Assembly: GCA_903904855.1 (NCBI GenBank)
Contig: CAIVEH010000072.1
Location: forward strand, 1-64,000
Length of the DNA: 64,000 nucleotides
From: an uncultured Bacteroidota bacterium
Lineage (GTDB): Bacteria; Bacteroidota; Bacteroidia; Chitinophagales; Chitinophagaceae
Direction: 5' to 3'
A program made the position numbers and the translations under genes. Under the pieces are notes generated by a model, which was not told the origin of the DNA, did not search any database, and worked only from the letters and a program-made list of their open reading frames with translations. Below, piece after piece: positions 1 to 64,000 of the stretch (position 1 is its first letter; every line of letters begins with the position of its first letter).

Positions 1-3000
1 ACTTCAGTATACCGATTTTGGAATCACTGTCTGTAACATTGATGATATATAAACCAGCAGGTAATGATTGCAAATCTATCTGTTTTCTGAGTTTGCCATC
101 TGAAACAATGACTGATTCAGAAATTACCTTCCTTGCAAGCTGGTCGAAAATGTCGATGGTGGCATAGCCATCGGCAAAATTATCGCCAGAAATAGATAAG
201 ATATTGTGTACAGGATTAGGATAATACGCCAGCCCATTGGCAATGGCAGGAGCAACAACTCCTGAAGGGAAAGGTGGTGGCCCATACGTTGAAATTGTAA
301 TGGTATTACTGGTAACTGAATAGCCTGCACTGCAATCAGGGGTTATAGTAAGTACACAGGTATATATATTCCCGTTTGTTGCACTTGGGTCGGTGTATGT
401 ATTATCAGTGGCACCGGAAATGTTGGATCCGTTGAGCTTCCATTGATACGACAGATCATTGACAAGGGAGGTATTTGCTGTAAATGTTATTGGAGTACCG
501 GCAGGCACTGAGATTGTATCTGTGGTAATCATAATAGTACCATTATAGGGTGATACCCTGATCCGATGGTTATTTGCATCTGATACAAATAAATGACCGT
601 ATTTGTTGATAGCTACCCCACCTGGAAGTGATATTTTGGCAGAAGTGGCCGGCCCTCCATCGCCTGAAAAACCGGCAGTACCAGTGGCAATAACAGTAGA
701 TATTATACCAGTAGTAAGATTTATCTGCCTGATTTTATTATTACCTTGATCGGCAATATAGAGAATATTTCCACCATCGAATGAAAGCCGGGTAGGATTG
801 TAGAGCTGTGCCGCTGTAGCCGGGCCACCATCGCCTGAACTGCCAGCAGTTCCAGTGCCTGCAAAAGTGGTAATAACTCCGGTAGCAATTACATATTTCC
901 TGATCCGGTTATTGCCATAATCTGCTATATACAAATTGCCATAATTATCTGCCATCACATCTCTTGGGATTGATACTCTTGCTGAGATACCAAGGCCTCC
1001 ATCTCCTGAATAGGCATTGGATCCAGTACCTATTATCGTGCTGATAAAACCAGTGCCGGCATCAATGCGTCGAATCCTGTAATTAGATGCATCAGCGAAG
1101 TAAATGTTGCCGGATATATCTTCACATAGACCAATTGGGTTAAAAACCCGTGCAGCGCTGGCCGGGCCACCATCGCCTGAAAAACCGCTGGTTGCAGCAG
1201 TCCCCGCAATAGTAGTAATAATTCGGGTGGAGGCATTAACTTTCCGGATTGTCTGCCCTGTTGTGTTAGATATTAATATGTTACCTGCCTTATCAACATA
1301 AAGGCCTCCTCCGCCAGACATGTTAAGGGTGGCGGCTGTAGCCGGCCCGCCATCACCAGTATTTCCAGTTGAACCATTTCCGGCCACACCGGTGACATAA
1401 CCATCTACAGAGATCATCCTTATGGTATTAGCAAAAAGATCGGCTATATAGATGTTGCCAGTGGTATCGGTGGCAAGTGCGCGGGGTGATTGGAACGTAG
1501 CTGCAGCTGCCAGGCCACCATCTCCGGTAGATGAATTTGCACCTGTGCCTGCAACGGTATAGAAGTAGTGAGGCGCGCCTTCAACAGTGAAAGGAAAATA
1601 AACAGGAGTACTGCATGAAAAACCGTTGGTAACTGTATAAGTGATGGTAACGCTACCTAAATTTACTCCTGTTACCACACCTGTGCCGCTGCCAATAGTT
1701 GCAAGTGCAGAACCGGAAGACCAGACGCCGCCTCCGGTAGCATCGCTGAGTGAAACAGAAGATCCTTTACAGACTCCAGAAGCGCCGGTAATGGGGGCAA
1801 CAGCAGGGAAAGGATTTACTGAAACAGTAGTAGTGTTTGTACCAGTAGCTGTGCAACTATGGGCATCAGTTACAGTAAGCGTATAGATGCCACTTGCGGC
1901 AGTGGTTGCTGCAGAGATTGAGGGATTCTGCAAAGTGGAAGAGAATGCAGAAGGGCCAGCCCATGAATAGTTAAGGCTGCCCGTACCGCCACTTGCAGCG
2001 GATGTAATGTTCAGAGTAGCTGTACCTGTACAAAAAGGACTGCTATTGCTGATAGAAGTGATAGCAGGAGCAGGATAAATAGTTACTGAGGTAGTATTGG
2101 AGCCCGTGGCGGCACAACTACTTCCGTCGGTAACAGATAGTGTATAAGTTCCGGAGGCTGCTGTGGTAACTGAAGAAATGGATGGGTTCTGAAGGGTAGA
2201 TGTAAATGCCGCCGGGCCTGACCAGGAATAATTAAATGTACCAGATCCTCCACTTGCAGTACTGGTTAAATTCAATGTGTTATTTGCGCAAACGGGACCA
2301 GAATTACCTATAGTTATAATTGCAGGTAGTGAATTTACAGTAACTGTTGTAGTATATACAGTTGCCGGACTGCAACCTGAAGCGCTCCCGCTACTAACAG
2401 TGAGGGAATAAGTACTGGTAACAGTAGGAACAGCTGAGGGATTCTGAGCCGTAGTAGAAGACAGGAACGGTCCTGTCCATGAATAGGAAGTTACACCACC
2501 AGTTGGGTCCGCAGATAAGTATACTGTGCTTCCGAAGCATACTGGTCCGCTATTTGTAGGGGCAGCAGTAGGAGTGGGGTTTACTGATACGGCTGTAGTC
2601 AGATTCAGAACACAACCCGGGTTGGATGTACCATCAGAGACTGTAACAGAATAAATTTCAGAGGAGCCAGGTGTGGCAGAAGTGGCTGCAGTGGTTGAGG
2701 AAGATAAGCTTGATCCCGACCATAAATAAGTAGATGCAGCACCTCCGGGGTTGGCATTAAGATTAACTGTGCCACCTGCACATATCGGACCACTGTTGGA
2801 AGGTGATGCTGTTACAGCCGGTGTTACAGTAGCAGTGGTTGTATAACTGTTGCTGCACCCAGATCCCAAAGTGCCATTTGTGACGGTTAATGAATAGGTG
2901 GCCGTTGCAGTAGGTGTTGCTGTTGGGTTCTGTGTCGTGGTTGATAATAAATCAGGGCCACTCCATGAATAGGTGCTGGTACTGCCTGCCGGATTAGCTG

Positions 3001-6000
3001 AGAGTGTTACAGTTCCACCATTGCATATTGGGCCACTGTTAGTAGGGCTGGCAGAAGGTACCGCATTTACAGAAACCGTTGTGGTGTAATTGTTGCTGCA
3101 GCCAGATCCGGCTGTACCATTTGAAACAGTTAATGAGTAAGTAGATGTTATGTTGGGTGTTGCCGTAGGATTCTGAGCTGTGGTTGATGATAAATTGGGG
3201 CCACTCCAAGAATAAGTGTTTGTACTGCCACCTGGATTGGCACTGAGTGTAACTGTTCCGGAATGGCAGATTGGACCATTGTTTGTTGGTCCTGCAGTTG
3301 GTGTTGCATTTACCGACACTGTAGTTGTATAATTGCTGCTGCATCCGGAGCCAGCTGTGCCATTTGTTACTGTTAATGAGTAGGTAGCAGTTGCTGTAGG
3401 TGTTGCGGTTGGGTTCTGGGCTGTGGTTGAGGATAAGTTGGAACCACTCCATGTATAAGTGTTGGTACTACCTCCGGGATTGGCTGTAAGGGTTACTGTT
3501 CCGCTGTTGCAGATCGGGCCACTGTTGGTTGGCCCGGCTGTGGGAGTAGCATTTACAGTTACTGTTGTGGTATAACTGGAACTGCACCCGGGATTAGCTG
3601 TGCCGTTGGTAACAGTTAATGAATAGGTAGCTGTTGCTGTAGGTGTGGCGGTTGGGTTTTGTGCTGTAGTCGATGATAAATTGGAGCCGCTCCATACATA
3701 AGTATTTGTGCTGCCTCCTGGGTTGGCAGTAAGGGTTACAGTTCCGGTATTGCATATCGGGCCACTGTTGGTTGGGCCTGCCGTTGGCGTGGCATTCACA
3801 GATACTGTAGTAGTATAACTGGAACTGCAGCCAGAATTAGCTGTGCCATTTGTGACTGTAAGCGAATAAGTGGTGGTAGTAGTAGCGGTGGCGGATGGAT
3901 TGGCAATTGTGGTTGAGGATAAACCGGAGCCGCTCCATAAGTATGTAGTTGTACTTCCTGCAGGGTTTGCAGTAAGTGCAACCGTTCCGCTGCTACATAT
4001 AGGACCGTTATTCGTAGGCCCAGCCGTAGGTTGCGCTGCTACTGTTACCGTAGTTGTATAAGAGGAACTGCAACCAGGATTGGCTGTGCCATTTGTAACC
4101 GTTAATGAATAAGTTGCAGTAGTTGTAGGTGTAGCAGTTGGGGACTGAACAGTTGAAGAAGCTAAGTTTGGACCTGACCATGCAAATGTATTTGTGCTGC
4201 CAGCGGGATTACAAACCAGAGTAACTGTTCCGCTGGAGCATATCGGGCCACTGTTGGCTATACCAGCCGTTGGGGTAGCACTTACGGAAACAGTAGTTGT
4301 ATAAGTTGAACTACATCCTGGACCAGCTGTACCATTTGTAACGGTAAGTGAATAAGTTGCAGTGGCAGTTGGGGTAGAAGTTGGGTTGGCGACTGTGGTT
4401 GAAGATAAGTTGGAACCACTCCATGTATAGTTAGTAGTGCTTCCTCCGGGGTTTGCAGTAAGTGTTACAGTGCCGGTATTACAGATAGGACCGCTGTTTA
4501 CTGGCGCTGCAGTAGGTGTAGCATTTACAGTGGCAGAAGTTGTATAAGTATTGGAGCAGCCAACACCAGATCCATTCGATACAGTTACTGTATAAGTGCC
4601 TCCAGCCGATAAAGTTGCCGCAGGAACACTAGCCGCAGCAGAAGTTGATGAAGTAATGGATACCGGTCCAGACCAGGAATAGGCTGTGACATGTGAGGGT
4701 GAGTTGGCATTCAGGTTTAATGTACCACTCGCACAGATAGGACCGTTATTAGTAGCATTGACAAGTGTTGGCATGGCTGTTACAGTTACAATTGAGGATA
4801 CTGAACATCCGGTAGGTAATGTATAGGTAATTGTTGTTGTGCCCGGAGTAAGCGCAGTAACATCTCCTGTAACTATATCAACGGTACCAACAGCCGTATT
4901 GCTGCTTGTCCAGTCACCTCCGGTAGCCGTATTGTCCAGATTAGTAACAGAACCAACGCAGACGATCAGGTTACCAGTAATAGCTGCGGGAAGGGGATCA
5001 ATAAGTATTCCGGCATCATTATAACATCCGGTTGCAGTAAATGTATAGGTAATTGTAGCCGACCCGGCTGCAACGCTGGTCACCAGCCCACTGGCGGTAC
5101 CAACTGTAGCTATTGAATTGTCGCTGCTGCTCCATGTTCCGCCGCCATCAGGGTCGCTCAAAGTAGTGGTCTGGCCGATGCAGATTTCAGTTGTGCCGGT
5201 AATTGCTGATGGAATGTCATTAACTGTTACTGTTGCAGTTGTAATGCAACTTGTAGGTAACTGATAAGTGATGACAGCGGTTCCTGAAGATAACGATACC
5301 AAATTTCCAGTAGCTGATCCGATCGTTGCATTAGTTACGTCGCTGCTGCTCCAGGTTCCACCACCTGTGGCATCGCTCAATGTTGTAGAATTTCCGTTGC
5401 AGAGCGAGAAGATACCGGTAATGGAAGCAGGCAGTGGATTTACGGTTGCAATAACAGTAGCAATACAGCCTGTCGGCAAGGAATAAGAGATAACAGGATT
5501 GCCTGATGAAACTCCGAATAAAATGCCGGTACTGGTACCAAATGTAGCCAGGCTTGTATTGCTGCTGCTCCATGTGCCTCCCACTGTGGCATCGTTAAGG
5601 GTAATGGTCTGTCCAACACATACGGGTGTGTTGCCTGTTATGGCTGCGGGCAATGGATTAACTGTAATCGGAGCTGTGGTAAGGCATCCGGTGGACAAAG
5701 TATAAGTAATAGTTGAAGTGCCTGCGGCAGAACCTGTAACGACTCCTGTTGATGATCCAATAGTGGCGTTGGAATTGTTGCTTGCCCACGTGCCACCACC
5801 TGCATCGGTAAGAGTGGTTGTTAATCCCTGACATACGCTGCTTGCTCCGCTGATGGCAGAAGGCAATGGGTTAACAGTAAAAGGCGTTGTTGCAATGCAG
5901 CCTGTTGCAGTGAGGGTATACGTTATGTAAGGTGTTCCGGATGCTACACCGCTTACTACTCCTGTTGAAGAACCTACTGTTGCAAATGAATTATTGCTGC

Positions 6001-9000
6001 TGCTCCATGTGCCGCCTGCTGTACCATCGGCGACGGTGCTGGTTAAACCTGCACATGCATTGAGTGTTCCGGTTATGGCAGCGGGTAGTGCATTAATAGT
6101 GAGGATGGCAGTATTAATACACCCTGTTGGTAAGGTATATGTAATAGTTGAGTTCCCGGCTGTAACACCAGTTGCTATACCCGAGGATGATCCTATTGTT
6201 GCATTTGCATTGCTGCTGGTCCATGTGCCGGATCCGGTAGCATCGCCTAATGAGGTAGTCAGCCCAGCACAGACGGTCATTGTTCCGGTAATTACAGCCG
6301 GTAGCGGATTTACTGTAACAGTTGCAGTTACATTGCATCCCGGGCCTGAAATGTAAGAGATCGTTGCTGTTCCTGCTGCTACACCGGTTACCACACCACT
6401 GGTACCTACTGAGGCAGTAGTAATGTCGCTGCTGCTCCAGGCTCCGCCGGATACAGACTCGGTTAATGTTGTGGTTAGACCCTGGCATACCGAAAAAGTA
6501 CCAGTTATAGCCGAGGGTACTGCATTAACTGTTATAGTTGCAGTTCGGGTGCAGCCAGTGCCAAGAGAGTAGGTTATGTCTGTCGTTCCCGGAGCAATAC
6601 CTGTTACAACGCCGGATGCAGTACCAACTGTACCAGCTGACGGGTTACTACTGCTCCATGTACCTCCACCTGAAGCATCAGCCAGGTTTGTTGTCCCACC
6701 AACACAGACATTTAAGGTCCCGGTAATGGAAGAAATCGGACCAACAGTTAAAGGTTGCGTTACATAACAAGCCGCACCCGATATGTAGGAAATTGTGGCA
6801 GAGCCTCCGGCAACACCAGTTACAATACCTGAAGTGCCTACTGTGGCTATTGTATTATTGCTGCTGCTCCAGACACCACCGGATACTGATTCGGTAAGTG
6901 TGGTGCTTGAACCTGCGCAAATACTTGATGCGCCGGATATTGCCGAAGGAACAGCATTAACAGTAACAGAAGCAGATGAAGTGCAGCCACTAACTGGTGT
7001 TATTGTAATGTTTGCATTACCAAGGGCCGCCCCGGTTACCACACCGGTTGCTGATCCTACCGAAGCAACAGATCCGTTGCTGCTTGTCCAGGTACCAGCT
7101 ATGTTACTTGATAAAGTAGTTGTTGAAGCGAGACAAACTGTAGTTGTTCCGGTTACTACCGGTACAGGATTTACTGTAAGGGTAAATGTGCCTGTGTTGG
7201 AAAAACCATTGCCATCTGTCGCGGTTACTGTATATACATATACAGTAGAAACAGTACCGGTGGTTGTTGGTGATGCATTTACAGACACCCCTGAAGTGGA
7301 AGACAAGCCTGTTGATGGCGCCCAGGAATACATAAATGTTGGGTCACCGGTAGGGTTAGCCGTAAGCACTGCAGTGCTTCCTGTGCAAATACTTGCACTT
7401 GGGGATGTAATGGTTACAGATGGCCCTGTTGCATTAATTCCGGTTATGTCGACTGCAGTGTAATTCAGAGTTCCGGTAGCAGATAAGGTATGGGTGGATG
7501 TATTAACTGAGCTTCCTGTTACTTTTACCCATGGTAGTGAAGTTGGATATGCGCCAACTGCCATTCCTGATTCAGTGCCGGCAAAATTCCCCGCCGGGTA
7601 GGATGCTGCGGTAACCTGGTAAGCAGGGCTTGTGATCCCGGAGGTTGCTATACTCCAGTACCTGTTAAGATAATTGGTAGTATTGGCGTTTTGGGGATGT
7701 TTAGCATTTGTAACTTTTATACCTGCATAGGCGCCACCTGCAAATGAACCACCTGTAAAATTCAAAGTAATGGGTGAATAATTTGATGAATTATCTCCGA
7801 CAGGAAATAAAAAGGAGCCTGTACCACTGAGCAGTTTTTGTACCTGGCCACCGCCATTGGCAATAATCATTTTTGAGGAAGATAATGTGCCGGCTACAGC
7901 AGGTGCAGCAGTTCCGAAAATGAGGTTATTTGTTCCGATATTTAATGTCCCGTTGTTGAAAGTCAGTGTTCCGTTTATGGTTGGATTGCCTGTTAAGCTG
8001 AAGCCACCTGCATTATTGAGCGTAAGGTTGGCAAGAGTTGCGCCTGAAATAGTAGCGCCACTGGTTGTCATGCTGATAGCGCCAGAACCAGTATGAGTGC
8101 CTGTCCCAAGAATATTGCCCCCCAGGGAAATAGTAACTCCGTTATCATTGAGCGAAGAGTTGGCTGATAAAGTCAGATTGCCCGGAATGGTTACAGTACC
8201 GGCTGCTACTACAGTATTGGTGCTACTTATATTACTGTTGGTAAGCCCGCCACTGTAGGTCCCGCTTACAATGGTTTGTCCACCTGTTGATTTGTAGTAT
8301 ACTATTGTTGGCGCCCATGTAATACCTGAACTAATGGGTGTTGCGGAAGTATTAGCTGTTTCAATAATGCCGCTTCCTGAAGTAGAGGCTAGTGTTCCGC
8401 TCAGTGTAAAAGCACCCAAATCGAGTGTTCCGCCTGAAGTTGTGGCTAAATTACCATTTACCACCAGGTTGGCTGCCGAGGTGTTGATGCCACTTGTATT
8501 ATTCAGAGTAAGGTTATTGTAGGATGTTTCAGATACCACAGTCTGTAGCCCTGCTGAAGCCCCATAAATGATTGTGCCAGCCCATGCCTTACCTGAAGGG
8601 ATGGGTGTTGCGCTTAGAGATGTGGGTACAGAGGTTTGGATAGTACCGTTATTTGTGAAAATTCCGGTTCCACTTAATAAGGCGGTTGTACCCATATCTA
8701 GCGTTCCTCCGGCAGTAGTTGTGAGTGTGCCAACATTCACAACAATATTACCACCAGCTGTATTTGTGCTGCTGGTATTGCTGAGAGTAAGATTATTATA
8801 AGTGCCATTAACTACAGTTTGTGCACCTCCGGCAGCGGAATAAATAATTGTTCCTGCCCATGTAAGTCCTGCTGGAATCGGTGCTGCACTTGTTGAAGTA
8901 GGTACAGAAGTTTTAATGGTGCCGTTATTGGTGAAGGTACCTGTACCGCTTAAAGTATAAGCTGTTGTCATATCGAGTGTGCCTCCTGCGGTTGTAGTCA

Positions 9001-10804
9001 TTGTGCCGGTATTGACCACAATATTTCCCACTGCAGTATTGGTGCCACTTGTATTGCTGAACGTCAAAGTCTTATAAGTGCCGGACGGAACAAACTGCCC
9101 GCCGGTTGTTAAAGCAAATGTAATAGCACCGGTTGTGCCTGACCAGCTTTGCCCTGCAGGTATGGCAGGGTTACTGGTACAAGTCGTTGTAATAGTTCCG
9201 TTATTGGTAGGAGTAAAAGCGCCAAGCAGCTGATTTGTTCCCATTGCCAATGTTCCACCGGAAGTTGTTATAAGTGAACTATTTACTGTAACCGTACCTA
9301 CAGCGTTATTAGTTGCGCTAGTATTAGAAACTTTCAGTGTGCCATAGGTTCCGGTCGGTATTGATTGTAAGCCAGCAGTTGCAGCAAATATGACTGCACC
9401 TGTGGTGCCTGTCCATGTTTTACCGGAGGGTATTGCAGGGTTGGTAGTTGATGTAGTTGAAATCGTGCCATTATTTGTAAATGTACCTGTACCTGCTAAA
9501 GCAGATGTACTCATACTTAGTGTTCCTCCCGAGGTTGTTGTTAAAGTGCCATTTTCAGTAATTACGCCACTGGCGGTATTCGTACCACTTGTATTCCCCA
9601 GGTTCAGATTACAGTTATAGGTGCCAGCCATAACAGTCTGGGACCCGGCAGCAGCAGCGTATAGCACAGTGCCTGTACCGCCCCATGTTAATCCGCTAAT
9701 GAATGGAGTTGCACTTGTAGCAGTGGGTACTGAAGTTTTTATTGTTCCATTGTTAGTTATTGTAGGTTTTCCACCACCTCCACTTTGGGTAAGCCGGAAA
9801 GCAGCAGTAAAATCCATTGTGCCTCCGGCCGTGGTTGTTAGTGTCCCACCTGTTCTTATTGGAATTGTTCCGCTGACTGTATTGGTTCCTGAAGTGTTAT
9901 TTAATTTCAGATTTGTATAGTAGGTTTCTGATACAATGGTTTGTCCTCCCGTCAAAGCGCCATAGATTACAGTGCCAGTTAATGATTTCCCTGTTGGAAG
10001 AGGTGTGGCGCTGAGTGATTCTGTCTGAATCGTGCCGCCGTTTGTAATTGTACCAGTTACACTAAGTGTAAATGTTGACATGTCTATTGTGCCGCCGGCA
10101 GTCGTGGTCATGGTACTTCCTACTGAAATATTTCCAGCCGCAGTATTTGTGCCGCTTGTGTTGCTGAATTTTAAAATATTATAGGTTATTCCACCAACAG
10201 TTGAGCCACCAGTAAGATTGCTATAAGTAAACGTATTTCCGGTTGTAGTAAAAGTTACACTGCCAGTATAAGTAACTGAAAAATTTCCTGAGACATTGAT
10301 GGTACCTGAAGCTAAGGTAATGGCTGGAGTTGCTGCCCTTGCACCGGAAAGTGAAAGGTTGCCATAGGTTGCAAGGGCAATAGTCTGGGCACCAGTGCCA
10401 TTATAATCTACCGTACTTGTTGCATTTAATGTTCCTAAGGTAGGATTGGTAGTGTTTTGCAGGGTTAAAGTAGATCCGGCGCTTACAGCCACAGTTCCTG
10501 TTCCAGTAAGGCTAAAGGTAGATGGAATGGTGAGATTCATCGCGGCACTGCCATTGCCTACGTTCAGTGTTACGCCTGTTATGACCCAAGCGGCACTGAT
10601 AGTAGCTGTACTTCCATTATAGAGATTGAAAACATCTCCTGCACTTGTAAAACTACCTGGAGGGGTACCTGTTCCATCTGTATTCTGGCCCCAGTTTGAA
10701 AGGGTTTGCAATGCACCAGTGCCAGTTGATTTATTGTAATATGTTATTGCAGATGCTGCAAGTTGTAAACAACAAAATATGACAATTAAAAAGCTTTTTT
10801 TCAT
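1..10804 (-). CDS. Giant T9SS-secreted multi-repeat surface protein (3' end cut by window edge)
   Basis: A single reading frame stays open from an ATG at 10804 to the left window edge, at least 3,601 codons, with only a few C-terminal codons missing. It starts with a signal peptide (MKKSFLIVIFCCLQLAASA). In order it then shows: Thr/Gly/Asn-rich repeats typical of passenger beta-structures (residues about 40-1080); an Ig-like unit; eleven Big2-like units of about 72 residues; Ig/PKD-like units including eight of exactly 81 residues; a twelfth Big2-like unit; six NHL repeats; another Ig-like unit; and a type A T9SS sorting domain beginning YYPNP near position 225. Known of the family: such proteins are exported by T9SS and often attached to the cell surface. 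Inferred role: adhesin or surface-layer protein; the NHL propeller could bind ligand. No enzymatic domain is recognised. The neighbour bamD is divergent. Confidence 0.9.
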   Translation of the reverse strand, partial: MKKSFLIVIFCCLQLAASAITYYNKSTGTGALQTLSNWGQNTDGTGTPPGSFTSAGDVFNLYNGSTATISAAWVITGVTLNVGNGSAAMNLTIPSTFSLTGTGTVAVSAGSTLTLQNTTNPTLGTLNATSTVDYNGTGAQTIALATYGNLSLSGARAATPAITLASGTINVSGNFSVTYTGSVTFTTTGNTFTYSNLTGGSTVGGITYNILKFSNTSGTNTAAGNISVGSTMTTTAGGTIDMSTFTLSVTGTITNGGTIQTESLSATPLPTGKSLTGTVIYGALTGGQTIVSETYYTNLKLNNTSGTNTVSGTIPIRTGGTLTTTAGGTMDFTAAFRLTQSGGGGKPTITNNGTIKTSVPTATSATPFISGLTWGGTGTVLYAAAAGSQTVMAGTYNCNLNLGNTSGTNTASGVITENGTLTTTSGGTLSMSTSALAGTGTFTNNGTISTTSTTNPAIPSGKTWTGTTGAVIFAATAGLQSIPTGTYGTLKVSNTSATNNAVGTVTVNSSLITTSGGTLAMGTNQLLGAFTPTNNGTITTTCTSNPAIPAGQSWSGTTGAITFALTTGGQFVPSGTYKTLTFSNTSGTNTAVGNIVVNTGTMTTTAGGTLDMTTAYTLSGTGTFTNNGTIKTSVPTSTSAAPIPAGLTWAGTIIYSAAGGAQTVVNGTYNNLTLSNTSSTNTAGGNIVVNVGTLTTTAGGTLDMGTTALLSGTGIFTNNGTIQTSVPTSLSATPIPSGKAWAGTIIYGASAGLQTVVSETSYNNLTLNNTSGINTSAANLVVNGNLATTSGGTLDLGAFTLSGTLASTSGSGIIETANTSATPISSGITWAPTIVYYKSTGGQTIVSGTYSGGLTNSNISSTNTVVAAGTVTIPGNLTLSANSSLNDNGVTISLGGNILGTGTHTGSGAISMTTSGATISGATLANLTLNNAGGFSLTGNPTINGTLTFNNGTLNIGTNNLIFGTAAPAVAGTLSSSKMIIANGGGQVQKLLSGTGSFLFPVGDNSSNYSPITLNFTGGSFAGGAYAGIKVTNAKHPQNANTTNYLNRYWSIATSGITSPAYQVTAASYPAGNFAGTESGMAVGAYPTSLPWVKVTGSSVNTSTHTLSATGTLNYTAVDITGINATGPSVTITSPSASICTGSTAVLTANPTGDPTFMYSWAPSTGLSSTSGVSVNASPTTTGTVSTVYVYTVTATDGNGFSNTGTFTLTVNPVPVVTGTTTVCLASTTTLSSNIAGTWTSSNGSVASVGSATGVVTGAALGNANITITPVSGCTSSASVTVNAVPSAISGASSICAGSSTTLTESVSGGVWSSSNNTIATVGTSGIVTGVAGGSATISYISGAACYVTQPLTVGPISSITGTLNVCVGGTTNLADASGGGTWSSSNPSAGTVGTASGVVTGIAPGTTDITYSLGTGCTRTATITVNAVPSAITGTFSVCQGLTTTLTESVSGGAWSSSDITTASVGTSGVVTGVAAGTATISYISGPGCNVTATVTVNPLPAVITGTMTVCAGLTTSLGDATGSGTWTSSNANATIGSSSGIATGVTAGNSTITYTLPTGCINTAILTINALPAAITGTLNACAGLTSTVADGTAGGTWSSSNNSFATVGSSTGVVSGVASGTPYITYTLTATGCIATTPFTVNPLPSAISGASSVCQGLTTTLTDAGGGTWASNNSNATIGSSTGVVTGSAAGTSTITYTLSTGCLTTAPITVNPLPAAITGNTPVCVGQTITLNDATVGGTWSSSNTSLATFGTSTGILFGVSSGNPVISYSLPTGCIATVIATVNPLPASITGIFSLCNGNSTTLSDATGGGTWSSSDVTNATIGSATGNLVSLSSGTAVITYQLPTSCITTATVTVNDIPSAITGTTEICIGQTTTLSDPDGGGTWSSSDNSIATVGTASGLVTSVAAGSATITYTFTATGCYNDAGILIDPLPAAITGNLIVCVGSVTNLDNTATGGDWTSSNTAVGTVDIVTGDVTALTPGTTTITYTLPTGCSVSSIVTVTAMPTLVNATNNGPICASGTLNLNANSPSHVTAYSWSGPVSITSSTSAAASVPAATLSAGGTYTVTVSNGSGVGCSNTYTTSATVNATPTAAPVNSGPICNTGTVTLTANPGGSTTNYTWSGSNLSSTTVANPTSTPTATATYSLTVTNGTAGPGCSSTYTTTVSVSATPTAGIANSGPICSSGTVTLVCNPAGSTNTFAWSGPNLASSTVQSPTATPTTTATYSLTVTNGTANPGCSSSYTTTVTVAAQPTAGPTNNGPICSSGTVALTANPAGSTTTYLWSGSGLSSTTIANPSATATTTTTYSLTVTNGTANSGCSSSYTTTVSVNATPTAGPTNSGPICNTGTVTLTANPGGSTNTYVWSGSNLSSTTAQNPTATPTATATYSLTVTNGTANPGCSSSYTTTVTVNATPTAGPTNSGPICNSGTVTLTANPGGSTNTYTWSGSNLSSTTAQNPTATPTATATYSLTVTNGTAGSGCSSNYTTTVSVNATPTAGPTNNGPICHSGTVTLSANPGGSTNTYSWSGPNLSSTTAQNPTATPNITSTYSLTVSNGTAGSGCSNNYTTTVSVNAVPSASPTNSGPICNGGTVTLSANPAGSTSTYSWSGPDLLSTTTQNPTATPTATATYSLTVTNGTLGSGCSNSYTTTATVTPAVTASPSNSGPICAGGTVNLNANPGGAASTYLWSGSSLSSSTTAATSATPGSSEIYSVTVSDGTSNPGCVLNLTTAVSVNPTPTAAPTNSGPVCFGSTVYLSADPTGGVTSYSWTGPFLSSTTAQNPSAVPTVTSTYSLTVSSGSASGCSPATVYTTTVTVNSLPAIITIGNSGPVCANNTLNLTSTASGGSGTFNYSWSGPAAFTSTLQNPSISSVTTAASGTYTLSVTDGSSCAATGSNTTSVTIYPAPAITSISNSSPFCTGTATLNITSAASGGTGSLNYSWAGPSAFSSTLQNPSISAATTAASGIYTLTVTDAHSCTATGTNTTTVSVNPFPAVAPITGASGVCKGSSVSLSDATGGGVWSSGSALATIGSGTGVVTGVNLGSVTITYTVTNGFSCSTPVYFPFTVEGAPHYFYTVAGTGANSSTGDGGLAAAATFQSPRALATDTTGNIYIADLFANTIRMISVDGYVTGVAGNGSTGNTGDGGPATAATLNMSGGGGLYVDKAGNILISNTTGQTIRKVNASTRIITTIAGTAATSGFSGDGGPASAARVFNPIGLCEDISGNIYFADASNYRIRRIDAGTGFISTIIGTGSNAYSGDGGLGISARVSIPRDVMADNYGNLYIADYGNNRIRKYVIATGVITTFAGTGTAGSSGDGGPATAAQLYNPTRLSFDGGNILYIADQGNNKIRQINLTTGIISTVIATGTAGFSGDGGPATSAKISLPGGVAINKYGHLFVSDANNHRIRVSPYNGTIMITTDTISVPAGTPITFTANTSLVNDLSYQWKLNGSNISGATDNTYTDPSATNGNIYTCVLTITPDCSAGYSVTSNTITISTYGPPPFPSGVVAPAIANGLAYYPNPVHNILSISGDNFADGYATIDIFDQLARKVISESVIVSDGKLRKQIDLQSLPAGLYIINVTDSDSKIGILK
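560..1590 (-). repeat. Six NHL repeats (predicted six-bladed beta-propeller) within the giant protein
   Basis: Translating the minus strand gives six units of about 55 residues. Each has a Gly-Asp-Gly-Gly core (for example FSGDGGPA) followed by a blade motif such as IADYGNNRIRKY, FADASNYRIRR or IADQGNNKIRQ. This is the NHL consensus, and six units would close one propeller. It lies just before the last Ig-like unit and the sorting domain, so it would sit near the surface-anchored end. Confidence 0.8.
2544..4487 (-). repeat. Eight tandem 243-bp (81-residue) Ig/PKD-like units
   Basis: The same landmark (GGGCC or a close variant, within the codons for NSGPIC) falls at 2544, 2787, 3030, 3273, 3516, 3759, 4002, 4245 and 4488, so every step is exactly 243 bp. 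Each unit reads roughly NSGPIC..GTVTL.ANPGGST..Y.WSGSNLSSTT, followed by a Thr-rich strand and a GCSS.YTTTVSV segment. The exact period and strong likeness indicate recent tandem duplication within the gene. A related 84-residue unit lies upstream in the protein (4488-4740). Confidence 0.9.
4770..7180 (-). repeat. Eleven Big2-like repeats of about 72 residues
   Basis: Eleven units share the pattern ITG...VC.G.TTTLTD..GGGTWSSSN...ATV...TGVVTGVA.G.ATITY....GC...A.VTVNP. This resembles bacterial Ig-like group 2 domains. Measured steps between equivalent positions are 216-219 bp. A twelfth unit is separated from the block, near 1600-1825. Each unit keeps two Cys (VC and GC), which could form an intradomain disulfide. 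Confidence 0.75.
8290..10050 (-). repeat. About seven repeats of about 92 residues (autotransporter-passenger-like)
   Basis: Repeated phrases such as GTFTNNGTI.TS, TTTAGGTLDM and YNNLTLSNTSGTNT recur with a period near 276 bp (92 residues; 276 measured between equivalent positions 8564 and 8840). Low-complexity Gly/Thr/Asn composition with alternating short strands is typical of beta-helical or beta-solenoid passenger regions. The region is N-terminal in the giant protein. Confidence 0.65.
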
Positions 10805-11794
10805 AATCTAGTATTTTCAAATTCACTTAATCATCAGAAGGCCCCATTATAGTTGATCTGTTTTTGAAATATTTTAAAGTAATTTTATAAAATTGCGCAA
10901 AGATGGAGACTCCAGGTTTCAGTTTTGTTGTATAACTAATATAGATAGTTGCAAAATTGACGTACAGATTATACAGGAGGTGAGTTTTCGAAACACAATG
11001 CCAGAACCTTCAACCGAATATTGGAGGGACACTTTCTGAACGATAAATAATTTTTTTTTAGCTCAAACTGTAACATGTTTATCATACTTGCGTAAACTGT
11101 ATTTTTCTGGTTTGAGTTTCCTTAGATTATAGCTATGCCTAATTAGCTGCAATAGCAATATCTTTGTAATTTGGTGGTTCTATAGAAAAAGATGAAAAGG
11201 TATAATACTAAAACTAAACCAAAAATAAAGAACTTATCGCATTAATCATTAACAACTATAGTTAATATTTGTTAATGACGGTAAATTGGTAGTTAATGAA
11301 ATAAAAAGTAATAATCGTTTCTTGAAAAAGTTGTGAAATATTTATGTGTATTTACAAGTAATTATAGAGGTAAAAAAACAGTTCTGCATAATTAATAATC
11401 CAAATATGGATCGCTCGAATTCAAAGGTTGTCCGAAGAATGTATGTGTTTTTATAAAAAAGACTTTTTTAATTTTAGCTATTATAAAGGAGAATAGTTTC
11501 ATGAAAATACGTTTAGCTGTTTAAATCAATTCAATTACTCTGCAAAGTAGCACCTTGCGTATCTAAGCTCAAAAACTAGTTTCTGAACGGTCGGAAAAGT
11601 TTCTAAACGGTAAAAAATGGGTATTTTATGTAGTTGAATTTTATGATTGTTGTGGCTAAGACACAGAGAAAACTGAAAATGAAGGATTACTGTCCATTTG
11701 CAAATGGGGATGCTTGTACAAATCGAACCTTTTATCCATTTTAACAATCTGCCTGTCGCAGAACTCCCGATTTTCCATATATTTGCATCCCTTT
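10805..11794. other. 990-bp AT-rich divergent intergenic region
   Basis: No convincing gene is seen between the giant minus-strand gene and bamD. A near -7 box for the giant gene is CATCTTTG on the minus strand at 10905-10898, one base off TAnnTTTG, which would give a leader of about 90 nt. A degenerate direct repeat occurs near 11580-11610 (TTTCTGAACGG / TTTCTAAACGG). A 70-codon minus-strand frame at 11535-11747 has no recognisable features. Confidence 0.5.
11778..11785 (+). promoter_or_regulatory. Bacteroidota -7 box TATATTTG before bamD
   Basis: TATATTTG fits TAnnTTTG exactly and ends 9 nt before the chosen bamD ATG at 11795. The transcript would have almost no leader. No good TTTG -33 element is seen at the usual distance. 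Confidence 0.5.
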
Positions 11795-12607
11795 ATGCAA
11801 TTAAAGCTGAAAAATTCCTTCTATTTATTGATTTGCATAGCCATACTTGGCTCCTGCCACGGATTTGAAAAAATCCGCAAAAGCAGTGATGTAAACTTCA
11901 AGCTGACTAAGGCCAATGAATACTATGATAATAAAGATTACACCCATGCCAATGAGTTGTATAAGGAACTTATGCCCATTATGAAGAGTACCCGCAACTA
12001 TGAAACATTGTATTACAGGTATGCTTATACCTTTTATTATCTGAAAGATTATGTTGAGTCATCCTACTTTTTCAAAAACTTTACAGAAACATTTCCTACA
12101 AGTAAAAGCGCAGAAGAATGTGAATTTATGTGTGCTCTGAGCCTGTTTAAATATGCGCCAAAACAAACCCTTGACCAGAGCAATACGGTGAAATCGCTGG
12201 AGGCTATGGAATCGTATGCCAATAAATACCCCAATTCTTCAAGGATAGCAGAAGCGAATTCTTATATTGAAAAATCAAGGTTGAAACTGGAATCAAAACA
12301 GGCTAATGCGGCTAATCTTTACTATAATATTTACCAATACAAAGCAGCAGCTACAGCCTATAAAAGTGTAATGCATAATTATCCTGATTCACCCAACAGC
12401 GACCTTTATCAGTTTATGATAATGAAGTCGATGATGAAGTATGCCAGGGCTAGCGTACCTACCAAGCAGGAAGAGCGTTTTGCCAGTGCTATTAGTGCAT
12501 TCAGGGATTTAAAAGATAATTATCCGAAATCTAAGTATATTGCAGAAGCTGAGAAGCTACATGCAGAAGCAGATAATAACGTTAAAAAAATAAGAAATGA
12601 GCACTAG
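11795..12607 (+). CDS. bamD: Outer membrane assembly lipoprotein BamD (YfiO family)
   Basis: A 270-residue lipoprotein of the BAM complex, which inserts beta-barrel proteins into the outer membrane. The ATG at 11795 gives a short basic n-region, a hydrophobic core and a lipobox LGSC with the lipidated Cys at residue 21. The upstream in-frame ATG at 11714 would bury this signal. The mature part is helical TPR-like: residues about 45-75 (YYDNKDYTHANELYKELMP), a second unit with YYLKDYVESSYFFKNF, and later units (YQYKAAATAYKSVM, AISAFRDLKDNYP). It overlaps rpoZ by 11 bp. The bamD-rpoZ order is, from general knowledge, common in Bacteroidota. BAM would be needed for the barrels encoded in this window. 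Confidence 0.9.
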   Translation: MQLKLKNSFYLLICIAILGSCHGFEKIRKSSDVNFKLTKANEYYDNKDYTHANELYKELMPIMKSTRNYETLYYRYAYTFYYLKDYVESSYFFKNFTETFPTSKSAEECEFMCALSLFKYAPKQTLDQSNTVKSLEAMESYANKYPNSSRIAEANSYIEKSRLKLESKQANAANLYYNIYQYKAAATAYKSVMHNYPDSPNSDLYQFMIMKSMMKYARASVPTKQEERFASAISAFRDLKDNYPKSKYIAEAEKLHAEADNNVKKIRNEH

Positions 12608-12926
12608 CAGAAGATCACTTACATCCGTAAACCCACTTGTGGAAACCCGCGATGTGATAGCAATGAAGGAAAAAACAGGCAATCTGTATGAATCCATAAC
12701 CGTGGTTTCGCGCCGGGCCAACCAGATTGCAGTGAATATGAAGGAAGAACTGCACCGCAAACTGGATGAGTTTACCGTTCATGGCGATAACCTGGAAGAA
12801 GTGCACGAAAATAAGGAGCAAATTGAGATATCGAGGATTTATGAGCGCATGGCCAATCCGGCTTTACAGGCGCTTACAGAGTTTAACGATGATGCAATTT
12901 ACTATCGTAAAAAGGGTACAGAATAG
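12597..12926 (+). CDS. rpoZ: RNA polymerase omega subunit, Bacteroidota type
   Basis: A 109-residue protein. The segment ETRDVIAMKEKTGNLYESI followed by VVSRRANQIA matches the Bacteroidota omega-like family: the conserved ARRA.QI helix of omega corresponds to SRRANQI around residues 38-44. Omega supports assembly of the beta' subunit. The start ATG lies inside the end of bamD (11-bp overlap), so the two are probably translationally coupled. A hairpin terminator follows at 12965-13007. The identification rests on the RRANQI motif, the length and the bamD neighbour. Confidence 0.8.
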   Translation: MSTSRRSLTSVNPLVETRDVIAMKEKTGNLYESITVVSRRANQIAVNMKEELHRKLDEFTVHGDNLEEVHENKEQIEISRIYERMANPALQALTEFNDDAIYYRKKGTE

Positions 12927-12964
12927 TTTTTAATCAGGAGCTGGTATTGGCTCTGAATATTTCT

Positions 12965-13007
12965 CAGGATTGTTGCATTAGAAATAATGAAACAATCCTG
13001 TTTATTT
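12965..13007 (+). terminator. Hairpin terminator after bamD-rpoZ
   Basis: CAGGATTGTT (12965-12974) pairs perfectly with AACAATCCTG (12991-13000). The loop is 16 nt and a T-rich run (TTTATTTAT) follows. It lies 38 bp after the rpoZ stop. Confidence 0.7.
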
Positions 13008-13122
13008 ATGCTGATTTTGATAGTTGTTATACCTACGGCCTTGGTTGCTTAACCTGAAATAATGAACAGTAGCCATATTGTTCATTTTATTAAGGTTGTT
13101 TATTGAATTCAGAGTCATTGTT

Positions 13123-13704
13123 CTATTTTTTCTTGCCGTAGCTTAATGGAGCTATTTTTCTTCCATCTTCACTGTCATTAATCAGAGTTTCCAACCTAAG
13201 TAATCTGGTCCTTTCCTGTTTTGCGCTGATTACCCAATATATTGCTGTCTTCTGGTATGAATGCGCTAACGACGTGAAGTAATCCCAGGCTTTTTTATTG
13301 GCTTTGAATTGATTTTCGAAACTTGATGGCAATATCTTATCCTCATTTTCGTAGGAGTAGATTTTTGACTTATGATCTTTCCTATTATTGAAGGCGGCAA
13401 GACCTTCGGGCATAACCAGGTTTTGTTTGATCAGTTCTTCCATTTTAGCAATATTTATAGCGCTCCAGATGCTGGTATGTTTGCGCTTTGTAAACCTGAT
13501 CATGTAGCTGTGTTCATCAACAGATTTGCGGATGCCATCAATCCACCCAAAGCAGAGTGCTACATCCACTGATTCGGGCCATGATATAGAGGGTTTCCCT
13601 GTGCCTACTTTGTGATAGCCAAGCCATAATTCTTTTTCTGTAAGATAGTGGCCAAGGAACCATTTCCGGAGATCATTTTTATGCGGGAAGAAAATGGGGG
13701 GCAT
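13123..13704 (-). CDS. YdeI/OmpD-associated family protein
   Basis: 193 residues. The N-terminal part has the family pattern of a short helical domain: FPHKNDLRKWFLGHY, then ELWLGYHKVGTGKPSISWPESVDVALCFGWIDG (residues about 25-57), then RFTKRKHTSIWSAIN. The C-terminal half contains the usual AHSYQKTAIYWVISAKQERTRLLRLETLI segment. These match the YdeI/OmpD-associated (DUF1801-related) proteins. The family has been linked to cationic-peptide or bacteriocin resistance in some enterics, but the biochemical role is not established. It is a single gene, convergent with bamD-rpoZ and divergent from the DksA-like gene. No signal peptide, so cytoplasmic. Confidence 0.75.
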   Translation of the reverse strand: MPPIFFPHKNDLRKWFLGHYLTEKELWLGYHKVGTGKPSISWPESVDVALCFGWIDGIRKSVDEHSYMIRFTKRKHTSIWSAINIAKMEELIKQNLVMPEGLAAFNNRKDHKSKIYSYENEDKILPSSFENQFKANKKAWDYFTSLAHSYQKTAIYWVISAKQERTRLLRLETLINDSEDGRKIAPLSYGKKK

Positions 13705-13892
13705 TTTGTTTTTTTCAATAAAAATAGTGGAAAGCAGTATAAATTTTCGGATAATTCATGAAAAATTGTACGAACCATAACCTAATGAATCCTTTAAAGA
13801 AAGGAGATCATGTTGATTGAAAAGCTAAAAGAAAATGCATAATACATATGAATTAATGGTGAAATAATATTGCTGAAAATAATGGCCTTATC

Positions 13893-13921
13893 TTTGCTGT
13901 TGATATAAAATCGTATTTTTG
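13893..13921 (+). promoter_or_regulatory. Promoter for the DksA-like gene
   Basis: A TTTG at 13893-13896 is followed, 17 nt later, by TATTTTTG at 13914-13921 (TAnnTTTG). The start codon is at 13953, giving a leader of about 27 nt. A second -7-like box, TATCTTTG, overlaps at 13889-13896. Confidence 0.5.
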
Positions 13922-13952
13922 TCAGCCAGAAAATTAAAACAGAGGAAAGAAC

Positions 13953-14513
13953 GTGAACAAAGTACCAAAAAAGACCAGTAATAAAAGTGATTCTGCCCCT
14001 GCAATCAATAAGAAATCAACAAAACCGGCAGTAATCAATGAAGAGGCAGTTCCTGAAGCTGATGGCGCTGTAAAAATTAGTAACATGCAAACAACTCAAA
14101 CAAAATCGGATAGTAATAAGGAAGAGCCTAAAGAAAAGGTATTCAGATACAGCGACGAAGAGCTCAATGAGTTTAAAACGCTCATAATGGATCGTCTGGA
14201 AGTTGCCAGGGAGGAATTAATGTTTCTACAAGGCCAGATGCTGGGCAAGCACCCAAGCGGGGAAGAAGACAGCAGCGACCTGCGGCTTAGCCTTGAGGAC
14301 GGCAGCGGTGCTATGGACAGGGAGCAGCTAAGCCAGCTTACCAGCAGGCAAGTAATGTATATCAGTAATCTGGAGAAGGCACTGATCAGGATACATAATA
14401 AAACTTATGGCATTTGCCGTGAAACAGGTAAACTGATAGATAAAGCCAGGTTGCGTGCAGTACCTCATGCTACACTTAGTATTGAGGCTAAGAAAAATGC
14501 CGCTAAAAAATAG
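13953..14513 (+). CDS. DksA/TraR-like protein with degenerate zinc finger
   Basis: 186 residues, GTG start preceded by a purine-rich stretch (GAGGAAAGA). Residues 1-65 are Lys/Ser/Glu-rich and probably disordered. Residues about 68-150 form a helical hairpin like the DksA coiled coil (YSDEELNEFKTLIMDRLEVA... and SQLTSRQVMYISNLEKALIRI). The end has the family signature NKTYGIC.ETGKLI...RLRAVPHATLSIEAK. Only one of the four zinc-ligand cysteines of classic DksA remains (Cys in YGIC); the other positions read Thr, Thr/Leu and Ile/Glu. DksA-type proteins act in the RNA polymerase secondary channel. The Cys-poor form is known among Bacteroidota TraR/DksA proteins, as far as I recall. Targets cannot be read from the sequence. 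A bidirectional terminator follows. Confidence 0.8.
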   Translation: MNKVPKKTSNKSDSAPAINKKSTKPAVINEEAVPEADGAVKISNMQTTQTKSDSNKEEPKEKVFRYSDEELNEFKTLIMDRLEVAREELMFLQGQMLGKHPSGEEDSSDLRLSLEDGSGAMDREQLSQLTSRQVMYISNLEKALIRIHNKTYGICRETGKLIDKARLRAVPHATLSIEAKKNAAKK

Positions 14514-14633
14514 AGGGTTCTTAAATAGCACCTCTTTAATTCGGACTGTTTGACGAGACAAAACCATAAATAAAGTGACGCTCTGATCGTGGATAATACG
14601 AAACGTTCAACATCGAGATAATAATAAAATAAA

Positions 14634-14674
14634 GAAAAAGAGGCTGATCATGATATGATTCAGCCTCTTTTTTA
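14634..14674. terminator. Bidirectional hairpin terminator
   Basis: AAAAAGAGGCTGA (14635-14647) pairs with TCAGCCTCTTTTTT (14660-14673). The A-run on one side and T-run on the other let it serve the DksA-like gene on the plus strand and the small secreted-protein gene on the minus strand. Confidence 0.85.
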
Positions 14675-14729
14675 ATGCTTTAGATCTGAAAGACTTTTTC
14701 AGTTTTCAAAAATAACAACCACTCATTTT

Positions 14730-15251
14730 TTATTTACTGTAAGTAAATGAACCAATAAATTTATCGGCTTTGGCTGATATACCGGTTTTTGTGGAAAAAA
14801 TAGTAATGATTGAGTACTGGAATTTATTAATTACGTAGATGCGGTCTTTGCCAACAAAACTTTCAGTTTCAAAAGTGAATTCTATATAAGGATTATTGTT
14901 AAGATTGGTAGTAGTACTGGTTACCTTAGCTTTCATTGATCCGGCTGCGCCATCCCTGCTGTCTTCAAGTACAGTTTTAAGATCTTTATCTTTTGGGTAA
15001 AAATTAGTCATGTCAATCCAGCCGGCCATATAAACTTCATCATCAGTCGGAGAAAAACTTGCAAAATGTATCTTGAAAGGAGTTCCGTCGTCGGTCTTAT
15101 CATCCTGTGTGGATTCTTCAGGTTTGCCGGGAAAACTAATTGAATAATGACCTTCGGATGAAGAATATTTCATCCAACTATCTGCAAACCTAAAGCTTGA
15201 AATAGCTACCAAAAGCAGGAGTGCTGCGGGAATTAAAACCAGACGTTTCAT
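14730..15251 (-). CDS. Small secreted protein of unknown function
   Basis: 173 residues from the ATG at 15251, chosen because it directly opens a signal peptide (MKRLVLIPAALLLLVAISSF). An in-frame ATG at 15332 would place 27 non-signal residues before it. The mature protein begins around residue 23 (ADSWMKYSSSEGHYSISFPGKP), and the W..Y.S.EG.YSI.FPG.P pattern is typical of small periplasmic proteins in which a short beta-sheet domain follows the signal. There are no Cys residues and no lipobox. I do not recognise a named family or a function. It is transcribed alone toward the bidirectional terminator, with trpS divergent. Confidence 0.7.
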   Translation of the reverse strand: MKRLVLIPAALLLLVAISSFRFADSWMKYSSSEGHYSISFPGKPEESTQDDKTDDGTPFKIHFASFSPTDDEVYMAGWIDMTNFYPKDKDLKTVLEDSRDGAAGSMKAKVTSTTTNLNNNPYIEFTFETESFVGKDRIYVINKFQYSIITIFSTKTGISAKADKFIGSFTYSK

Positions 15252-15613
15252 AAAAAGATTTATTTTTTTGACTTTATACAATATAAACGCATAAATGTAG
15301 TAGTATTTGCCCAAAATTGGTACGATATTCATAAGCCGGAAGTTATTATGTGGTTAAATATATAGTGTATACATGCACAGGTGATTCATTCTTAAATTAC
15401 TGCCAATATGCATTATTGATAAATTACTTTATCTGATTGGTAATTTAATAAAATTATTCTGATCAGTAGACCGGCAGTTTGACGTTTGCAATTGAATTAT
15501 ATTTGCTTTCTGGTACAGGATATCATGTTTAAATAAGCGGGGATATTCTATTATAGGAAAAAGCCTGACCAGTTGATTGAAAAAACAATAAAGTAATTCA
15601 GAAAAAAGAGTAA
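15252..15613. other. Divergent intergenic region before trpS
   Basis: It holds the presumed start region of the minus-strand secreted-protein gene and the trpS promoter at 15478-15505. I see no small ORF worth calling. A T-box leader (stem-loops plus terminator) is not apparent. Confidence 0.5.
15478..15505 (+). promoter_or_regulatory. Probable trpS promoter
   Basis: TTTG at 15478-15481, a 16-nt spacer and TATATTTG (TAnnTTTG) at 15498-15505. The leader to the trpS ATG would be about 105 nt. The spacer is slightly short for the Bacteroidota consensus. Confidence 0.45.
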
Positions 15614-16630
15614 ATGAAAAATACAAAATCGAGAGTATTCTCGGGTATACAACCAACCAGTGAAATGCATTTTGGCAACTATTTTGGCGCTGTAAAAAAC
15701 TGGATAGAGTTGCAGGAAAAATATGAATGTATCTATAGTGTGGTGGATTATCATGCCATGACCATGCCTTATATACCCACAGAACTGCAAAGTAATACCA
15801 TGAACATGGTTATTGATCTTATGGCATGTGGTGTAGACCCTGAAAAATCTATATTGTTTATTCAGTCGCTTGTACCTGAGCATGTTGAATTGTGCTGGAT
15901 ACTAAGCTGTTACTGCTCATACGGTGAATTGCAGCGTATGACACAGTTCAAAGACAAATCTGAGAGCGATAAAATGCTTGAAAAAGGCAATATCGTATCC
16001 TCGGGGTTATTTACTTATCCTATATTGCAGGCGGCTGATATACTCCTTTACCGTGCCGAATCTGTGCCTGTAGGCAAAGACCAGGAGCAGCACCTGGAAC
16101 TTTCAAGGAACATAGCCAACCGTTTCAACAGCCGGCATGAGATTTATTTTACAGAGCCAAAAGCGTTATTTACTGAAGTGCCCAAATTGCTCTCGCTTGC
16201 CGACCCGTCAAAAAAAATGAGTAAGAGCCTTGGGGACCAGCATGTGGTACGGCTGTTTGAGCCAGAAGCAAGTATCAGGAAGAAAGTAAAATCTGCTGTA
16301 ACTGATGTAGGGCCTAAAACAGATACCCTGAGCCCGGGAGTAGCTAACCTTTTTGAACTGTTGAAGGCTTGCGGTAAAATGGCAGAGCATGGCGAATTAA
16401 TGAACGACTACAATGCGGGTACTTTGAAGTACTCAGCTCTTAAGGAATATGTAGCAAACGGACTCGTTGAACTGTCAAAACAATTTATTGACCGTAAAGC
16501 AGAACTTACCGGTAGCAGCAGAGATATTGAAGCACAGGTGCATGACATGAGTGAAAAGGCCAGAGTTATTGCTAAAGAGACAATTCGGGAAGTTAGAGAC
16601 CTGGTGGGTTTGCCGAAGAGAAGAGATTAA
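15614..16630 (+). CDS. trpS: Tryptophan--tRNA ligase
   Basis: A 338-residue class I aminoacyl-tRNA synthetase that charges tRNA-Trp. The N-terminus has the TrpRS pattern SGIQPTSEMHFGNYFGA, where HFGN (residues 19-22) is the HIGH-type motif. KMSKS is intact at residues 201-205, preceded by LADPSK. Other family segments are FIQSLVPEH, the YPILQAADILLY stretch and VPVGKDQEQHLELSRNIA. Length is normal for bacterial TrpRS. It is a single gene and its 3' end faces gyrB across a shared terminator. Confidence 0.97.
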   Translation: MKNTKSRVFSGIQPTSEMHFGNYFGAVKNWIELQEKYECIYSVVDYHAMTMPYIPTELQSNTMNMVIDLMACGVDPEKSILFIQSLVPEHVELCWILSCYCSYGELQRMTQFKDKSESDKMLEKGNIVSSGLFTYPILQAADILLYRAESVPVGKDQEQHLELSRNIANRFNSRHEIYFTEPKALFTEVPKLLSLADPSKKMSKSLGDQHVVRLFEPEASIRKKVKSAVTDVGPKTDTLSPGVANLFELLKACGKMAEHGELMNDYNAGTLKYSALKEYVANGLVELSKQFIDRKAELTGSSRDIEAQVHDMSEKARVIAKETIREVRDLVGLPKRRD

Positions 16631-16663
16631 AAAAGGGGCTCAACAATTTTGAGCCCCTTTTTT
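16630..16663. terminator. Shared terminator between trpS and gyrB
   Basis: AAAAGGGGCTCA (ending 16642) pairs with TGAGCCCCTTTT (starting 16650) across a short loop, flanked by A- and T-runs. It therefore can terminate both convergent genes. Confidence 0.85.
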
Positions 16664-16681
16664 AAATAACAGCTAAAGCCA

Positions 16682-18679
<1,998 letters not shown>

Positions 18680-18758
18680 TTATTTGACTATGAGGAAATG
18701 TAAAATTCCATATTCAGATATATGGAAAAACCATTCTTTAACTGGTTTTTTTACCTTA

Positions 18759-18789
18759 CAAAAGTAACGAAAATATAGTGTAGAAGCAA
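18759..18789 (-). promoter_or_regulatory. gyrB promoter
   Basis: On the minus strand, TTG (18789-18787) is followed by a 20-nt spacer and TACTTTTG (18766-18759), an exact TAnnTTTG box at the expected spacing. The leader to gyrB would be about 87 nt. Confidence 0.55.
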
Positions 18790-18907
18790 TAAAAAATTGA
18801 TTATTTATCCCCCGATTTGTCGAATAATTTTCACAAATGTGGATAACTGGAAAGGTTCTGGGTTAAAAGTGGATATTTTTTATAATTTCTTTCAAAAAAA
18901 TATTAAA

Positions 18908-19387
18908 TTAATATATCATTTTGAATTCGTTATGGAGAAAATCAGCATCAGGAAAAAGTGATTTAAGGTGGTGTTTGAGATGTTCGGGATAATCTTTTAC
19001 AATGAATTCAAGAGTAAATTTGCCTGATTGGCCAAGGTTGATAGTATGACTACGACATGCCTGTGGTATATGCCCTATCAAATGGGCAAGGTGCCGGTTG
19101 TAATTTTCCCACAGCACCAGCAATTGTTCCCAGGGCTCATCCTTGTAGTATTGGTTGTTTACCCAGAAATCCTGCTTGTAATTCGGGAAGTACAGGCCAT
19201 CCTGTTCCATGCAGCGAATAAACTTTTGCTGGTTATTCCCCGCTGAGTCGATAAGGTGGCCTATAATTTCCTTGGGCGACCACTTACCCGGAGCTATGGA
19301 AGTGGTCGCCTGAATTTCGGTTATTTGCTTGAGCAATGGCAAAGAAAGATTAATGGTACTAACCAGGTGTGCAGCAGTTTCGTTCAT
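18908..19387 (-). CDS. DinB-like superfamily protein
   Basis: 159 residues. It has the four-helix DinB/YfiT fold pattern: an N-terminal helix, then the segment APGKWSPKEIIGHLIDSAGNNQQKFIR (residues about 32-59), whose KWS.KEI.GHL.D first metal-ligand His is typical, and a C-terminal metal-site region PEHLKHHLKSL (about residues 132-143). Proteins of this fold bind a divalent metal through a His triad and include thiol-dependent transferases; the substrate is unknown. It lies 40 bp downstream of the His-rich outer-membrane protein gene on the same strand, so they may share a transcript. Confidence 0.8.
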   Translation of the reverse strand: MNETAAHLVSTINLSLPLLKQITEIQATTSIAPGKWSPKEIIGHLIDSAGNNQQKFIRCMEQDGLYFPNYKQDFWVNNQYYKDEPWEQLLVLWENYNRHLAHLIGHIPQACRSHTINLGQSGKFTLEFIVKDYPEHLKHHLKSLFPDADFLHNEFKMIY

Positions 19388-19427
19388 AAAAAGAAGTAGA
19401 ACGAAAGTAAATCAAAAATCCGGCTGA

Positions 19428-20237
19428 TCAGTAATATCTTGAATTATAAAACGGATGTGTTTTTCTCCAACCAGGCTGATAGGAAAGGCCGCCGTTAAAA
19501 AGACCTTTATAACCCACTCCGAATTCAGCAAATGCACCCAGCGAACGGCCCACCCTGAAGCATAATGGGGAAAACTGGAAGCCAAATTTATCGCCTTCTT
19601 CGGTATATTTTGTGTTGTCCTGATCCTGGCCGTTTTCGAGCCAGTGGGTAATACCGGCGCCTGCACTTCCATAAGCCATGAAATCGCGGCGGCTTGCATA
19701 GAGCCAGGTCATTTCCGCAGCAATTGTAGTATTTAACTGGGTGTAGGTGAAAGGCATTTCCTGCCCGGCATTGTTTTCGTACATGCTGCTGCCATAAATA
19801 TCCTGGAATCCTGCTGTAAGGCCAAGCGAGACACCATTGGTGATATAATGCCTGTAAGTGAGAAACATACCTGGTGTGGCCGTTTTGGCGGCAGAATCCT
19901 GGAGCTCATTGATGGGCTTGAGTCCTGCTCCGAATGTGATTTCACTGAGTCCCGTTAATGGGTAGCGGTATACGGAAGAGCTGTTATAACTGCTATTGCC
20001 ACCGGAATTGTAACTATGGTCATAGTGGTTACGGTAATGGTTGTAGTAATGGTTATGAGTGTGAAACAGGGAGTGTTCATGGCCTGAAGAATGAAAATGA
20101 GCCGAGCTATGCGTTGCATGGTGACCATGCCCGCCTCCATGCCCGTGCCCACCGTGTCCGGCAGGGTCGGCATCAGCATAGGAAAGAATACTGCCTGTCA
20201 TAAGGCCAGTCAATAAGAGAAGAGAACGTAACTGCAT
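19428..20237 (-). CDS. Outer-membrane beta-barrel protein with His-rich N-terminal stretch
   Basis: 269 residues. A signal peptide (MQLRSLLLLTGLMTGSILSYA) is followed by a strikingly His/Gly-rich segment (residues about 27-62: HGGHGHGGGHGHH, then HSSAHFHSSGHEH and HTHNHYYNHYRNHYDH). After a Ser/Asn linker comes a beta-barrel-like region with alternating strands (ITFGAGLKPI, GVSLGLTAGFQDIYG, FAEFGVGYKGLFNGGLSY) that ends in aromatic residues (NSRYY), as outer-membrane barrels do. The His tract suggests binding of transition metals (inference). I do not recognise the barrel family. It is followed by the DinB-like gene. Confidence 0.7.
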   Translation of the reverse strand: MQLRSLLLLTGLMTGSILSYADADPAGHGGHGHGGGHGHHATHSSAHFHSSGHEHSLFHTHNHYYNHYRNHYDHSYNSGGNSSYNSSSVYRYPLTGLSEITFGAGLKPINELQDSAAKTATPGMFLTYRHYITNGVSLGLTAGFQDIYGSSMYENNAGQEMPFTYTQLNTTIAAEMTWLYASRRDFMAYGSAGAGITHWLENGQDQDNTKYTEEGDKFGFQFSPLCFRVGRSLGAFAEFGVGYKGLFNGGLSYQPGWRKTHPFYNSRYY

Positions 20238-20672
20238 AGTTGGTGTTTTGTTTTTTTAGACGCTGGAATTCATCGTAGTTTAAAAGGTTTCTCTGAAATA
20301 TAAAATGCTAACAAAATTTTGGCAAATGGAAGTATTATAATGACTTTGGTGTGCCTCAGATACTAAATGCAGCAAACCAGTACAGGTTTTAATTCGGGAT
20401 TCCTGATTTTATGTGAATAATGTAACTTAATTAAATTCTCCTGTAACATTTGACGGCCATGCGGTATCCAACTTTACACTGGTAAACAGGAATTGAAAGA
20501 ATAACTGCTATAAACGATCAGGATGGTAACTGAATTGTTGAAATGCAAAATGGTTTTGCTACAGATATTTAATTTTTTTCTGGAGTTTTTGGATTGATAA
20601 TTTTTAAAGATATCGCACCTACTCATCGGGACATTAAGGTGTGTTTCATAAGACAACAAAAAGACACAAACA
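20238..20672. other. Divergent intergenic region before the cyclic glucan synthase gene
   Basis: 435 bp between the His-rich barrel gene (minus) and the glucan synthase gene (plus). I find no exact TAnnTTTG box on either strand. A small hairpin (GCAAAATGGTTTTGC) lies near 20540-20555. No gene is called here. Confidence 0.4.
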
Positions 20673-23600
20673 ATGAAGTTGACAATTGAAACGCATGATC
20701 TGATAAAAACAATGAGGGCTTTTTTTATAGCTCCTCATGCCCGGCAAATTTATACTAAAGAGGAACCACTCAGATCTGAACTATACAGTTCAGACCAGAT
20801 GCATATATTTGGCCAGGAGCTGGCCAAAGAGCATAAGCTGAGCCAGCATGCTGTAAAAGGTCAATTGCTGAGCAGGCTGGCAAACAATGAAAAAGTGCTT
20901 AACGCTGTGCGTAAATTGCTAGTTGAAGCGATCAGAAAAAAGCACACCATTACGCCTGCAGGTGAGTGGCTGATTGATAACTTCTACCTGGTTGAAGAGC
21001 AGATCCGCACAGCTAAGAAACACCTGCCTAAGGGTTATAATGAAACCCTTCCGCAGCTTTCAAATGAGACGTTGCCCGGTGTGGCAAGAGTTTATGATCT
21101 GGCATTGCAGATCATTTCGCATAGTGATGGACGTATTGACCTTAACAGGCTGAGCAGTTTTATAAAATCTTACCAGACAGTCTCGAATCTAAGATTGGGT
21201 GAATTGTGGGCGATACCTATTATGCTGCGCCTTACGCTGATAGAGAACCTGAGGCGTGTATCAGCGCTTATTGCAATCGACAAGCTGGATAAAGATATGG
21301 CCGGTTACTGGTCGACTCAAATGCTGGAGATGGCTGAAAAAGACCCCAAAAGCATCATCCTTACTACTGCCGATATGGCAAGGTCTGATCCGCCGATGTC
21401 CTGCGCATTTGTGTCGGAAATGAGCAGGCAATTATTGGGGAAAGGGCCGGCCCTGGCAATGGCACTAAACTGGATAGAGCAAAAACTGATTGAAGAGGGA
21501 AGAACGATAAATGAGCTGGTAAATACGGAAATTCAAAAGCAGGCCGTAAATCAGGTTTCTATTAGTAACAGCATTGGCAGCATCCGTTTACTGAGCTCTC
21601 TGGACTGGCGAGATTTTGTGGAAGCACATAGTATAGTAGACCGTACGCTGAGGGAAGGCGATGCCATATATGCCAGTATGGATTTCCCGACAAGGGATGA
21701 CTATCGCCATGTGGTAGAGAATCTTGCAAAAAAAACAAAGCTATCGGAGAATGAAGTTGCCAGATCGGCCATTAAATCAGCAATGGATTATGCAAAGGCA
21801 AACGCAGCTCCTGACCGGAAAGGGCACGTAGGTTATTACCTTATTGGTAAAGGACTCTCAAAGACTAAGAAATTGGTTTTGATGCGTATCACGCCCTTAA
21901 TGGCAGCAGGTAAGATTCTCAGCCGGAGTAGGTTGAAAATTTACCTGGGTTTTGTTTTACTTATTACGGTAGTTATAAGTGCGGCATTTCTCATGAAAGC
22001 CCACAATGACAAAACAGGAAGTGGAGCTATGATAATACTCGCAGCTCTTCTTATACTTTCTTCAAGTCAGCTGGCTATAACCGTAGTTAATTTTCTATCT
22101 ACCCTGCTGGTCAGGCCGCATTTATTGCCAAGGATGGACTTTTCAGCAAGGATACCGGATGAATACAAAACATTGGTTATCGTCCCTTCAATGCTAAGCA
22201 ATATCCACTCTGTAGAAGTTCTTGTTGAAGCGCTGGAAGTTAGGTTCCTTGCAAACAGGGATGAAAACCTCTGTTTTGGCTTACTCACTGATTTTACCGA
22301 TGCTTGCGAGGAGACTTTGCCCGGAGATCATGCATTGCTTGAGCTGGCGAAAAAGAGAATTGAAGAATTAAAGAAGAAATATGAAAACGGGGCTCACAGC
22401 CTTTTTTTCCTGTTTCATCGTCCGAGGAGGTGGAATGAAGCGGATAAGGTATGGATGGGATATGAAAGAAAGAGAGGTAAACTAAGTGATCTGAACAGTT
22501 TACTGCGAGGCAGTTCAAAAGACAGCTTTTCATGTATTATAGGAAACCTGGGTGAACTGCAACAAGCAAAGTATGTTATAACACTGGATGCAGATACCCA
22601 GCTGCCACGCGGGGCGGCATGGAAGATGATCGCAACAATGGCACACCCGCTCAACCAGCCTTTTTACAATGAACAGAAGAAACGGGTGACTGAAGGGTAT
22701 GGCATTTTACAACCAAGGGTAACAGTGAGTTTGCCCGAATCCAACAGCTCATTTTACAACCGGCTGCATGGTAATGAACCCGGTATAGATCCTTATACAC
22801 GTGCGACTTCAGATGTTTACCAGGATTTGTTTGCTGAGGGTTCATTTATCGGGAAGGGGATTTATGATATTGATACATTTGAAAGGACCCTTAAGGACAG
22901 GTTCCTGGACAACAGGATATTGAGTCATGATCTGCTGGAAGGATGTTATGTAAGATCCGGATTGCTGAGTGATGTGGAGCTTTTTGAAAAGTACCCCATG
23001 AACTACCGGCAGGACATGAAGCGCAGAACACGCTGGATGAGGGGCGATTGGCAGATCTTTGCCTGGTTTACTCCTTGGATACCCGGAGGGCATAAAAAGA
23101 CAGTGAGGAATCCACTGTCAATACTATCCCGATGGAAGATTTTTGACAACATCAGGAGGAGTCTTATTCCCATAGCGCTTACCATGTTGTTAATAGCAGG
23201 CTGGGTTATTTTATGCAATCCTCTGTTCTGGATGCTTTCTGTTTCGGGTATAATTGTTTTTCCGTTTATAGTTTCACTAACCTGGGATGCTTTCAGAAAG
23301 CCGGAGGATGTGATCCTCTCGCATCATTTTAAAATCCTTATGCATAATACATGGAACATTGTTGTGCCAACTTTGTATTCAGTTATTTGCCTTCCTTATG
23401 AAGCTTATGTAACATTGGTAGCCATTCTCAGAACCAGTTGGCGGATGCTGATATCACACAGGAAAATGTTGCAGTGGGATATTTCAACCAACACTGGAAC
23501 TGTCAGTCAAAACAGCCTCGCCGCATCACTATTAACGATGTGGATATCTCCTTTTCTGACGGTTATCTTAATCATTTACTTAGCCATTTTTGTACCTTAC

Positions 23601-26600
23601 AAATTAATCATTGCCGGTCCGGTTTTATTACTTTGGGCCCTGGCTCCTTTGATTACCTGGCAGACAGGACAACCCGCAACAAAAAAGAAAGCCCTGCTGA
23701 CTGAAAAACAAAATGTTTTTCTGCTGAAGATTGCAAGAAAAACATGGGGGTTTTTTGAGCGATTTGTTGGTGATGAAGATAACTGGTTGCCACCCGATAA
23801 TTTTCAGCAGCACCCGGTTCCCGTTATTGCACATCGAACTTCACCAACCAATATCGGGATCTCACTGCTTGCCAATTTATCAGCTCTTGATTTCGGATAT
23901 ATATCATTAACCAATTTCCTCGACAGAACTGAAAAAACCATTGGCACCATGCTCAAAATGGAGCGGTTCCGGGGGCATTTTTTTAATTGGTATGATACAT
24001 TGTCCTTACAGCCTCTCCCACCAAAATATATTTCGACGGTAGATAGCGGCAACCTTGCTGGTCACCTGCTTACATTGCGGCAGGGTATGTTTGAAATAAT
24101 TCATCAGAAACTTGCCGGGCCAAAAATATTTACTGGTATCCGTGACACTTTACGGGTGCTTAAAGATGCATCTGCTTCATCAGAAATCTTTGAGGATTTT
24201 GAAGCAATACTGGAAGAGGCATGTAATTTGTTTCCCCTTTCAATTGACAGTTTATCCGGCACCTTAAAGCGCCTGCAGGTGTGTTATGAATCGACAATAA
24301 GTAAACTTCCGGCCAATGACAGGAGTATGTGTCAGTGGTGGAAAAATCATTTATCAGTGCAACTTGAACAAGCTAATCAGGATATACTTCTGCTGGCGCC
24401 ATGGGTATTATTGCCGGTGGCTTCGCTGAAGTTTTCAGCGGTAATCGGGATAAATCCTGATATTACTCTGGGGCATGTGTATAAAAAGGCCAAGGAATTA
24501 ATTCCGCTTACCATTACGTTGCAGAATGAGGGTAACACAAAGGAGGAAAACGAATGGCTGGTTGATTTCGCTGCAGCGCTTTTGATCACCCAGACAACTG
24601 CCGGAAATCGAATAAAGTTGATTGAGCAATTGGGGCATGAGTGTATAGGGCTTGCAGATATGGAATGGGATTTTCTGTATGATAAGACAAAGCACCTGAT
24701 GACAATAGGATACCGGGTAGAGGAACATAGCTGCGACCCGGGATTTTATGACTTACTAGCATCTGAAGCCAGGTTGTGCACTTTTGTTGCCATAGCGCAG
24801 GGCAAATTGCCGGAGGAAAGCTGGTTTGCATTGGGGCGCCTGCTTACAAAAGCAAGCGGTGAGCCTATTCTGCTGTCGTGGAGCGGATCTATGTTTGAAT
24901 ATCTTATGCCATTACTGATCATGCCTTCGTATGAAAATACTTTGCTGGAGCAAACCTATAAAGCAGCAGTAGACAGGCAAATTGAGTATGGCAAACACCG
25001 AGACATACCCTGGGGTATTTCGGAATCAGGATACAATATGGTAGATGCAGCTTCCAACTATCAGTACCAGGCATTTGGGGTTCCGGGATTAGGTTTAAAA
25101 AGAGGCCTGGAAGCCGACCTTGTGATTGCACCCTATGCCACTGCGCTATCATTAATGGTGAATCCTGAAGCTTCCTGCCAGAATCTCGAATTGCTGGCTG
25201 ATAGTGGTTTTGAAGGAGATTATGGATTTTATGAAGCAATAGACTATACACCATCACGGCTTCAGCGGGGACAAAACTTTACTGTTATTCAATCATTCAT
25301 GGCTCATCACGAAGGAATGACTTTTCTTTCCATATCCTCCTTAATGAATGACCAGGCTATGCAGCGAAGGTTTGAAGCAGAACCCCAATTTCAGGCCACA
25401 TTATTGTTGTTGCAGGAGCGGATCCCTAAATCTTCTTCATATTTTGCCCATACTACCGATCTAGTGGATTTCAACAGCACTGTGAGTGATACTGTAGTCA
25501 GGATATTAAATACTCCGGATACGCCAATACCTGAGATCCAATTGTTATCCAACGGGCGATATCATGTTATGGTTTCTAATGCAGGCGGAGGTTACAGCAG
25601 GTGGAAGGATATTGCTGTTACCCGCTGGCGGGAAGACGCAACCTGCGATAATTGGGGTACTTTCTGCTATATACGGGATATTGATTCAGGAGAATATTGG
25701 TCGAATACCCACCAGCCGACCATTAAGAAAGGGTTGAATTATGAAGCAGCGTTTTCGCAAGGCAGGGTAGATTTTCATAGCCTTAACAAGAATATTGAGA
25801 CCCATACAGAGATTGTTGTTTCGCCCGAAGATGATATTGAAATGCGGCGTTTGCTGATTACCAACAGGTCAGGAATCAGCAGAACAATAGAAATTACCAG
25901 TTATGCAGAAGTGGTGCTTGCCCGGTCCATGTCGGATGATATGCAGCCTGCATTCAGTAATCTTTTTGTTCAGACGGAGATAATACCTCAGCTTCAGGCA
26001 ATTGTGTGCACACGCAGACCCCGTTCGGCACATGAAGCTACGCTGTGGATGTTCCATTCAATGAATATACATGGTGTGGAAAAAGCAGAAATTTCTTACG
26101 AAACAGACAGGGCAGAATTTATTGGCCGGGGCAATTCAGTTCATAACCCAAGGGCAATGAAACAATCCGGGCCTCTTTCTGGTAATAAGGGTTCCGTTTT
26201 AGACCCAATTGTTGCCATTCGTTATAAAATAGACCTGGAGCCGGATGAGCACATAACTATTGACCTGATACTTGGAGCCTGCGATAACAAGGAAATATGT
26301 TACAAGCTTATCGAAAAATACCACGACAAACATCATAAAGACCGCGTATTTGAACTCGCCTGGACACATAGCCAGGTTATTCTGAGGCAGATAAATGCAA
26401 CTGATGCTGATGAACACCTTTTTGGCAGGCTGGCTGGTTCTGTTATTTTTAATAATCCCCAGTTGCGTGCAGATCAGTCAATTATTATTAAAAACCACAG
26501 GGGGCAATCTGGGTTATGGGGATATTCAATTTCCGGTGATTTGCCTATTGTGTTACTTCAGATTGAGAGCCAGTCAAATATTTTACTTGCCAAACAATTG

Positions 26601-29441
26601 ATTCAGGCACATACCTACTGGCGGCTGAAAGGCCTTATCGTGGATCTTGTAATCTGGAATGAAGACCATGGCGGTTACCGGCAGGCTTTTCAAAACCAGA
26701 TTCAGGCCCTGATACCTAATGATCAGATGGACAGATCAGGGGGAATATTTGTCCGTGCCGCAGATCAGATTTCAACCGAAGACCGGATACTTTTTCAGAC
26801 CGTTGCCCGCGTGAATATTTCTGATACAAAAGGTACACTTGCAGATCATGTAAATCATAAACCCATAACTAAGCCGGTAATTCCTTACCTGGTATTGTCG
26901 CCTGTTACCCGGCAGGTATCTGGTGAACTTCCTCATAAAGAGTTGCTTTTATTCAACGGATTGGGTGGATTCTCTCCTGCTGGTAACGAATATATCATTA
27001 CAACAGACAATGAAAACCGAACACCGGCTCCATGGGTAAATGTGATTGCCAATCCTGATTTCGGTACAGTGATAACAGAAAGTGGCCAGGCTTATACCTG
27101 GGCAGAAAATGCCCATGAAATGCGGCTGACACCCTGGAACAATGATCCGGTGAGCGACCAGTCTGGCGAAACTTATTTTTTGCGCGATGAAGAGACTGGC
27201 CATTTCTGGTCGCCCACACCTTTGCCACGAGGCGGGCAACCGGCTTACAGGATAACTCATGGGTTTGGATACAGCATATTCGAACACATAGAGGAGGGTA
27301 TCTGGTCTGAGATGACTGTTTTTGTAGATCTGGTATCGCCGGTAAAATTCACAGTGTTAAAAATACGTAATGATTCAGGGCGTGCACGCAGACTCTCGGT
27401 TACAGGCTATGTAGAATGGGTGCTGGGCGACCTTAGATCGAAGACCGCCAACCATGTGCAAACCTGGATTTTCCCTGGCAGCGGTGTATTCTATGCCAAG
27501 AATCCTTTTAATACAGAATTTGGTGGGCGGGTCGCATTCTTCGATGTGGATGAAAGAACCAAGACGTTTACCGGCAACCGCACAGAATTTATAGGCCGCA
27601 ATGGTTCTTTGCAAAACCCGGATGCTATGCGACGGCTTAAGCTATCAGGTGCAGCAGGGGTTGCATTTGATCCTTGTTCGGCATTCCAGGTGCCATTTAA
27701 TCTTGCTGATGGTGGCGAGCGAGAGGTTATTTTCAGGTTAGGTGCAGGAAAAGATTTCAACTCGGCCAGCAATACCGTTAACCAGTTTCGTGTATCAGGT
27801 GAAGTGCAAAGTGCATTTGACAAGGTAAAAAAATACTGGGAAAAAACCACATCTGCCATCAGGGTCAAAACTCCGGATCTGGCACTTAACCTGATTTCTA
27901 ATGGATGGCTTACTTACCAGACGTTATCGAGCCGTCTGTGGGGGCGTAGCGGATTTTACCAATCTGGCGGCGCTTTCGGTTTCAGAGACCAATTGCAGGA
28001 TGTGCTTTCCTTGCTTCATACAGAGCCACTGCTGGCGCGCAAACAGATTTTGCTATGTGCAACACGGCAGTTTGAGGAAGGAGATGTACAGCATTGGTGG
28101 CATCCACCGGCAGGTCGTGGTGTCCGGACACAAATTTCCGACGATTTTCTCTGGCTTCCCTATGTTTTATGCAGGTATATAAAGCATACCGGAGATGCAA
28201 AAATTCTTGAAGAAGGACTGAGTTTCCTCGATGGGCGGCTACTGAATGCCGGAGAGGATTCCTACTATGGATTGCCTGAACCTACAGAGCAGGATACAAC
28301 ACTATACGATCACTGTGTCAGAGCCATAAAACATGCATTGAGATTTGGCAGGCACGGATTGCCCTTTATAGGTACAGGTGACTGGAATGATGGTATGGAT
28401 AAAGTAGGCCACCAGGGCAAAGGGGAGAGTGTATGGCTGGCATTTTTCCTTTATGATATTCTTGTCAGGTTTGCCCCCATTGCGACACTGCAAAAAGATA
28501 CCGGGTTCGCAGATCTGTGCATAAATGAATCAGTTAAGCTGAGGGCTGCAATTGATAATAATGGATGGGATGGCGAGTGGTATCTCCGGGCTTTTTATGA
28601 TGATGGTACTCCCCTGGGATCTGCTTCCAGCTTAGAATGTAAGATTGACCTGCTTCCTCAGAGCTGGGCTGTTTTATCTGGTGCGGGTGAAAATGAAAAA
28701 ATGTTGATGGGATTACTGGAGGCGGAGAAGCAGCTTGTTAATGAAGATGCTTCCATAATACAGATGCTGTATCCTCCGTTTGATAAGTCGCCTGCTGATC
28801 CTGGTTATATAAAGGGTTATGTGCCGGGAGTACGGGAGAATGGCGGGCAGTACACCCATGCAGCCATATGGATGATTATGGCATTTGCGCAATTGGAGGA
28901 TAAATTCCGGACCTGGAAATTATTGCAGATGATTAATCCGCTGAATCATTCCAGAACAATGGATGATGTGGCCTGTTATAAAGTGGAGCCCTATGTCATA
29001 GCGGCTGATGTTTATGCTGTGGAACCGCATACTGGACGGGGTGGATGGACCTGGTACACGGGGTCGGCAGGCTGGATGTACCAGCTTATTGTAGAGTCTT
29101 TCCTGGGCATAAAAAAAGAAGGAGATAAACTGAAATTTGTTCCCTGTATTCCGGCAGAATGGGACTCATTCAATGTTGAATACAGATTTGTTAATGCAAT
29201 GTACCATATTCATGTACTTCAGCTCAGCGGCAATGGTGTTATGAAAGTTAGTGTTGATGGAATTGATATGGAAGACGGGTTAATTACACTGGCAGATACA
29301 GAACTGGAATACAAGGTGGAAGTAATCATTTTTAGCGGCGAAAACCGGCAGGGGGATAATAAAGCTTTGCAATCAATAATTGCGCTAAATCAAAACCCAA
29401 ACCCAACACCCACTTCCCCCAGTTCGGCAACAGTTTCGTGA
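20673..29441 (+). CDS. ndvB: Cyclic beta-1,2-glucan synthase (NdvB/Cgs type, GT84 plus GH94)
   Basis: 2,922 residues, the same size class as NdvB and Cgs of rhizobia and Brucella. In order: a cytoplasmic N-terminal region; a membrane pair around residues 420-475; a GT84 glycosyltransferase domain with DADTQLPRG starting at 639, SHDLLEG and RRTRWMRGDWQ near 784; further membrane segments around 830-870, 893-920 and 956-993; a glycoamylase-like domain (WGISESGYN..D..SNYQYQAFGVPGLG near 1450-1480, HHEGMTFL near 1545); two carbohydrate-binding/GH94 N-terminal-like regions; and a GH94 phosphorylase domain with GDWNDGMD near 2569-2576. In known enzymes, GT84 polymerises UDP-glucose into beta-1,2-glucan and GH94 trims chain length before cyclisation. 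No NdvA-type ABC exporter is seen nearby. The 3' end overlaps the convergent deacylase gene by 52 bp. Confidence 0.92.
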   Translation: MKLTIETHDLIKTMRAFFIAPHARQIYTKEEPLRSELYSSDQMHIFGQELAKEHKLSQHAVKGQLLSRLANNEKVLNAVRKLLVEAIRKKHTITPAGEWLIDNFYLVEEQIRTAKKHLPKGYNETLPQLSNETLPGVARVYDLALQIISHSDGRIDLNRLSSFIKSYQTVSNLRLGELWAIPIMLRLTLIENLRRVSALIAIDKLDKDMAGYWSTQMLEMAEKDPKSIILTTADMARSDPPMSCAFVSEMSRQLLGKGPALAMALNWIEQKLIEEGRTINELVNTEIQKQAVNQVSISNSIGSIRLLSSLDWRDFVEAHSIVDRTLREGDAIYASMDFPTRDDYRHVVENLAKKTKLSENEVARSAIKSAMDYAKANAAPDRKGHVGYYLIGKGLSKTKKLVLMRITPLMAAGKILSRSRLKIYLGFVLLITVVISAAFLMKAHNDKTGSGAMIILAALLILSSSQLAITVVNFLSTLLVRPHLLPRMDFSARIPDEYKTLVIVPSMLSNIHSVEVLVEALEVRFLANRDENLCFGLLTDFTDACEETLPGDHALLELAKKRIEELKKKYENGAHSLFFLFHRPRRWNEADKVWMGYERKRGKLSDLNSLLRGSSKDSFSCIIGNLGELQQAKYVITLDADTQLPRGAAWKMIATMAHPLNQPFYNEQKKRVTEGYGILQPRVTVSLPESNSSFYNRLHGNEPGIDPYTRATSDVYQDLFAEGSFIGKGIYDIDTFERTLKDRFLDNRILSHDLLEGCYVRSGLLSDVELFEKYPMNYRQDMKRRTRWMRGDWQIFAWFTPWIPGGHKKTVRNPLSILSRWKIFDNIRRSLIPIALTMLLIAGWVILCNPLFWMLSVSGIIVFPFIVSLTWDAFRKPEDVILSHHFKILMHNTWNIVVPTLYSVICLPYEAYVTLVAILRTSWRMLISHRKMLQWDISTNTGTVSQNSLAASLLTMWISPFLTVILIIYLAIFVPYKLIIAGPVLLLWALAPLITWQTGQPATKKKALLTEKQNVFLLKIARKTWGFFERFVGDEDNWLPPDNFQQHPVPVIAHRTSPTNIGISLLANLSALDFGYISLTNFLDRTEKTIGTMLKMERFRGHFFNWYDTLSLQPLPPKYISTVDSGNLAGHLLTLRQGMFEIIHQKLAGPKIFTGIRDTLRVLKDASASSEIFEDFEAILEEACNLFPLSIDSLSGTLKRLQVCYESTISKLPANDRSMCQWWKNHLSVQLEQANQDILLLAPWVLLPVASLKFSAVIGINPDITLGHVYKKAKELIPLTITLQNEGNTKEENEWLVDFAAALLITQTTAGNRIKLIEQLGHECIGLADMEWDFLYDKTKHLMTIGYRVEEHSCDPGFYDLLASEARLCTFVAIAQGKLPEESWFALGRLLTKASGEPILLSWSGSMFEYLMPLLIMPSYENTLLEQTYKAAVDRQIEYGKHRDIPWGISESGYNMVDAASNYQYQAFGVPGLGLKRGLEADLVIAPYATALSLMVNPEASCQNLELLADSGFEGDYGFYEAIDYTPSRLQRGQNFTVIQSFMAHHEGMTFLSISSLMNDQAMQRRFEAEPQFQATLLLLQERIPKSSSYFAHTTDLVDFNSTVSDTVVRILNTPDTPIPEIQLLSNGRYHVMVSNAGGGYSRWKDIAVTRWREDATCDNWGTFCYIRDIDSGEYWSNTHQPTIKKGLNYEAAFSQGRVDFHSLNKNIETHTEIVVSPEDDIEMRRLLITNRSGISRTIEITSYAEVVLARSMSDDMQPAFSNLFVQTEIIPQLQAIVCTRRPRSAHEATLWMFHSMNIHGVEKAEISYETDRAEFIGRGNSVHNPRAMKQSGPLSGNKGSVLDPIVAIRYKIDLEPDEHITIDLILGACDNKEICYKLIEKYHDKHHKDRVFELAWTHSQVILRQINATDADEHLFGRLAGSVIFNNPQLRADQSIIIKNHRGQSGLWGYSISGDLPIVLLQIESQSNILLAKQLIQAHTYWRLKGLIVDLVIWNEDHGGYRQAFQNQIQALIPNDQMDRSGGIFVRAADQISTEDRILFQTVARVNISDTKGTLADHVNHKPITKPVIPYLVLSPVTRQVSGELPHKELLLFNGLGGFSPAGNEYIITTDNENRTPAPWVNVIANPDFGTVITESGQAYTWAENAHEMRLTPWNNDPVSDQSGETYFLRDEETGHFWSPTPLPRGGQPAYRITHGFGYSIFEHIEEGIWSEMTVFVDLVSPVKFTVLKIRNDSGRARRLSVTGYVEWVLGDLRSKTANHVQTWIFPGSGVFYAKNPFNTEFGGRVAFFDVDERTKTFTGNRTEFIGRNGSLQNPDAMRRLKLSGAAGVAFDPCSAFQVPFNLADGGEREVIFRLGAGKDFNSASNTVNQFRVSGEVQSAFDKVKKYWEKTTSAIRVKTPDLALNLISNGWLTYQTLSSRLWGRSGFYQSGGAFGFRDQLQDVLSLLHTEPLLARKQILLCATRQFEEGDVQHWWHPPAGRGVRTQISDDFLWLPYVLCRYIKHTGDAKILEEGLSFLDGRLLNAGEDSYYGLPEPTEQDTTLYDHCVRAIKHALRFGRHGLPFIGTGDWNDGMDKVGHQGKGESVWLAFFLYDILVRFAPIATLQKDTGFADLCINESVKLRAAIDNNGWDGEWYLRAFYDDGTPLGSASSLECKIDLLPQSWAVLSGAGENEKMLMGLLEAEKQLVNEDASIIQMLYPPFDKSPADPGYIKGYVPGVRENGGQYTHAAIWMIMAFAQLEDKFRTWKLLQMINPLNHSRTMDDVACYKVEPYVIAADVYAVEPHTGRGGWTWYTGSAGWMYQLIVESFLGIKKEGDKLKFVPCIPAEWDSFNVEYRFVNAMYHIHVLQLSGNGVMKVSVDGIDMEDGLITLADTELEYKVEVIIFSGENRQGDNKALQSIIALNQNPNPTPTSPSSATVS

Positions 29442-30538
29442 GATTTTAAAAATGCTGATAGGAACAGTTCTTTTATAGGGCCGTGTTCTTTTTGTACAAC
29501 ATAATAGTGCCCCCCGATTTTTTCATATACGGGTGATACAGGAATAGCTGATTGCTGCAGGTAATATCCTAGCTGGAAAACTACACCAACTCTGCCTATT
29601 AAGAATTCATTGCCGGCAATTACAGCGCTTTTGTAAGAATGTTGTTTTTCCTGCCCCGGATACTTTTCGTTATTACGGAGCCAGGAATAAATACTCTGAT
29701 AATACGCATAATCAAGACCAGCGAATACTTTGTTTTTGCTCCACCATCGCCTGCTCGCATATCCAGAGGCTATGTATACTGGATACAAGGGGCCACCTGG
29801 TGTATAGCTGGAAATATACGCCATACTGGCGCGCACCTGGATCAACCACCTGTTCCTGAGCGGAGTAAGTTGTCTTTCTATCTGTGCTGGACGGGAAGTG
29901 ACCGGGAAATACCGTAAACCCAGGTGAATACCGGTCATATTTATTCCCAGGTTCGGTTTGTGGTAAGATGCATCCGAAATGTGGGTAATATTGGCTCCTG
30001 CCTGTAGGTCCCAATGGTTGTTGAAATGGTAACGCAGGTCGGTAACGAAAAAGGCAAAGTCATTGATGTGGCTGCCAATGGCTACGTTAATTGTATCTAC
30101 ATAATTAGTGCGCTGGTAGTGTTTAGTTACGTAGCCAATGCCATCGCCTAGCCGAATAGTCCATTGCAGCTTTTTACCACTTATTAAGGGTAATGTAATA
30201 TTGGGATACAGCCCTAAACAACGACCATATACTGAGTCAATCCCGTAGTTTATGTAAGCTGCTCCAATCCCGATAGTTGGGTAATTTCTCCGCTGTTGCC
30301 AGGCTTTTTCCCCATTTGTTTTCAGCACAAAATTCATTTCGAATCCTGTAGTCAATGCCGGGATTGGAAGTGTGAATTTATGTTCATGTTTGATTACTTT
30401 ACCAGTAATAAGATTTGTTTCCACTCCAAAGCCAGACCATGTTGGCATTTCCTGGGCAAGCAGACTTGCCGGCATCATTGTAGCCATTACCCCGGTTATG
30501 ATGGGCAGTATAATATATTTAAATAAAATGCTAGTCAT
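29390..30538 (-). CDS. Acyloxyacyl hydrolase / PagL-like lipid A 3-O-deacylase
   Basis: 382 residues with a signal peptide ending near LLAQ (residue 29) and an outer-membrane barrel pattern that ends in GVGFGF. The segment NITHISDASYHKPNLGIN (residues about 183-200) matches the PagL catalytic motif, with His186 and Ser188 as candidate active-site residues. PagL-type enzymes remove the 3-O acyl chain of lipid A in the outer membrane. The protein is about twice the length of classic PagL; residues about 210-340 form an extra barrel-like part (RYFPVTSRP..., AVIAGNEFLIGRVGVVFQLGYYL). It overlaps the end of the glucan synthase gene by 52 bp and diverges from the DUF502 gene. A -7 box lies at 30553-30560. 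Confidence 0.8.
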   Translation of the reverse strand: MTSILFKYIILPIITGVMATMMPASLLAQEMPTWSGFGVETNLITGKVIKHEHKFTLPIPALTTGFEMNFVLKTNGEKAWQQRRNYPTIGIGAAYINYGIDSVYGRCLGLYPNITLPLISGKKLQWTIRLGDGIGYVTKHYQRTNYVDTINVAIGSHINDFAFFVTDLRYHFNNHWDLQAGANITHISDASYHKPNLGINMTGIHLGLRYFPVTSRPAQIERQLTPLRNRWLIQVRASMAYISSYTPGGPLYPVYIASGYASRRWWSKNKVFAGLDYAYYQSIYSWLRNNEKYPGQEKQHSYKSAVIAGNEFLIGRVGVVFQLGYYLQQSAIPVSPVYEKIGGHYYVVQKEHGPIKELFLSAFLKSHETVAELGEVGVGFGF

Positions 30539-30552
30539 GTAAATAATGAGAA

Positions 30553-30560
30553 CAAAAGTA
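30553..30560 (-). promoter_or_regulatory. -7 box TACTTTTG for the deacylase gene
   Basis: Read on the minus strand, TACTTTTG ends 14 nt before the ATG at 30538 and is an exact TAnnTTTG match. No clear -33 element. Confidence 0.4.
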
Positions 30561-30622
30561 ATCTAAAATGCAACTTGCATATTAGCATGTATTTTTGGTC
30601 AAATTATTGCAATTGTTTTCTG

Positions 30623-30630
30623 TAGCTTTG
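30623..30630 (+). promoter_or_regulatory. -7 box TAGCTTTG directly before the DUF502 gene
   Basis: The box fits TAnnTTTG exactly and ends 5 nt before the ATG at 30636, so transcription would start at or next to the start codon. Confidence 0.5.
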
Positions 30631-30635
30631 CCATT

Positions 30636-31250
30636 ATGCGCAGACTTGCAGCTATCTTATTCAGGTCTTTTTTACAGGGGCTTTTGCTGTTGAGCCCCAT
30701 AGCCATTACCGGGTATGTTCTTTATTCTGTTTTTACCGGGATAGACAACCTGATACCCAACATGGAATGGTTGCCATTTTTGCATACCCGTGGGGTAGGT
30801 TTCATGATCATTATTGCAGCGGTAACCATTATAGGCTATTTTGGTACCCGCTTTTTTATCGGAAAATGGCTTTTTGATACGTTTGCTTATCTGATGGAGC
30901 ATACCCCAGGCGTAAAATTCATTTATTCTTCTGTCAGAGATGTCATTACCTCATTTGTGGGTGATAAAAAGCGGTTTAATAAGCCGGTCTGGGTTTGTGT
31001 TAACCTTAATCCGGAAATATGGAGAATCGGGTTTATGACCCAGCGCGACATGACTTTTCTTGGGATGGAAGATAAGGTAGCGGTTTACATGCCACATGCT
31101 TATGCTATATCAGGTTGGGTAATTGTAATTGAAAGCAAAAATGTGCGCCCTGCTAAGGAAATGACAGCTGGCGAAGCTATGAAATTCGCCGTTAGTGGTG
31201 GAGTAACAACAGTTGAAGAACAGGAAATCAATGCAAAAGATCAACTTTAA
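30636..31250 (+). CDS. DUF502 family membrane protein
   Basis: 204 residues. Two hydrophobic segments lie at about residues 12-32 (FLQGLLLLSPIAITGYVLYS) and 52-72 (GVGFMIIIAAVTIIGYF). The family-typical HTPGVKFIYSSVRDVITSF (about 89-107) and a C-terminal domain containing NPEIWRIGFMTQRDM and VYMPHAYAISGWVIVI follow. DUF502 proteins are widespread inner-membrane proteins of unknown function. The last 20 bp overlap the serC start, so the two are probably co-transcribed and translationally coupled. Confidence 0.85.
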   Translation: MRRLAAILFRSFLQGLLLLSPIAITGYVLYSVFTGIDNLIPNMEWLPFLHTRGVGFMIIIAAVTIIGYFGTRFFIGKWLFDTFAYLMEHTPGVKFIYSSVRDVITSFVGDKKRFNKPVWVCVNLNPEIWRIGFMTQRDMTFLGMEDKVAVYMPHAYAISGWVIVIESKNVRPAKEMTAGEAMKFAVSGGVTTVEEQEINAKDQL

Positions 31251-32286
31251 TGCCGGGCCTGCCCAGTTGCCGCCCGAAGTGCTTCACGAAGCAGCCCAGT
31301 CCGTGAAGCAATATAAAAAAACAGGAATGTCGGTGCTGGAGCTTCCGCACCGGGGTAAGGAATTTCTTGAAATTCTGGAAGAGAGTAAGACTCTTGTCAA
31401 AAAGCTGTGCGGCATTGGGCATGAATATGAAGTTCTATGGCTTCAGGGTGGTGGCAGGATGCAGTTTTGTATGATTCCCATGAATTTTCTTCTTGCGGGC
31501 AAAAATGCAGGATACATAGATAGCGGGCATTGGTCCCATGAGGCCGCGGAGTATGCAATGTATTATGGCAATGCACAAATTCTGGCTTCTTCGCAAGACA
31601 GTAATTACAGCCGCTTGCCCGATTGGCCGCAGATACCATCAGATCTGGCCTACCTGCATGTTACCACCAATAATACAATTTGCGGGACACAGTGGCACTC
31701 AATTCCAAAAACAGAAGTGCCCCTGATTGCAGATATGAGTAGTGATATTTTTTCTGCTAAAACAGATTACAGTCGGTATCCTGTCTTTTATGCTGCCGTA
31801 CAGAAAAACCTTGGAGCCGCCGGCCTTGCATTGGTGGTTATCCGCAAGGATATGCTGGGTAAAACCCCTGTAATATTGCCCCCAATGCTCAGTTATTCAA
31901 TGCAGGCACATGAAAATTCGATACTCAATACTGCCAATGTATTTGGCGTTTATGTTTCGCTGCTTATGCTTCGCTGGATTGATGCAAGGGGAATAGATGC
32001 CATAGAGAAGGAAAATATAAGAAAGGCTGCCTTATTGTATGAAACTATTGATAACAGTACATCATTTAAAGCACATGTTACCGAAAAGGCCCACAGAAGC
32101 CTTATGAATGTTTGTTTTACAGCTGTTACCACTGAAGTGGAACAGTCTTTTCTTGCCATGTGTGAAAAAAATAACATTACAGGAGTAAAAGGGCACCGTT
32201 CTGTGGGTGGGTTACGGGTATCATTGTATAATGCAGTTACTTATGGACAGGTCGAGGAGTTGGTGGATTTAATGAAATCTGTTTAA
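31231..32286 (+). CDS. serC: Phosphoserine aminotransferase
   Basis: 351 residues, PLP enzyme converting 3-phosphohydroxypyruvate and glutamate to phosphoserine (serine synthesis; also used in pyridoxal phosphate synthesis). The ATG at 31231 gives MQKINFNAGPAQLPPEVL, the standard SerC start; an upstream in-frame TTG at 31213 is not needed. Conserved parts include GMSVLELPHRGKEF (32-45), LQGGGRMQF, the TTNNTICGTQ segment (145-154) and AVQKNLGAAG, where Lys192 would hold PLP. The C-terminal KGHRSVGGLRVSLYNA binds substrate phosphate in the family. DUF1015 follows after 74 bp; no serA is present next to it. Confidence 0.95.
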   Translation: MQKINFNAGPAQLPPEVLHEAAQSVKQYKKTGMSVLELPHRGKEFLEILEESKTLVKKLCGIGHEYEVLWLQGGGRMQFCMIPMNFLLAGKNAGYIDSGHWSHEAAEYAMYYGNAQILASSQDSNYSRLPDWPQIPSDLAYLHVTTNNTICGTQWHSIPKTEVPLIADMSSDIFSAKTDYSRYPVFYAAVQKNLGAAGLALVVIRKDMLGKTPVILPPMLSYSMQAHENSILNTANVFGVYVSLLMLRWIDARGIDAIEKENIRKAALLYETIDNSTSFKAHVTEKAHRSLMNVCFTAVTTEVEQSFLAMCEKNNITGVKGHRSVGGLRVSLYNAVTYGQVEELVDLMKSV

Positions 32287-32360
32287 TCACCTGCATTCTG
32301 ATTTGTTTTGTAATAGTGAATTTAAAAGAGATTATTTAAGAAAATACAGGAATAAGTTTT

Positions 32361-33608
32361 ATGGCAAACATAACACCATTTAAAGGCCTCAGGCCTAAAA
32401 AAGAATTAGCTGAGCAAGTGGCTACACTGCCTTACGATGTAGTGAGCGTGGCGGAGGCGAGGGAGTTTAAAAATAGCCCGTACAATTTTTACCATGTTAC
32501 ACGCTCGGAAATAGACCTGCCTGATGATATTGATGTGCATAGTATGCAGGTGTATGAAAAGGCAAAGGAGAACCTGGAATCCTTTATCAGCAGCAATGTT
32601 ATGGTTAGGGACAGCAAACCTTGCTATTACATTTATGAACTGGTGATGGATGGACGCTCACAGACAGGCTTGTTATGCGGCTCATCGGTAGATGACTATA
32701 ACAATGGTATTGTAAAGAAACACGAATTCACTAGGCCGGAAAAGGAGCAGGACCGTATAAATCATATTGCTACCACCGGCGCTCAGACAGGCATAGTGTT
32801 CCTTGCCTATAATGATTGTGAAAGTGTGCAGCAAATTATTGATGACTGGAAGAAAAACCATCAGCCTGAAAATGATTTTACAGCTCCCGATGGTATAAGG
32901 CATACTTTCTGGGTGGTTGATGATGAAGAAAAAGTAGCGGCCATTACACGCAATTTTGCAAATGATGTGCCCTGCACCTATATAGCCGATGGTCACCATA
33001 GGGCTGCATCTGCTGCAAGGGTTTGTAAGGAGATGAGAGAGAGCAATTATGCGGCTGATAGCAGTGATCCGTTTAATTATTTTGTCACCTGCATCTTCCC
33101 TGCCAGCCAGTTGCAGATAATGGATTACAACAGGGTGGCCAAAGATCTGAATGGCAGAACGGCGGATGAATTTATACGGGCAATCAGCAATGATTTTGAG
33201 ATATTAAAGATTGGTGATCCGGCATTTAAACCTGCACATCTGCATGAGTTTGGCATGTATCTGGAAGGTTGCTGGTATAAATTGGAAGCAAAAAAAGGTA
33301 CTTATACCAGCGATCCTATTGGGATATTGGATGTTACAATTTTGCAGCAAAATGTACTGGATAAATTGCTGGACATTAAAGACCCGAGAGTAGATAAAAG
33401 GATTGATTTTATTGGTGGTATAAGAGGTATGGGTGCATTGCAGAAAAGGGTGGATAATAAGGATGCCGCTGTTGCTTTTTCTTTGTACCCTGTAACCATA
33501 AAGCAGTTATTCGATATCGCCGACAGCGGCAATGTAATGCCTCCTAAAAGTACATGGTTTGAACCAAAGCTAAGGGATGGACTGGTGGTATACCTGGTAA
33601 ACCACTGA
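32361..33608 (+). CDS. DUF1015 family protein
   Basis: 415 residues. It starts MANITPFKGLRPKKEL and contains the family landmarks LPYDVVS, NFYHVTRSE, VKKHEFTRPEKEQDRINHI (about 113-131) and IADGHHRAASAARV (about 210-223), whose DGHHR pattern suggests a metal or phosphate site. DUF1015 has no settled function that I can state. It often travels with serine-biosynthesis genes, as here behind serC, so a role linked to serine metabolism is plausible (inference). No signal peptide or membrane segment. Confidence 0.85.
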   Translation: MANITPFKGLRPKKELAEQVATLPYDVVSVAEAREFKNSPYNFYHVTRSEIDLPDDIDVHSMQVYEKAKENLESFISSNVMVRDSKPCYYIYELVMDGRSQTGLLCGSSVDDYNNGIVKKHEFTRPEKEQDRINHIATTGAQTGIVFLAYNDCESVQQIIDDWKKNHQPENDFTAPDGIRHTFWVVDDEEKVAAITRNFANDVPCTYIADGHHRAASAARVCKEMRESNYAADSSDPFNYFVTCIFPASQLQIMDYNRVAKDLNGRTADEFIRAISNDFEILKIGDPAFKPAHLHEFGMYLEGCWYKLEAKKGTYTSDPIGILDVTILQQNVLDKLLDIKDPRVDKRIDFIGGIRGMGALQKRVDNKDAAVAFSLYPVTIKQLFDIADSGNVMPPKSTWFEPKLRDGLVVYLVNH

Positions 33609-33776
33609 ACCCAGGATAGGGGATTAAACCCGCTTTAAAGGGAACTATTCTTGTGGCTTTTAGTCGGCATTTCGTTAATTTGGTAAAGGATTAATTTCCA
33701 AGGGCCGGATTTGCACTTAAAATAAATTTTAGCATCTCATTAATTAAAAGGTAGCTCCACTTCAGGGGCTGAGGGT

Positions 33777-34760
33777 ATGGAATACAGAAGAATGGGCAGA
33801 ACAGGATTGCAGTTGAGCGTGCTCTCCTACGGATCATGGGTTACTTTTTCAAAGCAGGTGGATGACACTGCCTCTGATGCGCTGATGGGGCTGGCTTACA
33901 ACAATGGCGTGAATTTCTTCGACAATGCCGAAGCCTATGAGGGCGGCAGATCAGAGGAAATGATGGGACGTGTGCTGAAGAAGAAAAACTGGGACCGGAC
34001 CACGTACTGTATTTCCAGTAAGGTGTTTTTCGGGCTGTATGGCAAAGACAACAAACCCAATCAGAACGGGCTCAGCCGTAAACATATCATGGAGGCCTGC
34101 CACCAGGCGCTGCACCGGCTGCAAACGGACTACCTCGACCTGTTTTATTGCCACAGACCCGACCCGGCAACACCTATGGAGGAAGTTGTATGGACAATGA
34201 ACATATTGATGCAGCAAGGAAAAATACTGTACTGGGGAACCAGTGAGTGGAGCGCTGCCGAAATAATGGAAGCACATGCCGTAGCTGGCAGATTGAACCT
34301 TATTGGTCCGGCTATGGAACAGCCACAATATAACCTGTTCGAACGTCAGAAGATGGAACAGGATTATTTGCCCATTTTCAGGAATATAGGTATGGGTACT
34401 ACCATCTGGAGCCCATTGGCATCTGGCCTGCTGACCGGAAAATATAATAATGGCATACCCGAAGGTTCCAGGCTTTCTATCAGCAATTATGCCTGGCTCA
34501 AAGACCGCATGGTGCAGGATGAAAAGATTACTAAAGTAAAGTCTCTGGATAAAGTAGCCAAAGAATTGGATACCACTCTTGCAACTCTGGCCATTGCCTG
34601 GTGTATCCATAATAAAAATGTTACCACTGCTATACTCGGGGCTACTAAAGAAAAGCAACTGACTGAAAACCTTGCTGCACTTGATCTGTATGCGAAGCTT
34701 ACTCCGGAGATTATGACTGAGATTGATGCGATAATGTGCAATAAGCCTACGGTACAATAA
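33777..34760 (+). CDS. Aldo/keto reductase (Kv-beta / YghZ-like group)
   Basis: 327 residues forming a TIM-barrel NADPH-dependent oxidoreductase. MEYRRMGRTGLQLSVLSYGSW opens the fold. The catalytic Asp and Tyr lie in NFFDNAEAYEGGRSEEMMG (residues about 46-64: Asp49, Tyr54), Lys at ISSKVFF (about 81) and His in YCHRPDP (about 123-129). WSPLASGLLTGKY is the cofactor-loop signature of the Kv channel beta subunit-like branch. The substrate cannot be predicted. No neighbour in an obvious operon: 168 bp separate it from DUF1015. Confidence 0.9.
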   Translation: MEYRRMGRTGLQLSVLSYGSWVTFSKQVDDTASDALMGLAYNNGVNFFDNAEAYEGGRSEEMMGRVLKKKNWDRTTYCISSKVFFGLYGKDNKPNQNGLSRKHIMEACHQALHRLQTDYLDLFYCHRPDPATPMEEVVWTMNILMQQGKILYWGTSEWSAAEIMEAHAVAGRLNLIGPAMEQPQYNLFERQKMEQDYLPIFRNIGMGTTIWSPLASGLLTGKYNNGIPEGSRLSISNYAWLKDRMVQDEKITKVKSLDKVAKELDTTLATLAIAWCIHNKNVTTAILGATKEKQLTENLAALDLYAKLTPEIMTEIDAIMCNKPTVQ

Positions 34761-34898
34761 GTAATATGCGTACGAAAATATATGCGTATGTGTGTTAGCT
34801 TCTGAGAGGGATAGCAAGCTTCTAAATGTTTAAAATTCTTTCAATAGCTTCTTTTGCATTTTTAAACCAGATTCCACGCAAGGGCGATTTTATGGCAT

Positions 34899-34906
34899 TA
34901 TCTTTG
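34899..34906 (+). promoter_or_regulatory. -7 box TATCTTTG directly before the DUF255 gene
   Basis: Exact TAnnTTTG match that ends 4 nt before the ATG at 34911; a transcript from it would be leaderless or nearly so. Confidence 0.5.
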
Positions 34907-34910
34907 TCAT

Positions 34911-37010
34911 ATGGCCAATAGATTGATTAATGAACAAAGTCCTTATCTGTTGCAACATGCACATAACCCGGTAGACTGGTACCCATGGGGCAATGAGGCT
35001 TTTGACAGGGCATGCAAAGAGAATAAACCGCTTATCGTAAGCATTGGTTATGCTGCCTGCCACTGGTGTCATGTTATGGAGCATGAAAGCTTTGAAGATG
35101 AAGATACTGCTGCCTACATGAATGAGCACTTTATTTGTGTGAAAGTGGACAGGGAAGAACACCCAGATGTTGATCATATGTATATGGATGCGGTACAGGC
35201 TATTGCCGGCAATGGCGGCTGGCCACTTAACGTATTTGTAACTCCTGAAAGGGCTCCCTTTTATGGTGGCACGTACTATCCTCCCAGGCAGGCATACAGC
35301 CGGCCATCATGGACTCAGCTGCTGCAGCGCATGAATGAAATATGGACAACCCAGCAGGATGAGGTTAATGCTCAAAGTGAGCAGATACTGAAGCATCTCA
35401 GGCAGGCATCTCAACGAATAACTGCAAGCGCAGAGAATGCTGTAAATGAAGATACCTGCAGAAAGATAACCGACAGTTTACTGAAGCAGGCCGATAAGGT
35501 GTGGGGTGGGTTCGGTAATGCGCCAAAGTTTCCGGGAACAATGGCTGTTAGTTACCTCCTGGAGCATTATCATTATACAGGTTATAAGCCTGCCCTTGAT
35601 CAGGCATTGCTTAGCCTTGACCGCATGATTGCTGGGGGTATCTACGACCAGATTGGTGGAGGCTTTGCCCGGTATTCTACCGACCGTGAATGGTTGGCTC
35701 CTCATTTCGAAAAAATGCTTTACGATAATGCCTTGCTGGTTCTGGCACTGTGTGATGCGTTTGTGGTTACCAGGGATGCGAAGTATAAGTTGATCGTAGA
35801 TGAGACAATTTGTTTCGTGGAAAGAGAATTAAAGGATACAGGCGGCGGCTATTATTGCGCTCTGGATGCTGATAGCGAAGGTGTGGAGGGTAAATTTTAT
35901 ACCTGGACCTGGGAGGAATGGACTGAAGCCACGTCCTTCGGAATAGTTCAGGATGATACTTCCGATAGGCCTCAGGCCAACGGCGAGAACATTTCAATAA
36001 ATGCTGTAATTGCTGCATCGTATTTTGGTATTAAAAAGGAAGGGAATTGGGAAGGTACCAATATCCTGCATGTAGCCAAAAGCATTGAGGTGGTAGCTGC
36101 AGAAAATGGGTTGACTATAGATGATACAACGGAGCGGATAAAAGAAGTAAAAAGAAGGCTTCTGGCCCGGCGGACAGACAGGCAGAGGCCACAGACCGAT
36201 GATAAGTGCCTGCTGTCGTGGAATGCATTGATGAATGCGGCTTTGAGTAAAGCTGGTATAACTTTTAATGAGGCCGACAGGCAGTTGGCTGAGACATACC
36301 TTCAAAGGGCTGAGGAGCATATGGCATGGATGCTGACTGCCTTTGATACCCAAAGCGGTATGCTGCATACCTGGAAAAACGGAGTTGCCAGGATACCCGC
36401 AAAACTGGATGATTATGCATATCTTATAGATGCTTTGCTGCAGTTGGGGTCTGCTGCCGGTAGCCAAAGCTTTATTGTAAAAGCTTCCAGCTTGCTGGAG
36501 GTTGTTATTGATGAATTCGGCAACGAAGGAGGTTATTTTTATTATACTTCTTCAAGCCAGAAAGATATACCTGTGAGGAAGGTAGATACATATGATGGGG
36601 CTCAACCATCGGCCAACGCCGTGATGGCAAGGAATTTATTAACCTGCGGTTTATTAATGAGCAGAACAGACTGGTGTGAGCGGGCAGAATCCATGATTTA
36701 TAACCTTGCTGAAACAATAAGCAGGTATAGCTATTCATTTGGCTATTGGGCTATGTTACTGCAGCAGCAGGTCAGACAGGTAAAAACCATAATTTGCTCT
36801 GGGCCGGGTGCAGTTGAAGAAATGAGAAAAATGCAGTCGAAATGGGTCCCTGAGGCTTATTTCTTTACATTTGATAAAGAAATATCTGAGTTGCCATTAC
36901 TCGAAAATAAATTTTTTGCCGGTAAAATGTATATATTTGTCTGTTCGGGACAAGCCTGCCTATCGCCTGTAAACAGTGCCAGTGACGCACTTCAGCTAAT
37001 TAGTCATTGA
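34911..37010 (+). CDS. DUF255 thioredoxin-fold protein (YyaL/SPATA20 family)
   Basis: 699 residues. The N-terminal thioredoxin-like domain (residues about 3-165) starts with the family signature [20 protein letters not shown] and carries CHWC at 50-53 (in [18 protein letters not shown]). The rest is an alpha/alpha-barrel like that of glycoside hydrolases and epimerases: [12 protein letters not shown] (about 198-209), [29 protein letters not shown] and [12 protein letters not shown]. The family is conserved from bacteria to humans but has no established reaction. No signal peptide, so cytoplasmic. Length is normal. The gldK gene follows after 181 bp. Confidence 0.88.
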
Positions 37011-37191
37011 ATAAAATATAGAGTAAATTGATTTATAATTGCATATAAGATTCTGTAGAATAATTAACAATTTTTCGCTGAAGCTTGTATTTTTCGAAAA
37101 AACTTTGAATATTGTGCATCGGTTTAGTGTTGAGAGGAGGAAAATGATGAAATTATTTTGTTGCAACATTGCAAAAACACCAGATAGTAGT

Positions 37192-38457
37192 ATGAAAAAA
37201 ACTTCCCTGAAGGTCTCAGCTTTAGCATTGCTCGTACTTGCTGCAAGCTGCGGGAAATCGGGCTCCAATGGCCAGTTAGTAGGTGATCAAACGAGAATGA
37301 ATTATAAGGCGCCGTTGCCTATCGGCATGGTGTATGTTCCATCAGGATCCTTCAAAATGGGAGCCAGCGATGAGGATATACGCGGAAGAAATGACGCCAC
37401 GATTCATAGCATACAGATGGTTGGTTTTTACATGGACGCCACTGAAATATCTAACCAGGAATACAGACAGTTTACCAACTGGGTAAGGGATTCTGTAGCC
37501 AATACAATTCTTGGTAATTTCAAGGATATGCCAGATGGTTCCACCAGGCTGGATATGAGCAAGCGCATCAACTGGAAAGATCCTGAATTGCAGGACCAGT
37601 TATCCTCCATATATATACCTGCAGAATTATCGGGCTGGGGGGTTAAAACCTTTGATGTCAGTAAGTTTGTATACCATTACTCATCATTCGATTATGCGAA
37701 TTCTGTGAGACACCCCACTGAAACGCAGATCAAGTATGTAAATGCTTTTGATGTTCCTAGTTATCCCGATACCACTGTTTGGATAAAGCAGTTTAACTAT
37801 TCCTTCAATGAGCCTATTGCTCAGCAATATTTCTGGTTCCAGGGATTCAACAAATATCCTGTCGTGGGTGTTAACTGGAAACAGTGTAATGCATTTTGCG
37901 ACTGGCGTACCAAAGTTTGGAGAGCTGAGCGTGAGAAAGAACATCAATATACCGAAAGTCGTTTCCGTCTCCCAACTGAAACAGAATGGGAATACGCTGC
38001 AAGGGGTGGTCGTAACGAATCTCCTTTCCCTTGGGGCGGTCCTTATATAATTAATAAGAAAGGTTGTTACCTGGCAAACTTTAAACCACAGCGCGGTAAT
38101 TATGCTGCAGATGGTGGCCTTTATACAGTTCCTGTAGATAAGTATGCTGCAAATGATTATGGACTGAAAAATATGTCTGGTAACGTTTCAGAGTGGACTT
38201 CATCAGAATATGCCGGTGGCAATTATAATCAGCAGGCCGACCTGAACCCGAATGTTGAATACAATGTTCAGCCAGGTGATGCACAGTGGATGAGGCGCAA
38301 AGTAGTGCGTGGAGGAAGCTGGCGCGATGTGGCTTATTACCTTCAGGTGAGCACCCGTGATTATGAATATCAGGATACCTCTAAAGCTTACATTGGTTTC
38401 CGTTGCGTATACACAGAAGTGAATCCGGCATTAACCAACAGAAAAGCAATCAGGTAA
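37192..38457 (+). CDS. gldK: GldK, T9SS outer-membrane ring lipoprotein
   Basis: 421 residues. The chosen ATG gives a lipoprotein signal MKKTSLKVSALALLVLAASC with the lipidated Cys at residue 20. The mature protein is a formylglycine-generating-enzyme-like (SUMF1) domain: PIGMVYVPSGSFKMGASDED, EISNQEYRQF, VVGVNWKQCNAFCDWRT, RFRLPTETEWEYAARGG and GLKNMSGNVSEWTSSEY, ending VVRGGSWRD...RDY...YIGFRCVY. GldK and GldN form a periplasmic ring of the type IX secretion system. An alternative start at 37144 or 37147 is preceded by AGGAGG (37135-37140) and would add 15-16 residues before the signal. gldL follows after 48 bp. Confidence 0.92.
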   Translation: MKKTSLKVSALALLVLAASCGKSGSNGQLVGDQTRMNYKAPLPIGMVYVPSGSFKMGASDEDIRGRNDATIHSIQMVGFYMDATEISNQEYRQFTNWVRDSVANTILGNFKDMPDGSTRLDMSKRINWKDPELQDQLSSIYIPAELSGWGVKTFDVSKFVYHYSSFDYANSVRHPTETQIKYVNAFDVPSYPDTTVWIKQFNYSFNEPIAQQYFWFQGFNKYPVVGVNWKQCNAFCDWRTKVWRAEREKEHQYTESRFRLPTETEWEYAARGGRNESPFPWGGPYIINKKGCYLANFKPQRGNYAADGGLYTVPVDKYAANDYGLKNMSGNVSEWTSSEYAGGNYNQQADLNPNVEYNVQPGDAQWMRRKVVRGGSWRDVAYYLQVSTRDYEYQDTSKAYIGFRCVYTEVNPALTNRKAIR

Positions 38458-38505
38458 TCTACCCTCAAAACATTCATTTATATAAACAAAGAAAAATCAG
38501 CTAAG

Positions 38506-39327
38506 ATGAATCCAGTAGTTTTGTTTTTTGAAACCAATAATGGAAAGTACATTAAAAACCTGATGATCGGACTTGGTGCATCGGTGGTATTGTTAGGTGC
38601 CCTGTTTAAGATACAGCACTGGGCCGGTGGTGGTATAATGCTTACCATTGGTATGTGTGTTGAGGCGTTTATCTTCGCTATGCTTGGTTTAATACCACCT
38701 CACAGTGATTATTACTGGGAGCGTTTTTACCCAGACATTACTGAGAGCCCGCATGTAGAAGCATATCGCAAAGGCATCAAGCATGGCGGCCTTCCTAAAC
38801 CAGGCGAACCACCAACAAAGTCTCTGGATAAAATGCTGGAAGAAGCTCAGATTAATACTCCAAATCTGAAAAAACTGAATGATAACTTTCAGAATTTCAA
38901 TAAAGCTGTTGGCCAGATCAAGGATATGTCTGATGTAACTGCTGCAACAGGTACCTATTCTCAGAGCGCTCGTGATGCTGCTGAAGCTCTTGGTACTATG
39001 AAAAATACTTTCATTGGTGCAACCAAAACAATGAGCGCTTTCAATGAAGCTGCTGAGGATACAACAAAATTCCACGATCAGGTAGTGGTATTGTCTAAAA
39101 ATCTGGGTACATTGAATTCAATTTATGAAGTGGAGTTGTCGGATGCTAATAATCATCTTAAAGCGATGAATAAGTTCTACAGCAGCCTTGTAAATGCTTC
39201 TGAAGCTATGGCTTCGAGTGCAAAAGATGCAACTGATACAAGGGAGCAGATCGGTTTGTTGGCTAAAAACCTGACTACATTGAACCAGGTTTATGGCAAT
39301 ATGCTTTCTGCTATGCAGGGCCGTTAA
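38506..39327 (+). CDS. gldL: GldL, T9SS inner-membrane motor subunit
   Basis: 273 residues. Two transmembrane helices occur near the N-terminus: about 18-35 (NLMIGLGASVVLLGALFKI) and 42-62 (GGIMLTIGMCVEAFIFAMLGL). Glu53 in the second helix is the likely counterpart of the membrane glutamate reported as important in GldL proton-driven rotation. The IQHWAGGG turn between the helices is family-typical. The long cytoplasmic tail (from about residue 70) is helical, rich in repeated short Asn/Ala/Lys helices. GldL works with GldM as the proton-powered motor of T9SS. It sits between gldK and gldM, with 46 bp to gldM. Confidence 0.93.
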   Translation: MNPVVLFFETNNGKYIKNLMIGLGASVVLLGALFKIQHWAGGGIMLTIGMCVEAFIFAMLGLIPPHSDYYWERFYPDITESPHVEAYRKGIKHGGLPKPGEPPTKSLDKMLEEAQINTPNLKKLNDNFQNFNKAVGQIKDMSDVTAATGTYSQSARDAAEALGTMKNTFIGATKTMSAFNEAAEDTTKFHDQVVVLSKNLGTLNSIYEVELSDANNHLKAMNKFYSSLVNASEAMASSAKDATDTREQIGLLAKNLTTLNQVYGNMLSAMQGR

Positions 39328-39373
39328 TAATACAATACAGTAAACAATTAGTGTTCATAGTAAAAGCTAAATA

Positions 39374-40963
39374 ATGTCTATACCTAAAGAGCCGCGACAG
39401 ATAATGATCAACCTGATGTACCTGGTGTTGACCGCCCTGCTGGCCCTAAATGTATCTAATGAGATCCTCAACGCCTTTAAGACATTGAGCCTCAGTATTG
39501 ACCGGTCTAATAAATCTATTGACCAGAAAAATATTGAAGTTTATGATGCCATTAAGGAAAATGAGAAAGCGCCAGGGCAGGAGGCTAAAGTAAAGCCTTT
39601 CCGTGAAAAAGCAGATGCAGTTGTGAAACGTGCAGATGATATGGTTAAATTTTTCGAGGTTTGGAAAAAAAGGATTACCCTTGAGGCTGGAGGTTACAAC
39701 ATTGATCCTGAAGATTCAGCCTTACATATCCCAGCCAGGATGGATAATATCGATGCAACAACCAAATTATTGGTTGAGAATAAAGGAGGCGATACAATGA
39801 AGAAGCAGATTATGGATGTGCGTGAGTTCTTTCTTAGTCAGCTTTCAAAGGAGGATACTGCGAAACTAAGCCCACTTATGCCATTGCGTATCAGCCATGC
39901 CAAGAAGAATGATCATAACCCGACTGGAGATTGGAGCATTGAAAATTTTGAGCATATGCCAGCAATAGCAGCGATAGCCTTATTTTCGAAATATCAGAAT
40001 GACGTAAGGAGTAGTGAAGCATTGATATTGAACAGGTTGTTTGAAGAAGCTCACATGAAGGATATCAAGTTTGATACTATTGGTGCTGTAGCTGTACCTA
40101 AAACAAGTTATGCACTTGATGGTGAGAAAATCGAAGCATCAATCCTGCTTGCCGCATTTAATAAAGAGCAGAAACCAACAGTTACTGTACTTGGAGGTGG
40201 AGGTTCAACAAAGCCAGCAGTTAATGGGGTAGTTGCCTGGGAAACAGTCGCGCATGGAGTTGGCCTGCAGACTGTAAGAGGTATAATAGAATTAAAAACA
40301 GAGCAGAAAACAGAAAAGAGAGAATGGAAGTTTGAATACATGGTAGGTACTACCGGAGCATCCATGGCACTTGATAAAATGAACGTATTTTATATTGGTG
40401 TTGAAAATCCTGTAACTGTTGCTGCAGCCGGATATTCCGTTGAAGATGTGTCAATTGCTGCGGCTGCTGGCGGATGTACCATAACTGGTGAAAAAGGACA
40501 TTTTGTTATCAAAGACCTCAAGAAAATTGACGCGAAATTTGTAGTTGAGATCAGGGCTAAAACAAAAGAAGGACCAATTAAGAAGGTAGGTGAAATGGTA
40601 ATCAGGGTTAAGAAAATTCCGGATCCGGTAGCTATGGTGAATGGTAAGCCCGGTGGTGGAATGCCTGCTTCCATTTTCAGAGCTCAGATGGGACCTGTTG
40701 CCAATCTTGCTGGTTTCGATTTTGATGCCAAATTTAAAATTGTCAGTTTCGATTACAGTACTACTCCTAAGGGAAAAGACTATATGGGGCCTTTCCATGT
40801 TGAGAACAGGGCTGCCGGAACAAGGTTTACTGACAACCCACAGGTTACAAAAATATTACAACAAGCTAAAGCAGGGGATAAAGTTTTCCTTGATGAGATA
40901 AAAGCAGTTGGACCTGATGGAACTACCAGAACGTTAGCGCCATTATTTTTTACTTTGAATTAA
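39374..40963 (+). CDS. gldM: GldM, T9SS motor/periplasmic shaft protein
   Basis: 529 residues. One N-terminal transmembrane helix (about residues 10-30, MINLMYLVLTALLALNVSNE), preceded by MSIPKEPRQ, is the GldM signature. The helix is followed by a helical D1 domain with Lys/Glu-rich segments and then beta-rich periplasmic domains (VDGEKIEASILLAAF..., ASMALDKMNVFYIGVENPVTVAAAGY, GKPGGGMPASIFRAQMG). The C-terminal half is thought to reach the GldKN ring. With GldL it converts the proton gradient into motion for T9SS export and, in gliding species, motility. gldN follows after 23 bp, within the same operon. Confidence 0.94.
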   Translation: MSIPKEPRQIMINLMYLVLTALLALNVSNEILNAFKTLSLSIDRSNKSIDQKNIEVYDAIKENEKAPGQEAKVKPFREKADAVVKRADDMVKFFEVWKKRITLEAGGYNIDPEDSALHIPARMDNIDATTKLLVENKGGDTMKKQIMDVREFFLSQLSKEDTAKLSPLMPLRISHAKKNDHNPTGDWSIENFEHMPAIAAIALFSKYQNDVRSSEALILNRLFEEAHMKDIKFDTIGAVAVPKTSYALDGEKIEASILLAAFNKEQKPTVTVLGGGGSTKPAVNGVVAWETVAHGVGLQTVRGIIELKTEQKTEKREWKFEYMVGTTGASMALDKMNVFYIGVENPVTVAAAGYSVEDVSIAAAAGGCTITGEKGHFVIKDLKKIDAKFVVEIRAKTKEGPIKKVGEMVIRVKKIPDPVAMVNGKPGGGMPASIFRAQMGPVANLAGFDFDAKFKIVSFDYSTTPKGKDYMGPFHVENRAAGTRFTDNPQVTKILQQAKAGDKVFLDEIKAVGPDGTTRTLAPLFFTLN

Positions 40964-40986
40964 TTAACTTGAAAAATTATAAGGAT

Positions 40987-41910
40987 ATGACCATCCTGAA
41001 TACTTTACGATTTACTGCCTCTGCGGTTCTGCTTTTATCAGGAACCGTATCATATGCACAGCCCGGGAGTACTGCCGATCTCAGTCTGACTGATAAAGGT
41101 TACTATGGTGTAAAGCTGGATTCGAGCTGGAAGCCATCAAGAACACCTGATGGTGCTTATGATCGCGTAGCTCATAATAGTATGCCAATAGCATGGCAGC
41201 ATTTACGTGAAGACGATATCCTATGGAAAAAAAGGGTTTGGCGTGAAATAGATACACGTGAGAAACAGAATATAGGTTTCAGGTACATGGGCGATGAAAA
41301 TACCGGTGGTGGTATGTTCATAGAAATCCTGATAGATGGTATTAAAAGGGGAAAAGTAAAGGCATACAGCAGTTACGATGACCGTTTTACTACTCCTTTG
41401 TCTAAGGAAGAAGTTCTGGAATCGCTTGCAGGTAAGCCAGATACCGTTCCGGTAACCGATCCGATTACAGGAATTGAAACAATAAAAGTTATCAAAAAGG
41501 ATTTCCAGCCTGAAGCGATTACCAGCTACCGTATGAAGGAAGACTGGATATTTGATCGTAACGAGGGTAAAATGATTGTACGTATTGTAGGGCTGGCACC
41601 TGTTAAGGATATCATTGTTGATGGTTCATTCCGTGGACGTCAGCCGATGTTCTGGCTCTATTATCCAGATATTCGTGGATTGCTTTCACAATATGAAGTA
41701 TTCAATCCGGCAAATGATGTTGCTCGTTATACCTGGGATGAATTTTTTGAGAGCCGTCAGTTCTCTAGTAAGATCACTAAAGTTAGCAATCCTTTCCAGG
41801 CCGAATTTAAAGATCTTGGTAACAGCATGAACCCAATGGAAACATTGTATGAAAGCCAGCATGCTGCTGAAATGATATTTAACAAGGAGCATGATATGTG
41901 GGTGTATTAA
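40987..41910 (+). CDS. gldN: GldN, T9SS periplasmic ring protein
   Basis: 307 residues from the ATG at 40987; an upstream TTG at 40969 would add six residues before the signal peptide (MTILNTLRFTASAVLLLSGTVSYA). The mature protein shows the GldN pattern: REDDILWKKRVWREIDTREKQN (about 64-85), FQPEAITSYRMKEDWIFDRNEGKMIVRIVGLAP (about 172-204) and MFWLYYPDIRGLLSQYEVFNP. Its last segment ends in HDMWVY. GldN binds GldK to make the ring that links the motor to the outer-membrane translocon. It is the last gene of gldKLMN; a strong terminator follows at 41976. Confidence 0.93.
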   Translation: MTILNTLRFTASAVLLLSGTVSYAQPGSTADLSLTDKGYYGVKLDSSWKPSRTPDGAYDRVAHNSMPIAWQHLREDDILWKKRVWREIDTREKQNIGFRYMGDENTGGGMFIEILIDGIKRGKVKAYSSYDDRFTTPLSKEEVLESLAGKPDTVPVTDPITGIETIKVIKKDFQPEAITSYRMKEDWIFDRNEGKMIVRIVGLAPVKDIIVDGSFRGRQPMFWLYYPDIRGLLSQYEVFNPANDVARYTWDEFFESRQFSSKITKVSNPFQAEFKDLGNSMNPMETLYESQHAAEMIFNKEHDMWVY

Positions 41911-41975
41911 TGGAGGGATTTGAAAACGGTAGCATAACAAGCGGAAATAACAATTTTAAATAGTACTCTTTTAAT

Positions 41976-42010
41976 AAAATGATACCCCGGCTTGCCGGGG
42001 TATCATTTTA
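41976..42010 (+). terminator. Strong hairpin terminator after gldN
   Basis: AAAATGATACCCCGG pairs with CCGGGGTATCATTTT around a CTTG loop: a 15-bp stem, GC-rich near the loop and A/T-rich at the base. It would separate gldKLMN from comB. Confidence 0.9.
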
Positions 42011-42045
42011 TAGTTATATAATAACTAATTCTGTATTTTAGCATA

Positions 42046-42771
42046 ATGACACAAAAGAATAAACCAGGTATTGAAGTATGTCTTTCGCCTGCATTGCTGC
42101 ATTTGTATGATGTAAAAGGCGCATTGGTAGTTATTATTGACATTTTCAGGGCTACATCAACTATTACCGCTGCATTGGATAATGGAGCAAAGTGTGTAAT
42201 CCCGGTAGCCAGTGTTTCCGAATGTATTGCATTAGGTGCATCAATTCCTGGCAGTGTTACTGCAGGCGAGCGCGATGGAAAGGTCATCGAGGGTTTGCAA
42301 TACGGTAATTCACCTTCAGAGTATCCGGTTGAATTTATTTCTGGTAAAACACTGGTAATGACCACAACAAATGGAACCCGTTTATTGCATATGGTTACCG
42401 GTGCTGACCAGATCGTTATTGGTTCATTTTTGAATCTTAATCAATTATGCGGCTATCTGGCATCTCAAGGTAAAAATGTATTATTAGCCTGTGCATCCTG
42501 GAAAGACCGGTTTAATCTGGAAGATACGTTGTTTGCAGGTGCGGTAATTAATAAATTGCAGCATTCTTTTGATTTCAATTGCGATAGCGCTAAAGCTGCT
42601 TTGTATCTCCATCATCAATCAAAAGGTAATTACCTTGATTTTCTCAAAAACAGTTCTCATTATATTCGCCTGTCTGCCTATGGCTTACAAGATGAGTTGG
42701 CATATTGTTTAACGCCTGATCTTCACCCTGTTGTGCCAGTACTTCGTGGAAGAGAGATTGTGAAGCAATAA
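42046..42771 (+). CDS. comB: 2-phosphosulfolactate phosphatase-like protein (ComB family)
   Basis: 241 residues. Family motifs are VVIIDIFRATSTITAAL (about 28-44, with Asp32 and Arg35) and VMTTTNGTRLLHM (about 104-116), followed by ACASWKDRFNLEDTLFAGAVI (about 149-169). In methanogens ComB hydrolyses (R)-2-phospho-3-sulfolactate in coenzyme M synthesis. Bacteroidota do not make coenzyme M, so a different sulfonate or phosphate ester substrate is likely; a link to sulfonolipid precursors can be imagined but is unsupported here. It is insulated from gldN by a terminator. The nearest upstream sequence, TATTTTAG, is only a partial -7 box. Confidence 0.85.
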   Translation: MTQKNKPGIEVCLSPALLHLYDVKGALVVIIDIFRATSTITAALDNGAKCVIPVASVSECIALGASIPGSVTAGERDGKVIEGLQYGNSPSEYPVEFISGKTLVMTTTNGTRLLHMVTGADQIVIGSFLNLNQLCGYLASQGKNVLLACASWKDRFNLEDTLFAGAVINKLQHSFDFNCDSAKAALYLHHQSKGNYLDFLKNSSHYIRLSAYGLQDELAYCLTPDLHPVVPVLRGREIVKQ

Positions 42772-42859
42772 GAGCTGTTTCACTCCTGACTTTTGGATTT
42801 ATGCACTGTTAACCTGATTTCATACTGATTGTGTACTGATTTTTTAGTACCAGAATCTA

Positions 42860-42867
42860 TATATTTG
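42860..42867 (+). promoter_or_regulatory. -7 box TATATTTG upstream of the second giant gene
   Basis: Exact TAnnTTTG match, 8 nt before a 25-bp palindrome. A start about 5 nt downstream would give a leader of about 175 nt to the ATG at 43047. No TTTG at standard -33 spacing is seen. Confidence 0.4.
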
Positions 42868-42874
42868 CTAAAAA

Positions 42875-42899
42875 ATTACACATATTATATATGTGTAAT
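42875..42899. promoter_or_regulatory. 25-bp palindrome, candidate operator or leader hairpin
   Basis: ATTACACATAT and ATATGTGTAAT form perfect 11-bp arms around a 3-nt centre (TAT). It lies at about +2 to +27 relative to the -7 box at 42860. No T-run follows, so it is not a standard terminator. A dimeric repressor site or a 5' mRNA hairpin are the two readings. Confidence 0.5.
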
Positions 42900-43013
42900 C
42901 GTATATGATTCAGCTAATAATTTGGCAATTAACACCTTTTATGCAATTAATATAATGTTTTTGTTATCAAAATAAAGAATTTGAAAATCCGGCTTTATTG
43001 CCCTTTTTTTTCC

Positions 43014-43021
43014 TACTTTTG
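43014..43021 (+). promoter_or_regulatory. Second -7 box TACTTTTG for the second giant gene
   Basis: Exact TAnnTTTG match ending 25 nt before the ATG at 43047. It may be the main promoter, with the palindrome then lying about 115 bp upstream. Confidence 0.45.
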
Positions 43022-43046
43022 CACAATTATTGAAAAACTATTTCTT

Positions 43047-46000
43047 ATGGAGGCAAAAAACCTTTACGCAAGACATTTAATTTTAAGAAGAAACAGGATA
43101 GTTTTGGATGTATTTCCCACACTCCTGTTGATTGGCATGTTGTGGATGGGTATATCTGCTCAGGCGCAGACAACAATACAATATAGTCAGTCGTTTACTG
43201 CCGGAACATTGGCGTCACCTACAGCCTGTAATGCCTGGTCTACCTTCAGGGCATCATTAGCTGGTTATGTTTTTTCGAGTGTAACCATTAGTGGGTCTCT
43301 TGATCCTGTTGGTATTACCAATACGGATGTCATAGCTGTAAATGGAATAGCCAACGCGTTAACAACGGGTTCACCTTTTGCTTCAGGAACATGGAAGGTG
43401 GGCGGATGTTCAACAACCAATTGCGGACCAGGAAACATTGAATTAGATGTTAATGGTACCATTAGTGGTGTTCCCGCTACAACCTGCGGTTGTAACACCG
43501 GTGGTTACAGCATCAGGCCAGACTACGGCGTAGCTGGCTGGTGGGGCGGTATAGGACCTAACTGTGGAGGTGTTTCACAAACACTTACCTTGACGTTTAC
43601 TGTTCAGCCTGTAATATTTACTACTGGTACTGTAAATGGTTCAGGGGTGTTTGAGATACCAGATACTGTTTGCCAGAATTCAGGTGCTGTTTCAATAAAC
43701 TCAAAACTGACAGTGTCTGACCGTACAACACTTACTGAAACATGGACAGTTAATACAGTTCCTTCTCATGGTACGGTAAACGGTTTACCATATTCCGCTC
43801 CTTCTGGCCTTAGCGTAACTCCTGCAGGTGTTACTTATACGCCAACTGTCGGTTTCAGCGGTGTGGATTCTTTTAAAATACAGGTGAATAACGGTTCACA
43901 AACTGCAATAGCTAATATCATTGTTACAGTTAACCCATCTCCGGCTATCAGTTGCGCTGGTATCAGTTATTGCCCCGGAGGTTCCGGAACACTTACTGCA
44001 AGCGGTGCAACTACATATTCATGGGCGCCTGCTACTGCGTTATCAGCCACTACAGGCGCTTCTGTTACAGCTAGTCCTACAGTTACAACAACATATACCA
44101 TTACTGGTACTGCTGGAACTTGTTCTGGTACTACAACAGCAACAGTTACAGTAAATCCATTGCCAACAATTGGTACTACGGTAGGTTCAGGAACTGCTAC
44201 ATGTGCTGGCACAGCTACATCAATCACTGCTACCGGTGCTGCTACATATACGTGGTCTCCTTCCACAGGGTTGTCGGCCACTACAGGAACGACAGTATCT
44301 GCAAATCCTCCTTCTAACCAGACATATGTAATTGCCGGGACTTCGGCTGCTGGTTGTAGTAACACCGGCAACGTAACCGTAACAGTTAATTCATTGCCTG
44401 TAGTAAGCGGAGGTTCAAATACTTCAATATGCATTGGAAATAACACTACCCTTACGGCATCAGGGGCTAATACATATAGCTGGTCGCCTGCTGCTGGATT
44501 ATCTGCTGTTACAGGCACTAATGTGGTTGCCAGTCCTACTGCAACAACTACTTATTCAGTTACTGGAACAATTACAGCTACAGGCTGTCAGAAAACAGCA
44601 ACTGTTACTGTAACAGTAAATCCATTGCCTGCCATCAGCGGTGGTGCAAGTGTAGCAATATGTAATGGTTCATCTACTACGCTTTCTGCAACAGGTGGCG
44701 TAACTTATACATGGGCCCCATCAACCGGTCTTTCGGCTGTGACTGGTGCAAGTGTAACTGCAAATCCTTCTTCAAATACTACTTATACCATTACAGGTAC
44801 TAATGGATTGGGTTGTGTTAATTCAGGAACTGTTACAGTTACTGTTAATCCAATGCCTTTGCCAATAACTGGTAACACCCAGGTATCTACAACAATTACG
44901 ACTCAGTTAAGTGATGCCACCAGCGGTGGTACATGGACATCTTCTTTACCTGGCAATGCCACGGTTAATGCCGTTACAGGGCTGGTAAGCGGTGTGGCTC
45001 CTGGCAGCACTTTAATTACTTATGCCCTGCCTACAGGTTGCTCTGTAAACGCTACCGTTAACGTAAATGCCGCATCTGTAGGACTGAATTTCAATGGTAC
45101 ATCATCATATGTACAATTAGGAAACATTTTAACAGGTGGATCCTCATATACAAAGGAGGCATGGATCAATGTTGTATCTGTTGTATCCAATACCAATATC
45201 GTATCATCACCTGATGCTCCGTTCTATATTCAGAGTGGGCATTTGCAGGCAGCAAATAATTATTTATCTGCTCCAACCTATGTTATTGATCCAGGTACGT
45301 TCCCTACAGGGCAGTGGGTATATGTCGCTGTATCTTATGATCAGCCAAGTAATACTATGAAGCTGTACCGTAACGGAATCCTCGTTGCTACTAACACTAC
45401 TTCAGCTTCTTATACTACTGGTTCCTTGCAGTTAGGCGCTTATTCAGGTGGATATCTGAACAACGAAACTATGGATGAAGTGCGTGTTTGGAATATTGCA
45501 AGGACTCAGGCACAGATCCAGGCGAGCATGAATTGTGATATTCCTCAGCAGGCAAACCTTATTGCTTATTATCGTTTTGATGAAGGCGTTGCCGGAGGTA
45601 ATAATACTAATAAGGCATATGTGCTGGATTATAGTGGTAATGCAAACTGTGGAACGCTGAATGGTTTCTCATTGACAGGTCCTGGTTCTAATTTTGTAAC
45701 TGGTGCTGTTGGTAACTGCGCTCCGATAACTATTTCCGTGCCGGCTGCAAATAATAGTGGTACTGCTGTTGTCTGCGTTGGTCAAACTTCAACTTTGAGC
45801 AATAGTGTACCTGGCGGTACCTGGACATCTGGCAATACCGGTGTTGCTACTGTTAATTCTTCAACAGGCGTTGTTTCTGGAGTTACCGGAGGCACTGCCA
45901 ATATCACTTATACTTTAAATTGCGGTACAGCTGTGACTACGGTTACTGTTAATCCTGCTCCTTCACCTATTACTGGTACCCCGCTTGTATGTGCAGGTGG

Positions 46001-49000
46001 CGGAACAAGTACTTTAAATGATGGTACTACTCCTGGCACATGGAGCAGCAGCAACGGTAATGCTACAATCGGAGCTGTTTCAGGTATACTTACCGGTGTT
46101 ACACCAGGTAATTCTACCATAACCTATACTTTAACGAACGGTTGCTTCGTTACAACAACTGCAACCATTAACACATTGCCGGTTATTACAGGAAGCCCAA
46201 ACACTACACTTTGTTATGGACAGTCTGCGACATTAACTGCTGGTGGCGGCACAACTTATTCATGGGCGCCTTCAGTTGGTTTGTCTTCAACTTTCGGTCC
46301 ATCAGTAGTTGCAACCCCAACTGCTACAACAACTTATACTGTGACCGGTTCTAATGCAACCGTTCTCACTTACAGTCAGGCATTTACCGGTGGCGTTGTT
46401 GCAACCACTCAATGTACAGCATGGACTACATATCGTGCTTCTTTAATCAATGGACTGAACTATACAGGATTTACAATAAGGGGTAGCAATAACACTTCGG
46501 GCTTTACATGTACCGATCCATCAGTAGCAACTGCAATTGCCAATGCCCTGAGGACTGGCACCGCTACCAATTTGACATCAGATGGGCATACATGGTTTGT
46601 AGGCACAGGTTGTGGCGGCGGATGCGGCGGCTCAGGCGGCGGTACTGCTGTTGAGTTAGCTGTTGACCAGGGAACTTGTGCTTGCGGATCGATTGCTGCT
46701 GTAAGGCCTGGTATCAATAATACCAATTGGGGTGGTATCAGTGGGCCAACGTGCGGCGCTGGTTCTCAGACATTAGAAGTAGATTTTTATGTAGCTGGCT
46801 GTTCAAATACAACGACAATTACGGTATCAGTTAATCCTCTGCCTGTTATTGGTACTTCAGTTGGTTCTGGCACTGCAATCTGTAATGGTTCATCTACTGC
46901 AATTACTGCTACCGGCGCCGATACCTATTTCTGGTCTCCAGCTACCGGTTTAGATGTTACAACAGGCGCAGTTGTTAACGCAAATCCTACTACCGATCAG
47001 TCTTACCTGATAACTGGTACCGATATTAACGGATGCGTAAATACTGCAAATGTTACAGTGACAGTTAATCCGTTACCTGATGCAATTTCAGGTACTCATA
47101 ATTTCTGTTTACTTTCTACAATTGCTCTCGGTGAAACAACATCTGGTGGAACATGGAGCAGCACCAATACATCTGTTGCTACTGTTGATCCGGCTACTGG
47201 TGTGGTTTCTGGTATTGCGACAGGTGTTGATACAATTATCTATACTTTGCCTACTACCTGTTCTGTTTTTGTTTCCGGAACTGTTAATCCGGTATCTGAT
47301 GTAACGGTGTCTCCATTACTTGGACAGACAGTTTGTAACGGCGCTTCTACTACGCCTGTTACCTTCAGCGGTTCCATAGCTGGTACTGTTTTTGACTGGA
47401 CCAATACACTTGCTTCAATTGGTATTCCTGCTTCTGGTTCAGATACTATTTTCTCAGTGTCTGCTATTAATACATCATATGTTTCAGATACAGGATTTTT
47501 CACTGTAACTCCGGTTAATAACGGATGCCCTGGTTTACCTGCATATTTTTATATAGCTGTCAATCCAACTCCGGATGTATATGCATCAAACCCTCCACAG
47601 ACTTTGTGTAACGGAACTATGACTGCTCCTGTTACATTTGCAGGCGATGTAGATGGTACGATCTTTACCTGGACAAACTCCAATTCCAGTATTGGAATTG
47701 GCGCTACCGGTACAGGAGATATTGCTTCTTTTACGGGTATCGATACATCAGCTCAGATTCTGACTGCAGTAATTACTGTTAACACGAGTGCAGCTGGTTG
47801 TACAGGAAGTTCTAATAGCTTTACAATTACAATAGATCCTACTCCGTTGCTTTTAGGTTCATTGACTTCAACTATTTGCGACAATTCACTGTTTAATTTT
47901 ATTCCTTCATCTTTAACTTTGGATTCGACATTTATATGGTCCAGGGATTCAGTAACTGGTATCACTGCATCAGCTGGTTCAGGAATAAACAATACCAATG
48001 AATATCTTGATAATACAACACTGGCTCCGATAAATGTAACCTATGTTTATGTTGTTCAGGCTAATGGTTGTACAGATACTGCTAATATTGTGGTTACTGT
48101 TAATCCAACACCGCATCTGACTACTACACTTACTCCTTCAGCTGTTTGCGACAGTACACTCTTCACTTATGGTTCTGCCAGTACTATTTCATCTGGTGTA
48201 ACCTTTACATGGAGCAGGGCATCAGTTGCTGGTATCAGTAATCCTGCAGCAAGTGGTATTGACACAATCAGGGAATATCTTGTAAATACTACGCCAGAGC
48301 CTTTGGCTGTTCCGTATGTTGATACTTTAACCTATTTCGGTTGCCAGTATACTGAAGTAGTAACTGCAACTGTTAATCCAAAACCTGTGTTGACCACACC
48401 TGTTACTTTATCTCAGGTATGCGACAGCACTACAATTACTTATGTACCAGCAAGCGCTACTACAGGCACAACATTTACCTGGAGCAGAGCCGCAATCGCT
48501 GGTAATCCGGCAGCAAACGGTGTAGACACAATTCACGAAAGGCTGGTGAACACTACCACTGCTTCAGTAATTGTAACCTATGTGGATACGCTTAAGGCTA
48601 ACGGATGCTGGAATACTGAGAATGTAAACATTAGAGTAATGCCTACTCCAATGTTAAGCAGTTCACTAACACCTGCTTCCATCTGCGACAGCGTTATATT
48701 CAATTATACACCTGCCAGTGCTACAGCCGGTACAGGATTTACATGGGTTCGTCCGTTTATTCCTGGAATATTAAATGCACCGGGAAGTGGAATTGGTAAT
48801 CCTAATGAGCAGCTGATCAATACTACCAATGACAATCTGGATGTTACTTACATTTATACGCTCAATGACAGCGGTTGTACAAATGTTCAGGATGTTGTAG
48901 TGAGAGTTCATCCAACACCGGTATTATCTTCTCCGCTTACATCTGTTGTTTGTAGCGGTACTCCATTTGTTTATGGACCAACCAGCTTTACTGCAGGTAC

Positions 49001-49964
49001 TACCTTCAGTTGGAAACGCGGTCTGATAACAGGAATTACACCTGCTACAGATTCAGGCAGCGGAGTAAGTATTACTGAAACTCTGGCTAATGGTACATCT
49101 GCTCCTGTAGTTACTGGTTATCAGATTAAGCTCACTGCCAATACTTGTTCTCATCTTGAAAACATAACAGTGACAGTTAATCCTACTCCGGCAGCAGCTC
49201 CGATAACAACTTTTGCTGATGATCCGATTTGTACAGGTACAATGTATCAGAATTTCGGTACATCAGGTCTTGCTCCTGCAGGTGAATCTTACAATTGGAG
49301 CGCACAGAATGCTGTTATTAATGCACATGGCAGCGGTAACCAGTATATCCTTGTAACCTTTAATACTCCTGGACCTGCTTCAGTAATCCTTACTACTGAT
49401 ATTAATGCATATGGTTGCAGAAATTACAGCGCAAAAACATATACTGTTTCAAGCAGTATTGCCCAGACACCTCAGGTTGTTTATTTCAACGGACAGTTTG
49501 TATGTCTTCAGAATAACCTGACGCACTACCAGTGGGGGTATGATGACGCTATCACGCTCGATTCATCTCTGATTGCTGGTGAGGTTAATCCTAACTATTT
49601 CAATAACAGTCCGGACCTTACTTATAAGTATTACTGGGTAGCTACAACCGATTCTGGTGGTTGCACTCAGAAAACATATTACAACGTACCTACCGGAATT
49701 ACCAATATTAATGCTCCTGTGGCTACTGATATCAAGGTTTATCCAAACCCTGCTAATGAAGAATTGAATGTGGTATTCAACGATGCTGTTACTGGTAAAC
49801 TGAGTGTTGAAGTTGTAAATATACTTGGGCAGAAACTGATGAGTTCAGAGGTTGCAGATCATAAAGCGATGCTGAATGTGGCATCTGTTGCTTCAGGCAC
49901 CTATTTGGTAGTATGTTATAGTAATGGCGTTAAGATTGGCGCTGTAAGATTTGTTAAAAACTAA
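43047..49964 (+). CDS. Giant T9SS-secreted adhesin-like protein (PKD-like repeats, LamG, sorting domain)
   Basis: 2,305 residues from the ATG at 43047; a TTG at 42981 is also in frame but would put 22 residues before the start. A long signal region ends near GISAQA (residue 39). Domains in order: a Cys-rich module (about 41-188); an Ig-like unit; four PKD-like units of about 75 residues ending in VNPLP; a LamG/concanavalin-like domain (about 679-891, FNGTSSYVQLGN ... ETMDEVRVWN ... AYYRFDEG); Big2-like units; a PKD-like unit interrupted by a second Cys-rich module (about 1104-1251); more PKD/Big2 units; seven PKD-like units of about 86-92 residues ending in NPTP; and a type A sorting domain (VYPNPANEELNV ... 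IGAVRFVKN). Inferred role: T9SS-exported adhesin or motility adhesin, comparable in layout to SprB-class proteins but without sequence proof. A barrel-OmpA gene follows by 25 bp. Confidence 0.9.
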   Translation: MEAKNLYARHLILRRNRIVLDVFPTLLLIGMLWMGISAQAQTTIQYSQSFTAGTLASPTACNAWSTFRASLAGYVFSSVTISGSLDPVGITNTDVIAVNGIANALTTGSPFASGTWKVGGCSTTNCGPGNIELDVNGTISGVPATTCGCNTGGYSIRPDYGVAGWWGGIGPNCGGVSQTLTLTFTVQPVIFTTGTVNGSGVFEIPDTVCQNSGAVSINSKLTVSDRTTLTETWTVNTVPSHGTVNGLPYSAPSGLSVTPAGVTYTPTVGFSGVDSFKIQVNNGSQTAIANIIVTVNPSPAISCAGISYCPGGSGTLTASGATTYSWAPATALSATTGASVTASPTVTTTYTITGTAGTCSGTTTATVTVNPLPTIGTTVGSGTATCAGTATSITATGAATYTWSPSTGLSATTGTTVSANPPSNQTYVIAGTSAAGCSNTGNVTVTVNSLPVVSGGSNTSICIGNNTTLTASGANTYSWSPAAGLSAVTGTNVVASPTATTTYSVTGTITATGCQKTATVTVTVNPLPAISGGASVAICNGSSTTLSATGGVTYTWAPSTGLSAVTGASVTANPSSNTTYTITGTNGLGCVNSGTVTVTVNPMPLPITGNTQVSTTITTQLSDATSGGTWTSSLPGNATVNAVTGLVSGVAPGSTLITYALPTGCSVNATVNVNAASVGLNFNGTSSYVQLGNILTGGSSYTKEAWINVVSVVSNTNIVSSPDAPFYIQSGHLQAANNYLSAPTYVIDPGTFPTGQWVYVAVSYDQPSNTMKLYRNGILVATNTTSASYTTGSLQLGAYSGGYLNNETMDEVRVWNIARTQAQIQASMNCDIPQQANLIAYYRFDEGVAGGNNTNKAYVLDYSGNANCGTLNGFSLTGPGSNFVTGAVGNCAPITISVPAANNSGTAVVCVGQTSTLSNSVPGGTWTSGNTGVATVNSSTGVVSGVTGGTANITYTLNCGTAVTTVTVNPAPSPITGTPLVCAGGGTSTLNDGTTPGTWSSSNGNATIGAVSGILTGVTPGNSTITYTLTNGCFVTTTATINTLPVITGSPNTTLCYGQSATLTAGGGTTYSWAPSVGLSSTFGPSVVATPTATTTYTVTGSNATVLTYSQAFTGGVVATTQCTAWTTYRASLINGLNYTGFTIRGSNNTSGFTCTDPSVATAIANALRTGTATNLTSDGHTWFVGTGCGGGCGGSGGGTAVELAVDQGTCACGSIAAVRPGINNTNWGGISGPTCGAGSQTLEVDFYVAGCSNTTTITVSVNPLPVIGTSVGSGTAICNGSSTAITATGADTYFWSPATGLDVTTGAVVNANPTTDQSYLITGTDINGCVNTANVTVTVNPLPDAISGTHNFCLLSTIALGETTSGGTWSSTNTSVATVDPATGVVSGIATGVDTIIYTLPTTCSVFVSGTVNPVSDVTVSPLLGQTVCNGASTTPVTFSGSIAGTVFDWTNTLASIGIPASGSDTIFSVSAINTSYVSDTGFFTVTPVNNGCPGLPAYFYIAVNPTPDVYASNPPQTLCNGTMTAPVTFAGDVDGTIFTWTNSNSSIGIGATGTGDIASFTGIDTSAQILTAVITVNTSAAGCTGSSNSFTITIDPTPLLLGSLTSTICDNSLFNFIPSSLTLDSTFIWSRDSVTGITASAGSGINNTNEYLDNTTLAPINVTYVYVVQANGCTDTANIVVTVNPTPHLTTTLTPSAVCDSTLFTYGSASTISSGVTFTWSRASVAGISNPAASGIDTIREYLVNTTPEPLAVPYVDTLTYFGCQYTEVVTATVNPKPVLTTPVTLSQVCDSTTITYVPASATTGTTFTWSRAAIAGNPAANGVDTIHERLVNTTTASVIVTYVDTLKANGCWNTENVNIRVMPTPMLSSSLTPASICDSVIFNYTPASATAGTGFTWVRPFIPGILNAPGSGIGNPNEQLINTTNDNLDVTYIYTLNDSGCTNVQDVVVRVHPTPVLSSPLTSVVCSGTPFVYGPTSFTAGTTFSWKRGLITGITPATDSGSGVSITETLANGTSAPVVTGYQIKLTANTCSHLENITVTVNPTPAAAPITTFADDPICTGTMYQNFGTSGLAPAGESYNWSAQNAVINAHGSGNQYILVTFNTPGPASVILTTDINAYGCRNYSAKTYTVSSSIAQTPQVVYFNGQFVCLQNNLTHYQWGYDDAITLDSSLIAGEVNPNYFNNSPDLTYKYYWVATTDSGGCTQKTYYNVPTGITNINAPVATDIKVYPNPANEELNVVFNDAVTGKLSVEVVNILGQKLMSSEVADHKAMLNVASVASGTYLVVCYSNGVKIGAVRFVKN
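43168..43611 (+). repeat. Cys-rich module, copy 1 (N-terminal)
   Basis: About 147 residues opening IQYSQSF and carrying C.AWSTFRASL, AIANALTTG, CGCNTGGYSIRPDYG, WWGGIGPNCG and SQTLTLTF. The same order of motifs recurs in copy 2 at 46357-46796. I know no named domain for it. The conserved cysteines suggest disulfides in an exported protein. Confidence 0.7.
46357..46796 (+). repeat. Cys-rich module, copy 2, inserted inside a PKD-like repeat
   Basis: About 147 residues opening LTYSQAF with C.AWTTYRASL, AIANALRTG, CACGSIAAVRPGI, NWGGISGPTCG and SQTLEVDF. The preceding text ends TTTYTVTGSNA and the following text starts GCSNTTTITVSVNPLP. Joined, these would make one normal PKD-like unit, so the module sits between the last two strands of that unit. 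Confidence 0.7.
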
Positions 49965-49989
49965 ATTGTGTAATATTAAATCCGGATAA

Positions 49990-51825
49990 ATGAAACGAAT
50001 ATTTTTCTTCCTGTTAATATCTGGCATCGCATTCAGCGCTGTTGCCCAGAATTCTGCCGATTACAAAAAGGATTCAATTTGGAAACCCGCTCATTTTGCG
50101 CCTGATGCATTGCTGCCTCATTGGCTGGTAGATGTTAATCTGCTGATTGGTGGCGTGTCCCAGACATACACAAAGGCTAATTCTATCAATAACTATAGCA
50201 ACGCAATTGGCAGTGTAAGCAATACTGGTTCATTGTCGTTCAAAAATGGTTTAGCCTATGGTTTTGATGCTCAACTGGCTTACTTTTTCGGAAAGAGCAA
50301 TAGATTCGGGTTGGGTCTCGGATTTATGTATCTGGCCGAGCAAGGTGATGTAAATCTGGATCGCTTCCACGTTGAATACCAGTCTACCGACAGCAAAGGC
50401 CAGGTTTTCAGGCAGTTGCTGACTGCTAATGGTAAAATAAAGGAGCACCTCAATATTACAGACCTGAACATCCCATTGCTCCTTAAGTATAAACACAGAT
50501 TATCTCAGAGATGGGGTTTTACTGCTGATGCCGGCGCTTTGATCAATCTGCAGATGAGGAACCGTTATTCAAGCAATGCTAATTTTGATTATGAAGCAAT
50601 TTATCAGCTCACAGCTGATGGTACAAAATACGATGCTTCTGCTACCCCTAACGTAAATGACATATTGTATACAAAGGCGCAGTACAACCGCGTTAATCCT
50701 CCTCAGAATGATAATTATTATTTCAATAATACACTGAGAGGCGAAGGTTACAATGTAGGTCTGGGAATAACTCCAAACAGCAACAAAGGAACTGTGTCAT
50801 ATGTTACTGGTTCTATTGGTCTGTTGGTTCAGCCGGGAGTTAACTATTACTTCTCTGATAAAACCGCACTTAACCTGGGGCTTTACTTCCTTTACCAGCC
50901 TATGATGAATACCAACAGCAATAATAACCAGATGCTGACCAACAAATTGGGCGATTATTCTTCGATTCTTAATTCTGCAAGGGGCATCAACAATATATCT
51001 TATGGTTTGAATGCAGGTATTAGGATTTATATTGGTAAAGGCAAAGACAGCGACCATGATGGTATACCAGACAGAAGCGACAGGTGTCCTACAGTTCCTG
51101 GCCCTGCTAGGTTTAACGGTTGTCCTGATTCCGATGGCGATGGCATAGTGGATATTGATGATGCCTGTCCGAAAGTACCGGGTATTGTTAAGTTCAAAGG
51201 CTGTCCTGATAGCGATGGTGATGGTATTGCTGATGCTGAAGATGCTTGTCCGTACAGTCCTGGTCCGGCCAAGTACCATGGTTGCCCTGACAGTGATGGT
51301 GATGGTATCATCGATAAGAACGACTCTTGTCCGCACACGCCTGGTTTGGCGCTTTATAACGGTTGTCCTGATACAGATGGAGATGGAATACCAGACAATC
51401 AGGATGCTTGCCCTACAGTACCTGGCGTTCCTGAATTCCATGGTTGTCCTGCTCCTCCAGCCGGTGGTAATGACGATAGCAAAGTATCAGTTCCGATTTT
51501 GTTTGAGGTTGATAAATACGTAATTCACAAATCATCTTATCCTACTCTGATTGAAGCCGCTCACAGGCTGAATGACGATCAGGATGCGATTATCATTGTG
51601 GATGGTTATACCGATAATACCGGATCTGAGGCGCACAATAAGGTGCTGTCTATGAAACGTGCACAGGCTGTTAAGGCACATCTTGAAGATATGGGTATTG
51701 ATCCTAAGCGTATCCAGGTTCAGGGACATGGTGAGAAAGATCCTGTTGCGCCAAATGATACTCCTGAAAATAAACTAAAGAACAGGCGTGCAGTAATGCA
51801 TCTGAGTACTGGAGATAAGAAGTAA
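49990..51825 (+). CDS. Outer-membrane beta-barrel protein with TSP3 repeats and OmpA C-terminal domain
   Basis: 611 residues. Signal peptide MKRIFFFLLISGIAFSAVAQ; residues about 45-350 form a barrel-like region (FGLGLGFMYLAEQG, INLQMRNRY, GLLVQPGVNYYFSDKTALNLGLYFLYQP, YGLNAGIRIYIG). Residues about 352-487 hold five thrombospondin type 3 calcium-binding repeats of the D.DGDGI.D..D.CP type. The end (about 497-611) is an OmpA domain that binds peptidoglycan (VPILFEVDKY, DGYTDNTGSEAHN, LSMKRAQAVKAHL, QGHGEKDP, NRRAVMHL). It starts 25 bp after the giant adhesin gene with no terminator between, so it probably shares its transcript and may anchor or export it (inference). A terminator follows. Confidence 0.9.
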   Translation: MKRIFFFLLISGIAFSAVAQNSADYKKDSIWKPAHFAPDALLPHWLVDVNLLIGGVSQTYTKANSINNYSNAIGSVSNTGSLSFKNGLAYGFDAQLAYFFGKSNRFGLGLGFMYLAEQGDVNLDRFHVEYQSTDSKGQVFRQLLTANGKIKEHLNITDLNIPLLLKYKHRLSQRWGFTADAGALINLQMRNRYSSNANFDYEAIYQLTADGTKYDASATPNVNDILYTKAQYNRVNPPQNDNYYFNNTLRGEGYNVGLGITPNSNKGTVSYVTGSIGLLVQPGVNYYFSDKTALNLGLYFLYQPMMNTNSNNNQMLTNKLGDYSSILNSARGINNISYGLNAGIRIYIGKGKDSDHDGIPDRSDRCPTVPGPARFNGCPDSDGDGIVDIDDACPKVPGIVKFKGCPDSDGDGIADAEDACPYSPGPAKYHGCPDSDGDGIIDKNDSCPHTPGLALYNGCPDTDGDGIPDNQDACPTVPGVPEFHGCPAPPAGGNDDSKVSVPILFEVDKYVIHKSSYPTLIEAAHRLNDDQDAIIIVDGYTDNTGSEAHNKVLSMKRAQAVKAHLEDMGIDPKRIQVQGHGEKDPVAPNDTPENKLKNRRAVMHLSTGDKK

Positions 51826-51845
51826 GATTATAAAGAGTTAAATAC

Positions 51846-51881
51846 TAAAAAAGGGCTACCCGTGTGGGTGGCCCTTTTTTA
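51846..51881 (+). terminator. Hairpin terminator after the OmpA-domain gene
   Basis: CTAAAAAAGGGC(T)ACCC pairs with GGGT(G)GCCCTTTTTTAG around a short GTGT loop. It marks the end of the giant adhesin-OmpA transcription unit. Confidence 0.85.
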
Positions 51882-52084
51882 GTGTTATAAATTCGATTTG
51901 AATGTATTAAAGGATCAGATTACTCGGCTTTATGCAGTGGAATTAAAAAAATAAGGCATGATAATATAATGCCGCAAGGGCAATATATTGTATATCAGAC
52001 GTAAGCATTTGGCCAACTGGGTATAGATGGTATCTGCTTATGAATATGCATTAAAAGCAAGAGAATTAGCCGGGAAATACACAA

Positions 52085-52219
52085 CTACCCCCTGTGGTAG
52101 CCATGATTGAAATGCCCATGCCATGGCCTGTGAAAATAGGGCCCGTGGCCGGGGTGTACATGCATACAGGAGGCGAAAGTAATGGCAACCAATATAAATA
52201 AGGCCAGTTTTTTGAGCAT
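52085..52219 (-). CDS. Small His-rich lipoprotein (44 residues)
   Basis: A 44-residue reading frame from the ATG at 52219: MLKKLALFILVAITFASC is a complete lipoprotein signal with lipobox FASC, Cys at residue 18. The remaining 26 residues are MHVHPGHGPYFHRPWHGHF.., with eight His residues plus Gly/Pro/aromatics, ending YHRG. A frame starting at 52294 would add 25 non-signal residues. A mature peptide of this kind could bind transition metals (inference). I recognise no named family. It stands alone on the minus strand between plus-strand genes, so it is probably transcribed separately. Confidence 0.65.
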   Translation of the reverse strand: MLKKLALFILVAITFASCMHVHPGHGPYFHRPWHGHFNHGYHRG

Positions 52220-52443
52220 GTCTTTCTTTTTTAGAATTTGGATAGATACAGGTGTAAATATAATGAGAATCATCTGAAAACAAAATTCCTGCATACTTAA
52301 AAATGGTTGGTAAGTTACTCAGGTTTACGGCATTTAACTATTTACAGGTCTTGTTAATTTGCCACTCACTTCTTTGCAATGGAAACCGTTATTTAACGTA
52401 TAAAATACCGTTTATCAACCGTATATGCCTGATTTTGTAATCG

Positions 52444-52451
52444 TATTTTTG
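52444..52451 (+). promoter_or_regulatory. -7 box TATTTTTG for the 120-residue gene
   Basis: Exact TAnnTTTG box, 60 nt before the ATG at 52512. An AT-rich region precedes it. Confidence 0.45.
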
Positions 52452-52511
52452 TGTCTGACAAAACGGACGAAGCCGAAAATCCGATCAAAGAGTAGGCGCA
52501 AAATATTATTT

Positions 52512-52874
52512 ATGCCAGTACAATATGAATTAAGACGCGCTTCCCTTAACAATGTTTCTGATGTAGCAGGGCTATGGCAGCATGAAGGTGGTACAGTTTT
52601 TGAAGCTGGGAAACAAGTTGGTTTCTACGCCAGTTACAAAAGAGTAACTAATGGTGGTACAACTGCTGAAAACACAGCTATGCTTACCCTTACCATTTTC
52701 TTTAATAAATTGCTGGGTACTACTGCACCGGAAAACATTACGTTGCAGGGTTCTCATGATTTCAATACCGGAAATGAAGTAGGAAGTGTAAGCGCTGCTT
52801 CTTTATCGCATCATGCCATGATCGCCCAGAATTTCAGTCGTAATGGTGCTACAAACGTCGTTACCGTAGGATAA
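52512..52874 (+). CDS. Uncharacterised 120-residue protein
   Basis: From the ATG at 52512 the frame gives MPVQYELRRASLNNVSDVAG and then segments such as LWQHEGGTVFEAGKQVGFYA, TTAENTAMLTLTIFFNKLLG, PENITLQGSHDFNTGNEVGS and SLSHHAMIAQNFSRNGATNV. An earlier in-frame ATG at 52425 would add 29 basic residues that overlap the -7 box region, so it is less likely. There is no signal peptide or membrane helix. The composition (Gly, Ala, Ser, Thr with alternating hydrophobics) suggests a small beta-rich soluble protein. I recognise no family. A perfect 12-bp hairpin terminator follows, supporting a real transcription unit. Confidence 0.65.
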   Translation: MPVQYELRRASLNNVSDVAGLWQHEGGTVFEAGKQVGFYASYKRVTNGGTTAENTAMLTLTIFFNKLLGTTAPENITLQGSHDFNTGNEVGSVSAASLSHHAMIAQNFSRNGATNVVTVG

Positions 52875-52912
52875 TTGGTAACCATTTAGCGTTTAAGGCG
52901 CATATATTCTCT

Positions 52913-52952
52913 CCAACGTTCCAGGTCTATATCTGGAACGTTGGCATTTTTA
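52913..52952 (+). terminator. Perfect 12-bp hairpin terminator
   Basis: CCAACGTTCCAG (52913-52924) pairs exactly with CTGGAACGTTGG (52933-52944) around an 8-nt loop, followed by CATTTTTATG. Confidence 0.85.
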
Positions 52953-53375
52953 TGTCTGCTTCATTGAGAACAGCTTTGTTCATCCCGAAAAGCTCAGATA
53001 AAGTTTGGCTGGCTTTAATACTTTGCATTATATTCTTGAAAATACATTTATGTGCCTCAGATTAATTTATATATCGTCCGTTTATGAAGGTATAACGCAC
53101 TAAATATTGCTACCAGGTAAATGGCTGGGATTGTGCGATCTCTGATGCAGGTAGGATGTTTCTCCTTATAGACGGTCTCATTCGGCTAGGTTTCATCTGT
53201 GTTTTTCGACAGGGAAATAGCATCCGGATTTTGCATCTGGAGACCTAATTAGATAGAATATAACTATATTAATGCTGATTCAATCTGTAAATTGCTTGGT
53301 TTGGATATGAATCATATAGAATAGAGCAGTGAATTCTGAAATTGGAATTCAATTATATGAGTTCTTGTAAACACC

Positions 53376-53546
53376 TTATCCACCGTAATCCACAGGTTAT
53401 ACACAGCTTTTTGTGGAAATAGGGCATGAAATAGGCCTGAAATGGGCTACACGAGCGGCTTTCACCCACATTTGCCATGTGTGGATAAATATGTGTAATT
53501 ATTTTTGTGTTTATTGGTGGGAAATTGTGTTATTTTGTGTGGAAAA
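53376..53546. promoter_or_regulatory. Cluster of DnaA-box-like 9-mers upstream of mraZ
   Basis: TTATACACA (53397-53405) fits TTATNCACA. TGTGGATAA (53480-53488) is the exact complement of TTATCCACA. One-mismatch copies are TTATCCACC (53376-53384), TAATCCACA (53386-53394) and TGTGGAAAA (53538-53546). The first three start at 53376, 53386 and 53397, i.e. 10 and 11 bp apart, about one helical turn. The stretch after the cluster is AT-rich. Confidence 0.6.
53500..53507 (+). promoter_or_regulatory. -7 box TATTTTTG for mraZ and the dcw cluster
   Basis: Exact TAnnTTTG match, giving a leader of about 50 nt to mraZ at 53562. The exact DnaA box at 53480-53488 lies just upstream, inside the promoter, so DnaA bound there could affect transcription (inference). 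Confidence 0.5.
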
Positions 53547-53561
53547 TAATATTCTATTAAA

Positions 53562-54029
53562 ATGACAAGTTTTCTCGGTGAATATGAAGTAGCAATGGAC
53601 GCCAAAGGGCGTTTCCTGCTGCCATCGGGAATACGCAAGCAAATGGCCGATGAAACCGGGGGGCAGTTTGTAATAAAACGCGATTTTGAATCTTGTCTCA
53701 CTATATACCCACTCGATACCTGGAAAGCAATAAGTGATAAAATAAATAAGCTCAACGACTTTAAGCCAGAAGTAAGGGAATTTAAAAGATTGTTTCTGAA
53801 CGGAGCCACCATTGTGGAGCTGGACAGTGCCGACAGACTATTGGTACCCAGACAATTACTGGAATATGCTGGTTTGAAAAAGGATGCAATATTGGCGGCG
53901 CAAGGCAATAAACTGGAGTTGTGGGATAAAGATACATTTAATAAGTATATCGCCCAAAACTCCGTGAATATGAGCAGGCTTGCAGAAGATGTGGCGAGAG
54001 ATTTCGGGAACCCGTTTGAAAATATGTAA
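53562..54029 (+). CDS. mraZ: MraZ, dcw-cluster transcriptional regulator
   Basis: 155 residues with two SpoVT/AbrB-like halves. The first contains FLGEYEVAMDAKGRFLLPSG (residues 4-23) and the second ATIVELDSADRLLVPRQLLEYAGL (about 82-105); the D.KGR...P and D...R...P patterns are the family signature. MraZ is a ring-forming DNA-binding protein that in other bacteria controls its own dcw cluster by binding repeats upstream of itself. I do not see the classical TGGGN repeat set in the leader. It is the first gene of the cluster; mraW starts 1 bp after its stop. Confidence 0.93.
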   Translation: MTSFLGEYEVAMDAKGRFLLPSGIRKQMADETGGQFVIKRDFESCLTIYPLDTWKAISDKINKLNDFKPEVREFKRLFLNGATIVELDSADRLLVPRQLLEYAGLKKDAILAAQGNKLELWDKDTFNKYIAQNSVNMSRLAEDVARDFGNPFENM

Positions 54030-54030
54030 C

Positions 54031-54936
54031 ATGGCAGAACCCGGTTTTTACCACACAACAGTTCTTTTACAGGAGGCAGTCGATGGTTTGGCAATAAAGC
54101 CCGATGGGGTCTATGTGGATGCAACTTTTGGTGGTGGCGGGCATAGCAGGGCGATATTGAATCAGTTGGGGCCAGCAGGAAAACTAATTGCTTTCGACCA
54201 GGATGCCGATGCCTGGAAGAACAAACCGGATGATGACAGGCTGATTCCGGTTACTGAAAATTTTAAATACCTGCGGCGTTTTTTACGGTTGCATGGACAT
54301 ATGGAGGTGGATGGAATATTGGCAGATCTGGGAGTTAGTTCTTTTCAATTCGATACAGCAGAACGTGGGTTCTCTATTCGGTTTGATGGTCCGCTGGATA
54401 TGAGGATGGATATACGCAGTGAGTTAACAGCGGCAAAAGTGTTGCAAACTTACAGCGAGCTGCAACTGCATCAGTTATTTGAGCAATATGGCGAAGTAAG
54501 GAACTCAAAGCAACTGGCAAAGCATATAGTTACCCATCGCAAAGGCGGCGGGGTGCAGAGTATAGAAGGGCTTAAGGCTATGCTGGGGCCGGTGATAAGG
54601 GGAAACCCTATGAAGTACCTGGCACAGGTTTTTCAGGCGCTGAGGATAGAGGTGAATGATGAGCTGGGTGCTCTGAAAGAGTTTCTGGCGCAGGCGGCAG
54701 TTAGCTTAAAACCTGGAGGCCGACTATGTGTGATCACGTTTCACTCACTGGAAGACCGGATAGTGAAACATTATATAAAGCGTGGCAGATGGGATGAAGC
54801 GGGGGAATATGAGGAACAGATAAAGCCACCACTGAAACCTGTAATTCCTAAACCTATTGAACCTACAGATGAAGAGACAAAAAGAAATCCCAGGGCAAGG
54901 AGCGCGAAGCTGAGAATTGCAACTACCAACTCCTGA
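54031..54936 (+). CDS. rsmH: 16S rRNA (cytosine-1402-N4)-methyltransferase
   Basis: 301 residues (MraW/RsmH). The ATG at 54031 gives MAEPGFYHTTVLLQEAVDGL, the usual start; an upstream TTG at 53980 would run through the mraZ end. The SAM-binding motif is VDATFGGGGHSRAIL (about 29-43). Further signatures are DLGVSSFQFDTAERGFSIR (about 100-118) and the C-terminal RLCVITFHSLEDRIVKHYIK. It methylates N4 of C1402 in 16S rRNA. The mraZ-mraW pair and the ftsL-like gene after 53 bp are standard dcw order. Confidence 0.95.
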   Translation: MAEPGFYHTTVLLQEAVDGLAIKPDGVYVDATFGGGGHSRAILNQLGPAGKLIAFDQDADAWKNKPDDDRLIPVTENFKYLRRFLRLHGHMEVDGILADLGVSSFQFDTAERGFSIRFDGPLDMRMDIRSELTAAKVLQTYSELQLHQLFEQYGEVRNSKQLAKHIVTHRKGGGVQSIEGLKAMLGPVIRGNPMKYLAQVFQALRIEVNDELGALKEFLAQAAVSLKPGGRLCVITFHSLEDRIVKHYIKRGRWDEAGEYEEQIKPPLKPVIPKPIEPTDEETKRNPRARSAKLRIATTNS

Positions 54937-54989
54937 TCTGGGAACCAGGAAAAGATAAAAAGCAAAATAAGCAGTAAAGAAAAAAGTGA

Positions 54990-55355
54990 ATGAATAACGA
55001 GGACCAGATAATCCAGCAGCAGGAAGTACTCTCACCGGCACAACGGGTGAGGAACGACTGGCGGTCGCTGGTAGAGAAGGTATCCTACAAAGCAATAGTA
55101 AATAATATCCCATTCCTTGCTTTCCTGGTTTTGTTATGTGTTATATACATCAGCAATAACCACAGGGCGCTTGAAATGCAACGGGAGCTGAATGCAAAGC
55201 ATAAAGCGCTGAAGGAATTAAGATGGAAATACATGGATACCAAGTCGCAGCTGATGTTTGTGAAAACGGAAACACAGGTGATCAAAAGGGCAGAAGGAGT
55301 GGGGTTAAAGCCTTCGTTGTTGCCGGCATATAAGATCAAAACCCCCGGCCCCTGA
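54990..55355 (+). CDS. ftsL: FtsL-like division protein
   Basis: 121 residues. A short cytoplasmic part (MNNEDQIIQQQEVLSPAQRVRNDWRS) precedes one transmembrane helix at about residues 40-58 (IPFLAFLVLLCVIYISNN), followed by a coiled-coil-like stretch (ALEMQRELNAKHKALKELRWKY..). This is the FtsL layout, and its position between mraW and ftsI supports the call; sequence alone would be weak. FtsL bridges the FtsQB complex and FtsWI in the septal machinery. It is shorter on the periplasmic side than I would expect for a protein with an LZ domain of full length. Confidence 0.75.
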   Translation: MNNEDQIIQQQEVLSPAQRVRNDWRSLVEKVSYKAIVNNIPFLAFLVLLCVIYISNNHRALEMQRELNAKHKALKELRWKYMDTKSQLMFVKTETQVIKRAEGVGLKPSLLPAYKIKTPGP

Positions 55356-55458
55356 TTGGGAGTGCGTTGGAGTTAAGATTTCGGCAGTGGGGCGTTGTTG
55401 AGCTGGTAAGTTGAAGGTAATATTTAAAAAGTTAGAGGGTTTATAAATACTAAGTAAA

Positions 55459-57564
55459 GTGGCAAAGAAAGAGGGCGATGTAAAGAAGGACATAAGGTTC
55501 AGGGTGTATATCGCCTTTACATGCATCTGCCTGTTGGGAATTGCTGTGATGGTTAAAGCCTCGCTTATTGTATTTAAAGAGGGACCAAAGCTGAAGGAGT
55601 TGTCGCAGGAGATGCATACCCGGTTTGATACACTGATTGCAGAGAGAGGCAATATTTATACAGAAAAGGGCGTGTTGCTGAGTTCTTCCATACCTGAATT
55701 CGAAGTGCATATTGATTTTTCAGTGATTGACTCGGGGCTGTTTGCAAAGAATATTGATTCACTCTGCAGTTGCATGGCTTCCCTGTTTAAAGACAAATCA
55801 GCCTATCAGTACAAGGAAGATTTTGTAAAGGCTTACAACGACGAGAACAAATACTACCTGCTGGGCAGAAAACTGAAATACTACCAGTACGAAGCCCTGC
55901 GCACTTTCCCCATTTTTAATAAAGGCAAAGGCTATGGCGGGTTTATTGAGGATATAAACGAGAAAAGGGAGAACCCTTATAAAATGCTGGCCTACCGCAC
56001 CATTGGCGTATTCAGGGATACCAATGTTTCGGGTCTCGAAGCAACCTACAACAAGGATCTGGTTGGTGAAAATGGCAGAAGGGTAGTGCAGAAAAGTACC
56101 GGCAATGTATGGGTGCCTATAGAAGGATCGGAAGTAGACCCGATAAACGGGCATGATATCGTTACCACACTGGATATTAATATTCAGGAGGTAGCCGAAC
56201 ATGCCTTGCTGAGTATTCTTCAGAAATATGAGTGCCTTTATGGTACTTGTATTGTGATGGAAGTAAACACCGGCAAGATCCGCACCCTGGTAAATCTTGG
56301 CCGTCAGCCAGACGGCAGCTACTGGGAAGATTTCAACTATGCCATGATCCCTACTGAGCCCGGATCTACTTTCAAACTGGCTACATTGCTTTCTCTGCTG
56401 AATGATAAGCTCATAAATGTAGACCAGATCGTGGATGCAGAAGGTGGCGCCATAAGGTTTGGCAACAGGATTATGAAAGATTCGCACCTCGGCCTGCATG
56501 CTATGCCAATATGGAAAGCTTATGCCGAATCGAGCAATGCAGCGCTGGCTAAACTGGGATACACATACTATAAAGATAATCCATCGAAGTATGTGCAGCA
56601 CCTGAAAGATTTTCATTTGGACAGGCCTACAGGTATTGATCTGCTAGGTGAGCGGCGCACGCACATTATCATGCCGGGTACTCCGGAATGGAGCGCTACA
56701 ACACTGCCTTGGATGGCCACTGGCTATGGTGTGCTGGTATCGCCGCTGCATACCTGTATGCTCTATAACTCTATTGCCAACAAGGGCAGGATGATGAAAC
56801 CTTACCTGGTGAGCGCAATAAAGGAATACGGGAAAGAAGTGAAAAATTTCGCACCAACAGAATTAACCCAGGTTGGCGACTCAAGCGTAATCGCGCAATT
56901 GCTGAAATGCACACGCGCTGTGGTTACTGAGGGCACAGCCAAAGGCATAGAGTCGCCCTATTATACCATAGCGGGCAAAACTGGTACCGCACAGGTAGCA
57001 GATAAAGGAATCAGGTATACAGATGGTGTATACCAGGGATCATTTGTAGGGTTTTTGCCTGCCGATGAGCCAAAGTATACCATCTGTGTAGTAATACGTA
57101 CCAAGCCGCATTCTGCAGCTTATTATGGTGGTGCAATCGCAGCTCCTGTTTTCAGGATGGTGGCCGATAAGATTTTCTCTGAGAATATGGGGGCATGGGA
57201 AGCGCCTTTAGATAGTCTTGCAAAGATGGGCACCGCCTTTATGCCTGCAAAAGCTGCCACAGGCAGCAGCTATGAGGTTTTACTTCATGCTATTGGCAAA
57301 ACAGTGGCTATGCCGGAATATAATACCAATTCGCTGCTGCAACTGGTAACAGATACAACCAGGAACCTGGTAATACAACCTAAAAAACTATACAGGAATG
57401 TAATGCCCGACCTGACAGGTATGAGTCTGAAAGACGCGGTATATATGCTGGAGACAAGCGGGATGCAGGTGCGTATTCAGGGTAAGGGTAAGGTGAAAGT
57501 GCAATCCGTAGCGCCGGGTTCTGCTATTGTAAAAGGACAAAATATTTTACTTCAATTAAGCTGA
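55459..57564 (+). CDS. ftsI: Septal peptidoglycan transpeptidase (FtsI/PBP3) with PASTA domain
   Basis: 701 residues, GTG start (55459). One membrane segment lies at about 16-34 (VYIAFTCICLLGIAVMVKA). The PBP dimerisation domain follows (RGNIYTEKGVLLSSSIPEFEVHIDF). The transpeptidase motifs are Ser303-Thr-Phe-Lys306 (in EPGSTFKLAT), SSN at 358-360 and KTG at 507-509 (in AGKTGTAQ). One PASTA-type domain closes the protein (VMPDLTGMSLKDAVYMLETSG, from about 640). It cross-links septal peptidoglycan with FtsW. The stop TGA overlaps the murE ATG by one base (TGATG), so the two are coupled. About 100 bp separate it from ftsL. Confidence 0.93.
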   Translation: MAKKEGDVKKDIRFRVYIAFTCICLLGIAVMVKASLIVFKEGPKLKELSQEMHTRFDTLIAERGNIYTEKGVLLSSSIPEFEVHIDFSVIDSGLFAKNIDSLCSCMASLFKDKSAYQYKEDFVKAYNDENKYYLLGRKLKYYQYEALRTFPIFNKGKGYGGFIEDINEKRENPYKMLAYRTIGVFRDTNVSGLEATYNKDLVGENGRRVVQKSTGNVWVPIEGSEVDPINGHDIVTTLDINIQEVAEHALLSILQKYECLYGTCIVMEVNTGKIRTLVNLGRQPDGSYWEDFNYAMIPTEPGSTFKLATLLSLLNDKLINVDQIVDAEGGAIRFGNRIMKDSHLGLHAMPIWKAYAESSNAALAKLGYTYYKDNPSKYVQHLKDFHLDRPTGIDLLGERRTHIIMPGTPEWSATTLPWMATGYGVLVSPLHTCMLYNSIANKGRMMKPYLVSAIKEYGKEVKNFAPTELTQVGDSSVIAQLLKCTRAVVTEGTAKGIESPYYTIAGKTGTAQVADKGIRYTDGVYQGSFVGFLPADEPKYTICVVIRTKPHSAAYYGGAIAAPVFRMVADKIFSENMGAWEAPLDSLAKMGTAFMPAKAATGSSYEVLLHAIGKTVAMPEYNTNSLLQLVTDTTRNLVIQPKKLYRNVMPDLTGMSLKDAVYMLETSGMQVRIQGKGKVKVQSVAPGSAIVKGQNILLQLS

Positions 57565-59036
57565 TGAGGCAACTAAACGACATACTGGCTGGCATAGACC
57601 ATATTGTGGTAAAGGGCAACCTTGACCATGATGTTACTGGTTTGCACATCGATTCCCGGAAGGTGACTCCGGGCAGCATATTCATTGCCGTAAAGGGTTC
57701 TGTTACCGACGGGCATGATTATCTGGAGAAAGCTGTGGAGAATGGCGCTGCAGTAGTGATTATCGAAAATGCGGTGGTAGTCAGGGTGCTTGACATACCC
57801 GCTACATTTATCGTTGTAAAAGACAGCGGTGCAATTGTGGGTCTGCTGGCCAGTGCTTTCTATGATCATCCATCCAGGTCGCTGAATGTGGTAGGGGTAA
57901 CCGGTACCAACGGCAAGACGACTACTGCAACCCTCTTGTATCAGCTATATGAGCAGATGGGGCATAAGTGCGGGTTGTTGTCTACAGTTCAGAATAAAAT
58001 TCATGATCAGACGGAGGCTTCTACCCATACTACACCAGATGCGATATCTGTACATGAGTTGCTGAGCAGAATGGTTGATGCCGGCTGTGAGTATGCATTT
58101 ATGGAGGTGAGTTCGCATGCGGTTCACCAGCATCGTATCGCAGGTATAAAATTTGCCGGTGGTTTATTTACCAATATCACACATGATCACCTGGATTATC
58201 ACAAAACATTTGATGAATATATACGGGTAAAGAAAAGCTTTTTTGATGGCCTGCCAGAAGGCGCATTTGCCCTGACCAATGCCGATGATAAGCGAGGTAT
58301 TGTGATGCTGCAGAATACCAAAGCCTCTAAGAATACCTACAGCCTTAAAATGCCGGCTACCATTAAGGGTAAGGTAATGGAAAACAACCTTACCGGGCTG
58401 GTAATGATAGTGGATGGGGTGGAAGCCCACTTCAGGATGATAGGAACATTTAATGCTTATAACCTGCTTGCAGTTTATGGTGCGGCAATCTTACTGGGTG
58501 CCGATAAAATGGATGTACTTGCGGTAATGAGCGGATTAAGGGGAGCGGCAGGGCGTTTTGAAACCTACATGTCGCCAAAGGATAAAATACTGGGCATAGT
58601 GGATTATGCTCATACCCCCGATGCGCTTATCAATGTACTTGCTACCATTAATCAGTTGCGCACACAGGGGCAGCAGTTGTTTACAGTGATAGGCTGTGGC
58701 GGAGACAGGGATAAAACAAAACGGCCTGTTATGGCTGAAGTAGCCTGCGAACACAGCGATAAAGCAATACTCACAGCCGATAACCCAAGGAGTGAAGATC
58801 CTGAGGTGATACTGAATGAAATGGAAGCTGGGCTGAATGGGCCACAAAAAAGGAAGAGCCTGAGAATAACAGACCGACGGGAAGCTATTAAAGTGGCATG
58901 CACATTGGCACAACCCGGAGATATAGTGCTGGTGGCAGGCAAGGGGCATGAAAACTACCAGGAAATAAAGGGAGTAAAACATCATTTTGATGACAAGGAA
59001 ATATTAACTCAGGCATTCGAAACATTGAATAAATAA
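57564..59036 (+). CDS. murE: UDP-MurNAc-L-Ala-D-Glu:meso-diaminopimelate ligase
   Basis: 490 residues of the Mur ligase fold. The P-loop [11 protein letters not shown] (111-121) binds [11 protein letters not shown] and [13 protein letters not shown] (about 155-190) follow the family. The DNPRSEDP stretch (about 405-412) is the motif associated with meso-diaminopimelate specificity, so the added third residue is probably meso-A2pm. GKGHENYQE near the end is typical. It acts in the cytoplasm after MurD and before MurF. It overlaps ftsI by one base and mraY follows after 8 bp. Confidence 0.95.
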
Positions 59037-59044
59037 AGGCATTT

Positions 59045-60316
59045 ATGCTGTACTATCTGTTTACCTACTTACGCGATACTTTTCACCTGGCCGGCGCCGG
59101 AGTGTTTAATTATATCACATTCCGGGTAGCTATGGCCATAATGCTTTCATTGGTCATATCTATGGTAATGGGTAAAAGGCTCATTGCTTTCCTGCAGTAC
59201 AAGCTGATAGGCGAAACAGTGCGGGATCTGGGACTGGCAGGAGAAGCACAGAAGAAGGGAACACCTACGATGGGCGGCCTGATTATCATTGCGGCAATCC
59301 TTATTCCTACTTTATTGTTTGCAAGAGTGCTCAATGTATACATTGTTCTGATGCTGGTATCTACTGTGTGGCTGGGTTGCGTCGGGTTTCTGGATGATTA
59401 TATTAAAGTGTTTAAGAAAAATAAGGAGGGGCTTGCAGGCAGGTTTAAGATAATGGGCCAGGTAGGACTGGGGATAATTGTTGGCGTTACCATGTACTAC
59501 AATAACCATGTGGTGATCAGCAGGGAAATAACTGGCGGACATAAAGGAGCTTTTAATGCGGCTGAGAAGTTGGAGCCGGGTGGGTCTTCCAGAAAAGATG
59601 AAAATGGCAAAGTACATGAATATGTCAACATCCGGACTGCAACCACCACTATACCATTCGTAAAGTCACATGAACTTAGGTATGAAAAGATTGCAGAAAT
59701 TTTCGGGGTAAAATATGTAGATATTACCACCCCCATACTTTATATACTTTTTGTGATCTTCATTATTGTAGCCGTATCCAATGGCGCCAACATTACTGAT
59801 GGTGTTGATGGCCTGGCAACGGGAGTATCTGCAATAATAGGTGTTTGCCTTGGTATTTTCGCTTACGTTTCCGGTAACTACTTTTTTGCTGGCTACCTGA
59901 ATATAATGGACATACCCAACCTGGGAGAGCTGTCTATATTCATAGGCGCTTTTATCGGAGCCTGTGTGGGTTTTCTGTGGTACAATGCCTATCCTGCCCA
60001 GGTGTTTATGGGAGACACAGGAAGCCTTGCATTAGGTGGTATAATAGCATCACTCGCCATTATAGTGCGTAAGGAACTGCTCATTCCTATCATCTGCGGT
60101 ATTTTCCTTGTAGAGAATGTATCGGTAATGCTACAGGTATGGTATTTCAAGCGGACAAAGAAAAAATATGGCGAGGGGCGAAGGATTTTTCTGATGTCGC
60201 CCTTGCATCACCATTATCAGAAACTGGGTTATCATGAATCGAAAATTGTAACCCGCTTCTGGATTGTAGGGATCATACTGGCCATAATGAGTATAGTAAC
60301 ATTAAAAATGCAATAG
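59045..60316 (+). CDS. mraY: Phospho-MurNAc-pentapeptide translocase
   Basis: 423 residues, multi-pass inner-membrane enzyme that makes lipid I on undecaprenyl phosphate. Key positions: Asp117-Asp118 in [37 protein letters not shown] and the HHH stretch in [11 protein letters not shown] near the C-terminus. It is about 60 residues longer than the usual 360; an extra loop (about 160-225: [44 protein letters not shown]) carries the excess, as in other Bacteroidota homologues by my recollection. Its stop TAG overlaps the murD GTG start by one base. Confidence 0.95.
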
Positions 60317-61671
60317 TGAAAGGAAACAATCAACGCCTGGTGATATTAGGGGCCGCTGAAAGCGGTGTGGGCGCTGCATTGCTGGGAAAACAGAAAGGCT
60401 GGCAGGTATTTGTGAGCGATGGAGGTAAAATAAAGGATCAGTTCAGAAATGACCTGGTTAAATATGAAATAGAGTTTGAGGAAGGTGGTCATACAGCTGA
60501 GAAAATACTCAATGCTGATTGCCTGGTGAAAAGTCCCGGAATCAGTGATAAGGTGGAGATAATGAAGAAAGTAAGGAGTTCGGGGATTGAGGTGTGCAGT
60601 GAAATAGAATATGGTTACAGGTATAAGGGAGATAGCCGCATAATAGCCATTACCGGAAGTAATGGCAAAAGCACTACTACCAAGCTTACATGGCATGTGC
60701 TTAAACAAGCTGGATATGATGTGGCTATGGTAGGTAATATAGGCTACAGTTTTGCAAGGCAGATAGCTGAGCAGCCCTGTGAGTGGTATGTAATGGAAGT
60801 GAGCAGTTTCCAGTTGGATGATATTCATTTGTTCCGGCCCGATATAGCCGTGCTACTGAATATAACACCAGATCACCTGGACAGGTACGATTACAAATTT
60901 GAAAATTATGTGGCTTCCAAATTCAGAATAACACAGAATCAAAATATTACAGACCACTTTGTTGTCAACCAGGACGATGAAGTTATAAAAGAATATCTGG
61001 CAACTCACTTAGTTCACGCTAAAAAAATTTTTTTCACAATGAACGAAACTAACCCGGACAATGAAGGTGGCTCAATCAGTGGTAGCCGGTTATATGTCCA
61101 GATTGAAGGAGACACAATGGATATGTCAATTCACGACCTGGCAATTAAAGGTAAGCACAACCAATATAATAGTATGGCAGCGGGAATATCAGCACGCATA
61201 GCAGGCGTAAGGAAGGAAAAGATAAGGGAAAGCTTTATGGGCTTCGAAGGGCTTGAGCACAGGCTGGAGTTTGTTGCCACGGTAAGGGGTGTAACATTTA
61301 TCAATGACAGCAAAGCTACAAATGTCAATTCGGTGTGGTTTGCATTGGAGAGTATGAAAAAACCGGTAATCCTCATTTTGGGCGGACAGGATAAGGGTAA
61401 CGATTATACTGAAATCATGGCGCTGGTTTCTGAAAAGGTTAAAGCGATTATTTGCCTTGGCGCTGATAACAAGCCGATTCATGATGTTTTTGATTCTGTA
61501 GTGGATACAATTATTGATACAAACATTGCAGCTGATGCTGTTCATGCAGCCTACTCGCTCGCTGAAAACGGAGATGTTGTTTTGTTATCGCCTGCATGTG
61601 CCAGTTTCGATTTATTTAAAAACTATGAAGACCGTGGCAGGCAGTTTAAAGAAGCAGTAAGGAATCTGTAA
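60316..61671 (+). CDS. murD: UDP-MurNAc-L-alanine:D-glutamate ligase
   Basis: 451 residues, GTG start overlapping the mraY stop (TAGTG). The N-terminal UDP-binding domain opens RLVILGAAESGVGAALLGK. The ATP P-loop ITGSNGKSTTTKL lies at about 112-124, with MEVSSFQLDDI (about 156-166) and NITPDHLDRYDYKFENY (about 176-192) following. The C-terminal domain has FINDSKATNVNSVWFAL and LLSPACASFDLFKNYEDRGRQF. It adds D-Glu to UDP-MurNAc-L-Ala. A 134-bp gap separates it from ftsW. Confidence 0.95.
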   Translation: MKGNNQRLVILGAAESGVGAALLGKQKGWQVFVSDGGKIKDQFRNDLVKYEIEFEEGGHTAEKILNADCLVKSPGISDKVEIMKKVRSSGIEVCSEIEYGYRYKGDSRIIAITGSNGKSTTTKLTWHVLKQAGYDVAMVGNIGYSFARQIAEQPCEWYVMEVSSFQLDDIHLFRPDIAVLLNITPDHLDRYDYKFENYVASKFRITQNQNITDHFVVNQDDEVIKEYLATHLVHAKKIFFTMNETNPDNEGGSISGSRLYVQIEGDTMDMSIHDLAIKGKHNQYNSMAAGISARIAGVRKEKIRESFMGFEGLEHRLEFVATVRGVTFINDSKATNVNSVWFALESMKKPVILILGGQDKGNDYTEIMALVSEKVKAIICLGADNKPIHDVFDSVVDTIIDTNIAADAVHAAYSLAENGDVVLLSPACASFDLFKNYEDRGRQFKEAVRNL

Positions 61672-61750
61672 GCCGTTTGCAGTTTACAATTGGCAATTAA
61701 ATGAAGAATAGAATAGTTACCGGGTATTTGGATTTAGGGATTTTTACTTT

Positions 61751-61795
61751 AGACTATATACTAAAGACTTCAGACTTAAAATAGACTTTAGACTT
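61751..61795 (+). repeat. Short AGACTT direct repeats in the murD-ftsW gap
   Basis: The hexamer AGACTT starts at 61765, 61772, 61783 and 61790, with AGACTA at 61751 and the longer string AGACTTTAGACTTAAAA at 61783-61799. It lies just upstream of ftsW, whose start codon is at 61806. No -7 box is seen within it. Function unknown. Confidence 0.6.
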
Positions 61796-61805
61796 AAAAA
61801 AAGAC

Positions 61806-63146
61806 ATGGCAGGTAGAATGCAGCAAATACTGAAAAAAACGAAGGGCGACCAGGTAATCTGGGGCGTAGTGCTCGTGCTTTCGTTTATCAGTTTGCTCGC
61901 TGTATATAGCTCTACCGGATCACTGGCCTACCGCATGGAAAAAAACTCCAACTACTACCTGGTTAAACAGGTTATGGTTCTTGGCCTTGGGTTGCTGATA
62001 ACTTATTGGGTACATAAAATTAACTACACCAAATTCGCAAGGGTTGCAGTAATATTATACCTGCTGAGCCTGCCATTGCTGATTTATACTTTATTCTTCG
62101 GCACCAGCCTGAATGAAGGTAGCCGGTGGATAAGGCTCCCCGTTATTAACCTTACTTTCCAGACATCCGACCTGGCCAAGCTGGCCTTGTTTATGTTTCT
62201 GGCGCGTATACTAAGCATGAAGCAGGCAGTGATCAAAGACCTGAGAAAAGGTTTTGTTCCTGTGCTGTTGCCTATGTTGTTTACCTGCGCATTAATAGCG
62301 CCTGCAAATCTTTCCACAGCATTAATGCTCGGTATTACCTGCAGTATTCTCTTCTTCATAGGCCGCGTTCAGGTAAAACACCTTCTGCTGCTTTTTGTAG
62401 TTGGCCTTATGGGCGTTTCTACGCTCTTTGTGGTTTCAAAATTAACGGGTTTCGGCAGGGCAAAGACATGGGAAAAACGTATTCAGGATTTTGCGGGCGG
62501 TAAGAAAAAGGAAGCCAAGCCCGAAGATGATTACCAGGTGCAGCAGGCTAAAATAGCAATAGCCAATGGCGGTATCACTGGTAGAGGTCCGGGCCGCAGC
62601 CTTCAGAAGAACTTCCTGCCGCATCCTTATTCTGACTTTATTTTTTCTATAATCATAGAAGAGTATGGATTGGTAGGCGGTGGAGTTTTGATGTTGATGT
62701 ACCTGTTGTTCCTGTGGCGAAGCATCCTTATTTTCAAGAGGTGCCCGTTCGCTTTTGGTGCATTCCTGGCTGTTGGGTTGAGCATAACACTGGTTTTCCA
62801 GGCAATGCTGAATATGGCTGTGAATGTCCACCTGGTGCCTGTTACCGGTCTCACGCTGCCAATGGTAAGTATGGGTGGTTCATCAATTTGGTTTACCAGT
62901 ATCGCCATAGGAATAATACTTAGCGTAAGCAAGTATGTGGACGAAATGGAAGGCGAAAAGAAAAGCAATGCAAAGAAAGCCGCAGAGGCATTGCAGGTGG
63001 AAGAAACTTGTGAGCAGGAGCCCGAAACAGTGAATGAGGCAATAAATGAAGAAGTGGCAATTGAAGCATTAAAGACACCAGTAAAGCCAGAAAGAAAACC
63101 AAGGAAGCAAATAATAAAAGGAGATACGCCGATACCGGCGATATAA
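61806..63146 (+). CDS. ftsW: Septal lipid II polymerase FtsW (SEDS family)
   Basis: 446 residues. About ten hydrophobic segments, the first at about residues 17-35 (VIWGVVLVLSFISLLAVYS). SEDS signatures: FQTSDLAKLALFMF (about 118-131), APANLSTALMLG, the catalytic Asp277 in PYSDFIFSIIIEEYG, and NVHLVPVTGLTLPMVSMGGSS. SEDS proteins polymerise glycan strands together with FtsI. The C-terminal 70 residues are Glu/Lys/Ala-rich and predicted disordered (VEETCEQEPETVNEAINEE and a Lys/Arg-rich end), longer than in E. coli FtsW. Placement in the cluster favours FtsW over RodA. murG begins 7 bp after the stop. Confidence 0.92.
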   Translation: MAGRMQQILKKTKGDQVIWGVVLVLSFISLLAVYSSTGSLAYRMEKNSNYYLVKQVMVLGLGLLITYWVHKINYTKFARVAVILYLLSLPLLIYTLFFGTSLNEGSRWIRLPVINLTFQTSDLAKLALFMFLARILSMKQAVIKDLRKGFVPVLLPMLFTCALIAPANLSTALMLGITCSILFFIGRVQVKHLLLLFVVGLMGVSTLFVVSKLTGFGRAKTWEKRIQDFAGGKKKEAKPEDDYQVQQAKIAIANGGITGRGPGRSLQKNFLPHPYSDFIFSIIIEEYGLVGGGVLMLMYLLFLWRSILIFKRCPFAFGAFLAVGLSITLVFQAMLNMAVNVHLVPVTGLTLPMVSMGGSSIWFTSIAIGIILSVSKYVDEMEGEKKSNAKKAAEALQVEETCEQEPETVNEAINEEVAIEALKTPVKPERKPRKQIIKGDTPIPAI

Positions 63147-63153
63147 AATAAGT

Positions 63154-64000
63154 ATGGGTAATCTGAAAGTGATCATAGCAGGTGGTGGAACAGGGGGGCA
63201 TATCTTCCCTGCGGTAGCTGTGGGCCATGCGCTGCAAAGATTAAAGCCCGGAACCGAATTGCTTTTTGTAGGCGCCAAAGACAAGATGGAAATGGAAAAG
63301 GTGCCGCAGGAAGGTTTTAAAATAATAGGATTGGATATCGCAGGCTTTAACCGCAGCGACATCTGGAAGAATTTATCATTACCATTTAAATTGTTGAAGA
63401 GTAGGATAAAGGCCAAGCAGATTATAAAGGAATTTCAACCGGGTGCAATTGTTGGCGTAGGTGGTTATGCCAGTTTCCCGGTGCTGAATGCAGGTCAGAG
63501 TATGGGGATACCTACTTTGATACAGGAACAGAATTCTTTTGCAGGCAAGAGCAATAAGATATTGGGCAGGCAGGCAAAAGCAATCTGCGTTGCCTACGAA
63601 AATATGCAGCAGTTTTTCCCGGCAGAGAAATTAATTCTTACCGGAAATCCAGTAAGAAAAAGCATCACAGAGATGAACAGAACAAGTGAGCAGGGTAAAA
63701 AGTGGTTCGGACTAAATGAAGGCAGAAAAACAATATTGATAATTGGTGGCAGCCTTGGGGCTAAATCAATTAATGAAAGCATAGAAAGCGGACTGGATGA
63801 ATTGCTGAAAGAAGATGTGCAGTTGATATGGCAGACAGGGAAACCCTTCTTTGAGCAGGCAAAAAGCAGGGTGAAGGAATTGGGAGACAGGGTGAAGGTA
63901 TTTGATTTTATACGGGAGATGGATTATGCATATGCCGCCGCCGATATGGTGGTTTCGAGAGCAGGGGCGCTGGCAATTGCCGAGTTGTGTATTGCTGCTA
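63154..64000 (+). CDS. murG: UDP-GlcNAc:lipid I GlcNAc transferase (3' end cut by window edge)
   Basis: The first 282 codons of a protein normally near 360-370 residues. MGNLKVIIAGGGTGGHIFPA (1-20) is the MurG glycine-rich loop. Other parts are VGVGGYASFPVL (about 94-105), LIQEQNSFAGKSNK and LILTGNPVRKSI, then the C-terminal-domain GGSLGAKSINE (about 199-209) and SRAGALAIAELCIAA at the cut. It adds GlcNAc to lipid I to give lipid II on the inner face of the cytoplasmic membrane. The ATG at 63154 follows the ftsW stop by 7 bp, so they are probably co-transcribed. Confidence 0.95.
   Translation, partial: MGNLKVIIAGGGTGGHIFPAVAVGHALQRLKPGTELLFVGAKDKMEMEKVPQEGFKIIGLDIAGFNRSDIWKNLSLPFKLLKSRIKAKQIIKEFQPGAIVGVGGYASFPVLNAGQSMGIPTLIQEQNSFAGKSNKILGRQAKAICVAYENMQQFFPAEKLILTGNPVRKSITEMNRTSEQGKKWFGLNEGRKTILIIGGSLGAKSINESIESGLDELLKEDVQLIWQTGKPFFEQAKSRVKELGDRVKVFDFIREMDYAYAAADMVVSRAGALAIAELCIAA

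Follow-up and report, generated by a model that had tools for sequence, protein, structure and literature searches.

The window analysed here, a stretch of 64,000 nucleotides from a Chitinophagaceae-like bacterium, carries a dcw cluster with mraZ, rsmH and further genes of cell wall synthesis and division (Table 1). Upstream of mraZ, three tandem boxes of the type recognised by DnaA, the replication initiator (sites b, c and d), follow each other at steps of 10 and 11 bp, leaving gaps of 1 and 2 bp, and all of them face mraZ; a fourth tandem site (a), located 10 bp further upstream, is found in many relatives and is degenerate in the window. Between this array and the gene lie a partly conserved spacer stretch, an inverted exact DnaA-type box embedded in a longer '-80' element and, directly upstream of mraZ, phased GTG repeats with units at 53507, 53517, 53527 and 53537, which probably constitute the MraZ operator.

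Table 1. Elements and genes of the mraZ region, with positions in the window.
Feature	Position	Strand	Basis
Tandem site b, TTATCCACC	53376..53384	+	DnaA-type box, fixed-geometry comparison
Tandem site c, TAATCCACA	53386..53394	+	DnaA-type box, fixed-geometry comparison
Tandem site d, TTATACACA, equal to the exact TTATNCACA	53397..53405	+	Box search
Whole three-box array	53376..53405	+	Sole own-genome match of the pattern at <=3 mismatches
Partly conserved spacer stretch, consensus CTgAAA..c..TACaG..aaGg.TTT	53437..53462	+	18 promoters of equal geometry
'-80' element, TGTGGATAAATATGT (read on +)	53480..53494	-	Nearly invariant over 15 nt
Inverted exact DnaA-type box, TTATCCACA	53480..53488	-	Inside the '-80' element
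Four GTG units at 10-bp steps, probable MraZ operator (includes the fifth 9-mer)	53507..53546	+	Sequence pattern
Fifth 9-mer of the preliminary description, TTTTCCACA	53538	-	End unit of the GTG repeat
mraZ	53562..54029	+	PF02381, E 4e-32
rsmH (mraW)	54031..54936	+	PF01795, E 2e-91
Other dcw genes: ftsL-like, penicillin-binding transpeptidase, murE-type ligase, mraY-type transferase, murD, ftsW-type	54990..63146	+	Pfam matches

All five DnaA-type 9-mers that a preliminary description of this DNA had listed between 53376 and 53546 were recovered, as were the intervals of 10 and 11 bp between the first three. Of these, the 9-mer at 53538 belongs to the 10-bp-phased GTG repeat, is altered in the nearest relative (L011), and should be dropped from the DnaA boxes. 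The exact box said to overlap the mraZ promoter at 53500 lies just upstream of that position, without overlap. Further, the estimate of one exact 9-mer per window by chance was too low, as 4.43 are expected and 6 were observed, a number reached in 23 of 100 shuffles; one-mismatch boxes (78) fall below the 89.9 expected, and in the whole own genome the exact TTATNCACA occurs 385 times vs 186 for the reversed pattern. Since single boxes appear at about chance frequency in the window, the test must be on arrangement: single boxes are uninformative, and the phased triplet is informative.

Conservation of the tandem array

The arrangement was evaluated by a fixed-geometry score, in which the 9-mers at offsets 0, 10 and 21 are compared with TTATNCACA over 24 scored positions. 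The sites of the array match the DnaA consensus of the lineage, and the triplet scores 22/24 vs a maximum of 18, reached 4 times, in a background of 1.62 Mb (nearly all of the same genus, both strands; left out were L053 and 16 other stretches holding or adjoining mraZ or nadA, G007 dnaA or the window tail), in agreement with the earlier statement that a phased cluster is not expected by chance. A comparison of mraZ upstream regions, proposed alongside that statement, revealed that the array is conserved in same-genus relatives: 27 of 33 promoters, the own one included, score at least 19, and the other six reach 17-18, which is within the background. These promoters represent every genome with a mraZ match among 35 of the genus and come from related genomes, hence they are not independent trials; the match is absent in G025 and G030, which are 57-59% complete, and the second mraZ matches of G018 and G007 were left out. 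Four further loci kept outside the 33 (L130, L131, L132 and L134) score 21, 21, 15 and 20, respectively. The mraZ promoter of Taibaiella chishuiensis, a cultured relative with a named strain (L138), reaches 19/24 and carries a -80-type box and GTG repeats; according to the NCBI taxonomy, Taibaiella and Flavipsychrobacter both belong to Chitinophagaceae. The arrangement exceeds chance and is conserved at the same gene.

Genome-wide occurrence of the tandem pattern

The strict pattern, defined as TTATNCACA-N-TTATNCACA-NN-TTATNCACA with at most 3 mismatches, occurs only once in the own genome (5.6 Mb), at the array upstream of mraZ. A two-box pattern was also tried and rejected; it gave 2 own-genome places, one of which was dropped for lying in coding sequence, the other being at C133:26279. 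Within the genus, the strict 10/11 pattern was found at 13 places in 11 of 35 genomes (reversed control, 0), 11 of them upstream of mraZ and 2 between dnaB and pheT (two genomes); 24 of the 35 genomes display no strict match at mraZ, looser arrays being outside this count. Steps of 10/10 yielded 4 places, 4/4 at mraZ (control, 0), and steps of 11/11 yielded 4 places, all between dnaB and pheT (reversed control, 3, all in G009).

Order-wide, 25 of 298 genomes contain the 10/11 pattern, compared with 2 of 298 for the reversed control. Besides the own genome, these are 17 genomes from other genera of the family, out of 84 (a total obtained by visual count), and 7 of 213 genomes from other families. 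Among the 17 places in other genera of the family, 10 precede mraZ and 5 precede nadA, and the remaining 2 are close to neither gene; at mraZ, 74 of the 84 genomes show no strict match, again with looser arrays outside the count. None of the 7 places outside the family is located within ~1.5 kb of mraZ, dnaB, pheT, nadA or dnaA.

Architecture of the mraZ promoter

The motif TGTGGAWAA is present in 31 of 33 same-genus promoters, ~82-102 bp before mraZ, and missing from two. Its distance from site d is exactly 83 bp in 18 of the 31 and 81-84 bp in 26; the remaining distances are 78, 93, 92, 25 and 25 bp, where 92 bp corresponds to 82 bp from the neighbouring site. The unit GTGTTATTTTGTG (at most 2 mismatches) follows TGTGGAWAA by 47 bp in 22 of the 31 promoters, by 48 bp in 2 and by 37 bp in 3, and at this tolerance was not found in 4. 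Across the 18 promoters of equal geometry, conservation amounts to 1.9 bits per base in the -80 element, 1.4 in the GTG repeats, 1.3-1.4 in sites b-d, 0.8 in the spacer, 0.65 in site a and 0.2 in the outer flank. The first 14 nt of TGTGGATAAATATGT have no copy in a background of 1.94 Mb; the conservation of this element over 15 nt, its AATATGT part included, exceeds the need of a DnaA box, and the spacer has conserved spots as well (CTGAAA and TACAG-type).

In most relatives the array is positioned 165-200 bp upstream of mraZ. In ten other-genus members of the family its start lies between -183 and -196 and its sites point towards mraZ, and the -80 box is present in 9 of the 10, either 69-71 or 80-81 bp past site d. 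Because the array-to-box distance varies in this manner, and is 25 bp in two genomes, a fixed helical phase is unsupported: in the sequences compared, the order and rough distance of array and -80 box are kept, and strict helical phase between them is not. The gene preceding the region varies by lineage, with one neighbour common to 7 of 30 loci and others shared pairwise or unshared. Outside the family, 21 order-level relatives had a mraZ match, and none of the 15 upstream regions read contained the array (three-site scores of 12-16); by eye, most of the 15 carry GTG-type repeats, and TGTGGAWAA lies nearby in 5.

Replication origin candidates

The preliminary description had also considered a replication-origin-like element at mraZ, which is unsupported, given that the GC skew keeps its sign across the gene and that a richer box cluster is located upstream of nadA. 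No skew minimum was seen at mraZ, and the turn that marks an oriC is absent there in the window, G029 and G002, and mixed or weak in G007 and G010. In the window, mraZ is flanked by positive skew to either side, the exception being a dip at 42-50 kb that matches the position of a single very long gene. For G029, 397 kb of a 460-kb contig were sampled; the 10-kb bins flanking mraZ have values of -0.125 and -0.21 before and -0.129 and -0.13 after the gene, a few bins elsewhere being near zero; the skew is negative on either side of mraZ in G002, near zero in G010, and mixed in G007, with a weak local flip at mraZ (-0.128 to +0.024). The open frame at the dip (42981-49964, 2327 aa) has by eye the appearance of a repeat-rich surface protein, and a second very long open frame spans 20673-29441 (2922 aa).

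The nadA scan covered 30 of 34 genomes with a match, and all 30 upstream regions contain 4-10 boxes (at most 1 mismatch) per 650 bp, with a mean of 6.3 vs 0.66 in the background. ACTATTA occurs in 27 of the 30, and resembles the DnaA-trio strand reported for C. difficile in the available part of PMC7561715. One such box-rich, origin-like region is L246 (G000:C39, just past nadA at 71588-72478). In contig C1 of G002 the skew turns broadly from negative to positive at 600-890 kb, with the cumulative minimum near 890 kb and nadA at 732 kb; among five further contigs, a turn at nadA was found in G029:C31, and none was clear in G000:C39, G010, G012 and G013. As the skew is clear in few contigs, the proposal of an origin at nadA depends chiefly on how dense the boxes are, on conservation and on the trio-like core. 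We regard the nadA upstream region as a candidate origin; since it is box-rich and origin-like, the mraZ array uses the motif of an origin candidate.

An origin beside dnaA was discarded after scanning 30 loci, the own-genome locus having no exact box; the dnaA loci of the sisters G007 and G014 have 2-3 boxes ~0.5 kb upstream, a cluster not common to the others. An origin at dnaB was likewise rejected, as the skew of G002 is positive on either side. The dnaB-pheT gap (30 of 33 genomes with a match scanned) contains looser arrays in some genomes, scoring at least 18 in 11 of 30 same-genus loci, with 18 in the own genome; tandem boxes were found in L294 (G000:C133, upstream of dnaB at 33172), L276, L280 and L316-L319, and in two dnaB-pheT loci an array at 11-bp steps appears as a second array or alone.

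Discussion

We interpret 53376-53405 as a DnaA-binding array that would regulate dcw transcription, a reading to which we assign a probability of roughly 0.72. The own genome encodes a DnaA with N-terminal, ATPase and DNA-binding domains (PF11638, PF00308 and PF08299). The earlier suggestion that DnaA controls the dcw cluster directly gains support from the comparison of genomes, in which the array accompanies mraZ even where a different gene lies upstream, order and orientation are kept, and the same tandem pattern recurs at the nadA candidate and at dnaB. Most likely, DnaA would bind the array and act on the dcw promoter; as to nucleotide state and direction, we infer that DnaA, probably in its ATP form, would oligomerise cooperatively along the tandem sites, and that the complex would contact the promoter as well as the inverted box, and at the promoter would either assist or oppose the MraZ that occupies the GTG repeats. 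We lean slightly to activation, because the array is far upstream. Rather than a replication origin, the array would probably be a switch through which replication affects how much division protein is supplied; this supply would track DnaA activity, like origin firing.

An origin or second origin at the locus would be in line with an intergenic box cluster and with the weak flip of the G007 skew bins at mraZ, but in the window, G029 and G002 the skew does not change sign at mraZ, which, together with the more numerous boxes and the ACTATTA core at nadA, makes such an origin very improbable. The probability of a chance cluster is negligible: single boxes do occur at chance frequency in the window, yet the fixed-geometry score and the genome-wide specificity oppose this explanation, and conservation already contradicts it. 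DnaA could also bind the array as a titration or nucleotide-exchange site that tunes initiation and does not regulate dcw, comparable to datA and DARS, the names given to DnaA titration and reactivation sites. Tandem boxes away from the origin candidate, mostly at a distance from the presumed promoter, would suit such a role, which is nonetheless rather unlikely given that the array remains with mraZ, in one orientation, in spite of the changing neighbour, and that kept distances tie it to the -80 element and the GTG repeats.

Other proteins than DnaA may be considered as the reader of the array. The conservation of the -80 element beyond the length of a DnaA box would be consistent with another regulator having a DnaA-like motif, an improbable alternative because the pattern is common to the box-rich nadA region and to dnaB. 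That MraZ itself uses the array as a further operator, in reverse orientation, is quite improbable; the idea arises from the resemblance of MraZ units (GTGG..) to reversed DnaA boxes and from the ~10-bp steps and the GTG that the array has in common with the repeats ~100 bp away. The GTG-repeat unit is not found at 53376-53405, and the diagnostic base, read on the strand that carries GTG, is a T in 92 of the 99 sites of the array vs 22 of 124 GTG units. Furthermore, the tandem pattern also occurs upstream of nadA and dnaB, and the array sites, which vary at the fifth base, have their less common variants in common with the nadA boxes (TAATCCACA, TTATCAACA and TTATTAACA).

DnaA at division genes is known, and the conserved array architecture proposed here for mraZ was not found in print. 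The available portions of PMC8203912 and PMC10532879 place DnaA at the promoter region of B. subtilis ftsL (citing Goranov et al. 2005) and at C. crescentus ftsZ; in E. coli, ftsQA contains three DnaA boxes ahead of ftsZ, with no effect under the conditions tested. As far as these portions go, the region studied here resembles B. subtilis ftsL in having DnaA sites, in our case predicted ones, at a division-gene promoter, and differs in its location upstream of mraZ and the whole dcw cluster, its tandem 10/11-bp array, its kept inverted box and its phylum; with C. crescentus ftsZ and E. coli ftsQA it would have in common the proposed initiator-division link, whereas gene and layout differ. An excerpt of PMC11317965 reports a preference of E. 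coli DnaA for paired boxes with 2-3 bp between them, and its regulon thus also displays closely spaced boxes of the same motif, although in pairs with 2-3 bp gaps instead of three or four sites with gaps of 1 or 2 bp. Arrest of initiation in B. subtilis left the levels of RsmH, PbpB (ftsL operon) and other DnaA-regulon proteins unchanged (PMC11019786, available in part), so the presence of DnaA at such a promoter may be of little consequence. Through boxes upstream of dcw, MraZ acts as a repressor of its own cluster, as stated in the accessible text of PMC8475190 (citing Eraso et al. 2014); 53507-53546 likewise consists of direct GTG repeats before mraZ, while the upstream array differs at diagnostic positions. 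The sections of PMC4447404 and PMC12371093 at hand do not mention mraZ, and among the matches listed from the open-licence literature, no description of DnaA boxes at mraZ in Bacteroidota was found.

Tentatively, and at somewhat less than even odds, a very small DnaA regulon may exist in Chitinophagaceae, with phased tandem boxes at nadA, dnaB-pheT and mraZ, in which one DnaA-oligomer signal would time origin firing, helicase supply and division-gene supply, MraZ being a second input to dcw. Whether replication initiation directly drives the expression of division genes is an old question, which becomes testable by one small mutation, since the cis-element ahead of dcw is short and conserved and has very few further strict copies.
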